A stretch of 64,000 nt of DNA, taken from positions 37,773,113-37,837,112 of the forward strand of contig NC_052508.1 in assembly GCF_014356525.2 (NCBI RefSeq), in the 5' to 3' direction. Source of the stretch: Nilaparvata lugens (taxonomy: Eukaryota; Arthropoda; Insecta; Hemiptera; Delphacidae). The number at the start of each line of letters is the position of its first letter. Position 1 is the first letter of the stretch. The notes under the pieces were generated by a model, which saw only the letters and a program-made list of their open reading frames with translations, had not been told where the DNA came from and made no database searches. The position numbers and the translations under genes were made by a program. Of the stretch, positions 1 to 64,000 are shown one piece after another.

Positions 1-204
1 ACACATTTTTTAAAGAAGTAAGAGAGGTCTTCACAGAAAAAAATAATTATAAGAAATTTATAGAAGGGCTAAAAAAGAAAGTTGGAGAAATGAAATTTCC
101 TTCAATGATCAAAATATAGACTTAGATGATAAGATTGATAAATTTTGTAGTAAGTTAATAAGCAATATTAAATCAGCCAGTGAACAGATAAAACTAAAAA
201 ATTA
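1..204 (+). other. LINE-like coding debris
   Basis: Short lysine-rich open stretches, typical of the linker between endonuclease and reverse transcriptase in the LINEs of this window, run up to about position 204 with stops between them. No motif identifies them. The 5' leader of LINE-A appears to begin after this point. Confidence 0.25.
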
Positions 205-376
205 AAAGTCTTAGTCGAGCAGCGGTGACGAGCGGACGTGTTTGTGGTGACAAGGAGTGAATTGTACTATTGTTTGCAGCTTATCTATTATTGAGTGTAC
301 TGACTTGTTTATCGTGACCGTCTACTCATCAAACTCGTATTCTGTTTAGCTCGCATATTATAGATACGTTTGAAAT

Positions 377-577
377 ATGAATAACTGCAACGTTTGCCTC
401 GGCAATTTCAGTGATGAAGACTCAATAATTTGTGCTTCGTGTAAACAAAAATGTCATTACATCTGCCACTATTTAACCGAAAAGAACTTCAAAAAACTTT
501 CAAAGGATAATCGGAATAAATGGAAGTGCAGTGCTTGTAAACAGGTGTCTGTGTCACCAGGACAAGAAGAGAGTTAA
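377..577 (+). CDS. LINE-A ORF1, N-terminal PHD-like zinc finger part
   Basis: This 66-residue reading frame has a Cys/His pattern of the PHD/RING type: CNVC near the start, CASC, CHYIC with a further His, and CSAC near the end. PHD-finger ORF1 proteins are common in arthropod CR1-like LINEs, where ORF1 packages the RNA. The frame closes with TAA directly followed by the ATG of the next ORF in the same frame. The original ORF1 was therefore probably one protein, and this TAA is probably a nonsense mutation or, less likely, a genuine boundary. Confidence 0.7.
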   Translation: MNNCNVCLGNFSDEDSIICASCKQKCHYICHYLTEKNFKKLSKDNRNKWKCSACKQVSVSPGQEES

Positions 578-1023
578 ATGGAAAGTGATGTTTTAATGCG
601 AAAAATGACTGTTTTATTTGAACAGTTTTCAAAATCGTTGAAAAAAGATATTGATCAACAATTAGGGGAACTAACTCACTCAGTAAAATTTGTTTCGGAT
701 AGTTTTGATAGTTTCAAATCGGATATCGGAGAAATCAAAAAAGCTAATGAACAATTAATCACTGAAAACCAAAAATTGAAAGAAGAAGTGAAATTTCTTT
801 CTAAGAGAAATGAAATATTAGAAGAATATACCAGGAGGGAAAATTTATTATTAACCGGTATACCTGCAACAAAGAACGAAAACATGGACGAAATCCTACA
901 AGGCGTAGCCAGTGCTCTCCAAGTGTATGATTTTTCATCAAACGAAATCAGCGTCGCTCACAGACTGCCATCCATGAACCGAGAGACTACACCGATGATT
1001 GTCGTCAGGTTCGTGAGAAGGAG
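578..1023 (+). pseudogene. LINE-A ORF1, coiled-coil and central part
   Basis: The frame continues in phase with the PHD part. It gives a lysine/glutamate-rich coiled coil (about residues 10-85) followed by a globular stretch with ENLLLTGIPATK, typical of the trimerising and RNA-binding core of LINE ORF1 proteins. It is cut after ...RFVRRS by an insertion, and the same frame resumes at 1704. This is an inactive structural protein gene of a retrotransposon, not a host gene. Confidence 0.7.
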
Positions 1024-1026
1024 TAT

Positions 1027-1699
1027 TGATTGATTGATTGAGTACTTTATTTATGTAGATTACAATATATACTGGCTTATACACTTATATACAATAGCTT
1101 ACAATACAGCAAAATTATAGATGAATTTACATAATATAGACTAAGAAAATAACTATTGAACTGTATATGATATGAAAAAGCAATTTGTAATATAATAACT
1201 ATAGATAATAATCATATTGTTATGGCTTTGGACATATCAATGTCCATTCTTTGGGAAGAATATTAAAAATATCCTCCCCACTAACTCTCTACCAAAACGT
1301 TAATTTCGTTATTTAAACTAAGGATTTATTTATTAATGGAAATATTGTAAAAGTTTTAATCAATATGAATATTGAAGAGAAAAAAACAGAAAATTGATAA
1401 AGTAAAATAATTATATAGGTAGATAAGATCAAATAATTGATTAATAAAATGAAGTAGGCTGAAAGTAGATCAGGGTTATCAAATTTCAGTAATATACAGC
1501 AGTATGCAGTGGATAATTGAAATAACATGAGTTTATATAATATATATATATATACAATTCATTCTATAACATGGTTTAAAGGTTTATATTGGTGGAATGG
1601 GTGAGGGATGGTTGTCATGTGATCGTTCTAGGGCCGGACAGTTTCAGTCATTTGTTCCAAAATATGTTTTTTTTAAAAGGGTATGGGGTATTTTTAAAA
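1027..1699. mobile_element. 673-bp insertion with TGAT-repeat end inside LINE-A ORF1
   Basis: The insertion is flanked by the direct repeat GAGTAT at 1021-1026 and 1700-1705. Removing it together with one repeat copy restores the ORF1 frame (agg agt atg agg gac). It starts with a (TGAT)n run, which would be the 3' simple-repeat tail of a short retroelement inserted in the minus orientation. No coding potential was found. SINE-like or a short LINE 3' fragment are both possible. Confidence 0.65.
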
Positions 1700-1703
1700 G
1701 AGT

Positions 1704-2003
1704 ATGAGGGACAAATGGATGACGGCTTTCCAAACCATAAGCAGAGAAGATAGGAGCAGCCCCGGAATCGACGTGAAAAAAATCAACAGAAACCTGCCGA
1801 ACGGACACTTCAGGCTAATGAATCAGCTGACTGCCAAGAGTGCTAAAGAACTGAAAGCCGCTCGTGAGTTAGCTAGGGAAAATGATTGGAAATTCGTCTG
1901 GTTTCGTGGTTCACAAATGTGCGCTAAAAAGTCGGAGGGCTCACCTGTATTCAAAGTCAAGGGACTGGACCATCTGAAAAAAGTTATCAACGGAGAGGAA
2001 TAA
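1704..2003 (+). pseudogene. LINE-A ORF1, C-terminal FP-like domain
   Basis: This 99-residue piece carries DKWMTAF near the start, then an AKELKAARELARENDWKF-type helix and a KFVWFRG...VRKSEG-like strand region. It resembles the baculoviral FP-type C-terminal domain found at the end of many arthropod LINE ORF1 proteins. It is the continuation of the interrupted 578-1023 frame. It ends in TAA 32 nt before the ORF2 ATG. Confidence 0.65.
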
Positions 2004-2035
2004 AGTGTTGCTACAGGTTTGATTAAACATTTATT

Positions 2036-4941
2036 ATGAATGATCTCACGCAATTTGTAGATAGTATTAACAGTGTTAGGGAATGTGAAAGTACCGATGA
2101 ATACTTGAACTATATCCAGCCCCTTAATTATGAATTGAATATTTTTAGTTTAAATATAAGAAGTTTGAAAAGAAATTTTGATCAAATTCTCATTATTTTG
2201 AACAGCATGAGAACAAAATTTGAGGTTCTAATTTTTACTGAAACCTGGACTTCTGAAGAAGAAAAATCACTGTTAAACATTAATGGCTATAATTTATATA
2301 TAAAAAGTAACTCCTTGAATCGTTCAGATGGAATTGTCATGTATGTAGCTAATAGTATTTCCTCGAAAAAAATTGATAGTCCAAACGAATATCCTTTCTT
2401 AGCTGTTGAGCTGCAAACTAAAAATAATAAATATTTAGTAACATCCGTTTATAGATCTCCTAGTACAAGTATACCTTTATTTATAGAACAACTTGATAAT
2501 TATATGAATGGTTCATGCTTTAATTTTGATTATTCATTAGTGATAGGTGATGTAAATATTGATTTGTTATGTAACTCTAAAAAAACGCATGATTATTTGT
2601 CTATTATGAGTTCGCATGGGTTGAGTCCTTTGTCAATAGAAAAACTCGTCCTGCTTCAAATACTTGTTTAGACCATATTTTTTCTAAATCCAAACATAAT
2701 GACTCATTAAAAACTGCTGTATTAGAAATGTCAATTACTGATCATTATGCGACTGCTCTTCACGCATCAATTAAAAAAGATGTTTGTTCTCGATCTAGTA
2801 AGCCATGTAAGTTTATTGAAGTGAGGAATGTTAATAAAGAAAAGTTGTTAGAGGAGAGTGCTTTAATGAATTGGGAGATTGACGCGAATAGAAGTATTGA
2901 AACATTAGTAAATGAATTTGTAAATAATGTAAAAACGTGCATCAGTAGAGCAACAGTTATTAAAAAGGGTTATTTAACTAAAAAACATTTGAAACCTTGG
3001 ATGTCCAATGGAATTCTAAAGTCCATAACTATAAGAGATAGATTATATAAAAGATTGAAAAATGAACCATTTAATGTAGAGCTGAGAAGGAAATTCCTGT
3101 CTTACAGAAATAGAATAGTAGATCTAATTAGAAAAGCAAAAGATTTATATTATCAATCAGAAATAAATAAAGCTCAAGGTGACCCTAAGAAGATATGGTC
3201 TGTGATAAATCAAGCAATTATTGGGGTAAATAAGAATTCACAATTACATGTAAATCAAGATTTTAATGCTTTGAATGACTATTTTGTGAATGTAGGTATA
3301 AATCAAGCGCAGGAAATTGATATACATGGACAGAATGAAGATCAATATTTGGAACAAACAATAGATATTTGAAAATGCATTTAATTTCAATTTTGTTACT
3401 GAAACAGAAATCAAGGAAGTAATCAAAAGTTTGAATGATAATAAGGCACCTGGATGGGATAACATATCCAACAGCGTGCTAAAACTATTAACTGACACAA
3501 TCTCTAAACCTCTTTCAGACATTTTCAATTGTTGTTTTTCATCTGGATACTTTCCTTTGCATTTCAAGCATGCAATAGTTATTCCTTTACACAAGGGGGG
3601 GGGAGTAAAGAAATACCTCAAAATTATAGACCAATTAGCTTGCTAAGTTCTATTTCTAAAATTTTCGAAAAATTGGTAAAGAAAAGATTAGTTGAATATC
3701 TAGATGTTAATAAAATCCTTGATAAGAGGCAGTTTGGTTTCCAACAGGGTAGAAGCACAGAGGATGCATTGGAGTCCTTAACTGAGACAATATACAATGG
3801 TTTCAAAACAAATAAAAAAACCTTGGTAATGTTTCTGGACCTGGCCAAGGCTTTTGACACAGTACCACATGATAAAATGATCCAGAAACTATCTAATATT
3901 GGTATTCAAGGAATAGAGTTAGATTTCTTTGAAAGTTATCTAAGGGGTAGAAGCCAAATCGTTAGCTGTGGTGGTAGTAATAGTGAGATTAGAGATGTGA
4001 CATGGGGTCTACCTCAAGGGACTGTATTGGGACCAGTTTTATTTTTGATCTATGTTGATAACCTGCCTAGTGTACTGGACTCAGTTGGGTCTAAGACAAT
4101 TTGTTTTGCTGATGACACAGCACTTATCTTCCAAGAAGGTTCCTGGGAAGATGTTATCAAGCAAACAAAAGTGGGTTACTATAAGGTTTCTCAGTGGCTA
4201 AAATGTAATTATTTGAGACTAAATCTTGGTAAAACAAAATGTATGACCTTCAGTCCAACAACAAGAGGAGATCTAGATATGAACAGGCTTTGTTTGAATA
4301 ATGCTTGTAACAGGTATCCATGTGATTCTTGCAATGAGGTTATTGAGAGTGTAAACAATTACAAGTATCTTGGTATTTTTGTTGATAAGCATCTACGCTG
4401 GTCACCTCAGATTAGCTACCTTTGTAGAAAATTAAGGGTGGTCAATTTAAAAATGTACATGCTTAGAAGTATTTTGAGTCTAAAATTACTAAAATCTGTT
4501 TATTTTGCTCTATTCCAATCCTTAGTTCAGTATGGTAATTCTATATGGGGAGGAACTTTTGATTCAACTTTAAAACCTCTATTTGTTTTACAAAAGTTAG
4601 TTATCAAAACAATAATGAGGTATCCGAGAGATTTCCCAAGTGTCACATTGTATCAAAATTCCAATCTGTTCACTATAAGACAATTGTTCATTTTAAAGAC
4701 TATTAAGAAACATGTGCTCAAATTAAAAAATATTCAAAATTTTCAAAGAGTAACTAGACAAGTCGCTCAAAACTTAATCACAATTGAAAGAGTTGATAGC
4801 ACCCTATCCCGTAGAAGTATTTCATATTTGAGAAATAAACTCTATAATAAAGTTCCAAGAGGATGGTTGTTAAAGAAGCCTAAAATAAAAGATTTCCATA
4901 CCTGGGTGAAAGAAAATTATTTTTATTCAATTAATGAATAA
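2036..4941 (+). pseudogene. LINE-A ORF2, endonuclease/reverse transcriptase, frameshifted
   Basis: ORF2 starts with ATG at 2036. The APE-type endonuclease shows NIRSLKRNFDQ, FTETW and GDVNIDLL. The frame is lost near 2640 in an A-run, near 3363, and in the G-run at about 3595-3603. The long last piece (to 4941) holds the reverse transcriptase: NYRPISLLSSISKIFEK, GFQQGRSTEDALE, LDLAKAFDTVPH, GLPQGTVLGP and the catalytic FADD, followed by the usual C-terminal region with YGNSIWGG. It would nick target DNA and prime reverse transcription there. Three frameshifts make this copy inactive. Unlike LINE-C and LINE-E, its ORF2 has its own ATG. Confidence 0.85.
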
Positions 4942-5849
4942 AACCAATTTTTAACCAACAGGTTTTTTGCTCTTTTCAGGGCTTATAACTCTCCAACCAT
5001 GCAACATAAAAACATATTAATATCGTACATTTGTAGAGAATTAAATTCTCTTTGAAATGATGTGTTATTTCACTATTCAAAGTTTGCCTTTCATTGTTAT
5101 AGCAGCTTTAATGTAAGTGGTTAAATTGTCATTGCTGCAACAATATTGATCGTTTGACAATGACATTTGAAGGGGGTGTCTGTGATTGAGCGTGGAAGTA
5201 AAACGCTGAAAAATGCAACTTTTAAACCACCTTCATCTCCTTAGCACATGTGTTAGGAATAGGGACTTTTGATATGTTCTCCTCCTAACTAGTCTCAACA
5301 AAGATGCATAGCCAAAATTTAGTTTAAAACATTCCCTCCAAATACCTTTGTCAATTGGTCTATTGTTGCAAAAATGAAGATTTCATTAAAGATGCTGCAA
5401 AAGGTGTAGGGAAATTCGTAAAAGTATGAAATTATACATCAAATTGAAGAGAATTTAATGCCTTATAAGCTCATAATCAGCATGGATTTTTCCGATCGAT
5501 TTTAGAAAAGTTATAAGAGCAAAAATAGGAGAAAATTGGTGGCAAACGTGTTTTTTTTTTCAAAAATGTCACACGTTCAAGAGCGGATACCTCGAAAACT
5601 ACAGGAGATATAAAAAAGTTGTAGAATGAATATTAGGCCTATAGGAAATTATGTAAGCTTTAATTTGTTATATGACAGTCAAGTCCTTAGGGTATATAGT
5701 TTTTGAGTTTTATGCGATAAAACAGTGGGTAAGGGTGGGGACTTTTGATATGTTTACCTCCTTACTACCCTTAAATTAACAGATTTGTGGGTTCAAAAGT
5801 TGTCTTCCAAACATTTCTCTCTATACCCTTTTTGAGCATTCATTGCCTG
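4942..5849. other. Unclassified repeat-like spacer
   Basis: No coding features. A phrase GACTTTTGATATGTT followed by a CTCCTnACTA-type block occurs twice, near 5266 and 5741, each followed by similar text, so this is a diverged internal duplication of about 475 bp. It could be LINE-A 3' sequence or an unrelated repeat. Confidence 0.35.
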
Positions 5850-8040
5850 GACTAACATGAATGTGAACTGTACTTTGAAACAATCTTATGGAAGGAAACA
5901 AAATAAGAAAATGAATGGATATCAGATTACGGAAAAAATTATTCAGATAAGAAACATATTAGAATTAGTTAAGATCAAAATAGATAATGGAGAAATAGTT
6001 GATAGGGAGCTGATAAAACGAATTCAACAAAATTATGACAGTGAGGTTGTACAAGACAAAAAACAATTTATTAGTAATTCAATTTTAAGTGCACCAAATA
6101 AATCTAAGGAAAGCTGGGAAATAATAAATGAACTCAGAGGCAAAAGAATAAAACTGCAACCGAATATAGAGCTAGAACAAAATTGAGAAATCTCTACAGA
6201 TCCTAAAGAAATTGCTAATGCTTTTGATAATTTTTTATTTCAATGGCTGAATATATTAAACTCAAGTAAGAATAATGACAATGCTTCTTTTTCTAGGAAA
6301 CTCTACCGTGAAAACTGCCTCTACTTTTTTCCAACAGATAATAATGAAATACTTAATATAATAAAAAGTATCAGAACAAAAAGTAGTGTAGGGTTCGATA
6401 ATATTCCAATCAGCATAGTTATATCATGTTGCAATCAAATAGTCGAACCTCTAGTTTTCATAATTAATAACACTCTTCAAACAGGCATTTTTCCAGATTT
6501 ACTCAAAATAGCCAAAGTTGAACCACTATTCAAAAATGGTGTCAGAAATGATATTAATAACTACAGACCTATTTCCATTTTGTCAACTTTTTCTAAGATT
6601 TTTGAGAAATTGATATATAACAGGATTATGACTATCTGGAGAAATTTGATTTAATATCTTCCTGCCAGAATGGCTTTGTGACGGGGAAATCTACTATATC
6701 TGCCGCTGTATCGTTCATTGAAGGTATCTTAGATACGGCTGATAAAGGAGATTACGTAATGGGGTGCTATTAGACTTATCTAAAGCATTTGATAGTGTTG
6801 ATATCAAATCCCTTATCAGTAGGATATCAAACGTCGGAATACGAGGTGTTGGGGGTAATATGATCAAGTCTTACTTGTCCAACCGCTATCAATATGTTAT
6901 AATAAATTCTGATACCAGGTAGCTGATTCAATGCCTCTCAGGGTCACAAGAGGTGTACCACAAGGATCTATTCTGGGACCTTTGCTTTTTGTGTTGTACA
7001 CCAATGATCTGCATTCATCTGTCCCAGTAGATGTTAATGTTACTCTGTATGCCGACGATACAACCCTGATGTTTAATGATAAGAGCCTCAATGAACTTGA
7101 AAAAAATGCCAACACTCTTACAAACCTCATTGTTCAATATTATAACGAGTCGTTTTTGTCAGTCAATCCAAATAAGAGTGAATGTATGCAATTTGGTTTT
7201 AAAAATTATTTCTTTGAACCGGTCATTAATATTGGAGACTCAAAGGTGGAAAATGTCACAAACAAATCTTCTAGGTCTGGTAATTGACAGAAGCCTTTCT
7301 TGGGATGCTCATATTGAAAAACTTGCCAGCCGTATAAGTACTAATTTATTTGTCCTGCGAAACATCAGCATACGCTATGTACCCCTAGACACGGGAAGAG
7401 TCCTATATTTTGCATTGATTTATTCACACATTTCTTATGGCATTGAACTTAAGGAGCTACAACTTTGCAGAACAGGAATAAAATATTTATTTTGCAGAAA
7501 AGGGCAATAAGATACCTAGCAGGTTTAGGCTTTAACCACACTTGCCCAGATGCATTCAGAAATCTTTCAGTTCTCACAGTTCCTAGTATTTTAATTTATA
7601 AAGTAATTATATGTTAGTGGTAAAAAATATAAACAACTTGACAACAAATTCAGATGTACTCCATCATAATACTAGGCATAGAAATAATATCAGTGTTCAG
7701 TATCATAGACTTTCTCTTTATAAGAAAAAGCCCAGTTATATTGGTGTGAAATTATTGAATAGGCTGCCAACTCATTTAAATCCTAGGACGCATTCCTTTA
7801 AAACATACTTATATAGGTTCTTAGTTGATAGAGTTACTATAGTAACTCCGAATGAAATTTTAAATGGAATGTAGTGTGTTTCAATGTTATTTATGTATGC
7901 CAATGTAATTTTAAAGTATGATTTACATATTAACTTGCCGTGTGAATTATCTTTTATAAAGTTTTTTGACTGTAAATCTTCCTGACTGTATGAAAATTTT
8001 CTGTATTATTGTTGAATAAAATGAATATTCTATTCTATTC
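5850..8040 (+). mobile_element. LINE-B, 5'-truncated LINE relic with ATTCT tail
   Basis: A second non-LTR element lacking ORF1 and endonuclease. It starts in the endonuclease-RT linker and runs through RT and the C-terminal region, ending in a run of ATTCT units at about 8020-8040, a normal LINE 3' tail. 5' truncation with an intact 3' end is the expected result of incomplete target-primed reverse transcription. Confidence 0.75.
5857..7874 (+). pseudogene. LINE-B reverse transcriptase pseudogene
   Basis: The pieces in order are: a linker with WEIINELRGK (to 6186); an RT region with NNYRPISILSTFSKIFEK (about 6556-6620); GFVTGKST-like text near 6670; GVPQGSILGPLLFVLYTNDL and the YADD catalytic box (6950-7060); the thumb/C-terminal region with GLVIDRSLSWDAHIEKL (7275-7330) and YSHISYGIE (about 7440); and a closing piece ending at 7874. 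At least four frame changes and several stops interrupt it, so no active protein is expected. Confidence 0.8.
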
Positions 8041-8646
8041 TAAAATAGAGTGTGGATGGCTAAATAATAATGATGTTTCATTTACTCAAGAGCTTATACA
8101 AACATAGAATTCCGTCATATGAAAATTTATAGGCAATACAATATAGGCTATAATATAAATTCCATTGAATAGTCCTTATATATTCCATTCAATATAAATC
8201 TTATCGTAGCAATGCATACAAAATTATTATTTGCTTTACTGCAGAATAAGTCCAGATCATAATAAGGGCAGAGTAAAGTAGAGCGGTGGCATAGCAGCCA
8301 TCCACATTCTTGCGCTCGTCGTCATTTGGCAAGAGTGTGGAAGTGGCTTTATAGTAAAAGACAATCAAAATCAGCACATGTTATCAAAATAAATTAATCT
8401 AATACCTTATATTAAACCATTGTACATATTCTTAATGACTCGTATTGAAATCACTTGCGCACAGGATTTTCCTTGCAGGTGATTGGTTTCTTATATTTTT
8501 GCTGAACGGTTTGTTTCCTTGTATATTTTTTGTTTTAAAGAACCAGTAAAGAGTTTTTTATTTAAATCCAATCCTTATTTTTACAATGATGAATAAATCA
8601 AGGGTAGACTATGTTTATGATTAATAATACCATTTTTATTCCACAG
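8041..8646. other. UBA2 intron sequence upstream of first visible exon
   Basis: AT-rich, with no coding motif. It ends with a pyrimidine-rich stretch and the acceptor CCACAG at 8641-8646. The UBA2 N-terminal exon (start codon and GxGxxG nucleotide loop) was searched for here and upstream and not found. Confidence 0.5.
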
Positions 8647-8801
8647 ATTGACTTGGATACAATTGATGTGAGCAATTTGAATCGTCAATTCCTATTTCAC
8701 AAAAAGCATGTTGGTAAATCGAAGGCTAAAGTCGCTTTGGAAAGCGCACTACAATTTAATCCAAACGTATCCATAACTGCTTACCATGATAGTATTATCA
8801 G
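8647..8801 (+). CDS. UBA2: UBA2 exon A (adenylation domain)
   Basis: Encodes 51 codons plus 2 nt, beginning [17 protein letters not shown], the ATP-binding signature just after the GxGxxG loop in E1-type adenylation domains. The Asp and Asn-Arg-Gln residues that contact ATP and magnesium are present. It continues through [12 protein letters not shown] to YHDSII. Acceptor CAG at 8644-8646; donor GTTTGT from 8802. The split codon ag|c joins exon B cleanly as Ser. About 45 N-terminal residues are missing upstream. Confidence 0.95.
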
Positions 8802-8851
8802 GTTTGTGAACTTCTATATAATACTACTATAAATATATAACTTACTTTATA

Positions 8852-11304
8852 CAGGGTGATTCACGAGGATATGCGGTAACTTTGAGAGCTCATTCAATAT
8901 GTAAAAATAATGAAAAAAACTTATATAAACATAGGTCCGGAAATGTTTCGTTAGCGAGTTATACAGGGTTAAAGATTTCGCCTGGATTTCAGTTCCGCTG
9001 AGTAAATGAAGACTCTCTGAAATTCTGGGAAGTTAAATTTAGGGGCAAATGCCATTGTTTCTTATGGTTTTTTACCTGAAAAATTGATTAGAACAGGTCC
9101 CAGAACTGTAAGATGAGTAGTTTTTGAGTAATCCAGTGTAAAATGCAAAAACATTGAGTAAAAAACACAATTTTTACATTTGGCCAGCAATCGCTTTGTT
9201 ATTTTACCAATAAACTGATCAAATTTCAGAACAAAACTTGTAGAAAATTTAATTCTAAACAAAACGGTATGATTAAAGTATACAGAAAGTGAACAGATAA
9301 TCGATTAAAGGAAGTTTTATTGAAAACTGTAATGTAAAGTTATGCAATAAAATTACAGTAAATGCTCAAAAATGTTGCCATTAACTTCAATGCATCTTTC
9401 TGCTCGATTAAGAATTGCTCTTGTTGCTTTTCGTAGTTCTACGGGGCTCTCCTTTAACTGCACAAAGGCTTCATTAATTCGATCAAGTAACGCCTCACGG
9501 GAATTCACTTTGACCTCGTAAACATGATCTTTCATCCATCCCCATATGCAGAAGTCCAATGGCGTATGATCTGGTGACCTTGGTGGCCAGTGTATAGGAC
9601 CACCACGACCGATCCATTTATTTGGGAACTGATGATTTAGATAGGTGGAAACATCATTTGAAAAATGTGGCGGTGCGCCATCATGCTGGAAGTACATCTT
9701 GCGTCGCGTTGCAAGAGGAACATCTTCCAGCAATGTCGGTAATTCTTCTTGAAGAAACTGTAAGTACGCCTGACCTGTTAAGCGCTCTAGAAAAATAAAC
9801 GGTCCAATTAGCTTATCATCAATAACACCACACCATACATTAATGTTAAAAACGGTATTGAAAGTTACGTTCAATTGTTGCATGAGGGTTCTCTTCTGTC
9901 CATGAATGTTGGTTTCGTAAATTGTTGATACCATCACGAGTGAACTGTGACTCATCGGTAAATAAAATGTACTTGAAGAGTTGACGATGATTGACTAACC
10001 AATTGCAGTACTCCAATTGGATGTTCATTGTCTCCTGGTTGTAAATGCTGTACTTTTTGTTTATGGTAGGGATAAAGGTTGTTCTTATTAAGTGTTCTCC
10101 AAACTTTACTTTGCGAAACCCTAAACCGCTTTGAAATACGTCTTGTACTAATACCTGGACTACGTTCAACAGCAGCAATAATGTTTTCTTCTACATTAAC
10201 ATCATGTTGGTGAGGGCGGTCAGACTGGATCTTTACGCTTGGAAGTGATCCTGTTTCCCGTAACGTACGAAATGTAGAAATAATGGTTCTAGCATTTGGA
10301 ATTCTACGATAAGGGTAACGTTGTCTGTATTCTTCCACAGCGATTGTAGCATTGCCTTCACATACGCCGTAAATAAACACCATATCGGCGTATTCTTCAG
10401 TTGAAAATAAGTATGGCATTACTACTCCAACAATTTAATAATTACTATGGACAAAACAATGCTAACACGGACTGAAATTCAATACGACGAACAGAACAAT
10501 ACACACGTGGACTAAAACTCAGTTGTTACCTCTCAAGGAATTAAAATTCTACATTTCAAATCACATCATTGTTGATCAGCTGTTATTGTAGTGCCAACTT
10601 ATGAAAAACAAATTATCCGCTCAACATGTGTATTTTTTTTATTATTTATGTTTGTTGTTTATGTTTATTTCTTTATTTTAAAACTGTGTTTTAATATTAT
10701 TTTATTTTGAAATTTTAGTAAAAAAATTAAGGTGTTAAATTTAAGTAAAAATCATTAACTTTTTACAGATCTTTAATAAGAAATCAACAGAGTTATTGTC
10801 GGCCAAATGAAAAACGTGTGTTGTTCTGTTTTCAATAAAACTTCCTTTAATCGATTATCTGTTCACTTTCTGTATACTTTAATCATACCGTTTTGTTTAG
10901 AATAAAATTTTCTACAAGTTTTGTTCTGAAATTTGATCAGTTTATTGGTAAAATAACAAAGCGATTGCTGGCCAAATGTAAAAATTGTGTTTTTTTACTC
11001 AATGTTTTTGCATTTTACACTGGATTACTCAAAAACTACTTATCTTACAGTTCTGGGACCTGTTCTAATCAATTTTTCAGGTAAAAAACCATAAGAAACA
11101 ATGGCATTTGCCCCTAAATTTAACTTCCCAGAATTTCAGAGAGTCTTCATTTACTCAGCGGAACTGAAATCCAGGCGAAATCTTTAACCCTGTATAACTC
11201 GCTAACGAAACATTTCCGGACCTATGTTTATATAAGTTTTTTTCATTATTTTTACATATAGAATGAGCTCTCAAAGTTACCGCATATCCTCGTGAATCAC
11301 CCTG
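8852..11304 (-). mobile_element. DD41D Tc1/mariner-superfamily transposon with long TIRs
   Basis: This 2453-bp element has inverted termini starting CAGGGTGATTCACGAGGATA and is flanked by TA on both sides (8850-8851 and 11305-11306), the canonical Tc1/mariner duplication. The inverted repeats run about 475 bp (8852-9327 and 10830-11304) with only scattered differences, unusually long for the superfamily. A broken transposase lies between them on the minus strand. It sits in the intron 50 bp after the UBA2 exon A donor. Confidence 0.9.
9353..10419 (-). pseudogene. DD41D transposase, two frameshifts
   Basis: Read on the minus strand from 10419. The N-terminal helix-turn-helix region begins MPYLFSTEEYADMVFIYG, in the style of DUF4817 domains, followed by a second HTH with STRRISKRFRVSQSKVWRTL. 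The catalytic core shows FTDES (first Asp), HDGAPPH (second Asp) and PRSPDHTPLDF (third Asp). By my count 41 residues separate the second and third Asp, hence DD41D, the spacing described for rosa-type elements. Frame changes near 10025 and in a T-run near 9850 disable it. All three catalytic residues are otherwise retained, so the copy is recent. Confidence 0.85.
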
Positions 11305-11690
11305 TATACAGGGCTGGTGAAAATTATGGGAACAGCTTCATATTTCAGTTACAAGGGTAATTTGAGGAAGGTTTGATTGGAGGTCCTATTCCAATCAAAA
11401 AACTACATTTCTATAGTTCAAAATTATGGTCTGCCATTTTGAATCTAACTTCATTTTTTAATAGGAAGTGGTCACGTGGTTCATTATTTCCATACAGAAT
11501 TTCAAGAGAAATTGAATGATGAATACCTCCTATAGAATACTCAAACTGTTACGAAGATATTTACATTTAAAAATACGTACCAATAAATCATAAAAATTTA
11601 AATAATTGAGTACATTCAAAAACTCAAATTTCATTTCCAACCCTCTTTATTATAAATTTACTTAAGCTGATAGAGCTGAAAAATTCAGAA
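11305..11690. other. Intronic spacer leading into degenerate repeat
   Basis: AT-rich, no coding signal; begins TACAGGGCTGGTGAAAATTATGG. It may be the 5' part of the element that carries the tandem repeat at 11.69-12.56 kb. Confidence 0.3.
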
Positions 11691-12660
11691 AACGTAAATT
11701 TTGAGCGTATCTTTGGCTAAATATCGAAGTCCTCACAACATACGATTTTTAGACCCTAGCTGAGCCTTTGTACAAACTTTAATAAATATTTTCTATCAAT
11801 TATTAAAAAAGTGAGAAAACATAAAAACGCCGATTTTGGGCGTATCTTTGACGAAATATTGACGACTTCTCATGACGAAATCTTTAGACCTCTGTTCCAA
11901 ATTTGAACTTTTTTGAAAAAGCAAAGAAAGTGGAAAATTATGTGCGTATGTTTTGTTAACCAAATTTGAAGATTTTTGTGAATTAGTTTTAATGAGAAAT
12001 CACAGAAAAATGTTGGAAAATACTGAAAAACCGCTAATTTTGGGCGTAATCAAGAAGTCTTATAGAGAAACGAATGTATTCACCCTAGCTAAACTTCTGT
12101 ACCAAATTTGAACATTTTCTCTGAATTAGTTCTTGAAAAATCTGAGAAAACGCAGAAAAAACTATGGTGAACGCTTGGAAAACACTGTGAAAGTGCTCAT
12201 TTCGGGCTTACCTTTGGCGAAATTTTGAAGTCTTCTCAAGACTAATCTACTAGACCCTAGCTGAACTTCTGTACCAATTTTGAACATGATCTGTCAATCA
12301 GTTCTTGAAAAGGCAAAAAAAACGCCGATTTTGGGCGGATCTTGAGTGTTATTTCAAAACCCTTCCAATACAACATTTTAATACATCAGTTGAGCCTTTG
12401 TACCAAATTTGAACATTTTTTGTCATTTAGTTCTTGAAAAAGCTAAGAAAACGCAGATTTTGGGCGTATCTTAGGACATTTTTTTTTCAATTCCATCTTA
12501 GTGCTCCTCTAGAAGGCTAACTGAACAAACCTGTAAAATTTGAACGTATTTGGTCTTGTAGATTTTTAGCTCTGTTGATTATGAATGAGTAAGTGAGTGA
12601 GTGAATGAATCAGTGTCATTTCGCTTTTATATATTATAGAATATATAAAAGAATATCATC
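11690..12660. repeat. Degenerate tandem repeat, about seven units of 95-160 bp
   Basis: Each unit contains a variant of GATTTTGGGCGTATCTTTG, then text like GACCCTAGCTGAAC, TTCTGTACCAAATTTGAAC and TTAGTTCTTGAAAAAG. Anchors lie near 11697, 11832, 11938, 12035, 12193, 12325 and 12456. The array ends in a (GAGT)n microsatellite at about 12590-12610 and the phrase TTTCGCTTTTATATATTATAG. No protein coding is seen. It is probably the body of an unclassified dispersed element. Confidence 0.6.
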
Positions 12661-12749
12661 GATACTTATTTCATTTTTTCATTTTCATTTCATTTTTTTC
12701 ATCTCACTGACCACCTATGAAAGGGGTATAAGGATTTGTTAATTATAAT

Positions 12750-15713
12750 CTAAGTCGTCAATCTTTGCATTCTATAATGCAAAAAGAATTCCTCACTGGA
12801 ATAAGGACAAACCTGCAACAACTCCTCCCTCACCTTAATTCTGAACTTTTCACCTGTAAGAGCTTTCATGTGTGTTGGCAATGAATTATAAAGCCGAATT
12901 CCTGCACTCTTTACCCCCCTCTCATACATACCAGTTCGATGAATGTCGTCTCTGAGGTTTTGTCTATTTCTGGTATTGTATGAGTGGAACAACTCTCCTG
13001 TATTAAACCTATCTTTATTCCTATCAATAAAACAAAGAGCCTCTAAAATATATACACCTGGTAGTGGGAGAATCTTTAACTCTTTGAAATAATCTCTACA
13101 ACTTGCTCTAATAGATTCACCCACCATCACTCTAACTGCCCACTTTTGAATCCTAAATATATGTATTGCATGAGTTGAATTGCCCCAAAGTATAACACCG
13201 TATGAAAGAAGAGAATGGAACACAGCAAAATAAACACTTCTAAGCGTTCCTGCATCCAGCAATTTCTTCACGGTTCTAAGAACAAATACTGCTGAGTTTA
13301 GTTTGCTTTTTAGCTGGTCTAAATGAGGTCGCCAGGAGAGTTCAGAGTCCAGCACTACTCCAAGTACCGTTGCCTCGTTTGCTGAACCTATGTTTCCATC
13401 TCTCGTATCCAATACTGCTTCCCGAGCCGTCCTGAATGGAATCTACTTAGTCTTATTGTAATTTAGTACCAACATATTTGAGGCCAGCCATTCTTTTAGT
13501 TTCTGAAGAGCTCTTCTACTTTCAGATTCCATATCATGCTGACTGTTACTTTTCAATAAAATACTTACATCATCAGCGTATAAAACACAGTGTGCTGGCT
13601 CAAGGTGTGGTGGCAAGTCGTTAATATATAGAAGGAAAAGCAAAGGACCAAGGACTGATCCCTGAGGGACCCCACTCCTCGCCTGTAACCATACCGACTG
13701 ATACACAAAAGAGTGAGACTGTATTTCCACCCGCTGATGTCTCTCATCAAAGTATGATACGAACCACTTGAGAACCTTGCCTTCAAAACCATATAATTTC
13801 ATCTTTTTCAATAAAATTTCAATGTTTACAAGATCGAAAGCTTTGGAAAGATCGGCAATCAGGCCACATACCCTGGATCTTCCATCCACAGAATTCAGCA
13901 CTTCATTTATAAAAGAAAAAAGCGCATCACCTGTAGAAGTGCCGGGCCTGAATCCAAACTGTTTAGGGGACAGCAGTTTTAACTTGTTCAAGTACTTTCT
14001 TAATCTGTGGAGCACTACGTATTCGAATATCTTTAGAAATACAAGTGGATTGGCAATCGGTCTGTGATTTTCAGGAAGCTTGTGGTTACCTTTCTTATAA
14101 ATGGGGACTACCTTAGAATATTTCAACTTTAACGGTACACAACCGGCTTTCATTGATTCGTTAAATATATAAGTCAGAGGTTCAATTATATGTTCGGCTG
14201 TTTGCTTTACTAGATAGTTTGAAATATTTTAATGATCATAGGATTTTTTATTTTTTAAAAATTTAATTATCTTTCTGAGTTCTGTTCTACTTATTGGATC
14301 AAATTCTTTCAAGTGGAAAGTGCGCGACTGTCGATGAACACTGCTAAAGAACTTTAAAAATTCATCTACGTCAGAATATTTACAGATACATTGTTGTATT
14401 TTCAGAGGAGTATTTATAAAATAATTATTTAGTAAATCTGCAGCTTCTTTGCCTCCTTTTATAATTCCAGTTTCATTGGCTATGTTTGTTTCTAATGTTT
14501 GAGCGGTACTCTTTCCTGTCTCAGTCTTAACTAGTTTCCATATTGCTCTTGTTTGATTTGAAGATTTTTTTATAAATGTACTAGCGGCAATTTTTTTGGC
14601 GGCATTCAGGACCTTTCTATAAGTATTTTTATAAATTCTAAAAAAGGATTCTAAGTTAAAGTATTTCATACCTGACGATGTAATTAAGTGAATCATAGTA
14701 CCTACCGATGATGGCATTTTCAATAACAAGCTCAGTGTCTTCAATCTGTCTCTAGATATCCTAATACCTTGAGTAATCCACGATAGCTTATCTATTTTTC
14801 CCCTGCCCACTGATCTTTCTGGAACATATTGATTACAGTGACCTATATAAGAGTTCATGAAGCTATTGAACATCGTATCGACATCTGTAGAATTGTAAAC
14901 AGAGCGCCAGCATTCATTTGAAAGCCCGTTTTTTAAAGCTGTTACATTTTTTTGATTAATTACTCTGTACTTTTTACTTTTCCCGAACGGTAAACATTTT
15001 TTCTCCTCAGAATTGGATTTTAATTTCTGTAATTTTAGTCTAGCACTACCACCATCGTGATCAGAAAAAGAGCAGGGAATAGTTCCGCCAGCAGAGAGAG
15101 CTGATGGATAGTTCGAAATAATGTAGTCAATTTCTGTGGCTGAATCTTTAGTCACTCTTGTTGGGCCCTTAGTTATTTTGTTTAAATTGAATGTTGTTAA
15201 TAGATCTTTGAACAAACTGCTGTTTCTATCATCCTTATTGTAATCTACATTTAAGTCACCGCATAAACATACTATTTCACCTTTCTCTTTTGTGACTTTC
15301 GGTAAAACAGATCTAAGTGATTCGATAAAAACTTCGAAATCCGAATTGGGAGCTCTATACAAACATAAGACTATTAATTTCTGTGGCATCTTTTTCAATC
15401 TCAATTCTATAGCGGATACTTCAAATACACTCTCAATAGCTAATGAGACTATGTCATTTCTGATATTACAATTGTTGATAGATCTGTCACGAACGAATAT
15501 ACAGGACCCACCTCTATTTTTTAGTTGTCTACTGAACTGTGATCTCAAACTAAAATCAGGAAGAGCAAAAACCTCTAATTCATTCTGTCGCAGCCAATGC
15601 TCAGTCAGACAAACAATATCGAAAGAAGTTCCCTCTTGTGACAATAGGATTTCGATGTCTAATTTAGAGTTCAGCAAGCCCTGGCAGTTAACGTGAAAAA
15701 CCTCACATCCTAT
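12750..15713 (-). pseudogene. LINE-C ORF2, endonuclease/reverse transcriptase with two in-frame stops
   Basis: Reading from 15713 downward the frame is open through HVNCQGL and FDIVCLTEHWL of the APE-type endonuclease, CGDLNVDYN and FSDHDGG (the catalytic His region). The RT follows, with [46 protein letters not shown] and YADD, then the C-terminal region with GVVLDSELSWRPHLDQL and SLLSYGVILWG. Stops at 14229-14231 and 13443-13445 fall within one unbroken frame, so these are point mutations. No ATG occurs upstream of the endonuclease. The natural entry seems to be -1 frameshifting from ORF1 at 15713-15719. Confidence 0.9.
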
Positions 15714-17045
15714 AAAAAATCATTAGTATTGGACAAAACTGAGATATTTGAGCACACCTGATTATCCATTGACACGCGCACCGCCCCACCACAAGACTCA
15801 CCTGCATTTCCTCTTCCTGTACTGAGTCGACTTTCATTCATAAGTTGTTCTTTCAAAAGTACCCTAAGTTTAAGTTTTCCTTTAATCTTATTCAGATGGA
15901 GTCCATGTCTTTTATAGTCAGCTATTTCAAAATTTCCCATATCCATGAGGTCGATTCCATCAAGCTGTGAGATCTGTCCGCTCAGCGTCAGTAGGCTGAG
16001 TTGTAGTGTCAACTATGTCGTTTGTTCCGGCTAGTACAATTACCCTATCGTCAAAATCGAAATCGGAAGTCAATTTTTCCAAGTCATGTGTTACTGCCCT
16101 GAAATCCCCTCCAGGTTTTGCCATTACCGTAGCTTCATAACCATCGTCGTGCACCATACGATTTAATTCCCATCCCAAATCCTTTCCGTGGCTGTCTGCT
16201 ACTACCAATACTCTCCTTCTCCTTTTTACCCTAGCTTTACTTGAAGGTTTCTTTGCATTTCTAGCTTGCTTATCATTATCTACATCGTTGTGCGCTGCAT
16301 CACAGTTATCTAAAACGCTAAAATAGTTATTTGTCATAGTAACGGGGTTTTGAGTTGTTACACGGTTGAAAACTGTATCGCCTGGAGAATAAAAATTTCT
16401 AAGATCACTCAATTCCATGTCAAGACTTTTATTTTCAGCTCTCAGTACTGAATTTTCGGCTTCCAGCACCTCAATACTTACTCTCATCTGTTCAATTATT
16501 GCTTCACTTTCCATCAATATCTTGTCCACGTCCATAGAGTGATCAATTACGTCATTCCATTGTTTTTTAAGTATTTCCATATTCTCAACCAGTTGATTAT
16601 TTTCTTTTTTAAGTGATTCTATGGTGTCGTTGCAATGTACATTTGATTGTTGAAAATCTGAATTCAAAGGAGACTTGGAAGAATGTGGTGTACTACTTGA
16701 GAAAATAGTGTGAATAGAGGATACGATGTCGGCTGTGTCGTTTAAAGAGGCGAGAGATTTATCTAGTACTGCCTGGTTATCAGGAATTGTCCTCGGTGAG
16801 CTGTTCAAAGTTAACGAATTATCCCCTCGTTCGCTGCTAGTTGAATTTGGCGGATGATTATGCTCATTAGTTGGATTGGACATAAGCAACAATTCATTAT
16901 CTGTTTTTATTGAAATGCTACAATCCTTTTTTAAACAGCGCCAGACTATGTGACCCAGTGATGTAATTCTAACCTTTCTGAATTTATAGTCATCATGTAT
17001 AACGGCCTCATTTCCCTTATTTGTTGTGGCTGCTTGCAATTTCAT
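15710..17045 (-). pseudogene. LINE-C ORF1, FLYWCH-like finger, coiled coil and SGNH esterase
   Basis: From ATG at 17045: a FLYWCH-like zinc finger (WRCLKKDC...NEHNHPP, residues about 36-65), a low-complexity linker, a coiled coil (about residues 135-215), a basic patch KRRRRVLVV, then an SGNH-hydrolase fold with VADSHGKDL (nucleophile Ser block) and LAGTNDI (block III). The first frame stops at 15960. The downstream part, with DYKRHGLHLNKIKGK (catalytic His block), is in another frame down to 15710. Too few residues lie between blocks III and V for the fold, so a deletion rather than a single-base slip is likely near 15980. Esterase ORF1 proteins are known in CR1-type LINEs. Confidence 0.8.
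15713..15719 (-). promoter_or_regulatory. Candidate -1 ribosomal frameshift site, LINE-C
   Basis: The minus strand reads GAT TTT TTA TAG at the end of ORF1, so T TTT TTA is in the zero frame and is directly followed by the stop codon. Slipping back one base gives ...TTT ATA GGA TGT GAG GTT, which leads without a stop into the endonuclease. T TTT TTA is the same heptamer used at the HIV-1 gag-pol junction (established). Use here is inferred from frame geometry and from the lack of an ORF2 ATG. Confidence 0.65.
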
Positions 17046-18542
17046 AATTGAATAATACTTTAGGCTTGCAATAATATAATACTATAATTATATAAATAGT
17101 TTTATATGAATAAGAATGATAAAAATGTTAGGATTTTATTCTTCTATTAATTTACTTTTGTTAGTTTATTTATTTAGAAAATTAGAAGGAATACTTTAAA
17201 TTTAAAAATCTATTCAGTTGATTTAAGTTTCAATTTAGAAAAGTGGAAATGGAATACTCTGTCGTAACAGTAACAATCACTAGGTAACGAGAAACAATGA
17301 CAAGGTACGATTCCACTAAAATATTTCTCTTCTATTTAATCATTATAAATTTATGGTACTATTAATTATTTGAATATTATAACTCTACTTATCAAATTAC
17401 TTGATAATAATTATTAAACTGCCGAAATAGTAAATTTGAGTGAGTTGATCTACAAAACTTCTAATATATTATTATTTAATATTATGATATGCTATATTCT
17501 TTTTAAACTTTGATCAATAATTCTTTATTCAATATTTTACCAGTCAGAAGATTTCTTCTCAAATAAAATTATATTTCAATTACTCTAGTCAGGCTCACTT
17601 TCAAACAGTGTATGAAAATCACAGCACATGTAGAGTCGCGCGTGCTCTGTCCACCAGCAGACCAAGCCCGACTAAACAAATCCAGAGCAGTTGTGCTGAG
17701 TTTACATTGAAATGCACCCAAGCACAATATTTGCAAGGACTACTGATAATCACAAAAAATAACAATTCGCCTCACAACCAAAAATGTACACAACCCAGTT
17801 GGTTGAAATAAGTTTATTTAATGAGTGAAAGCTGAAAATCAAGTGAGAAGAAAGTCTGACAAATTTGTAGTTTCACTCACGTGAAAAAGACTGAACTAGC
17901 AGAAAAACTAGAAAAACAGTCAAAACTATTGAAATAAATAATTAAAACGATTAAACATGAATTGAAATTAAAGTAGTATAATCACTCACTTATATTGTTT
18001 TGAATTATTATAGTCCTTGTTTTAGATAATAAACTTTTAAAAAAGAAGAGGAAAGATAGAAAAAGTAGAAACGAAGAACTTTGAGTAAAGACAAAAATTA
18101 TGAAGCTCAATTTAGTAAAAGGAAAATTTATGGAACGTTCTTTAAATACAATTATTACTTAATTTGGTTTTTATAATAGGAATGTAGTAAAGTATTAAAT
18201 TGTTTAGCAAAAGAAAAAAATTATGGAACGCACAGTGTTCTAGAATAAATTTGAAGTTACTGTACTTAATTTAAGTTATAATTGAAAAGCAAATAGAAAT
18301 GCAGCAAGAAGAAAGGGAATCGAGGAAAAGAAAAAAATGCTCTATTTGAGAGAACCTGTTATCTTTAGAGTTCGTACCAATATCAATCAGAACCAGTCGT
18401 TCAACGATTCTTATCAAGACGATAAAGGCACATCCGAAAAACAAACTAGTGATAAAGTAATAATATACTGTAAGGTAAATTTTAAAACTTCAACTGAGTT
18501 GTGGTCGATGTTGTAGTAGAAACGTTCCATGATGAAATAAAA
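17046..18542. other. UBA2 intron, no gene recognised
   Basis: Very AT-rich; short lysine-poor ORFs only. Part of 17046-17300 may be the LINE-C 5' leader. Nothing else can be supported. Confidence 0.4.
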
Positions 18543-18632
18543 ACACATAGATGTTGTCAGTTTTCTACACTTTGTACACGACCATGGTCGTGTACCAAAT
18601 TAAAGTGTAGAAAACTGACAACATCTATGTGT
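18543..18632. repeat. Perfect foldback hairpin (snapback MITE-like)
   Basis: Arms reading ACACATAGATGTTGTCAGTT onward are repeated in inverse at 18601-18632. The centre carries the palindrome around GACCATGGTC (18574-18595). The phrase GTAAATTTTAAAA occurs at about 18475 and again just after the right arm. No coding. It lies about 340 bp before UBA2 exon B. Confidence 0.75.
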
Positions 18633-18973
18633 AAATTTTAAAATTCTCTATCGTTCAACCTGTCTTCAAAAATCCTATCACTCGCTCAAAAATTCTAACC
18701 TCCAATTCCGATCAAGGTACACTACATAGACATATAATAAAATACTTACAGTTTCCAGGATCAAAATATCAAAGCACACTAAGAAGTAACACTTGAATAA
18801 AAACGCTAATACCCTTTTGGAGACATGAAAAACACATTTATCGAAATAAACACCATTAATTGGAGACACGATTTCACCACCAACTTCTCACTGCAGGCAG
18901 GCCTGCCAACCAATCAATCCATACTTATGTGGGCGACAACCAATAGATTGATGAATTTGTTTTGTTGTTCCAG

Positions 18974-19261
18974 CGCCGAATATGAAGTGAACTTCTTCAA
19001 ACAATTCAACTTGGTACTGAACGCGCTAGACAATCGCGTGGCCAGGAACCACGTGAACAGGCTGTGTCTGGCCTCTGGCACGCCATTGGTGGAGAGCGGC
19101 ACGGCCGGCTATGAGGGCCAGGTCGAGCTAATTGTCAAAGGAAAGACTAAGTGCTATGAGTGCAGCCCTAAAGCTCCACAGAAAACGTTTCCTGGCTGCA
19201 CAATCAGGAACACGCCGTCCGAACCCATCCACTGCATCGTTTGGTCCAAATATTTGTTCAA
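18974..19261 (+). CDS. UBA2: UBA2 exon B (catalytic cysteine domain start)
   Basis: Encodes 95 full codons with split codons at both ends: [47 protein letters not shown], the zinc pair CYEC (Cys codons at 19152 and 19161) and [16 protein letters not shown]. The active-site Cys that carries SUMO is in that motif at 19197-19199. Acceptor TTGTTGTTCCAG ends at 18973; donor AA|GTAAGT at 19262. The exon is noticeably more GC-rich than its surroundings. All residues expected for catalysis are present. Confidence 0.97.
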
Positions 19262-19265
19262 GTAA

Positions 19266-19490
19266 GTGCCGTTCGTACAGTTTACATTACTAAACTAGAT
19301 TTAGTTGATCGTGTTTAAGTTAATCTGAAAGTTGAAACTTGAATCGGGGTTTGCAATGCATTTATCAATCTAGTTTGAGTTAAACTAGTTTAGCGTTAAG
19401 TTGGTAATAGAATGACATCGTTTATAATATCAAGAAGGATGAATTGTAAAGGGAATTTGTTATTTGTTTACAACCCAACAAATTGAGTTT
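19266..19490 (+). repeat. Dispersed repeat (ACTGTGCAAACGG family) abutting exon B donor
   Basis: The text from TGCCGTTCGTACAGT through CTAAACTAG, TTAAGTTAATCTGAAAG, AAACTTGAATCGG, TTTAGCGTTAAGTTGGTAA and TTTGTTATTTGTTTACAA matches the reverse complement of 63570-63765 over its whole length. It starts only about 5 bp inside the intron, so the element end nearly touches the UBA2 splice donor. Confidence 0.7.
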
Positions 19491-19788
19491 ATACAGCTCG
19501 TTATATTATCACGTATACACTGAGTACCTTCAGAGGTAGGTGATTGATACCCAGGTGTTGCTCCTGGACGACTTAGCTCAGTCGTAATGTGGGCGGGGAA
19601 AGGAGGCAAGTCGAAGTTCTTCTTCTTCCTTCTTTGTGCCTTAGCTGGTGTGAACAGCACCTCCTGGTGCTTCTGACGGCGTGATGGTCGCTCTCTAGTC
19701 TGATGACACCACTTCGAGGTAATTTTGTATTGGCCCTACGGCCTCGGTTCCGCTCCAGTATAGTAGGAAGAGGAAGGATAGACGGGAG

Positions 19789-20677
19789 GGACGGCAGCCA
19801 ACGGGCCGCTGTGCCCGGAGAGGATAGACGGTAAGGGACGGCAGCCAACGGGCCGCTGTGCCCTGGGAGGATGGATGGAAAGGGACGGCAGCCAACGGGC
19901 CGCTATGTCCTGGGAGGATGAGAGGAAAGGGACGGCAGCCAACGGGCCGCTATGCCCTGGGAGGATGAGAGGAAAGGGACGGCAGCCAACGGGCCGCTGT
20001 GCCCTGGGAGGATGAGAGGAAAGGGACGGCAGCCAACGGGCCGCTGTGCCCTGGGATGATAGTGGAAAGGGACGGCAGCCAACGGGCCGCTGTGCCCTGG
20101 GAGGATGGAGGAAAGGGACGGCAGCCAACGGGCCGCTGTGCCCTGGGAGGATGGGTGGAAAGGGACGGCAGCCAACGGGTCGCTGTGTCCTGGGAGGATG
20201 AGAGGAAAGGGACGGCAGCCAACGGGCCGCTGTGCTCTGGGAGGATGGATGGAAAGGGACGGCAGCCAACGGGCCGCTATGTCCTGGGAGGATGAGAGGA
20301 AAGGGACGGCAGCCAACGGGCCGCTGTGCCCTGGGAGGATGAGAGAAAGGGACGGCAGCCAACGGGCCGCTGTGCCCTGGGAGGATGAGAGGAAAGGGAC
20401 GGCAGCCAACGGGCCGCTGTGCCCTGGGAGGATGAGAGGAAAGGGACGGCAGCCAACGGGCCGCTGTGCCCTGGGATGATAGGTGGAAAGGGACGGCAGC
20501 CGACGGGCCGCTGTGTCCTGGGAGGATGAGAGGAAAGGGACGGCAGCCAACGGGCCGCTGTGCCCTGGGAGGATGGGTGGAAAGGGACGGCAGCCAACGG
20601 GTCGCTGTGTCCTGGGAGGATGAGAGGAAAGGGACGGCAGCCAACGGGCCGCTGTGCCCTGGGAGGATAGGCTGGAA
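19789..20677. repeat. 47-bp GC-rich minisatellite, 19 units
   Basis: Nineteen units of 46-47 bp begin at 19789, 19836, 19882, 19929 and so on to 20631. Each opens GGGACGGCAGCCAACGGGCC and continues GCTGTGCCCTGGGAGGAT plus a variable GAGAGGAAA or GGATGGAAA end. Several units share the same variants (GATGATAG, GGGTGG), pointing to block duplication. Because 47 is not a multiple of 3 and the unit has no stop, long spurious ORFs run through both strands; I do not call any of them a gene. Confidence 0.95.
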
Positions 20678-20766
20678 GGGACGCCTTAAAAGGCGTGAGC
20701 CATCCAGTCATCACCTTAAGAGGTGTACACCTCTGAGGCATCACCTTTAGAGGTGTATGCCACTCG

Positions 20767-21986
20767 CTATGAGCGTCATCTATACCTGTCCACAGGTACA
20801 TATTTACATCGTCCATCCGTTAATCGGACTTTTATGCGTGGCTTGCCGGCCCGTTTACGCTTACCAGGTGTCGAGACGCGTTGACACAAAACTGGATCCT
20901 TATTTCTTGAAGGACCTGGTGTGGGATCCTCTCAATGTGTGACAAACGCTTTGGCAATCAAAGGTGTTGTTGACACTTCCACATTCATGTAAGTCAATGG
21001 TGGCATTGATTCTTTCCTTACCACCTTCCTGTTTGTTGAGCGTGGTGGGATTGTGGAATTGTCTTTAGAGAATGATTTCCTACCTTGGGTTATCCTCTTT
21101 GTGTTGAGCGTGAGGTTAACATCTGACTCGACACGAGCTGGCATCCGCCTCACTGTGACCTCAACCGTCTCTTTGTCATTTAAGGGTGACTTTGATCCTT
21201 TCACTATCACCCTCTGTTTTATCATGCGACGCGGGGGTGTCAGTTGGTCTGTGGAGGGTGGTATCCTACTTCGGGTTAACCTCTCCATGTCGACTGCTTG
21301 GCTAGATTCTGACTTGCTATGAGATGGCATTCGTTCCATCCTAACTTCCACAAGGAAGTCTTTGCACTGACAGTTGGAGCATAAATCGCAGCGTGTCGTT
21401 CAGAGTTGGTCATTCCATCACAGTGATCAACTAAGTCATCCCAGGTTGCTTGTCTCGGAATATATGACAACTCTGCCTTTCTATCAATCAAGGCATTGGG
21501 TTCGACTCTGTTCAAACCAACCTGTTTGAACATCATTCTGTTGCGACTCTTGTTGTCCGGAGATATGGAATCTATGGCTGATATTGTTGGGACTGTTGTT
21601 GTCCTACTCCCCAATAAGATTGATCGCGACATAATTGGCTGACTTGAAGGATTCAATTGGGGAGGATCCCACTCTCTATCTCTCGTGAATGTGTGAATAG
21701 TCACTTTGTTTTCATGCATAAATTCCATGCCTAATAGCAACTCTTGTTCAAGTCCTTCCATTATAAACACAGTCAGTGGAATGGTGATTTGTTCTATAGT
21801 TACATTAGTTGTCACCTTCCCATTTAATGGGGTAGATCGTCCATCAGCTAATATCGCGTGGTGACATGCTGGTTCCTTCCTTATCATTCCTATTTTCCGG
21901 ATGACTTCATAGACCTCGTTACTCATATAATTAGCTTCAGCGCCAGTATCTAGCAACGCTTGGCACTTTCTACCACCGATTGTCAC
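20767..21986 (-). pseudogene. Retropepsin-like aspartic protease ORF with basic tail
   Basis: Minus-strand reading starts upstream of TVTIGGRKCQALLDTGAEAN, which carries the DTG catalytic triplet of retroviral-type proteases, and continues to the flap region and LLLGMEF, the second conserved block. After position 21276 the frame changes. A further stretch rich in Arg/Lys/Ser/Pro runs to 20932 and, past one TGA, to a basic end (DGRCKYVPVDRYR) near 20767. Such proteases process retroelement polyproteins as dimers. No RT follows, and the downstream sequence is the minisatellite. Possible origins are a decayed gag-protease element or a captured protease domain. Confidence 0.6.
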
Positions 21987-22666
21987 AGTAATAATAGTCG
22001 GTTGTCCCGTGATGTCTCTTTGATCACAGGAATCGTCTGTGTCTTTCGCACTACACCTGTCTTGTTTGATGTTTCATTGCCCTTTTGCATATTACAGTGG
22101 TTAATTGCAAGAAATTGTGAAATTTATACAGTTCGGACGGTTTTTCTTAGTGCAAAGTACCTGGTTTAACGAATTCCTGAACTGCATGACTGGTGAGTGT
22201 GGTACACGAGTGAGTTGCATGGACAGACCAAACACGATTTGAACTTTTCGACTCCATTTTTCGTAACCGGCATGCCCGTGATTTCACTTGTTATTGTTCT
22301 GATTACACTGAGAATCTGAGTGACTCTACTGCGACTTTATCGTGAACTGTACTGCTGTAGGAGTGACAGTGAAAGTGAAATTCTGATAACGCTGATAACT
22401 ACAACAAATTATTTTTACAACTGACTGTTATCTATGCGGCTGACTGTTGTGAAGATGTGAAGTGGCTTATCATCAGCTGATCTTTGTTTACCTGCAACCA
22501 TAGCAACAGATTCAGGAGAGGCATGACAACTGAGAGCGGTAACTTTGAACTTCTTTCGTTATAGATCTATCCATACTGTCCACCAAATAACAACTTAGTG
22601 CGGCAATTTTAGACTTCTTTTGGTATAGAACCCATAGACACTGTCAACCAATAAAATAATATTAGT

Positions 22667-24304
22667 ATGGCTAATCAGACTAATACATTTCAAACCTACA
22701 AAACTTCAAAGAATAATACGGGATTGTTTTATAAGAGTCACTGCTTTAGAAAGAGTCATACATTAGCAAGCGGTGACATTAGCTGGCGATGTTGCACCAC
22801 CGGCTGCTTGTCTTCAGTGATAACATCGGCGGCGATTGACTCGATTAAATATACTTCAGGAAATCATAAAAAGCATGCTGCACATCAGACACCGGCCGAG
22901 CTGTCTTATACAGTGAACGAAAAATGTCCAGTATCAAAATTGAAATCGTCACAACTTGGAAATAGAGCCTCACTTGATTCATTTCTGAATTCAGGTCGGA
23001 AAGCTTCACCTATCTGTTATGAAACGGGTTCTCAAACTGAAGACATTGTTTTACAATCTAAAGACGATCTAATCAAGAGAATATGTCAGTTAACTGAAAA
23101 TCAGTCTGCCCTAGTCAAAGAAATCCAACGATTGACTTTACAATTGGAAAAATATCAAGATAAGGATACTTTATGTAATGATCCAAAAAACATGAAAAGA
23201 TCAGATATTACAGTGAAGACTGACACTATAGATTTTCAAACAAAGGTGATGATTGATTTCTCCGCACAAACTAAAACAAAATTTACCTGTCCTGATTGTT
23301 CTGAGCGATTAGAAAAAGTAAGATTAATGGAACTTAATATTATGGAACTCAAACAACGACGCTGGGAAGATAGAATGACTTTTGAAGAGACATTACGAAA
23401 ACATGAAAACGTTAATAACACGGAAGAAAAATTAGGTAATGCTAAAAAGTTGAAAGGTATGAAGACTACGGATTACGGTGGTAGTGAGAGAATTAGTAAT
23501 GGGAGGAAACAATTGAGAAAGGAAAACTGGAAAACTCAAAGCACTCAATGCGAATCACGCAAGAAAAGAATCTTAATGTTTGCTGATGACACTGGCAGAT
23601 TAATCTGTCCAAAGCTACATAACATGACTGATTCGGATACAACAGTTTCCGGAAATGTATTCTCGGGAGCTGGATTGGACGTGATTTTGGGTGCGGTCAG
23701 ATCGAACACAGAGCACAGGAATTTTACAAAAAATGATGCAATTGTTTTGACAGGTGGCTCTAATGATGTTATGAGATACCGTAATATTAATAGACTTTTG
23801 AGAAGAATTGATGAGACAATTGAAACTCTAAGGCATACAAATGTTATAATGTGTACACTGCCCTACAGATACAATCAGTTGCCACAATCAACGTGTAATA
23901 GAATGATTACCAGATTCAATGAAGGAGTTAAAAATCTAACAGAGTATCATGGTACGTCGCTAATTGAACTCAATGACTTACAAACACAGGATCACACATC
24001 ACTCAATCAGCATCTGAATGGGAGAGGGAAGTTTCAGTTTTCCAAGAGGATAATGCAGCAATTCAGAGCTCTTACAGCGAAAATCTCATATTTACAGAAA
24101 GTCGAAGATTCCAATTTGATTGATCTCTCATTGTCAACGATATCCGATGAAGGTGACTCCATTCTGAACAACTCAGACATAACTTCTTTTGAACTGTCAA
24201 TACATAAGGACTCTTGCGCTGATGATAAACAAAGTGGAACAAATAAAAACTCTTCAACAAATTTTTTAGACCCAAGACAAATCAATCGTACTATGGATAC
24301 ATAG
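22667..24304 (+). CDS. LINE-E ORF1, FLYWCH-like finger, coiled coil and SGNH fold
   Basis: An intact 545-residue ORF from ATG. Residues about 25-75 form a FLYWCH-like finger (ISWRCCTTGC ... HKKHAAH). Residues about 130-170 and 220-260 are coiled coil with a CPDC pair. A basic linker follows. From about residue 300 comes an SGNH-hydrolase-like domain: block I reads FADDTGR, block III GGSNDV, and the His block NQHLNGRGK. The nucleophile Ser seen in LINE-C (ADSHG) is replaced by Asp here. ORF1 proteins bind their RNA in ribonucleoprotein particles; the esterase role is unknown. The -1 frame overlapping its end leads to ORF2. Confidence 0.88.
   Translation: MANQTNTFQTYKTSKNNTGLFYKSHCFRKSHTLASGDISWRCCTTGCLSSVITSAAIDSIKYTSGNHKKHAAHQTPAELSYTVNEKCPVSKLKSSQLGNRASLDSFLNSGRKASPICYETGSQTEDIVLQSKDDLIKRICQLTENQSALVKEIQRLTLQLEKYQDKDTLCNDPKNMKRSDITVKTDTIDFQTKVMIDFSAQTKTKFTCPDCSERLEKVRLMELNIMELKQRRWEDRMTFEETLRKHENVNNTEEKLGNAKKLKGMKTTDYGGSERISNGRKQLRKENWKTQSTQCESRKKRILMFADDTGRLICPKLHNMTDSDTTVSGNVFSGAGLDVILGAVRSNTEHRNFTKNDAIVLTGGSNDVMRYRNINRLLRRIDETIETLRHTNVIMCTLPYRYNQLPQSTCNRMITRFNEGVKNLTEYHGTSLIELNDLQTQDHTSLNQHLNGRGKFQFSKRIMQQFRALTAKISYLQKVEDSNLIDLSLSTISDEGDSILNNSDITSFELSIHKDSCADDKQSGTNKNSSTNFLDPRQINRTMDT
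24262..24268 (+). promoter_or_regulatory. Candidate -1 ribosomal frameshift site, LINE-E
   Basis: In the ORF1 frame the codons are aca aat ttt tta gac, giving T TTT TTA in the zero frame, 12 sense codons before the ORF1 stop at 24302. The -1 frame (aga ccc aag aca ...) is open from here into the endonuclease, and no ATG is available before that domain. The upstream overlapping A AAT TTT also fits the X XXY YYZ rule. No convincing downstream stem or pseudoknot was seen by eye. Confidence 0.65.
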
Positions 24305-25921
24305 ATAAAGTAAATGGGAACAAAGAACATGACTTAAACGATGATGCTTTCTCAGAATGGTACAATGTTAACTCAGATCGATCTGACCTATTGCCGAATA
24401 CGCCACCTGTAGATGCAGGCGGGTTGACGACGAGAATATTCTTTGTAAACGTATGTTCATTGAGGTCAAAAATTAGTCAACTAGAAGAGTTGTCTAAAGA
24501 TACATCCTTCGATATTGTGTGCTTAAACGAGCATTGGTTGGTTGGTGATGAAGTGTCTTTCTATGTGCCAAATGGCTTTGTACTAGCAGCCTCATATTGC
24601 AGAGAGCCTCCTCTCACTCGAGGTGGCTCATCGATTTTAATTAAGAGAGAATTATCTTTCACCCTTGTTGACGTGTCACAGTTTTGTTTACCAACGCTAT
24701 TTGAAGTATCAGCAATAAAGATAGTTAAATCGAATATCATAGTAGTGAGCATGTATAGAACACCAGACTCCAATCTCAGAGACTTTCTCAATAGATTAGA
24801 AGATTTTTTAACATTCGTGACTTCGAAATCCTATAGATCTATACTGCTAGCAGGCGACTTCAATATAGACATTCTCAAGGAAGATAACTCTGAAGTTCAA
24901 ATGTTTCAAAACATAATGAGATCATTCAATCTTTACAAATCTCATTCATGTCCAACGAGGAAAAAGGCCTGCCTTGACAACTTTTTCACAGATTTGAGAT
25001 CAAATTGCTATAATTGTTTCATTTACAAACAAGACTTGATTTCGGATCATGCTGGATTATTGCTTGAGTTTGGAATGCCATTGAGTGAATTGACTGAAAT
25101 CGCAATGTTTTGAATCAAAAGAAACCATCAGTAAGAAAATTTCGGCTACTGAGACAGGAAAACCTGGATAAATTGAATGAGTCACTACTAAATTATGATT
25201 GGTCAGAAATTTATTCTACATATGATGTAAATAGAATGACGTCCATGTTTTCAAATGCTATTGTGTATTTTCTCAATCTACACTGTCCTTTAATCAAGCC
25301 TAGATCTACAAAAATGAAAAATAAGAAGTGGTACACAACGGAATTGACAACAATGAAACAACATCTTATGATTTTGTATAGTATATGGAAAGCCACAGGA
25401 GGAGATGTGGAGAAAAATAACTTTACAGAATACAAGAAAAAGTATAGAAAGGCATTGACACTAGCACAAGTTGCCGCAAATAATAAATTGATTTTGGAGT
25501 CAAAAAACAAATCCAAAACTGCATGGAAAATAATAAATTCTATTAAGGACACTACAACACCTGTACTAACTGATGTGAAGATTTCACCGGACGAATTCAA
25601 CGATTTCTTTGTAGACGTTCCTGATAATGTCGTTGGCCATCAGCAGAGCTGTCAAAACCCACTTACCTATTCAGATTTTCTAAGAACCAACACAGGTATA
25701 CGAAGGAATGACAACGAAACAGCATGTAAGTTTTCCTGGATTAATGTAGACACTAATATAATAATGAAAATTGTAAAAAAATGAGCTCATCACGTAGTGA
25801 AGATGTCTTTGGAATTTCAAATTTCTTACTAAAGAACATCATTGATTCAATCAATATTCCATTGGTATTCATAATAAATTCTATTTTTAAATCTGGTGTT
25901 TTCCCCGACTGTTTGAAACAA
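24269..25921 (+). pseudogene. LINE-E copy 1 ORF2, broken
   Basis: In the -1 frame relative to ORF1. Endonuclease motifs: FVNVCSLRSKISQLEEL, LNEHWL, MYRTPDSN, GDFNIDIL, DLISDHAGLLLEF. One base is missing near 25100 (GAAATCGC against GAAAATCGC in copy 2) and another near 25780 in an A-run, and the element ends before the RT motifs. It is inactive on its own; copy 2 holds the complete ORF2. Confidence 0.85.
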
Positions 25922-26498
25922 TTTTACAGTGGTTAATTGCAAGAAATTGTGAAATTTATACAGTTCGGACGGTTTTTCTTAGTGCAAAGTACCTGGTTTA
26001 ACGAATTCCTGAACTGCATGACTGGTGAGTGTGGTACACGAGTGAGTTGCATGGACAGACCAAACACGATTTGAACTTTTCGACTCCATTTTTCGTAACC
26101 GGCATGCCCGTGATTTCACTTGTTATTGTTCTGATTACACTGAGAATCTGAGTGACTCTACTGCGACTTTATCGTGAACTGTACTGCTGTAGGAGTGACA
26201 GTGAAAGTGAAATTCTGATAACGCTGATAACTACAACAAACTATTTTTACAACTGACTGTTATCTATGCGGCTGACTGTTGTGAAGATGTGAAGTGGCTT
26301 ATCATCAGCTGATCTTTGTTTACCTGCAACCATAGCAACAGATTCAGGAGAGGCATGACAACTGAGAGCGGTAACTTTGAACTTCTTTCGTTATAGATCT
26401 ATCCATACTGTCCACCAAATAACAACTTAGTGCGGCAATTTTAGACTTCTTTTGGTATAGAACCCATAGACACTGTCAACCAATAAAATAATATTAGT

Positions 26499-27191
26499 AT
26501 GGCTAATCAGACTAATACATTTCAAACCTACAAAACTTCAAAGAATAATACGGGATTGTTTTATAAGAGTCACTGCTTTAGAAAGAGTCATACATTAGCA
26601 AGCGGTGACATTAGCTGGCGATGTTGCACCACCGGCTGCTTGTCTTCAGTGATAACATCGGCGGCGATTGACTCGATTAAATATACTTCAGGAAATCATA
26701 AAAAGCATGCTGCACATCAGACACCGGCCGAGCTGTCTTATACAGTGAACGAAAAATGTCCAGTATCAAAATTGAAATCGTCACAACTTGGAAATAGAGC
26801 CTCACTTGATTCATTTCTGAATTCAGGTCGGAAAGCTTCACCTATCTGTTATGAAACGGGTTCTCAAACTGAAGACATTGTTTTACAATCTAAAGACGAT
26901 CTAATCAAGAGAATATGTCAGTTAACTGAAAATCAGTCTGCCCTAGTCGAAGAAATCCAACGATTGACTTTACAATTGGAAAAATATCAAGATAAGGATA
27001 CTTTATGTAATGATCCAAAAAACATGAAAAGATCAGATATTACAGTGAAGACTGACACTATAGATTTTCAAACAAAGGTGATGATTGATTTCTCCGCACA
27101 AACTAAAACAAAATTTACCTGTCCTGATTGTTCTGAGCGATTAGAAAAAGTAAGATTAATGGAACTTAATATTATGGAACTCAAACGATGA
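26499..27191 (+). pseudogene. LINE-E copy 2 ORF1, truncated
   Basis: Identical to the first about 229 residues of copy 1 ORF1 apart from a Lys to Glu change (AGAAATCC against the copy 1 AAGAAATCC). It keeps the FLYWCH-like finger and the CPDC pair. The internal deletion then brings a TGA at 27189-27191. Confidence 0.9.
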
Positions 27192-30111
27192 TGCTTTCTC
27201 AGAATGGTACAATGTTAACTCAGATCGATCTGACCTATTGCCGAATACGCCACCTGTAGATGCAGGCGGGTTGACGACGAGAATATTCTTTGTAAACGTA
27301 TGTTCATTGAGGTCAAAAATTAGTCAACTAGAAGAGTTGTCTAAAGATACATCCTTCGATATTGTGTGCTTAAACGAGCATTGGTTGGTTGGTGATGAAG
27401 TGTCTTTCTATGTGCCAAATGGCTTTGTACTAGCAGCCTCATATTGCAGAGAGCCTCCTCTCACTCGAGGTGGCTCATCGATTTTAATTAAGAGAGAATT
27501 ATCTTTCACCCTTGTTGACGTGTCACAGTTTTGTTTACCAACGCTATTTGAAGTATCAGCAATAAAGATAGTTAAATCGAATATCATAGTAGTGAGCATG
27601 TATAGAACACCAGACTCCAATCTCAGAGACTTTCTCAATAGATTAGAAGATTTTTTAACATTCGTGACTTCGAAATCCTATAGATCTATACTGCTAGCAG
27701 GCGACTTCAATATAGACATTCTCAAGGAAGATAACTCTGAAGTTCAAATGTTTCAAAACATAATGAGATCATTCAATCTTTACAAATCTCATTCATGTCC
27801 AACGAGGAAAAAGGCCTGCCTTGACAACTTTTTCACAGATTTGAGATCAAATTGCTATAATTGTTTCATTTACAAACAAGACTTGATTTCGGATCATGCT
27901 GGATTATTGCTTGAGTTTGGAATGCCATTGAGTGAATTGACTGAAAATCGCAATGTTTTGAATCAAAAGAAACCATCAGTAAGAAAATTTCGGCTACTGA
28001 GACAGGAAAACCTGGATAAATTGAATGAGTCACTACTAAATTATGATTGGTCAGAAATTTATTCTACATATGATGTAAATAGAATGACGTCCATGTTTTC
28101 AAATGCTATTGTGTATTTTCTCAATCTACACTGTCCTTTAATCAAGCCTAGATCTACAAAAATGAAAAATAAGAAGTGGTACACAACGGAATTGACAACA
28201 ATGAAACAACATCTTATGATTTTGTATAGTATATGGAAAGCCACAGGAGGAGATGTGGAGAAAAATAACTTTACAGAATACAAGAAAAAGTATAGAAAGG
28301 CATTGACACTAGCACAAGTTGCCGCAAATAATAAATTGATTTTGGAGTCAAAAAACAAATGCAAAACTGCATGGAAAATAATAAATTCTATTAAGGACAC
28401 TACAACACCTGTACTAACTGATGTGAAGATTTCACCGGACGAATTCAACGATTTCTTTGTAGACGTTCCTGATAATGTCGTTGGCCATCAGCAGAGCTGT
28501 CAAAACCCACTTACCTATTCAGATTTTCTAAGAACCAACACAGGTATACGAAGGAATGACAACGAAACAGCATGTAAGTTTTCCTGGATTAATGTAGACA
28601 CTAATATAATAATGAAAATTGTAAAAAAAATGAGCTCATCACGTAGTGAAGATGTCTTTGGAATTTCAAATTTCTTACTAAAGAACATCATTGATTCAAT
28701 CAATATTCCATTGGTATTCATAATAAATTCTATTTTTAAATCTGGTGTTTTCCCCGACTGTTTGAAACAATCAGTAGTCAACCCCATTCACAAAAAGGGT
28801 GATAAGAACCAACCTGAAAATTTCAGACCTGTTGCGATAGGACCAATTATCAGTAAAGTGATTGAAACTTGTTTATTAATACCACTTACTGAACATTTCA
28901 CTACTAATAAATTGCTCAATAATAATCAATTTGGCTTTCGAAACAAATGCTCCACTACTATGGCTTTAGAGAAAATTGTGGAGTTTATACTTGAGGGATT
29001 TGAGAGAGGTTCAGTTATTGGTGGTGGCCTGCTGGATCTGAGCAAGGCTTTCGACACTGTGTCACACTCAATTCTATGCAAGAAACTTGAATATTATGGA
29101 ATTGAGGGCTCTGAATTGAACTTGATCAAATGCTACTTGAAAGATAGAATTCAAATAGTCAGAGTCGATAATAATTATTCAGCTCCTAGATTCACAAAAG
29201 CAGGCGTTCCGCAAGGATCTGTACTGGGCCCGTTTTTGTTCATTGTCTATATCAATGACTACAGTGTGAATGTCCCATCTTATTCAGTATTATATGCTGA
29301 CGATACCACCGTTCTGAGCATTGATAAGAATGAGAACGTTGTTTTAAGTCAACTCAACAATGCTTTAGAGAGTTCAAAGCGATGGTACACAGCCAATCAC
29401 TTGGCATTGAATGAGAGAAAATGTGAAAATATAATATTCTCATTGAGAAATACATCTAGTGAACGGTATGAGAATTATATGAACCCTGTGAAATTGTTAG
29501 GAGTCATGTTAGACAGTAAGCTGTGCTGGACCAATCAAATTGATTTCCTTTGTAAAAAACTATCCCGCAGCTTATACGCTCTGAAGAGACTGAGGCTTTG
29601 TGTCAGTAAAGAAGTGCTGATATCAGCCTATTACGGTTTATTTCATTCTCACTTGAGCTATGGACTTCGCCTATGGGGGAACTGCAGTGGTATGAAGAGG
29701 GTTTTTGTATGGCAGAAAAAGGCAATTAGATGCATCGTTGGTCTGAGGAATGATGAATCATGCAGACAAGCCTTCCCAGATCTTCAGATAATGACACTGT
29801 CATGCATGTACATATTTTGTAATCTGATGCACATGAGAAAAAATGAAACCAACTTCATACGACAAGAGGAGATTCACAGCTACGCAACAAGACAGCGTTC
29901 GTTCCTGACAACACCTCATATCCGTCTCAACAAGACCTTCATGAGTCACAAGTTCCAGCAGTTTCGAATCTTCAATAAGATGCCCCAGAGAATTAGACAA
30001 CTACCGGAACCAAGATATAAGGCAGTTATTTGCAAGTGGCTGAAAGAAAAAGCATTTTATGATTTAAATGAATATATGAACTGCACTGACATGCCTAGTG
30101 ACAATCAATGA
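27181..30111 (+). CDS. LINE-E ORF2, endonuclease/reverse transcriptase, intact
   Basis: An uninterrupted frame of over 950 codons with no ATG before the endonuclease; the first plausible non-ATG codon is TTG at 27238. Domains: APE-type endonuclease (LNEHWL, GDFNIDIL, SDHAG; about residues 15-230), linker, then RT with [67 protein letters not shown] and catalytic YADD, and a C-terminal region with GVMLDSKLCWTNQIDFL and YGLRLWGN. The usual length for this class is about 900-1000 residues. It nicks chromosomal DNA and copies the element RNA there. In this copy its natural ORF1-linked entry has been deleted, so translation is doubtful. Confidence 0.9.
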   Translation, partial: SNDDAFSEWYNVNSDRSDLLPNTPPVDAGGLTTRIFFVNVCSLRSKISQLEELSKDTSFDIVCLNEHWLVGDEVSFYVPNGFVLAASYCREPPLTRGGSSILIKRELSFTLVDVSQFCLPTLFEVSAIKIVKSNIIVVSMYRTPDSNLRDFLNRLEDFLTFVTSKSYRSILLAGDFNIDILKEDNSEVQMFQNIMRSFNLYKSHSCPTRKKACLDNFFTDLRSNCYNCFIYKQDLISDHAGLLLEFGMPLSELTENRNVLNQKKPSVRKFRLLRQENLDKLNESLLNYDWSEIYSTYDVNRMTSMFSNAIVYFLNLHCPLIKPRSTKMKNKKWYTTELTTMKQHLMILYSIWKATGGDVEKNNFTEYKKKYRKALTLAQVAANNKLILESKNKCKTAWKIINSIKDTTTPVLTDVKISPDEFNDFFVDVPDNVVGHQQSCQNPLTYSDFLRTNTGIRRNDNETACKFSWINVDTNIIMKIVKKMSSSRSEDVFGISNFLLKNIIDSINIPLVFIINSIFKSGVFPDCLKQSVVNPIHKKGDKNQPENFRPVAIGPIISKVIETCLLIPLTEHFTTNKLLNNNQFGFRNKCSTTMALEKIVEFILEGFERGSVIGGGLLDLSKAFDTVSHSILCKKLEYYGIEGSELNLIKCYLKDRIQIVRVDNNYSAPRFTKAGVPQGSVLGPFLFIVYINDYSVNVPSYSVLYADDTTVLSIDKNENVVLSQLNNALESSKRWYTANHLALNERKCENIIFSLRNTSSERYENYMNPVKLLGVMLDSKLCWTNQIDFLCKKLSRSLYALKRLRLCVSKEVLISAYYGLFHSHLSYGLRLWGNCSGMKRVFVWQKKAIRCIVGLRNDESCRQAFPDLQIMTLSCMYIFCNLMHMRKNETNFIRQEEIHSYATRQRSFLTTPHIRLNKTFMSHKFQQFRIFNKMPQRIRQLPEPRYKAVICKWLKEKAFYDLNEYMNCTDMPSDNQ

Positions 30112-30227
30112 CAGCATAGATTATATGTGTATATATTGTATTTTGTTCTTTTTCAAACAAATTGACGATGCCTATTGTACAGTGTTGTATTTAATGGCAA
30201 ATAAATATTCTTATTCTTATTCTTATT

Positions 30228-30482
30228 CATTATTATCAACTGTAATACATAAGTTACTTATGAATCTACAGTATACATATTGTAAGTAACCATTATTTTA
30301 AACCAATTGAAATTTCAAAGTCAATCTCCGGCTGAGACTATATATAATAAAGTTTAAGGAATAAATTCACTCTCTCATTCACTACCGTAAAGATTAGTTA
30401 CTATCTTGCAAATACAGTCATTAATAAATTTTAAGAAATAATGGTTTTTGATGGTCGCGCTTTTGGAAATGTAGAAGCCAAA
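30228..30482. other. Spacer between LINE-E and minisatellite element
   Basis: AT-rich, no features recognised. Confidence 0.4.
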
Positions 30483-31096
30483 CCCAGGTGTTGCTCCTGG
30501 ACGACTTAGCTCAGTCGTAATGTGGGCGGGGAAAGGAGGCAAGTCGAAGTTCTTCTTCTTCCTTCTTTGTGCCTTAGGAGTGAACAGCACCTCCTGGTGC
30601 TGTCCACGGCGTGAAGGTCGCTCTCTAGTCTGATGACACCAATACGAGGTAATTTTGTATTAGCCCTACGGCCTCGATTCCGCTCCGTAGGAAGAGGAAG
30701 GATAGACGGGAGGGACGGCAGCCAACGGGCCGCTGTGCCCAGAGAGGATAGACGGTAAGGGACGGCAGCCAACGGGCCACTGTGCCCTGGGAGGATGAGA
30801 GGAAAGGGACGGCAGCCAACGGGCCACTATGCCCTGGGAGGATGAGAGGAAAGGGACGGCAGCCAACGGGCCGCTGTGCCCTGGGAGGATGGATGGATAG
30901 GGACGGCAGCCAACGGGCCGCTGTGCCCTGGGAGAATAGGTGGAAAGGGACGGCAGCCAACGGGCCGCTGTGCCCTGGGAGGATGGATGGATAGGGACGG
31001 CAGCCAAAGGGCCGCTGTACCAGGAGAGGAGGACAGGGACGTACGGCAGCCAACGGGCCGCTTCACAAGGAGGAAGAAGGTTGGGAGCGGAATGCT
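30483..31096. mobile_element. Minisatellite-bearing element, copy 2
   Basis: Shares with copy 1 the flank from CCCAGGTGTTGCTCCTGG through CTCTCTAGTCTGATGACACC and GGTAATTTTGTATT, then the 47-bp minisatellite. On the minus strand both copies keep an equivalent frame with KAQRRKKKNFDLPPFPAHIT despite a 3-bp length difference, which hints at past coding. A MITE is inserted at the right side. Confidence 0.55.
30712..31062. repeat. 47-bp minisatellite, seven to eight units
   Basis: Units begin at 30712, 30759, 30806, 30853, 30900, 30947 and 30994, with a degenerate eighth at about 31034. The sequence family is the same as the 19-unit array at 19789, so this array is much shorter. Confidence 0.93.
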
Positions 31097-31313
31097 ATAG
31101 TGTGGTCCACGTTATAATGGCAGTGGATAAAGATAGAAGAATAGCGATGCCGATTCTCTTCATTAATTAATTATATTTCTACACTGCCAAAAACATAATT
31201 GGCATCGTTGTGGACCTAGAAAAGGATAGTACCACCGGCTTTGTTGAATGATAGACAAGGATAGCAAAACCAAAGTTGATCAAATACTGTCATTATAACG
31301 TGGACCTCACTAT
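31097..31313. mobile_element. MITE, 217 bp, with about 28-bp TIRs
   Basis: Left end ATAGTGTGGTCCACGTTATA and right end, inverted, ATAGTGAGGTCCACGTTATA are inverted repeats with few mismatches. The flanks resemble each other (TTGGGAGCG before, TTGGAGCG after), suggesting a target duplication plus slight end loss. Non-coding. Confidence 0.65.
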
Positions 31314-31619
31314 TGGAGCGTCTGGGGCTCGTCCGGCGTTTAAATACTCTCCCAAAGTAGAGGGGATGGAGTTTGCCGCCAGAGGCGGTAAGAATCATCT
31401 CGATGCGCGAAAGATGGTGTGCCATCGGTCCGCCTTCAGCCAGCTTTGCTGATAGCCGAGCGTCTTTCAATAATATTATTAATTGTTTTCTCGTCACAAT
31501 TTTACTTTGTGACACCATTATTATTTGTCGTTTGTATCTACGATCTACATTGCTGAACTGTAATGAAAGATGAAAAGCGACAAAGAAATTTCTCAAATAT
31601 TATAAGATAGCATTACTAT
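31314..31619. other. Right remainder of minisatellite element, PBS-like site
   Basis: TGGGGCTCGTCCGG at 31323-31336 resembles the complement of a tRNA-Pro 3' end with one G fewer. Further on, CGTCACAATTTTACTTTGTGAC (about 31493) has a counterpart at about 53646. No ORF can be supported. Confidence 0.3.
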
Positions 31620-31689
31620 TAAATTTAGCTAGTGCCAGAAATAATAAAAATAACTTCATTTCATTTTGAATAATCTAAAATTAATTTTA

Positions 31690-31950
31690 TCCTTAATAAT
31701 TTAAAAATAATTATCGTCTACAGCAGAATTGAAAACAATCGTCGAAAAATAATTTGCTATCAGATGTTTCTATATCAAATCTTGAGTTTTAATCCAAACT
31801 ATTTGATTTAAACCTCCTGCTCTGGTAGTTTAAGCTCGAGACAGTGTTTAAACTGATACTGTGCAAACGGAATTTCGGTTTGAACAAAAAAAATCAAATT
31901 TGGTTTAAACTTCAGCTCAAACTTATACTGTGCAAATGGCTCTCAAGTGT
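31690..31950 (+). repeat. Dispersed repeat related to the 62.2-63.5 kb palindrome
   Basis: Phrases ATTATCGTCTAC, AACAATCGTCGAAAAATAAT, TTTAAACCTCCTGCT, ACTGTGCAAACGGAATTT and ACTGTGCAAATGGCT occur in the same order as in the arms at 62600-62870, diverged by perhaps a fifth. Confidence 0.65.
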
Positions 31951-32487
31951 TGAGTCGATAGCGAATATATGGTCCAATAAATTGAATTTTGGAGAATAAT
32001 ATATCCACGATATTTCTTCTATCTACTTTTGGGAATTTAAGAGCCTCAAATGACAGAATATAAGATTATAGTCTTTAAGATTATGATATTAGTCTTTAAT
32101 TCTTATAAGATTATGTCATGTAGCCTATTTATTCAATGATAACAAAACACAATTCATTAAAATGATTGGGGAAGAACCAACAGGCACATCCCAAAACTGT
32201 CCAATCCCCGAATTTTTATTCATACACTGGTTCAAAAAGTAGGTTAATAAGTTTTGAATTTGAGTTCAATTTTCAGTGCAAACATTGAAAAATAAGAAAT
32301 TTTGGATTCAGATTGTTTAAAAACCAAATTAAATAATGAAATTACACTCAATAATCACTGAGAACTGTAAAATAATTAGTAACTTTGAATAATTTTGATC
32401 CAAAAAATTGGAAACGAATTTATTCGTTAGAAGCACAGCTCATATGTATGATTTTATGTCATGAATAATATATTCTATAACTTAATT
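31951..32487. other. Intron sequence, nothing recognised
   Basis: AT-rich, non-coding, no repeat family identified. Confidence 0.4.
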
Positions 32488-32495
32488 GGCTAGAT

Positions 32496-33721
32496 CAGTG
32501 GTTCTCAAACTTTTTACTTCAAGCCCCCCTGCATAATTCAGCTGTAGCCTAAGCCGGACCCCCTACATGTATAAGCATAGACTACTATACATGTTGTACT
32601 TATACGTATACCGGTACCTGTATATTTTACACTCAATATTTATTTAGTTCAGTTTTGCACATTCTATACATAACTCAATGTTGCTGTTCGGACGAAACTA
32701 TCAATGTTCCTCTTTGTTGTCTGGTGTTGTGTGGTGGAGGGGGCAATTGAAGGGTGATGCGTATAGCATAATCGCGCCAGTTGCCGTTTGCGAGCCAATC
32801 GAACAGCTCCCTTTCGTAATGTCGATTTTTGCAAAGTGATCTATTGATTTATTGTGATTTATAACAAGTGTCATCTCGTCTCGTATCGTGATCTGGACCC
32901 GGGATCCTAGAAGCAAGGAGGATTTGGACATGAAGGTAGGCCTATGTTATTGTGCACTTAGCCATTTAAATTGTTCAACTTGCTACCCGACGCCAGACAA
33001 CCCCAAAAAGTTCTCGATGTAATTGATACAGTCCACAAACCAGAGTGCTGTTTGAGCCAGCCTCTGTCGAATAAACAGATGCAATAGTTTCAATCATACA
33101 TAAGACAACAAACTCTATACAACAATAAATTATAATTTATTCAGGTACTACCGCTACTATAGTAAATAGTTGTTATTTTTGTTTCTCATAGAACTTAAAA
33201 ATACAAATAGCGTCAGTGTAAAGGATGAGCTTGTTTTTTCGCACAGAGTTTGTTGAAACGAGGTGTCAGCTCCGATAACGCTACTCTTAGTTCCTGGGTC
33301 ACATCCAGTCTTGGTCTATATTCACTTTTCATGGCAGCTAGAGCAGAAACCCCAGTTTCACACGGATAAATTGTAGCAAATAAAGTATATTTCTTCTATG
33401 ACTTTTTACTCATTTTTGCACACCAATCCAGAAGGATGTAAGAGAATATTCTTCAAACTTCATTTTAAGCGCTAAGTCACCTTGGAGATCAATGAGGTTT
33501 TCTTTTTCTATCATGTTGAATTTAAATTGAAAATACGGTTGAAATAAATATTTTATCAGTAAAAATTACTCACATGTAATTTTAAAAATAGAAAGATCGC
33601 TTATCGTAATTATTTTAGAAGCAAATTTAAAACATTTTCCAACCAAGCTTTGCGCCCCACCCCCCCTGAGCATTCATCGTGCCCCCCTTGGAGGTCGCGC
33701 CCCACACTTTGAGAACCACTG
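32496..33721 (-). mobile_element. hAT transposon remnant with 8-bp target duplication
   Basis: 1226 bp bounded by CAGTGGTTCTCAAA and its inverse TTTGAGAACCACTG, the classic hAT terminus, and flanked by the perfect 8-bp duplication GGCTAGAT (32488-32495 and 33722-33729). It contains the tail of a hAT transposase on the minus strand; the rest is deleted or decayed. Confidence 0.93.
33213..33398 (-). pseudogene. hAT transposase C-terminal fragment
   Basis: Minus-strand translation gives CETGVSALAAMKSEYRPRL, then a stretch with LRVALSELTPRFNKLC and a TGA stop at 33213-33215. This is the hAT C-terminal dimerisation region, of the type seen in ZBED5/FAM200-like proteins. Upstream the frame is closed by stops, so only the end of the gene survives. 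Confidence 0.85.
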
Positions 33722-33729
33722 GGCTAGAT

Positions 33730-34588
33730 GAATATGATAGACTAGTTCCATTTCAAGGAAATGTATAAAAGCAATATTATAGTAACTAGTAGTTCTGTGA
33801 ACAGTAGACCTCGCGCAGTTATAAACCGCAGCCTCCTCTTATACTGTCCATCAGAGTAAAAATCCAGTCTGTATGTCGTGTCGACGAGATATCGGTGTGA
33901 AAACGGCTAATGGCTGTTGGGGTTGGTGTATCAAAAATGCTAACATCAAAAGATAATCTCATTCAAGACATACTGGCAACAGGACAGCCCAAGTTCAAAG
34001 CAGAGAAAGTTCGAGAGACAATACTATGTTATTTTAGTTATTAACTGCATGCGTTATTGCACGCAATCAATAGTTTATATATTTATTTATTAACAATGGA
34101 GACAACGGGTTTCCCCAAATATGTCTCCATAACAATAAAAATTGTACAGATACGAATGAAAAAAAAATACTAATAAAAATAATTCGAATTATGCAATAAG
34201 AAATAATACAAACAACAAAAAATACAAAGATTTCAAATACTTGAAAAAAATAAAACAAATTGGGAATACAAAATTCCAAAAATTATAAAAATTGAAGAAT
34301 ATAATAACAAATAATGAACAAAAATTTTATCAATAGAATAAATAACATTTATAACTGAACGACGTCCTAGAACATATGCACATCCACACTGATACACCAA
34401 CTATTTAATTGATTAGATCATGCTTACACAAGATTTAATTATCATATAACGCTTTCCGGAATTTAGCGCGAGAAAACCAGAAGACATCTAGGCGCCCAGA
34501 CAAACTGTTATAAGCTCTTTGGATCCTATTTAATAGTGCGTAAAAATTGCATTCAATGAGGCATGCAATGTGGCATGCAATGTATAGT
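33730..34588. other. Intron sequence, nothing recognised
   Basis: AT-rich with A-runs; no coding motif or repeat boundary that I can support. Confidence 0.4.
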
Positions 34589-34830
34589 TGACCGAGCCAA
34601 ATGAGGTCTAAGATTCAAGTCGACGGTTTGGCATTTCTCTTAATGTTTATATGTTTCGCATTTACGGCGAAACGCGGAAATAGATTTTCATGAAATTTGA
34701 AAGGTATGTTCCTTTTTAAATTGCGCGTCGACGTATATACAAGGTTTTTGGAAATTTTTCATTTCAAGGATAATAGAAAAGGAAAGAGGAGCCTCCTTCA
34801 TACGCCAATATTAGAGTAAAAAGCAGACTA

Positions 34831-35775
34831 CGGGCGGTGTGAATAAAAACAGGTAGGACAAGTAAATAATTGAATAACAAGTAAACGCCAAAATTGAAGT
34901 GAATAAAACAAGTACTTACTCTTACTCGCAAGTAAATACTTGAGAGGCTAGTAAACCTCCGAAAAATGCCAATTTTGGTGTGAATAAACGCAAGTAAATA
35001 CTTCTTCAGCAAGAAGTATAATACTTCTCGTCCATTCGCAAGTCAACCCGACCCCAGACTTGCAGTCGTACTTGTATACGTGAGATGGCTGCATTTATGA
35101 ACCTGCATGGTGTGAAACGTTATAGAGACCGGCGTGATATAAGTCCCGATCTATCTAAGGGACTATAACGGTTTGAGAGCGAAAACGTAGATTTTCTCAC
35201 TTCGCACTTTCTTGATGAAAACACTGGTGCAAGTGGTGGAGGATTAACTGCAAGGAAAAAGATGGAAACTTTTCTGAGATACCTTAGTGATCCAGAATTC
35301 CAAAGTGGTGTTGCCAACGACATGGGGGTTGAAAGAAGTACCATCAGCAGAACATTTTCAAGTGAATTGGATAAAATAGTGTCGAAGTCTGAAGATGGAT
35401 TAAATTTCCACGCACTATTGAAGATATGGATCAGGCCAAGGCAGATTGGGCTTCAAAATTTCGCATTCCGTCTGTCATTGGTGCTATAGATTGCACTCAC
35501 ATGCAATCGGCGTTTAACGACAAAAACAGAACAAGTCATAACAGGAAATAATGCGTACCATAGTAGTCTGTGTGGCGCTATAAGTATTTACTTGCCTTTC
35601 TTGTGAATTCAGTTGTCTCGCGAGTAAATACTTCCTAGTAAACCCTCGGGTTGGCGAGTACATGGTCACATGTAAACTCGACGCTTTATTCACATCGGTT
35701 TACTTGGAGTTTAAATACTCGTTACACTTTACTTGTAAGTAAATATTCGTCGTACTCGTTTTTATTCACACCGCC
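34831..35775 (+). mobile_element. PIF/Harbinger relic, 945 bp
   Basis: The ends GGCGGTGTGAATAAAAAC and its inverse are within a few bases of CTA on each side (34828-34830 and 35776-35778), a 3-bp duplication as expected for PIF/Harbinger. The uninterrupted MITE text confirms that CTA was single before insertion. Subterminal AAGTAAATA-type motifs are repeated many times inside both ends. Confidence 0.8.
35085..35550 (+). pseudogene. PIF/Harbinger (HARBI1-like) nuclease fragment
   Basis: The frame from ATG 35085 gives RYRDRRDISPDLSKGL, one in-frame stop (35166-35168), then GGGLTARKKMETFLRYLSD and the helix-turn-helix-like VERSTISRTFSSELDKI. After a frameshift near 35405 it reads KFRIPSVIGAIDCTH, whose DCTH is the first catalytic Asp box of the DDE_4 nuclease. 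The remainder of the nuclease is deleted. In HARBI1-type proteins this domain cuts DNA at 3-bp sites. Confidence 0.85.
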
Positions 35776-35900
35776 CTATAGACTTGAGCAGACTTTTTCA
35801 TCATAAATCAGCTGTCTAGTGGACTATAATACTGCCCGTTCAAAAACATCGAACATCTTGAAAATGTATCTTTCCATCTGTTTTAGCAATACCTACTAGT

Positions 35901-36602
35901 TGACCGAGCGAAGTGAGGTCTACGATTCATGTCGACGGTTTGGCATTTCTCTTAATGTCTAAATGTTTGAATGTTTATATGTTGCGCATTTACGGCGAAA
36001 CGCGGTAATAGATTTTCATGAAATTTGACAGGTATGTTCCTTTTTTAATTTCGCGTCGAGGTATATACAAGGTTTTTGGAAATGTTGCATTTCAAGGATA
36101 ATATAAAAGGAAAAAGGAGCCTCCTTCATACGCCAATATTAGAGTAAAAATCAGACTATAGAATTATTCATCATAAATCAGCTGACAAGTGATTATACAG
36201 ATGTGTGGAGAAGCCAGTCTATTGCTGTATTTCCATAAGGTCTATACTTTCAATCAGGTACTTGTGGATGAGAACCTTATGGAAATACAGCAATTAATAG
36301 GCTGGCTTCTCCACATATCTGTGTAATCACTTGTCAACTGATTTATGATGAATAATTCTATAGTCTGATTTTTACTCTAATATTGGCGTATGAAGGAGGC
36401 TCCTTTTTCCTTTTATATTATCCTTGAAATGCAAAATTTCCAAAAACTCTGTATATACGTCGACGCGCAATTTAAAAAGGAACATACCTGTCAAATTTCA
36501 TGGAGATCTATTACCGCGTTTCGCCGTTAATGCGCAACATTTAAACATTAAGAGAAATGCCAAATCGTCGACTTGAATCTTAGACCTCACTTCGCTCGGT
36601 CA
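35901..36602. mobile_element. Foldback MITE with about 330-340-bp inverted arms
   Basis: Left arm 35901-36241 and right arm 36271-36602 are near-perfect inverted repeats from TGACCGAGCGAAGTGAGGTC inward; a short loop separates them. It contains no ORF. Fragments of its right arm also occur at about 58661-58738 and 59337-59414. It lies 300 bp upstream of UBA2 exon C. Confidence 0.88.
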
Positions 36603-36905
36603 ATAATATTGTTTTAAAGTAATATTACTGGCATTACTCTAGAGGTCTGTATAAAGACAGGCACATTGAGGTAAAACACTAAAAGCTGTGCAAGCTTTGA
36701 AAAAAATACAAATGAAATCTTAAAATTTGCGTGCATCAGTGGTTGAGGTTGTTTATGGTTTTGTACTTTTATTTGATTTGAATATTATTTTGTTTTCATC
36801 GATTTTTTCAGTAACTATATCTTTATTTAACATTTCAAATTCACTCTTTCAACTTCTCTATAGGTTTAATTTTGTATGTTTCAATTCAATTTTCAATGAT
36901 TTCAG

Positions 36906-36973
36906 CCAGCTATTTGGTGAAGAAGATGGTGATGAAGAGGTCTCACCGGATACTGCTGATCCAGAAGCCACTG
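36906..36973 (+). CDS. UBA2: UBA2 exon C
   Basis: A 68-nt exon encoding NQLFGEEDGDEEVSPDTADP and EAT, the conserved segment after the first Cys-domain strand. The split codon aa|c gives Asn with exon B, and g|cc gives Ala with exon D. Acceptor GATTTCAG ends at 36905; donor G|GTAATA at 36974. The fit to the family is unambiguous despite its size. Confidence 0.94.
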
Positions 36974-38018
36974 GTAATAACTTCTCTCCACAAATTAATT
37001 CTATTCTCTACAGATTACGATATGAATATGTTCTATTTTATTGATTATTTCTATGAATAAATTTCAAGTTCTCAAGTTTGGAAACTCAATGCAAACGTCG
37101 TAAATCGTGAATATGTTATATATTTTTCAATGTATATGCACTTTCTTCTTCTTTTTTGGAAGATCGGTTTTTGTTATTCAAAGTTTCAATTAGTACCAAT
37201 AAATCAATGAATGGATTTTGTATTATATCCCAATTTTATCTTCAAATTGGGATTAATCACAGTAAACTAAACTCAATGCTCAGTTTTAAAAGCAGTTATT
37301 AAAATACCTGTACTTTTCTCCTTCTCTTGAAAGTTTGCAAAATAACCGAATCGAGTCAAAAAATTTAACCTACTCTATTGTATCTTTGAAAAATTACTTG
37401 ATATGATTGTTTTTAACCATTCGATCAAGAACCTCAATTACTTATAGGTTTATTGTCAACAATGAATTGTTAAGCTAGATTAATAAACCTCTTGAAGCAA
37501 CATTTCATTTGTTTCCTTTTTTATATATTTTTCTCAATATATTTATTTCTAGTTTTTCGAATTAACTTTTTCTAAACTAATTAATTTGTTTACTGGTATT
37601 ATTTTCCAATTTTATTCAGGAAATGGCATTGATATTATTTTTTACTTATGTTGTAATAATAGATGCTTCAGAATTTACTGGAGAATTTACATAAAAGCAT
37701 ATTAAGTGGGAGAGAGAGCCAGCTGCGCCCCAACTCCGCCCTCCAAGATAAAATGTCTGCAATCTATCTATCTAATTCTTCGTCATAACACTGCTTGATA
37801 TTTATACAAAAAAATACTATTACTATACAATAATCATTATCGGAATTGGTTGGAATTCACAAATTGAAATGAGCAAGAGTTATTTCCGCTGAAACATTAA
37901 ATTTGTTGTGATCATCCAAAAAATTATGCTATTGCAGTGTGAATGAACTGAATACGCTTATCTTGTATTTTGTCTTTTCTGTGATTACAGCTATCATTTT
38001 ATTTTTTTTTTCATGAAG
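36974..38018. other. UBA2 intron, nothing recognised
   Basis: AT-rich, without repeats I can identify; ends in a T-rich tract before the acceptor ATGAAG. Confidence 0.45.
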
Positions 38019-38237
38019 CCAATGCCGGCGCAAGCGCAATGGATTCCGATGCAAATGAGAAGGGAAACGTTGATAGAACGTCTACGAGAAGTTGGGCTCA
38101 GTCAAATGATTATGATCCTAAGAAAGTTTTCACAAAACTTTTCCACGATGACATCAAGTACCTACTGAGTTTGAAAGACCTGTGGGAAGAACGTAGACAG
38201 CCCACTCCGCTCGATTGGTCTTCTATTCCGGATTCAG
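38019..38237 (+). CDS. UBA2: UBA2 exon D
   Basis: Encodes the variable acidic linker (NAGASAMDSDANEKGN) and then RTSTRSWAQSNDYDPKKVF and TKLFHDDIKYLLSLKDLW up to PLDWSSIPDS, which aligns with the family region containing the TKLF-DDI-YLL motif and PLDW. Acceptor AG at 38017-38018; an alternative acceptor at 37990 would read into a stop. Donor CAG|GTAACT at 38238. Confidence 0.95.
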
Positions 38238-38434
38238 GTAACTTCAATAATAGTTTTTCCAATTATTTCATTAGGAAATGTTCTATTTATATATTCAATG
38301 ACATAAATTCTTATATACCGTATTAAAGAATTTCTGATAAACTAATGACATTATACTGCACCAAATTACACTCAGTTTGTACGAAAACAAATTTACTACA
38401 AGTTCACTGGTGGTGTCAGATTCCTCAGACGAGT

Positions 38435-38581
38435 TGAAAATTTATTATCTTGCGGGCTTTTTGACAAAACCTTTAGCACTTGAGTGCTATAGTGGGATTC
38501 AATTCAAAAGTGAAAATTTATTATCTTGCGGGCTTTTTGACAAAACCTTTAGCACTTGAGTGCTATAGTGGGATTCAATTC
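38435..38581. repeat. 76-bp tandem duplication in UBA2 intron
   Basis: The text TGAAAATTTATTATCTTGCG through GGGATTCAATTC occurs twice in direct orientation with identical sequence, 76 bp apart. Confidence 0.92.
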
Positions 38582-38797
38582 TTACTTCATTGATGTTGAT
38601 TTATATACTAGGAAAGCTGATTGTTTGAAGTTAATATTGTTAGATTATTATTTATTGAATAAGGCGGCGAACAAAGTGAGTGACACTTGGGGTTGGACTA
38701 CTATCATATCCATGTCAAATTACTCAGCAGTAAAACATCCATTATTCTTCTCCTCAATTTGCTTGTTAACGGTTATAATTTTACATTGCTATGGCAG

Positions 38798-38934
38798 ATG
38801 CAGAGAGCAGCTCATCTGCAGCTAACAACGGTCATTCAGCAGGCCAAGGTCTCAAGGATCAACAAGTCTGGTCTTTGAAAGAGTGCGTCGACATTTTCTC
38901 TGAAAGCTGTAGAAATTTGAGTGCACAGTTCAAG
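38798..38934 (+). CDS. UBA2: UBA2 exon E
   Basis: Encodes DAESSSAANNGHSAGQGLKD, then QQVWSLKECVDIFSESCRNL and SAQFK. GLKDQQVWS and the following helix correspond to the family segment after PLDW. Acceptor GGCAG ends at 38797; donor AAG|GTACAG at 38935, phase 0. The next family segment (with the W-D-K-D-D and M-D-F-V-like strands) is not found downstream. Confidence 0.93.
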
Positions 38935-39364
38935 GTACAGTAATAAAGCATTCATTCAACAGTCCTAATTTTAAAAACTGATTTTCTAGATTATTGAAAT
39001 ATTGTTTTTGAAATCAATGAATCCATCCTTATTCATTTGAAAGAAAATGGAAAATGTTTGTCAATATTGTATACTTCAATTGTTTTGAGTTATTTGAATT
39101 GGTAAATTGCAGCTCATTCCGAAATCCATTTATGGTTGCAACAACACCAAAACAATTTCCAAGAAAAGTGTTTAAGAATTTCTGTCTACAAAATTCCAAG
39201 AGTAAGCATACACTTGGTATGCGTAAACTAAAAATCAAAGGTACCCTTTTTTAACATATAATCTTATTATTAATTTATTTATTAATACAATAATTATAAA
39301 TCATAATAATTATAAATATTACTGGGCGAGAGCAACAGGTCTAGCCCAAAACTAAAAATACAAA
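38935..39364. other. UBA2 intron, nothing recognised
   Basis: AT-rich; searched for the missing UBA2 exon without success. Confidence 0.45.
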
Positions 39365-40018
39365 TCTGGTGTGGCGCACTCACACAACTTTCCTTGCCGT
39401 TATGGAAATTGATCACGTGACGCTAGTGTTCCCGCGCATCTCAAGTCTACTATTCAAAGATTTGAGCCAGCTGATGACAGGACAATAACGCTGGAGACAC
39501 AAGAGGTCTGCTATCTCTTCATAGTGAATCATTTAATAGAATCAACAGTTTGCAATTGGACAATCACATTTACTCGAATTTCGAGCTTATTTTTAATTTT
39601 AGGTGAAAATGTTACTGAACATCAATTGTAGAGATTCTCATGCTCAATCTTTTCCACTCGAAATTTTTTGTCCAAATTGTATCTGAAGCCTGATAATTGA
39701 GAATCTGAAATCAAACTTTGCTTAGATGGGGCGGAACTCCTGAAATTTTTACAGATATTGGAGTTGTGGCAGTTGATAGAGCTTATCGATGACTATTTTA
39801 GGTATAACTTTAATCAGAATCGTTGGAGACGTTTTCGAGAAAATCGCGAAAACCCCTGTTTTTGACAACATTTTCGCCATTTTAGCCGCCATCTTGAATC
39901 GCATTTGATCGAAATTGTTCGTGTCGGATCCTTATATTGTAAGGACCTTACGTTCCAAATTTCAAGTTATTCCGTTAATTGGGAGATGAGATATCCTGTA
40001 CACAGACGCACATACACT

Positions 40019-40104
<86 letters not shown>

Positions 40105-40180
40105 GACCAATACCCAAAAACCACTTTTTTGGACTCAGGGGACCTTGAAACGTATAGAAATTTAGAAATAGGGGTACCTT
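39365..40180 (+). repeat. Repeat family G, copy 1, with CA microsatellite
   Basis: An interspersed repeat of about 800 bp starting near CTGGTGTGGCGCACTCACAC, with TTTTCGAGAAAATCGCGAAA, GAAATTGTTCGTGTCGGATC, GGGAGATGAGATATC, then (CA)n and ACCAATACCCAAAAACCAC, ending near CTTTCCTTGCCCTATTACC. Other copies are at 48579-49230 and 60365-61044 (inverted), with partial copies at 58.3-59.5 kb. No transposase is visible; probably a non-autonomous DNA element. Confidence 0.8.
40024..40100. repeat. (CA)n microsatellite inside repeat G
   Basis: Roughly 38 CA units, in the same internal position as the CA runs at 58463-58542 and 59169-59211. The run is therefore part of the repeat family and has expanded to different lengths. 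Confidence 0.97.
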
Positions 40181-40850
40181 AATTTTTTACTTTCCTTGCC
40201 CTATTACCATAGGTAAGAAAAGTATTGGTTACCAAAAAAATTAAGGTACCCTAATTTCAAGTTTTCTATACGTTTCAAGGTCCCTTGAGTCCAAAAACAT
40301 GATTTCTGGGTGTTGGTCTGTGTGTGTACGTGTATGTGTGTGTGTATGTCTGTGAACACGATAACTCCATTCCTAATAAACCAAATGACTTGAAATTTCA
40401 AACTTGAAGTCCTTATACCATGAGGATCCGACAATGAGAAATTCAATAAAATTCAATTCAAGATGGCGGAAAAATGGCGGATATTTACTGAAAAACTATG
40501 TTTTTCACAGTTTTCTCGAAAACGGCTCTAACGATTTTCTTCAAATTTATACCATGAATAGCTATTTATAAGCCCTATCGACTGACATGAGTCTCATTCC
40601 TGGGAAAAATGCAGGAGCTCCGTAATATTCTTGAGAAAAATGGCGGATAATTACTAAAAAAAACATGTTTTTCACGATTTTCTCCAAAATGACTTGACCG
40701 ATTTTTTTCAAATTCATACCCTGTATAGTTATTTATCAGCTCTATCAACTGGCATGAGTCTCCTCTCTGGGAAACTAATGGGGGGTCCACCCCATCCTTG
40801 AGAAATGGACTTTGTAACCTCCTTCTCGTGCATGAGCTAGGTATAGGTAC
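40181..40850 (-). repeat. Inverted diverged relative of repeat G
   Basis: Runs head-to-head with copy 1: TACCATAGGTAAG, AATTAAGGTACCC, TTTCTATACGTTTCAAGGTC, then GAACACGATAACTCC, AAGATGGCGG and TTTTCTCGAAAACGGCTC. Within it a block of about 170 bp (ATGGCGGATA ... GAGTCTC ... CTGGGAAA) is repeated in tandem at about 40465-40610 and 40635-40790. Confidence 0.65.
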
Positions 40851-40978
40851 AGCAGATCATAAAAAGAACACATAGACGAGATATTTCATCTATAAAACAG
40901 CTGTTTTGACGACTTTTAAAAAATATCATCGAGTTCCACAATAATTTACACAAAGGAAAAAGTACTCTGGAAACAATT

Positions 40979-41290
40979 ATACAGGGTGATTCTTAATTAT
41001 GGTAAAATAATTTAGTACGTGATAGTAAAGGTAAAAATAAGAAAAAAAGCTCTTATAAACATATATCCATAAACGCTTCATTAGCGAGCTATACAGAGTG
41101 AAAGATTACGCCCGGAATTCAGTTCCTCTGGAGAAATACTCCGATGCTGAATTGTTTGGGGACTAGTTTTAGAAAAACTTATGGTGGATTCATGTGGAAA
41201 AATATCTGAAAAATTGAATAAGACTAGTCTGAAAGCTGTAGTGTGAGTAGTTTTTGAGAAAAAAGTTGAAATATGCAAAAAATCTAAGTA
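40979..41290 (+). mobile_element. Relic of a DD41D-type terminal repeat
   Basis: ACAGGGTGATTCTTAATTAT, TCTTATAAACATA, TTAGCGAGCTATACAGAGTG and CGGAATTCAGTTCC match the layout of the 8852 element's terminal repeat at lower identity. It is truncated by LINE-H on the right. Confidence 0.65.
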
Positions 41291-41307
41291 GAAAAAGTTG
41301 AAAAATC

Positions 41308-43931
41308 CAAGTGGAAGAAGTTTTAAAATTTATCACTGAAAAACCCTACTCTTCTATTGGAATCACTGGAGATTTCAATATAAACATACTTGATGATCAT
41401 AGACCGGAGGTCCTCCAATTCATGGATGTAATGAGATCCTTCAATTTATATAATGTACACTCCCTTCCTACAAGGGGAAGAGCAAGCCTGGACAATGTGT
41501 TTACATGTATTAAACCTGAGTTTACTGAATATGAATTGTATGAACAGGACCTTATATCTGACCATGCAGGTATTTTTGTTAATTTTTCAATAGGAGTTAC
41601 CAATAGTACAAAGAATGACAAGGAAACAGAATTCCGCAAAAAGCGTCTTATCTCAGATGTTAGACTAAATAATTATAATAGGTGTCTATCTAATTACGAC
41701 TGGTCGAATATTTTCAATGTCTGTGATACAAATACTGTGATAATTACGTTTATAAATGTTTTAACGTTTTACCTGAATGTTCATTGTCCTCTAATTGACT
41801 ATAAACTTAGGCCCAAATCTAGTCAAAAAAATTGGTTCACGCCTGAACTGAAGCTAATGAGGGAACGTCTAATGATGTATTATAGTATCTGGAAGATAAG
41901 CAATACTGGGAATGCAAAGGCTGACTTCAAAAACTATAAGAAGCTGTACAATACAGCTATAGATCAAACAAAAATTGCAGCAAATGATAACATTATCAGC
42001 TAATAGATGTAAACCAGCCTGGAGAATTGTTAAAAAAGAGACAGGGCAAAACATGGCGCATCCAAAAGTTAATCTCTCACCTGAAACGCTGAATGATTAC
42101 TTTATTGATGTCCCAAATAATGCAGCCAAAAAGCAGAACTCCTCTCCACTCACCTATTCTGATTTTTTTTTAAATTATAAATTTACTGAGGGTATTAATA
42201 GACAAATGCTTAACTTTTCATGGAAAGTGGTAGATCCAGATACTATTAGATCGATTGTAAGTAGTTTAAGTGCATCAAAAAGTGAAGATTGTTTTGGTAT
42301 GTCCAATTTTTTGCTAAAAAATATTATTGAATCTATATTGGCCCCTTAACAGTGATAATAAATTTAGTTTTGCTTACTGGAAAATTTCCCGATTGCTTAA
42401 AGCTCTCATTACTCAGTCCGATTTTCAAAAAAGGTGATCTTTCATAAGTGATTTTTCAATAGGTGATCTATTATATTACCTGAAAACTACAGGCCAATAG
42501 CAATTGTTACAATAATTAGCAAGATAATAGAGACTTGTATTTTTCATCAATTGTATGACTATTTCACAATCAACAAACTGTTAAATATATGTCAACCAAT
42601 TTGGGTTCAGGCCTAACTGTTCAACCACAATGGCGGTTGAAAAAATAGTAAATTACATCCTTGATGGTTTTGAGAAGAGGATGGTTGTAGGAGGTAAAAT
42701 GTTGGACCTGAGTAAAGCGTTTGATGTTGTTTCACATGACATTCTTTGCAGAAAGCTTGAACACTATGGAATCAGAAACAGTGAACTAGAATTAATAGAA
42801 AGGTACCTTAGAGATAGATACCAAATTGTTTAAGCTCAATAATAATTGTAAATCCAAACCAAAGAAAGTATTGGCTGGAGTACCTCAAGGTTCGGTCCTT
42901 GGGCCCTTTTTATTCTTAGTTTTTATAAATGATTTTAATGTAAATGTACCCAGCTTTTCTGTGCTTTAAGCTGATGACACTACCATTTTGGATTCAAATG
43001 TAAATGTAGATAGTGTGTTAGACAGCCTTGTTTTGTCAATGGACCGTAGTAAAGAGTGGTACGGATAAAATTGCCTGACACTTAATGAGGGTAAAACAGA
43101 GAATATAATTTTCACTCTTCGTAATAATTCAAATATTGAACACCAGCCGTTACCTAAAGCCAGTGAAATTATTAGGAATCATGCTGGACAGTAAGCTGAC
43201 CTGGACTAGTCATGTAGAATATTTATGTAAAAAGTTGGCCAGAGTCATGTTTCTTTTAAGGAAATTGAAATGTAACGTTAGTAAGGAAGTCTTGATTCTT
43301 ACCTATTATGGTCTTTTTCACTCTCAACTTAATTATGGACTTCGACTGTGGGGTAATAGTAGTGAGATGAAAAAAGTATTCGTATGGCAGAAAAAAGCTA
43401 TTCGTTGCATAGTTGGCCTGAAGAGTGATGAAACTTGTAAAAATAGCTTTATTGAACTGGATATTATGATATTCATCTCTTCCATCTATGTACATTTACT
43501 GTAACCTAATTTATGTTAAAAAAATATAAATGATTTCAAACAACACTATCATCAGCATGCACATCTAACTAGACACAGGGATAACATAGTTACGCCATAT
43601 ATTAGACTAAGCAAATCATTAAAAAGCCATAGGTATCAGCAATATTTATTGTTTAACAAATTGTCGCGCACAATCAGGATCCTGCCAACAAAAAAAATTA
43701 TCCCAGCAATATCCTATTGGCTGAAGCCAATACTTTTATTGCTTTTTACTCTACTGAAGAGTATCTTAATCTTACTGACATGAATAACTGGACTGGTAAT
43801 TGATTTGTAATCTTAATTTTTGTAATATGTTTGACTGGGTCGCGTGTTGCGCCCTCACAAAGTGACAAAGCCTATTGTATAATATTATGTACTTATTGGT
43901 CAATAAAGATTCTTATTCTTATTCTTATTCA
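41308..43931 (+). mobile_element. LINE-H, 5'-truncated relative of LINE-E
   Basis: Starts inside the endonuclease domain (5' truncation), continues through RT and ends in a TTCTTA tail at about 43912-43931, the same tail type as LINE-E. It was inserted into the DD41D-type terminal repeat relic. Confidence 0.85.
41311..43504 (+). pseudogene. LINE-H endonuclease/reverse transcriptase pseudogene
   Basis: Pieces in order: endonuclease with GDFNINILDD and DLISDHAG (41311-42003); linker (41975-42349); RT start with MLDLSKAFDVVSHDILC (42630-42833); [20 protein letters not shown] (about 42880-42940); the catalytic box reading L-stop-ADD because the Tyr codon has become TAA at about 42967; and the C-terminal region with GIMLDSKLTWTSHVEYL and YGLRLWGN (43136-43504). 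At least five frame changes. It is close to LINE-E in sequence but much older. Confidence 0.85.
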
Positions 43932-45010
43932 GGTACCTATAAATACATGTCATGGCACAATCCCGTGATGCATTGCAAAATCGTCATTTTGTGGGGTTCT
44001 AGTTCACCAATTTTCTAATTCATCAGCTGTTATAATTATAGAGTAAACAACATGATGTGTTATTTGTAATATTTTCCAAGGGACATTGCTTGGCTTTGAA
44101 TAGTAAAATTAATTCTTCCAACAGAATAATAGTACAGTATTTAGATTCCAACTAGGAACTAAACTATTGATTTTTAGATTTAATTGATTAGTAACTTTCA
44201 ACTGTTTTTGAGGTGCCGTTAGCCTCCTGTCCTAATGCCTTATGAGTTATAACATGTTACAAGAATAAGAACAATTTTCAATAATGAATAAATTGTTGAA
44301 TCATTTATTATTGAAAAATCTAAAACCTGATTTTACATATTATCTGAACCAGAATATTATTTTTAAAATGCATAATGCATGATTTTGTTACGAGCAAATT
44401 GAATTTGTTTGGATTTTCAAATGTGCCGCCATAAAAACAGGCACAAAAAGGCAGCTCTATAAGGAACACGGGTGTCTTGACCTGGTTTTTATAGACCTTG
44501 ATGTTCCGTTATCATTGAATTTCTAATGGGCACGCCACCACTTTTCAATCTAAAAGTAATATCACCTATATCTATAAGAAAATTTACCTAGAACATTGCA
44601 AAAAAAACATGTTTCCTTTTTAAAATAGCAAATTTATAACAAACGCTGATAGAAAAAATACCCTCAGGATCAACATCATAAGTGTGGGATGAGAATAAAA
44701 ATTACTCAACAATATCAAAATCAAAACCAGACTTATTAAATAGCATATTTATCATATTAGTTTAAAAATTTTATTGTCATGTCTCAAATCTGTAACATAC
44801 GTCCCAAAATTTGTCAAATCTGTCCCAATTATTTGATATTGATTTGAATTATTTCACCTAGATCATAATAAAACAATGCTGTTTCTTCAGTCAGTAAGTT
44901 TTTGTTGAACAGTTATTTGTAAAATGCTTCAAATATTCGCATGCGTTTGCTAAAAACGGACCTATTGATTTTGTTAATTAATTGAACATATAAACGTATT
45001 TTGTTTGCAG
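43932..45010. other. UBA2 intron; missing-exon search region
   Basis: AT-rich with no recognised repeat. Reading all + frames for the expected UBA2 segment before SMAGNIIP gave nothing. The acceptor TTGTTTGCAG at 45001-45010 precedes the next exon. Confidence 0.45.
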
Positions 45011-45228
45011 CAATGGCGGGCAACATAATCCCAGCCATAGCGACAACGAATGCGATAGTCGCTGGTCTGGTTGTGATGTTCGCACTCAAGGTGCTCCAAC
45101 AGCAACTGGAAAAATGTCAGTGTGTGTATGTTCGTAGCAAGCCCAATCACAAGCTCCAGCAGATTGTTGCTGAGAAGTACCTGAGCCCACCGAACCCAAA
45201 GTGTGCTGTATGCTCTCCGAAACCGGAG
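45011..45228 (+). CDS. UBA2: UBA2 exon F (end of adenylation/Cys region, second zinc pair)
   Basis: Encodes 72 codons after a 2-nt split codon: MAGNIIPAIATTNAIVAGLV, FALKVLQQQLEKCQCVYVRS, then PPNPKCAVCSPKPE. CAVC (Cys codons at 45202 and 45211) is the second half of the structural zinc site begun by CYEC in exon B. The donor GTCAAG is weak but in the correct place, and exon G continues with VTVLLDV. Phase 1 at the start is incompatible with exon E. Confidence 0.96.
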
Positions 45229-46739
45229 GTCAAGTTTATATTAAGTCACGTACTTATTATGATTTCCATAGATTCTCAATCCACTTATTACTTTCATTAC
45301 TAGTGCAATTTAACTTAGTGTGACTTGAATTTACTCCACAAATTTTGACTATTAATTAGATCAATTCGGATTCTGATCATATCTATGATTTTTCTTGTTT
45401 TTGGAAACTGGTCACCTTGTGTTAGGAATTATTTTTAAATTGTAACTTCAACCATAAATAATAAGAGAAACAACAATCGATTGCTTGTGTTCAAGATTAT
45501 AAAGTTCAATAACTGGTTTAGTTGGAGCATGTCTCCTCTCTGATCTAAATTGCCTTGATAAGCCATCTGGATAAAACATGAATCTGTTCATTCTACAACT
45601 ACTAATTTTTTATTGAATAGAGTGTAGATCGCCTGAAAAGTAAAGTATAAGGATGCTCCAAAGTCTAAAGCATATTTTTACAATTGTAATATGATTTTAA
45701 GTGGCTGACATTCTGCTGCCTACTTTTTTAATGCTTGATGCTTCTTAGTTAAACCACAGAAACAACATACAAGAATGCAACATTTTCATTTTCTAGAAAA
45801 GACTAGTCCTCTTCTAGAAATTTGTAGTATCTGTAATTTGTAAAATTGAAAAAATATATGATATAATATGATGAAATTTACGGGTTTTGGAAAAGAGACG
45901 AGGCCGCCGAAAACAATGGTTGGAAAGGTAGAAGTTTTAGTGGCCCTTCAGCGGTCGCCTATTGTTATTATATTTCGAGATTTTCGTGGCCTATTGTTAA
46001 GGAATCACACGTTTCCCAGTCCGAGGAATATATTGGTGGACCAGTCTAGTTAGACCAGTGTTGAAGGCACTTCCAGCTGTGAACCAGCAGTGGCCTACAG
46101 TGATTGGATAAACACACACATTACTATCGATGATAAATACAAATTTAGACAAACTAAGACCATATATTTAGTGTACACGATGAGACTAACACATTACATA
46201 GATTTAACACTTTTATCAGAGATATTGTGGAACTTCTCCATATTAATATAAAGAAAGGAAAAAAGATGTTGTCGAATTCCACTATAACTGAATTCGACAA
46301 CATCTTTTTTCCTTTCTTTATCTTAACATTACATAGACATTATGTTCATTCTAATAGAAATTAAATGGCCGCAAAAAATCATACGTTCAATAATATAGAA
46401 TTGTGTGTAACTAAACTTGTCTGTATACAGTTTGTGAGCAAGGTGAGTTCCATCAAATTAACCATTGGGAATAATACAATTACAAGTACTCAATCACTGA
46501 TTTAGATTCAATTGTAGAAAATACAAGTTACAGAAGATGTAAGGTGCAAAGTAATAGATAAGTTGGTGCTCACTATCAGCTATCAGAATCCGAGGACAAT
46601 AGAGTATGTTAGTCGAGACTAACATAGTTTAGTTTGAACAATACCCATTGAACAGGTAGCGCCCCGTCTCCTTTCCATAACCCAAATATACTGAACATCA
46701 ACAGCAAAGTTTTGTAAAGTTTCTATTTTGTTTTCATAG
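45229..46739. other. UBA2 intron with foldback hairpin
   Basis: No gene; holds the hairpin at 46249-46320. Ends TTTTCATAG before exon G. Confidence 0.45.
46249..46320. repeat. Perfect 31-bp inverted repeat with 10-nt loop
   Basis: TAAAGAAAGGAAAAAAGATG and onward to GAATTC is mirrored exactly at 46290-46320. The arm contains GATGTTGTC, also present in the hairpin arm at 18543. Short direct repeats ACATTACATAG lie about 60 bp to the left and just to the right. Confidence 0.88.
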
Positions 46740-46913
46740 GTTACCGTCCTTTTGGATGTGAATAAACTGACTGTTAAGGACTTAGTGGAGGAAGTGCTGA
46801 AGAAGAGTCTGAACATGGTAGCACCTGATGCAATTCTCATGCCATCAGGATCTATCATCATTTCAAGTGATGAAGAAGAAATGGATTCATCTCGATTGCA
46901 ATTAACATTATCG
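46740..46913 (+). CDS. UBA2: UBA2 exon G (ubiquitin-fold domain start)
   Basis: 58 codons in phase 0 at both ends: VTVLLDVNKLTVKDLVEEVL, then SLNMVAPDAILMPSGSIIIS, SDEEEMDSSRLQLTLS. This is the first part of the UBA2 ubiquitin-fold domain, which recruits UBC9. Acceptor CATAG ends at 46739; donor TCG|GTAGGT at 46914. Confidence 0.95.
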
Positions 46914-47266
46914 GTAGGTTGTATTATTCAATTGAATGTGATTTATTTTAACTTATAACTAATTGTAACTTATAGGGTCGGTTTCCGAGCTCAGGATCTA
47001 TAAGTTCTGGACTTGATGAGTCCAAGACTAAAATACGCCCTCGGATCTAAAACCACTCACTGATTCACGGTTTTATCTTCTAAACTCCAGGATCTATTAA
47101 GTCCTAGACTTATTTTGAGTCTAGGACTAAAAGCAGTAAAAAAGAGGGAAATTCACAATATTTTATTGATGTCATTAAATGTGTGTACTCGTATTCAGGG
47201 CTACTTAATTGTTATTTATAAAATAACATCAAAGTACCCTTTTTTGTAAAGCTTTTAATATAAATT
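46914..47266. other. UBA2 intron, short repeated phrases
   Basis: Phrases around AGGATCTAT(A/T)AAGT, GACTT and GAGTC(C/T)A(A/G)GACTAAAA recur at 46990-47030 and 47090-47125, probably a diverged inverted or tandem repeat. Nothing coding. Confidence 0.35.
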
Positions 47267-47488
47267 AACAGATTAAAAACACAAATTAAAACAACTAGTT
47301 TCGATGTTTCACATCATCTTCAGGTTTTTAAATAAAAGTTTACTAATTGTTTGTTATTTTATAACATAACTAAACTTTTGTTTTTATAAAATAACAAAAC
47401 TATTAGTTTATATGACATTTAGTTTTAAAAACTGAAGATGATGTGAAACATCGAAAATAGTTGTTTTAATTTGTATTTTTAATCTGTT
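47267..47488. mobile_element. MITE, 222 bp, about 58-bp TIRs
   Basis: AACAGATTAAAAACACAAAT ... CATCATCTTCAG on the left is matched in inverse on the right (CTGAAGATGATGTG ... TTTTTAATCTGTT) with one or two mismatches. The AT-rich interior has no ORF. Confidence 0.8.
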
Positions 47489-48185
47489 ATTTTATTGAAC
47501 AAGTGTTAGCGAAGTTCTCACCTTTGACTTACGAAAGCCCAATGTCGTTTTCTGTCTGTATATTCGACAAGAACTTAAGAGAGAATGGATCAGCTTCAAA
47601 TTTTGAACACGAATTCTTCGAACCTTTTACAGGTCAAGTTCGTTGGACAACAAAATTGACTCACTCCTTCGTCCTTTTCTCAGGATATAAAAATAACATT
47701 AAAAGTGCATAAGAAAAAACAAATTTATCATTTATCAGTCAGCTGGAATTATTCGCATGCTCTTTATGTAATTTTCCATTCATTAAAGAAGCTGATGGTA
47801 TTATTTCGGCAGTTGTCACATAGACTGTCAGACAGACAGACTTTATGCGCCGACTCATGATTTCAGCTGAATAATACATAACGTTAATTTATAAGCTCTA
47901 TATTAACTCGCTTCCGTTAACGTCTGTCTGCCTGTCTGTAACATACACGTAATTAATACTACTTGTGATAGCAGTTGCTATGACCATTTTTTTTAATGTT
48001 AAAATGTGTGTAGAAGCTACTATATACTTCTGAGTAGAAGCTATTAGTGTTCACTAATCTTCGTTTACACCTGGGTTAATAATTATAACACGAGTTATTA
48101 ACAAAAAGTTATCAACTTGAATGAATCAACAAAAGTTAATAACTCGTGTTTTTAACAGTAAATTCTTTGTTATTAACAAGATTTA

Positions 48186-48420
48186 TGTCATCATCATCAT
48201 CATCCCTCATGGACTAGGCGTGTAAAGCCTGTTCCGGTGTCCACCACTTTCTCGGTCTTCTGACGTCTCTTTTCCCATCCAAATGCAACTTCCAAACTTG
48301 TAGTGGAAGACGAGTTGGTCACATACGACGCATGTGATTTGTCCACTTCAATCTGTATTTTTTATGATTTCTGTTAAGTGGTTGCACATTGCACTCACTT
48401 CGATTTTTTTCATTTCTTAT
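48186..48420 (-). pseudogene. LINE ORF2 C-terminal fragment
   Basis: Minus-strand reading contains LKWTNHMRRM, then DGKRDVRRPRKWW, like the RGRPRKRW-type motif near the end of many LINE polyproteins, and ends next to an ATG-repeat tail (CATCATCATCATC on the + strand at 48189). Two stops interrupt it. It comes from a different clade than LINE-C/E/H. Confidence 0.5.
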
Positions 48421-48578
48421 GTTGTCTCATCTTGAGTATCCTTGAAGATACAAGATTAACAAGAAATACAAGATTAATTAACAAGATCTATGTTCTCAAT
48501 ATAATTGACTTCCATATGATTTAATTCAATGAGAGTATTTACATAATGTAACAGCCAGCCGGGATAGAAAGCAAGAAA

Positions 48579-49230
48579 TCTGGTGTGGTGCACTCATACA
48601 ACTTTCCTTGCCGTTATGAAAATTGATCACCGGACACTAGTGTTCACGCGCATCTCAAGTCTACTCATAAACAAAGATCTGAGCCAGCTGGTGACAGGAC
48701 AATAACGCTAGATACACACGAGATCTGCTATCTCTTCATAGTGAATGATTTAATTGAATCAACAGTTTGCGATTGAAAATCACATTTTCTCAAATTTCAA
48801 GCTTATTTCAATGTTAGGTGAAAATGTTACTGGACATTAATTGTAGAGATTTTCATGCTCAATTTTTTCCACTCGAAATTTTTTGTTTAAATTGTATCTG
48901 AAGCCCGATAATTGGGAATCTAAAATCAAACTTTGCATAGATGGGGTGGAGCTCCTGAAATTTTTACAGATATGGGACTTGTGGCAGTTGATAGAGCTTT
49001 ATTAATGACTATTTTAGGTATAAATTTAATCAAAATCGTTGGAGCCGTTTTCGAGAAAATCGCGAAAAACCCTGTTTTTGACACACACATACAGACCAAT
49101 ACCCAAAAACCACTTTTTTGGACTCAGGGGGACCTTGAAACGTATAGAAATTTAGAAATTGGGGTACCTGAATTTTTTTCGGAAAGCAATACTTTCCTTA
49201 CCTATGGTAATAGAGGAAGGAAAGTGAAAA
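48579..49230 (+). repeat. Repeat family G, copy 2
   Basis: Matches copy 1 from CTGGTGTGGTGCACTC through TTTTCGAGAAAATCGCGAAA. It then lacks the segment up to the CA run (CACACACATACAGACC follows directly) and ends at CTTTCCTTACCTATGGTAA. Confidence 0.8.
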
Positions 49231-49765
49231 TGTCTTCAAAATAATTTAAATTGAAACTGGTGTGATCATTAATATAATGATCTTCATCTGCTCTAGAGTA
49301 AACAAATCATATTAAGGTGCATTTACACCGGAGTTGATAAAAGTTTTTAACATTTTTGTTATTACCTGATGTTTTAATAACATTCTCTTTTGGCTGCTAG
49401 TTTTGTTATCAACAAAAGTTGATAACTTTGTCACGTGTTTCTTCTGCAGCTGTAGCTGGTAGGAAACACTGGCGCAATCTGTGTAGCAGAATGCTTGGGG
49501 AGGGGGTTGCGGGGAAGATAGCAACCTGTTAACAAAAATTAATGCGCTAAAAGAGGCTATTAACTTTTGTTAATAACATAACACATTTCCTTTCATCTTC
49601 ACCGACTCTTGATGAATAACATAAATCTTGTTAATAACAAGGAATTTTCTGTTAAAACCACGAGTTATTAACTTTGGTTAAGAGAAGTTTTTGTCGATTC
49701 AGTCAAGTTGATATCTTTTTGTTAACTGGTGTTATTTATTAACTCCGGTTTAAACGCAGATTAAC

Positions 49766-50496
49766 ATTATGTTAATGACTTTTGTAATGTTGAGATCATT
49801 GAAACGGTTTGGGATATCGATGTGCGGGTTTCGCCATTAATTTTCCTTTGAAATTCTGTATCGAAATCATGTATCACATTCATGACCACCTTCCGATTTG
49901 AAAAAATGAAGTTGGATTCGAAATGAAGTTGGATCCATATGACGGATCCAAGATGGCGGACAGTTTTTTTTTTCAATTGCAATAGGATTCCAATGGAATC
50001 TACTACAGTAACTATATAACATACAGTTTATATAGTTACTTTAGAACCTACTACTGTAATATCTCACTTGTAGAATTCAGCTGTTTCTATAATAATATTC
50101 TCACCAACTCTGTATAATATTACTAGTTGCTATTTTTGACGGTACGAAGTTCGCCGGGCCAGCTGGTAATAATATAATAGCATAAGTATTGCTATTTCAA
50201 AGCAAACACTATCCTAGAATATAAATAAACTTTTCATTTTTACTTTATGCTATTATTGATCATTGTCGTTGATCCTGTATTAAAAGTTTGAGTATTTAGT
50301 TGAAAGACGTATTTGTTTTGAATAAGTTTTATTGAAAAATTGTATTAAAAAACTTATTTAAAAGACCGAGAAGAGTGAAGAGCTGTAGTGGAGTCGGCCA
50401 AAGCTCATATTGGGCTGTAGTGCTAAAATAAAAAAAACATTAGATCACACATTTTCATATCTATATCTCTCTACATCTAATGAATGTTTGTTACAG
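49766..50496. other. Intron with Helitron-like 3' terminus
   Basis: ACGAAGTTCGCCGGGCCAGC followed by TGG ends at about 50166. A small hairpin followed by CTGG would fit the CTRR 3' end of Helitrons, but no 5' TC end or coding sequence was found. A short inverted repeat around CAGTAACTATATAAC is at 50005-50040. The rest is unrecognised up to acceptor TTACAG. Confidence 0.3.
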
Positions 50497-50579
50497 GCGT
50501 GTAAAATAATTGATGGGTCCATTTTGGAAGTAGATGATTTCCTTCAGAACTACAATCTCACAGTCAATATCAAGCACAG
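50497..50579 (+). CDS. UBA2: UBA2 exon H (ubiquitin-fold domain)
   Basis: 27 codons plus 2 nt: ACKIIDGSILEVDDFLQNYN, LTVNIKH, matching the DDFLQ-Y strand region of the UBA2 ubiquitin fold. Acceptor TTACAG ends at 50496; donor CACAG|GTTTGT at 50580; the split codon ag|g gives Arg with exon I. Confidence 0.93.
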
Positions 50580-50629
50580 GTTTGTATTTTCATTGCTAAT
50601 TATATACTATTAGATACGCCTATTCCACC

Positions 50630-53600
50630 CCCTAGGTTATCTAATAATTGCGAAGTATTGCTAAAACGCGGACTAGCTACAGCCGGATATGGGTCGGGGT
50701 CAGTAGCCGTACTGTCTGGTGGAGATACTGGACCTACACTTCTCCCCCTATCCTGATTCTTTATCCTCTGTTTCTGTCGCGATGTATTTAATTTCAAGGG
50801 AAGAGTGTTCGCCCGTGCCGTTGCTGGCCGATTCGGCCCTCGGCCTTTGAAATACAGGGTGGGTGTTAAATGGGATTAAGATAACCATATACAAGGAGGA
50901 GACAGATCCGACTATCAGATCCCTACAAATAATTCTATTTATGAAGGTAGTACGCAGTCTGAACCAACTGCGAGCTGACGGCGGGCAGACTGGATCTGCG
51001 AGCCCGGAAAGAGGTTTTTCTATGGGGTTTAAGGTAAGAGCTATTGGGTAAAGGTATGATGGATCTATGGAGTTGTTAGTGGTATTTAAGATATAGTTGA
51101 ATAGAGTACGGTATAGGCCTAGGATGTAAGCTATAGAGAATAGGGTACAGGGTCTGAGGTATAGGGTATATGGTTTACAGTATAGGGTATATGGTACATA
51201 GAATAAATAATACGATTATTATTCTCTACAGCAAACAGATGTTTGTTCAATAATCCGCAATCTGACAATTGCACTCTATCGATCATCAAATTGATCCTGC
51301 TAGCCCCACAGGATATAAGTTTTCAATACGGGATATTTAAGATTCAGTATACAGAGTTTTAGGTGTAGGATTTCTGAATCGCGAGCCTGTAGCTGCGAAA
51401 GGATTTTCAGCAATTCTGAAACTGCTAAATAGGTTTTCCCCTGTCTAGCAACTGCGCGCCGGTTATTAAGCGCTACTCTGTAACAGCCCTTGAGGGAATG
51501 GAAATCACTCTCAATCGATCGAAACGCTTTTAAATTAATAGTCAGTATGTCGACTATTATGAGAGGATAGAAAAGAATTTCACAGACACAGTCTGTAGAA
51601 TAATATTGGGAAGACAACAGTCTGTCGTTGTCAGGGTAGGAAAGGATTTTTCCAGGATTTTCCACAAGGAAAATATCGAGTTAGAGACTCCTAATTCAGG
51701 AAAATATTTTAATGGGCTTTTCCAAGCAATTGCCAGTTTCAGGATTACAACAAAATCAATCTCTAATTTGCAACTGAGATCACGGGAAAATTAGTGGATT
51801 TTCCACAGGGAAAACCAGCAAATAATATTTGCTATGAGAGGAGACAGGTTTCTAGGAATTTTAGAAAGATTCGCGGGTCTGAAAAACCGCGACTGGGACG
51901 ATCTCTAATCTGAAACTGAGATCCTGATCTAAACAGGGTTTTCCTAAACTTTTCGCGGGTCTGAGACCGCGACGGGGTCGATCTCGAGTCTGGAACTGAG
52001 ATCGGGAAGGATCTTAGAACAGGAAAAATTAGGAAAGAGTAAGAGGAAGCTTGTCGCAGTCTGATGACTTCGACCGGGAAGTTCTCAAGCTGTACCTGAG
52101 AGCTTGAAGGATTTTAGTATAGGGAAAATAAAGAGAAAGAAAGAGAAAGGACGTCGCAGTCTGATGACTTCGACAAAGACGAACTCAAGCTGCATCTGAG
52201 TTCTCTAGGAAAAGGATCGGAATTTTCCTACTAGGAATTATAGCTAGTCCGAAACTGCTAAGCAAAGTTGAAATACAGGACCACTCTATAGTATGAAAAC
52301 TAAGCAAGGAAAATTTACTCAAAATGATAATAATTTCTCTACAAGGATAAAAATTAATCGAGAAAACTATTCTCAAAAAGGACAGGGATTTCCCCACAAG
52401 AATAAAAATTAATTGAGAAAAACTATTCATAAAAAGGACAGGGATTTCCCTACAAGAATAAAAATTCAATTGAGAAAAATTACTCTTTAAATTGAGGGCC
52501 ACCTTACTACAGGAAAGGAAACACATATAAGCGACCAGTCCCAACATACAGTTACCTGAATCGCTGCAGATCCAAATACGGAGAATTGCAAACCGATTCC
52601 CAATTCGCATATTAAACTTGAAAACGTCGTGAAGCGACAGAGTCGAGACTTATAAATGAAGTACTCTAAAATAACCCCCTACAAGAGCCTAGTTAAATTT
52701 CCCACTTAACCGTTTGTAGCACAAACTTAAGACCCCTCCAGGTTTCGAAACCAAGGATAGCTCGTTCACCCCCAGTGATACGAGTTTGGGAGAAATAACT
52801 AACAAGAAAGAAAATCCCCAAGGAAAATCTAACTTCGAGTTGTCCGGAACTCGTCCTACAATGTTCTATTCTGACATAAAAATAGAATAATTCCCCTAGT
52901 AATAAACTAGTACCGGGAACGTCGTAAGGAGAGGAGATTCGCGACCCATTCACACGCTCGACTACCGAACAACTGCACTATAAATAAAATCTACAAGGAC
53001 AGAAAATACCCCAGGGAAATCTACCTTCAAATAGTCGGTAATTCAACTCACAATATTCTATTCAATAAAATAGAGAATAGAATATTATCCCTATAGAACA
53101 CCACAAACACCACATTTGGGGATGCCGCACGGAACGCGGCCATACACAAACTCAATCGTTGAACAACTGCCTCTCACCCAGGTCTGCTCCTTGTAGAGTA
53201 GGGTCCGTGGAAAATTAGGAGGCCAGGGGAAAAGAGATTACCGTCCAATAGGAGTCTCAGGAGATGATCACGCCACCGATCAGGTGACAGGGGATGATTC
53301 AGATGATCATGATGCTAAGGGTGTAACCATGATGGCAATACTGTTAATTACTATAATAGATTAGGCCGGTAAACAATCTTTCTCACCAGAAATTACAAGA
53401 AGCGGCTACTCTGGCGCGACTGCTGCTGACTGCATGTTAGATAACAGAACGCTCAAACCAGTAGACAAAATCTGGAAATTTCTGGTTCAGATGAATCCGC
53501 TGATGATAATTGCAGGGGTTGTCGGCGATGATGATGATGTACACACTCAACTCTAAGTTCAACAAAATACATCCGACTGTCAACCCAATTTTTCCTCTAT

Positions 53601-53640
53601 AAAGAAAATTCGCTAAATTATATACTAAATAACGATTCTC
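50630..53640. repeat. Non-coding region of short local repeats, unclassified
   Basis: Less AT-rich than its surroundings and composed of several kinds of short tandem text: TATAGGGTAT variants at 51080-51200; blocks of CGCGGGTCTGA...GACCGCGAC and GTCGCAGTCTGATGACTTCG with CTGAGATC/CTCAAGCTG between 51860 and 52200; and three or four units of about 68 bp (GGACAGGGATTTCCC, CAAGAATAAAAATT) at 52300-52500. No conserved protein motif was found on either strand. It could be a long 3' UTR or LTR-type portion of a large retroelement. Confidence 0.45.
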
Positions 53641-54294
53641 TATTCGTCACAAAATTCACTTTGTGACAATACAATTATTGATGTTGGCAGCTGTGGTCTG
53701 CTGTGAAAAGTAATGAGTGGTATCAAGTCCATGAAAATATTGGAATAAATTATAGTGATATATTAATTTCAGAGTGCTTATTTTGTGTGATTCATCAAAA
53801 CTTTGAGGACCGGTAATGATTAGCTATAATTTTTCCTGTTAAACACTGTTTTGAATCGTGAAAGTCAGTAAAAGTTGACGAGGATATTGTTTTAGATTAG
53901 GAAGATTGAATACGAGGCTGGTGAGGTGTGGCTAGGGATAGGTATCGATCGGGAATAATCGATTAATTTCTAATCGATGTCAGACAAAGCTTCGATCTAT
54001 CAAAGCATCGATTATTATAATCTCAACTGGAAATAATAAATCAATAGGCAAACAGTTCGAAATCGAAATGGTACAGTAGATAAAAAGCTAGGAAAAATCT
54101 GGAAAAGCTAGGGAAGCTGGACATTCTTGAAAACAAGGTAGATGCTATTGGATTTAGGTATTTGGTACAAGGCACTTGGTACAAGGTATATGCAATGGAT
54201 TTTTTTTGGAAAGTAAATAGAAAGTATAGAAACAAAAATTCAAGCTATAAAACAGAAGTGTTCGACAACCGATAGGTATAATGCTGAAAAAGAG
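53641..54294. other. Spacer before LINE-I, nothing recognised
   Basis: TTCGTCACAAAATTCACTTTGTGAC near 53646 resembles a phrase at about 31493. No other support. Confidence 0.3.
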
Positions 54295-54825
54295 ATGAGA
54301 TACAATATATTATTCTTTGGAGCTCATGCAAAAACTTTTTTCGTGATGAATGAGGAGATAATGAGTATACTGAAGTACCTTGTACCGAAAATATATGAGA
54401 GCTATATCAAAGACATTTGGAAGACAAATAAGAAGAAGTATGAATCACTAGTGGTTGTAAAATTGAACAACTCACCAGTTGTTCGAAATCTTATCTTGAG
54501 AAAGAAACGTGCTCTAAAAGAAAGCTCACAATTCGAACACATTAGAATAAAAGAAGGTCTAACCAGAGTGGTTCGGGAAACAAGAAAACTGCTGTTTCCA
54601 CATCTCATAAAGCTGAAGAAAGAAGGGAGAACGGTATTAATGATAGGCAATAGATTGAAAGTTAACAGTCAACTTCTATCTCTGGAAGAGTTTGATAATG
54701 GAGGAGAAACCAGTTCAAAGAGATGCAGGAGTGAAGAGACATTCCCAAGGAACCTGGTAGATAACAAAATTCAAAACAAAAGGGAAAGAGAGCAGCAAGA
54801 CAAAATAGTTCGGATAGATTTCTAA
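54295..54825 (+). pseudogene. LINE-I ORF1-like fragment
   Basis: A 176-residue open frame, lysine/arginine rich, with ESLVVVKLNNSPVVRNLILR, KKRALKESSQFEHIRIKEGL, TRVVRETRKLLFPHLIKLKK and IGNRLKVN. This order resembles the RNA-binding and C-terminal part of ORF1 in L1-like or I-like insect LINEs (helix, then a DRL-V-type ending). It has no host homologue that I recognise. It lies 300 bp before a LINE ORF2 C-terminal fragment, so it is probably one element with most of ORF2 deleted. Confidence 0.5.
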
Positions 54826-55105
54826 CAAAATGACTGCAAAAATCTACTGGAACTGACCATCTCAGTGTTAAGCGAGAGAAACAAAGTGAAACTAGAGGAA
54901 GACTGAGGGAACAGGAGAGCTACAAGACGAGAGGATTGGAAAGGAGTCATACCAGCCACGGATGGGAAGCAGGTTTCGAATTCTCAGAAAAATTTAAACG
55001 GCAAGAAGTATACTCGGATTTTGACTGCAGCAGAGAATGGATACCAGATATAGGAACACTTTCTTTCTGAAAATGATTAATGTGAAGTATCTGCAGCGAG
55101 GAGCT

Positions 55106-55343
55106 CATCTAATCAATTGGAGATCGGCCGGTCACGTGACAAGGATGGAAGCTGACAGTTGGGCGAAGACATACACAGAATGGATACCACGGGACAGGAC
55201 CAGAGGAAGGAGACGCCCAGCACTCCGGTGAACGGAAGATTTTTTCCGAGTTAGAGATTTGTGGCTGACTGAATCTAGAGACGGGGGAAGATGTGCAAAA
55301 ATTATTGATAGACTGTGTCAAATCCCAGTCTCTTGTTGAAGCG
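55106..55343 (+). pseudogene. LINE-I ORF2 C-terminal fragment
   Basis: The + strand reads WRSAGHVTRMEADSWAKTYT, EWIPRDRTRGRRRPALRWTE and ends IPVSC near 55338, in part frameshifted. GHV-RM followed by RGRRRPALRW is the typical end of LINE polyproteins in several clades. A G-run follows at 55369. Confidence 0.65.
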
Positions 55344-55344
55344 T

Positions 55345-58270
55345 CATGTGTCATAATCTTACTCCAAGGGGGGGGGACACGGAAATATATAACTTGAATT
55401 ATATGACAAGGAACTAGGATTATAATCGTTTAACCATAAGTACGATTGCCTCGTATGGTAGGTCTTACCTTGTGTTGGCGAATGTTGCAGCCTATTTTGC
55501 TCCGTAGAGAGGGGAGGACGTACAGTAGAAAAGTAATTGATAGTTAAAATGGTCAGATTAAATAGAATAATTGAACAATTATAGTACTTGAGGTTATGAT
55601 TTAACGATAGGTAGTTGTAGGTTAGGTCGACCAACCTTTGTTTAATCGGATTGTCGATATCACTTAAATCAGAGTATCTAAGTAGAATGACTGGTGTATG
55701 GATGTAATAGATTGGAAAAGTTAATTTGCTCAATAGAGGGTTTGGCGGTCTACAAAGGTAGCCGAAGTAAGGGACCTGAATTTCTAACTTAATGCTGTAG
55801 GTGGTTATAATATGGTGAGGTGGAATTAAATTCAATTTAATAATAAAATGCAGTTCAACTTGAACCTGCTGAGTGTAAATTATGCTGTCACTAGGATCAG
55901 ACAGAGATAGTAATTTTGGAGTGAACCTTTTCTCCAAATGATGACTAATATATCCAGAATCCAATAATTGTGCCGTAATTTGGAAAGATATTAGACCGCA
56001 TGAAACAACAGACAGAATGGCAAATCCATGCGAACCAGGCCTCTGATAAGTACTATAGGTTGTATGAGAGCAAAGTGCTGAACCAAAATAGTAAATATTT
56101 CGAGTACCGAGTTTAATTCTAATGTTGTCTAAACGATCTACTACCTCTCTTTGCGACGTTGATCGGCTAATGATGTAGGATTCACTTCACCTCGGTGTGG
56201 TAGGCTAGTGGAAGTCGATTTATTATTTGATTCTGCGGGATACTCTCAATGAAAGAATTTATTACTTGATAAGAAAATCGACCACCATTTACCACCAGAA
56301 GAAATAATAGTCTAATGATAGATACTATACTCGCTAATGTCTGACTATTGCAGAACAGGATGTGTCCTGAATGATCAATGTGTGTCAGTCGAGAAAGAAC
56401 GAATTTGGAGGTATAATGAAGTAAACCCAGTTTAATAAAACGGTAAAATGGATATATTCTGAAGGATATACTTTTACAACAAATATGGAATAAATTAATG
56501 AACAGATTATGTAAATTATAGCTTTCAATAGATACAGAATGAAGATTGGTTGACAGCAGATTTGAATCTTTAAATTATAAATATTATATAAAAAGTTCGG
56601 TACTCTTCAATTAAACAAAATAAAATGGTTAATAGCCCTTTGGAAAGGGTCATAAACTGAACTAGTTAAACAAGAAAAAAAAGTTAATATAAAATGGTGA
56701 TTCAGGGAATAGAACAAATTAATAATTAAAATTACTCTCTGGGTGTGGTTTCGCCTAAGGAAAATAGACCTTTTGGCTAAGTACAGCTTAGATATTTAAA
56801 TTTATTTAATACTAAGGAAAATTAATTACGATAACTTTTGCACCCTTAATACTATAGTCATGACTTTTCCAAATGGACGAATTTATACGCTGTACAATTT
56901 TCGCAGATTTACGGGGATCCCCTTTTATATATTCGAATAACTTACGTAGACTTTTGTTTCCGTTTTTTGGTTTTCGAAATATATTCGGCCGTAGAATATA
57001 TCGTTCCGGCTGGATCCTTTCACGTGGCGAAAAAGGTTGAGCAGACTTCACTAATATAATTTCGGGGTTTATTTAAATGAAATTGAAAATCTTAGTATCA
57101 CAGTTATTATAGGAACTTTGGAACAACTTTTTTAAAACAAAAACGAAGATTGAATTACATTAAACAGAAATTAAAGCTTTTGAACAATTAGGTACGTGGA
57201 CTAGGTCTGCATCCTACCGATGATCCTTGCAAAAATGGCCTCGAGTCTTCTCTTCTAATTTTCACTTGAATTTCTTCTTCAAATTTTATCTCGCCAAATT
57301 TACATATTAATTCGGGATTGGTCCGATTCTGTGACGTAACCAATACGCTGAATGGGTGGTGTCACTGTGTCCAACTTTAAAGCTTTTAAATAGGGCGAAA
57401 TTCCTGATTTTAAGTTGTTCCAAATTATCATTTAGTTTTTATAATTATAATAATACACAAATAAATAATAGAATTTGTCTATGATGATATGCATTCAAAA
57501 TTGGCTTCGATGAATAGCTAATGATTATAGAACATAGACATGCTTTTATAACATAAAGTAGACATAATATAAGAATATATATGCTTATAACAATAACGAA
57601 CACAATAATAAATAAATATTTCTTCCTTTTTTTGTTTATATGGTTTTTTATATGCTAGAATATCGACCCTCAATCGTCATATATGGCTAAGCTAACTTGT
57701 CTACATATTTTTAACAAGTATATATTTTTTTGATAGTTCAATAAATAAATATTCGGGCCTATTTGGCACAGAAATGAAAGTATAAAAAATGAAAAAGTTA
57801 ATAATATATAATTTTTATGATCGATCTTTAGTCGAACTGCCTTCTCAATTTGCTACTTGTTAACGAGTTAGCCTTGGTCTGTTTTAGGGTTATGTTTTTG
57901 TTTCAAAACTAACCTTCAAATATAATTTTACTGATCTAATCCATAAACATACAAACATATACGGTTTTTTCCATTGACAAATTTTGAAAGGTATACAATT
58001 ACTGATTTCCTGCTTTGTAGGTTAGATAACAGTCGTCTATCTACCTCAGATAAGATTGTATTGTTTTTACGGTGATGGAAATTATTTCGTTCTCATACTA
58101 GCCTATGAATGAATTTATTGTGTATTTTGAGGACTGTACAATCATTGGTACGTCACAACTGAAACTAAAAAATTTTATGATGTGAAATATTGTATTCGTT
58201 GCCAACCACATATATCTCATAAGAGAGGCTTTTGTTCTTTTGAGAATGTAAATAAAGCTGTATTATTATA
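55345..58270. other. Long intron stretch without recognised gene
   Basis: AT-rich. A minus-strand open frame of 201 codons at 55359-55964 is rich in Leu/Ile/Tyr/Ser/Pro and shows no family motif; I do not call it a gene. 56800-57400 has a higher CpG content and may be a repeat end, unclassified. Confidence 0.4.
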
Positions 58271-58362
58271 CCGGGTGATTCAAAAAGGACTTTACAACTT
58301 TGAAAATTCCTATAAATCTTATTAAACAAGGCACACAGCTGGTTCTGGTGTTGATTTAAAGG
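58271..58362 (+). mobile_element. Short relic of a mariner-type terminal repeat
   Basis: CCGGGTGATTCAAAAAGGAC resembles Tc1/mariner DD41D-type ends in this window (CAGGGTGATTCA). Only about 90 bp survive before repeat G begins. Confidence 0.4.
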
Positions 58363-58455
58363 AGATCGAAATTGTTCGTGTCGGATCCTTATAGGGGAAG
58401 GACATTAAGTTCCAAATTTCAAGTCATTTCGTTAATTGGGAGATGAGATATCGTG

Positions 58456-58547
<92 letters not shown>

Positions 58548-59166
58548 GACCAATACCCAAAAACTACTTTTTTGGACTCAGGGGACCTCGAAACTTATAG
58601 AAATTTACAAATTGGGGTAGCTTAATTTTTTCGGAAAGCAATACTTTCCTTACCTATGGTAAGCCAGTCTGCTTCTCCACACATCTGTGTAATCACTTGT
58701 CAGCTGATTTATAATGAATAATTCTATAGTCTGATTTTTACTTTCCTTGCCCTATTACCATAGGTAAGGCAAGTATTTCTTTCCGAAAAAAATGAAGCTA
58801 CCCCAATTTGTAAATTTCTATACGTTTCGAGGAAATTTTTTGATTAAATTGTATCTGAAGCCTGATAATTGGAAATCTAAATCTAAATGCTTAGTCGGGG
58901 CGGAACTCCAGAAATTTTTACAGATATTGGACTTGTGGCAGTTGATAGAGCTTATCGATGACTATTCTAGGTATAACTTTAATCAAAATCGTTGGAGCCG
59001 TTTTCGAGAAAATCGCGAAAAACCCTGTTTTTGACAACATTTTCGTCTTTTTAGCCGCCATCTTGAATCGCATTTGATCGAAATTGTTCGTGTCGGATCC
59101 TTATAGGGGAAGGACATTAAGTTCCAAATTTCAAGTCATTTCGTTAATTGGGAGATGAGATATCGT

Positions 59167-59215
<49 letters not shown>

Positions 59216-59463
59216 GACCAATACCCAAAAACTACTTTTTTGGACTCAGGGGACCTCGAAACTTATAGAAATTTACAAATTGGGGTAGCTTAATTTTTTC
59301 GGAAAGCAATACTTTCCTTACCTATGGTAAGCCAGTCTGCTTCTCCACACATCTGTGTAATCACTTGTCAGCTGATTTATAATGAATAATTCTATAGTCT
59401 GATTTTTACTTTCCTTGCCCTATTACCATAGGTAAGGCAAGTATTGCTTTCCGAAAAAAAATT
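58363..59463 (+). repeat. Two-unit tandem duplication of repeat G with a MITE scrap
   Basis: Units starting GATCGAAATTGTTCGTGTCG at 58363 and 59076 are almost identical and include the same chimeric junction: family G end ACCTATGGTAAG joined to GCCAGTCTGCTTCTCC (right arm of the foldback MITE), then CTTTCCTTGCCCTATTACC. The CA run is 80 nt in the first unit and 43 nt in the second. Confidence 0.85.
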
Positions 59464-59559
59464 AAGGTACCCCAATTTCTAAATTTCTATACGTTTCAAG
59501 GTCCCCTGAGTCCAAAAAAGTTGGTTTTGGGTATTGGTCTGTGTGTGTGTGTGTGTGTT

Positions 59560-60364
59560 GCCGTGCTACCAATTTATCCTAAATAGGTTGGATAGCATTT
59601 CTCACCTATTAACCTAAAGGAAGTTATCGGCTCCAAAATGGTAGATTCTTGATAAATTATGAATGGATCTATTGCTTATGAATGAGAAATCCAGTTTTCA
59701 GAGCAAACCAACTTATAATCTTCAGAAGAATTTTGGCAATATACAACACAAATTCACAAAACAATACCTTACAACACTTAAACATAATATAGCATCATTA
59801 CAAGCTAAAATACTTATCCATTTATATAGTTCAAAACCATGGCTATAGGCTTGTAGACACACAAATCAAATTATACAAAATTAGAACACCATAAAACTGT
59901 TCAAAACTCAAATTAAGACATTATAAATTTCAATTAAACAGAAAAATATTCAGAGAGCACAAAATTAGAACACCATAGCAAGCCACCATTTTTTAGAGAA
60001 GGGCTAACAAGTACAGAGCAAAGCCACACCTCAAACCAGTGACGACGTTATGAACACGTCATCGATATTATATTCCAAAAAAATTATAAATTACAAGTTT
60101 AGAATTTACATTTTACATTTGTTCTCAATAAAACTTTATTTCGAAACTGTTATTTTAAATTATATATCCTCTATATTTATAATGATCTGTTAATTCTGTT
60201 AACTCTGTTTCGGTGATACCATGGAATGTGCAACACAATTATTTACGATAAATTCTCAGTTAAAAGTTGTCCGCATATCGATTACTCTGATATTTACTAT
60301 CAAGTTTTATAGATCTCGAATTGAAGATTCGATTTTAATCGAGAAAAAATGTAATATTACAGTG
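59560..60364. other. Intron, nothing recognised
   Basis: AT-rich. The phrase AAAATTAGAACACCATA occurs twice (about 59878 and 59961). No coding support. Confidence 0.4.
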
Positions 60365-61044
60365 TGTATGTGTGTGTATGAGTGTATGTGTGTCTGTGTA
60401 CACGATATCTCATCTCCCAATTAACGGAATGACTTAATGTCCTTCCCCTATAAGGATCCGACACAAACAATTTCGATCTAATGCGATTCAAGATGGCGGC
60501 TAAAAAGACGAAAATGTTGTCAAAAACAGGGTTTTTCGCGATTTTCTCGAAAACGGCTCCAACGATTTTGATTAAAGTTATACCTAGAATAGTCATCGAT
60601 AAGCTCTATCAACTGCCACAAGTCCAATATCTGTAAAAATTTCTGGAGTTCCGCCCCGACTAAGCTTTTTAGATTTAGATTTAATTTTAGATTTCCAATT
60701 ATCAGGCTTCAGATACAATTTAAACAAAAAATTTCAAATGTAAAAGATTGAGCATGAAAATCTCTACAATTAATATTTATTAACATTTTCACCTAAAATT
60801 CAAAATAAGCTCGAAATTCGAGAAAATGTTATTATTTCAATTGCAAACTGTTGGCAACTGTTGATTCTATTAGATGATTCACTATGAAGAGATAGCAGAC
60901 CTCGTGTGTCTCCAGCGTTATAGTCTGTCACCAGCTGGCTTAGATCTTTGCATAGTAGACTTGAGATGCGCGGGAACACTAGCGTCAGGTGATAAATTTT
61001 CATAACGGCAAGGAAAGTTGTGTGAGTGCGCCACACCAGATTTT
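60365..61044 (-). repeat. Repeat family G, copy 3 (inverted)
   Basis: Reverse complement of copy 1 from the CA/GT part (GTGTATGTGTGTGTATG) through CATCTCCCAATTAACGGAAT, TTTCGCGATTTTCTCGAAAA and CTTCATAGTGAATC-type text to GTGAGTGCGCCACACCAG. Confidence 0.85.
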
Positions 61045-61486
61045 TCAACTTTGTTTCAATGTATTAAGGACTGATTTGTTGAAATTAGGAGGAAATCATA
61101 AGGTGTCTATTTGATTATTAGCTTACACAGTGATGTTCTGTACTTCCCTGTGATACATATTCTCCAACGAGATTGCATAATAGCTCCACTATACTCGAGT
61201 AAATTTCATCAGACTAGAATATTCAAATGTTCAAATATTGAATCTCCACCCTGAGATCTAACATTTTGATTAATACGGATTTTACATAAATAATATAAAT
61301 GTTGTCACTTGTCATTCATTAATGTTAAAATGCTACTCTATTGGAACTATACTTTATACTTAATTTGTAAATTCCATTCTAAATTTTCTTGAAAACTATT
61401 TCAATTGCTCAAATTGAAGCATATATGAGTATGAGTTATCCAATATTTTTGACACTCTGTAATTGATCTAAAAAATTGTGCTTCAG
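61045..61486. other. UBA2 intron, nothing recognised
   Basis: AT-rich; ends in GTGCTTCAG, the acceptor of exon I. Confidence 0.45.
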
Positions 61487-61566
61487 GGAACCTGGAAGAG
61501 ATGATCCACTTTTCGAAGTTGTTGCTGATCCAGATTTGCTTAAACCAACAGAAGAGGCAGAATCGG
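61487..61566 (+). CDS. UBA2: UBA2 exon I (end of ubiquitin-fold domain)
   Basis: Encodes REPGRDDPLFEVVADPDLLK, PTEEAES. The FEVVAD core aligns with the FEVVGD strand at the end of the UBA2 ubiquitin fold; after it the protein enters its acidic, poorly conserved tail. Acceptor CTTCAG ends at 61486; donor G|GTAAGG at 61567, phase 1. Remaining C-terminal exons are beyond the window or too divergent to see. Confidence 0.9.
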
Positions 61567-62201
61567 GTAAGGAAAGAGAGGGGTTTTTGTATTCGGTGTG
61601 TGGCTAACGCAAGATAGTATCACTATTCATGAATAAATGATTCATTTAATGTGTACAGTTTACAACAGGTTTGCAGTATTGTTTTGTTCACGATAATCTA
61701 AGCATGCCTTTTTGCCAAGTTCGAGCAACGAGTGTTTCTTCTTCAACAATATTTTACCAGTATTAAACGTATCCAGATTTTTTCCTGTGAGGGAATCTCA
61801 AAGGGTTTAATAAATAGGTATTATACTTTGAAAATGAGCATTACAACTGAGATTAGTAATATTAGTTTTGACTCCATAAAACGTCAACAAGTGTGGTAAA
61901 TCAAATTTTTACGTGCACTAATGAACAAGGCAGCCATTTTGAACTCATGTTATGAAATTTTGGTTATAATTATGTAAATAAATTGGTTATAATTATGTAT
62001 ATAAGTATATTATGCTTATGAAAGTTATTACAAAAATATGTTGTGACATAAGTTTAAAATGTCTGTCTTATTCATTAAAACACAAACAGGGGGTGGCAGG
62101 CCTGAATTCTGCCGGGTCGGTTTATTGCAATTAGCTCCTTGAAATTTTAAGTTTTTAAAGTTTATTTCTTCGTTTATCGTGTGCTACAAATCAGTAAAAG
62201 T
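61567..62201. other. UBA2 intron, nothing recognised
   Basis: No coding or repeat support apart from short AT-rich text. GGGTGGCAGGCCTGAATTC at about 62090 is a small GC island. Confidence 0.4.
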
Positions 62202-63515
62202 GTACGGTTCTAAAAGTGAAAAGCGATCAAGAAATTCTTTGAATAATTATGTTTAGTTGGCACCAGAAAATATATTTTAGAATATTAGATAAAAAAGTTA
62301 TTTTGTTTACGCTTGAATCTACCATGGTCTTCCTCGTTTATTAGAAATCTCTCGAAAGCAATATCTCATTTATGTGTTATTAAAAACATGTTTTCAAATC
62401 GAAGACCACTGTTAAAAATTGTCTTATTTTCTATCAAGTGGTTTATTCAATCAATAAATTTAAATTATTTGTTTTTTGCCCAATTTTTCTCAGTTTCAAA
62501 ATTTCTTCGCAGTCATCTTTATCAATCGCATTAAAAACTTCCATCAATTCCTCCATTACAATCATTTTTACATTCAAATAATGATTCACTATAACCTAAT
62601 TTAATAATATTTATCGTCTACGGAAGCATTAAAAACAACCGTCGAAAAATAATTTACTGTAAGCTGTTTCCCCATCAAATCTTTACAGATGTCAAGTTAA
62701 TCCAAATTATTTGGTTTAAACCTCCTGCTTTGGAGGTTTAAACTTTCCCAGAGTTTAAACTCAATACAGAGATTAAACTAATACTGTGCAAACGGAATTT
62801 TAGTTAAAACCAAAAAAAATCCAGATTTGGTTTAAGCTTTAGCTTAAACGTACACTGTGCAAACGGCTATCAAGCTAAAGCTTAAACCAAATCTGGATTT
62901 TTTTTGGTTTTAACTAAAATTCCGTTTGCACAGTATTAGTTTAATCTCTGTATTGAGTTTGAACTCTGGGAAAGTTTAAACCTCCAAAGCAGGAGGTTTA
63001 AACCAAATAATTTGGATTAACTTGACATCTGTAAAGATTTGATGGGGAAACAGCTTACAGTAAATTATTTTTCGACGGTTGTTTTTAATGCTTCCGTAGA
63101 CGATAAATATTATTAAATTAGGTTATAGTGAATCATTATTTGAATGTAAAAATGATTGTAATGGAGGAATTGATGGAAGTTTTTAATGCGATTGATAAAG
63201 ATGACTGCGAAGAAATTTTGAAACTGAGAAAAATTGGGCAAAAAACAAATAATTTAAATTTATTGATTGAATAAACCACTTGATAGAAAATAAGACAATT
63301 TTTAACAGTGGTCTTCGATTTGAAAACATGTTTTTAATAACACATAAATGAGATATTGCTTTCGAGAGATTTCTAATAAACGAGGAAGACCATGGTAGAT
63401 TCAAGCGTAAACAAAATAACTTTTTTATCTAATATTCTAAAATATATTTTCTGGTGCCAACTAAACATAATTATTCAAAGAATTTCTTGATCGCTTTTCA
63501 CTTTTAGAACCGTAC
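62202..63515. repeat. 1.3-kb near-perfect palindrome, 644-bp arms, 26-nt loop
   Basis: The left arm 62202-62845 begins GTACGGTTCTAAAAGTGAAA. The right arm 62872-63515 is its inverse, with a single mismatch seen (GAGTTTAAACTC against GAGTTTGAACTC). The loop includes ACTGTGCAAACGGC. The same family occurs in single orientation at 31690-31950. It may be a foldback transposon or an inverted duplication; an assembly artefact is possible. Confidence 0.9.
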
Positions 63516-63569
63516 AGCTTACAACTCTGTTGATTTTGAACAAGAACAAGAAAATTCTAAAATAGTAGC

Positions 63570-63765
63570 TACATAACCTCAAATTACTGATGGTTTGTAA
63601 ACAAATAACAAATTTCCTGTAAAAATCAGGACATTCTATTACCAACTTAACGCTAAACTAGTTTAACTTAAACTGGATTAGTAAATGCACTGAAATACCG
63701 ATTCAAGTTTAAACTTTCGGATTAACTTAATCGAGTTTAGCAATCTATACTGTGCAAACGGCCCT
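63570..63765 (-). repeat. Dispersed repeat, same family as 19266-19490
   Basis: Reverse-complement match to 19266-19490 and ending ACTGTGCAAACGGCCCTT, the terminal phrase shared with the palindrome family. Confidence 0.7.
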
Positions 63766-64000
63766 TAAAGGCACAGATTTTTTCACTGGAAGACGAGATC
63801 AAATCACAAAATACACAAATCAACTCTATGACTCTAAAATTCGACAATGATAATCTAAGCCTAGTGCAACAAATAAAAGCCATGTCCACAACAATCGAAA
63901 CTTTAGAGGCTGACAACAGGGCATTACGTGATGAAAATCTTCTGCTTAGTGTTATTGTGAAGAATACCAACAATATAAAATATCATAATAAGAATTTGAA
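63762..64000 (+). CDS. LINE-type ORF1 coiled coil, partial at window edge
   Basis: An open frame running off the end: KAQIFSLEDEIKSQNTQINS, then ATTIETLEADNRALRDENLL-like heptads. It resembles the coiled coil of LINE-C ORF1 (VLEAENSVLRAENKSL). No ATG or zinc finger is visible; the upstream part is replaced by the dispersed repeat. Most likely a fragment of a LINE-C-like element, though a host coiled-coil exon cannot be excluded. Confidence 0.4.

Follow-up and report, generated by a model that had tools for sequence, protein, structure and literature searches.

LINE-E, a non-LTR element of Nilaparvata lugens, and at least 2 other LINE families probably express their second open reading frame (ORF2) by programmed -1 frameshifting at the slippery heptamer U UUU UUA, as judged from sequence comparison. 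Most ribosomes would complete ORF1 and terminate within 0 to 11 codons of the heptamer, and a minority would slip back 1 base into ORF2 while the heptamer is occupied by tRNA-Phe and tRNA-Leu. The product would be an ORF1-EN-RT fusion (EN, endonuclease; RT, reverse transcriptase) made at low frequency, with a high ratio of ORF1 to ORF2 as the outcome. The slippage itself, its rate, and the role of the fusion as the working enzyme are points that we infer. Frameshifting is the simplest explanation because the same heptamer lies at the same place and in the same phase in families with diverged proteins, and because no start codon precedes EN in LINE-E and in the second family, M.

To our knowledge, translation of the second ORF of non-LTR elements has been worked out in a few cases only. 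If our reading is true, this LINE lineage would set its ORF1:ORF2 ratio as retroviruses set Gag:Gag-Pol, EN-RT would be physically joined to the ORF1 protein, and the heptamer could serve as a motif for annotating other LINEs in which ORF2 has no start codon.

LINE-E and its ORF1/ORF2 junction

The window (the whole stretch of 64,000 nucleotides analyzed) contains 2 copies of LINE-E arranged head-to-tail on the plus strand (22089-30111), with nearly identical 5' parts. Copy 1 (22089..25930, ends approximate), delimited from the direct repeats D3, D4, D2, and D5 together with the sequence, is 3'-truncated, and its 3' cut adjoins the 5' end of copy 2 (25921..30111, given to the end of ORF2). Copy 2 has lost 985 bp across the ORF1/ORF2 junction (repeat offsets of 3832 vs. 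2847), and the long open EN-RT frame at 27160-30111 belongs to this copy, without the junction. Copy 1 has the junction, yet its ORF2, counted from 24247, breaks off after 288 codons. One 47-bp tandem repeat occurs on both sides (20500-20730 and 30628-31093) of the LINE-E pair and of a putative retropepsin-like ORF on the minus strand (21276-22073).

LINE-E ORF1 (22667..24304, plus strand; 22655-24304 from stop to stop, with the ATG at 22667) encodes a FLYWCH zinc finger and an SGNH/GDSL hydrolase-like domain, with a stretch between them that by eye resembles a coiled coil. Neither of the Pfam matches, to Lipase_GDSL_2 (E = 7e-7) and to FLYWCH (E = 4e-4), reached the cut-off set by Pfam. An SGNH protein of Laodelphax striatellus was 61% identical to ORF1 over 32% of the query, and ORF1 had no match among PDB sequences. 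Where the catalytic serine of an SGNH hydrolase would be expected, LINE-E by eye reads ADDTGR vs. ADSHGK in M and EDSIIK in the third family, c68; for this reason, catalysis by the esterase of LINE-E may be altered.

The original prediction placed the heptamer in the ORF1 zero frame 12 codons before the stop and took the -1 frame to be open from there into the endonuclease, and both points were confirmed. The heptamer T TTT TTA (24262..24268, plus strand) is in ORF1 phase and is followed by 11 sense codons and, as the 12th codon, the stop TAG (24302..24304, plus strand); a further heptamer, A AAT TTT, overlaps it in the same phase, starting 3 nt upstream. The -1 frame opens 5 codons before the heptamer (24247) and stays open to 25113; read from the heptamer (24262..25113, plus strand), it encodes a Met-free leader of about 60 residues and then EN, matched by Exo_endo_phos (Pfam, E = 2e-7) from residue 68 of the copy 1 frame. 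The first EN motif (VNVCSL) starts at residue 62 after the heptamer, and the first Met is residue 164.

The window is AT-rich, and TTTTTTA is about as frequent in it as expected (64 matches vs. 63.6); it is the place and phase of the LINE-E heptamer that are unusual, not its presence. In codon shuffles, an in-phase TTTTTTA arose in the LINE-E overlap with P = 0.0031-0.0036; because any of 24 canonical heptamers arose there with P of about 0.09, the case from LINE-E taken by itself is only suggestive.

We compared the LINE-E junction (501-nt query) with the window's own genome (1.085 Gb, 6870 contigs; counts are lower bounds) and identified at least 13 matches, 11 of which span the full query, the window copy included. 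The conservation across copies to which the original prediction had looked held in large part, with the exact TTTTTTA kept in 9 of the 11 copies and the -1 phase in 10. The exceptions are L017 (T TTT TTC), L009 (T TTT TCA), and L016, in which a 1-base insertion next to the heptamer accounts for the single copy without the -1 phase. In 10 of 11 copies, the -1 frame could be followed as far as the EN motif without meeting a Met; in the eleventh, L012, it stops after 8 residues. Five of the 11 copies (the window copy, L009, L010, L011, and L013) had an ORF1 open as far as its start, and ORF2 was open for more than 1000 codons in 2, L009 (1003) and L010 (1005), with the first Met inside EN in both. 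The long open ORF2 in the window, on which the original claim drew, is that of copy 2 with its deleted junction; the claim of an intact ORF2 without an ATG before EN holds in L009 and L010. Because these copies, with both ORFs open, share the overlapping, ATG-less layout, this layout characterizes fully open copies and is not an artefact of damaged ones.

L010 combines both open ORFs with the exact heptamer. L009 also has both ORFs open but carries T TTT TCA, which counts against the frameshift reading; this change may be recent, as it is the sole difference from the window copy in the 501 nt. The LINE-E copies are about 95-100% alike, so heptamer conservation among them is weak evidence and does not prove selection. 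Scans of viral_contigs for DNA of relatives outside this genome returned none, and 2 contigs from a genome_contigs scan (L020 and L021) were LINE-like but of other types and uninformative here.

Families M and c68

We surveyed the window plus 200 kb to its right (264 kb) with EN and ORF1 queries, comprising 4 from the window and 12 of 102 ORF2 relatives, and obtained 14 clusters. The ORF1/ORF2 junction was readable in 6 of them (LINE-E, M, c68, c65, c251, and the element at 578-4941), and T TTT TTA was present in the full 0 to -1 arrangement at 3 of these 6, namely LINE-E, M, and c68. In these 3 families, an SGNH domain was identified by Pfam in LINE-E and c68 (below the gathering score) and by eye in M.

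M lies on the minus strand of the window, spanning 17081 to 12750. The 5' part of its ORF1 (15960..17081) encodes FLYWCH, a coiled coil, and an SGNH-like region seen by eye only; Pfam matched FLYWCH (E = 2e-5) and coiled-coil families, with no GDSL match at E<=0.01. The tail of ORF1 runs on in another frame in the window copy, as seen in a three-frame reading. At the junction, AAT GAT TTT TTA TAG, the heptamer (15713..15719, minus strand) is in the phase of the ORF1 tail, and the stop TAG (15712-15710) follows directly. The ORF2 frame has TAA TGA just 5' of the heptamer and then runs open as TTT TTT ATA GGA, so that its EN part (14229..15719, minus strand) opens exactly at the heptamer; it continues in the same frame, with in-frame stops, through RT and the C-terminal part (12750..14228, minus strand; Pfam RVT_1, E = 9e-32). 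EN starts within about 11 residues of the heptamer, and the first Met is residue 111, with none before EN. The ORF overlap is only 10 nt, and TTTTTTA arose there with P = 0.0002 in codon shuffles. M is known from 1 damaged copy (a frame change upstream in ORF1 and stops in ORF2), and our statement on its heptamer therefore rests on the local junction. The EN of M is 34% identical to that of LINE-E, and the make-up of ORF1 is similar.

In c68, the heptamer T TTT TTA (L022:4534, minus strand) is in ORF1 phase and is followed by 7 sense codons and TGA. ORF1 (L022:4507-5892, minus strand) is open over 462 codons and contains an SGNH domain (Lipase_GDSL_2, E = 1e-6, below the gathering score); no FLYWCH was identified by Pfam at E<=0.05, and the FLYWCH parts of the LINE-E and M ORF1s match c68 ORF1 by tblastn. 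The ORF2 frame opens 2 codons before the heptamer, and TTTTTTA arose in the overlap with P = 0.0013 in codon shuffles. An ORF2 ATG (L022:4504-4506, minus strand) overlaps the ORF1 stop as ATGA, so frameshifting is not required in c68, which could use frameshifting, reinitiation, or both.

The 3 remaining readable junctions differ. In the decayed element c65 (L022:1254, plus strand), T TTT TTA is correctly phased for ORF2 and EN is reached without a Met, but the ORF1-like tail just before the heptamer reads in another frame; with ORF1 phase lost in this copy, c65 was not counted as support. The SGNH ORF1 of c65 (match to P0001) starts close to the right-hand edge of the window, at 63861-64000, and runs into L022. 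In c251 (L040:8020, minus strand), T TTA AAC is in phase and no Met precedes EN; any canonical heptamer arose in its 103-nt overlap with P of about 0.23, and no SGNH domain was identified in its ORF1 by Pfam, and for these reasons c251 was kept out of the main claim. Heptamers other than T TTT TTA, such as that of c251, may take its place in other families. In the element at 578-4941 of the window, ORF1 is decayed and ORF2 carries an ATG of its own.

LINE-E, M, and c68 thus share the heptamer, the 0 to -1 phase, and the position at the junction, with a pairwise EN identity of 27-34%. What varies is the opening of the ORF2 frame, at the heptamer in M, 2 codons before it in c68, and 5 codons before it in LINE-E, and the number of sense codons from the heptamer to the ORF1 stop (0, 7, and 11, respectively). 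In all 3, an X XXY YYZ site sits in the zero frame within the overlap of the ORFs, and none of the overlaps contains another in-phase canonical heptamer except the overlapping A AAT TTT of LINE-E. The -1 frame is open into a functional domain, EN, in LINE-E and M, as well as in the long frames of L009 and L010, and heptamer and phase are conserved both among copies, apart from L009, L016, and L017, and across the 3 families. These likenesses support, as a conclusion from comparison, the proposal that ORF2 is made as a -1 frameshift fusion with ORF1.

The original prediction had also pointed to the RNA downstream of the heptamer, where folds were not consistently better than shuffles. For pseudoknot-free folds of 72-119 nt downstream, z-scores were -0.7, -0.1, and -1.9 in LINE-E, +0.7, -0.2, and +0.6 in M, -0.8 in c68, -2.2 in c65, and +0.4 in c251, with no consistent signal of a stimulatory structure and no common fold among these 5 elements. 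The ORF2 starts of the 102 protein relatives, the nearest named of which come from a planthopper (Nilaparvata) and a leafhopper (Graphocephala), were dropped as evidence; because these starts were set by gene callers and the first EN motif was recognized by motif search in only 52 of 102, we draw no conclusion on ORF2 starts from them.

Alternative explanations and known systems

Termination-reinitiation at a codon overlapping the ORF1 stop, with the heptamers incidental, is the rival that fits c68 best, and a passage of PMC5902531, citing Kojima 2005, gives UAAUG termination-reinitiation as the non-LTR mechanism. The SART1-type overlap of ORF1 and ORF2 at the stop described there has its like in c68, whose first ORF2 Met overlaps the ORF1 stop. 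LINE-E and M, which also have an ORF2-frame codon overlapping the stop, differ from SART1 in that this codon is ATA; with no ATG before EN in either, an AUA start would be needed, and AUA is a poor start codon. Reinitiation moreover leaves unexplained why an in-phase heptamer stands 0, 7, or 11 codons from the stop in 3 families, and we consider it unlikely.

Joining of the 2 frames in the mRNA, by splicing or by RNA polymerase slippage on the T6 run, would agree with a Nilaparvata lugens gene model, P0005, in which an SGNH-like piece (by eye) precedes EN in 1 protein, as a spliced model would have it. Splicing, however, does not need the exact phase of T TTT TTA relative to ORF1, and a run of 6 T is short for polymerase slippage; we hold this explanation to be very unlikely. 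Less probable still is a separate start for ORF2, at a non-AUG codon or at an internal (IRES-like) site. The near-cognate codons in the LINE-E leader (e.g., AAG, ATA, and TTG) and the separate translation of ORF2 in other LINEs favor this explanation, but it sits poorly with M: there ORF2 is closed up to the heptamer, EN follows after only about 10 residues, and ATA is the sole obvious near-cognate codon. Coincidence, with AT-rich sequence and decayed copies placing a T run at the junction, could appeal to the chance frequency of TTTTTTA in the window, to the P of about 0.09 for any canonical heptamer in the LINE-E overlap, and to c65 with its ORF1 phase not kept; it is the least probable of the explanations weighed, given that the exact heptamer recurs in the same phase in 3 diverged families (shuffle P = 0.0036, 0.0002, and 0.0013).

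The proposed -1 frameshifting has counterparts in several known systems. Retroviral gag-pol -1 frameshift sites include the U UUU UUA type. LINE-E shares with retroviral gag-pol and animal LTR elements the heptamer class and the 0 to -1 phase into an RT-bearing frame, and it differs from gag-pol in being of the EN-RT non-LTR kind, in that Pfam identified no protease or integrase in the ORFs scanned, and in that no clear downstream stimulator was found. Among animal LTR elements, pol is in the -1 frame in 28 of 51, according to a section of PMC5009743. The original prediction had called the strategy one not commonly described for non-LTR elements, which was too strong. Frameshifting in such elements is not unprecedented, because a -1 frameshift is stated to be needed for ORF2 of Dictyostelium TRE5-A and TRE3-A in a passage of PMC5911963, and the text portion of PMC5009743 on HeT-A, a Drosophila telomeric non-LTR element, says that its gag requires frameshifting. 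TRE5-A and TRE3-A resemble LINE-E as non-LTR elements whose ORF2 combines an APE-type EN with RT (PMC5911963, same passage), and they differ as amoeba elements with different ORFs, compared here without their slip sites. HeT-A offers an insect non-LTR element with frameshifting (PMC5009743, same portion), which, unlike that proposed for LINE-E, serves a Gag-like ORF.

HeT-A has no reverse transcriptase of its own. With esterase-type (type IV) CR1/L2 LINEs, LINE-E shares an SGNH/esterase-like ORF1 and an EN-RT ORF2; the SGNH domain of that type was matched in LINE-E (7e-7) and c68 (1e-6), each below the gathering score, and in M by eye only, and LINE-E and M depart from that type in carrying an N-terminal FLYWCH finger on ORF1. 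In the part of PMC4120745 on its Jockey-superfamily set, esterase ORF1s occur only in vertebrate groups, whereas the host of LINE-E is an insect; the same part cites esterase ORF1s in diverse phyla for other clades. The word "frameshift" is absent from a 2010 review of non-LTR retrotransposons (PMC2881922) and from a paper on the esterase (PMC3905857), and the passages on frameshifting in PMC4700185 and PMC7175516 concern LTR elements. We found no description of a conserved slippery heptamer at an insect LINE ORF1/ORF2 junction in our searches of open-access papers, which does not prove absence, and our literature search returned no paper combining FLYWCH, non-LTR, and ORF1.

On balance, we lean slightly toward a broader scenario, in which an insect LINE group with an esterase-type ORF1 would have given up independent initiation of ORF2, a single ancient and selected U UUU UUA frameshift would yield the ORF1-EN-RT fusion, and relatives such as c251 would use other heptamers, T TTA AAC among them.

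Other elements in the survey area

The remaining 8 of the 14 clusters include LINE-E copy 2, with its deleted junction, and the ORF1 part of c68. Two partial EN matches were identified at joined coordinates 121500 and 172591, and no matching ORF1 was found upstream of the clusters in L027, L030, and L039 (joined coordinates 117547, 150396, and 241621, respectively). The cluster at 41305 is 5'-truncated and lies in a decayed LINE related to LINE-E (41302-43900 of the window), the EN part of which is 65% identical to P0005.

A 600-codon open frame encoding a virus-type superfamily 1 RNA helicase (L027:4235-6037, minus strand; Viral_helicase1, Pfam, E = 3e-32) ends just upstream of the LINE EN frame at joined coordinate 117547, on the same strand. 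This frame is either an endogenous RNA-virus-like stretch or a LINE-carried helicase, of which a case is described for TRAS elements in PMC5563155. Further, 2 overlapping frames on the minus strand of the window (9353-10434) have, by eye, the look of a broken mariner-type transposase.
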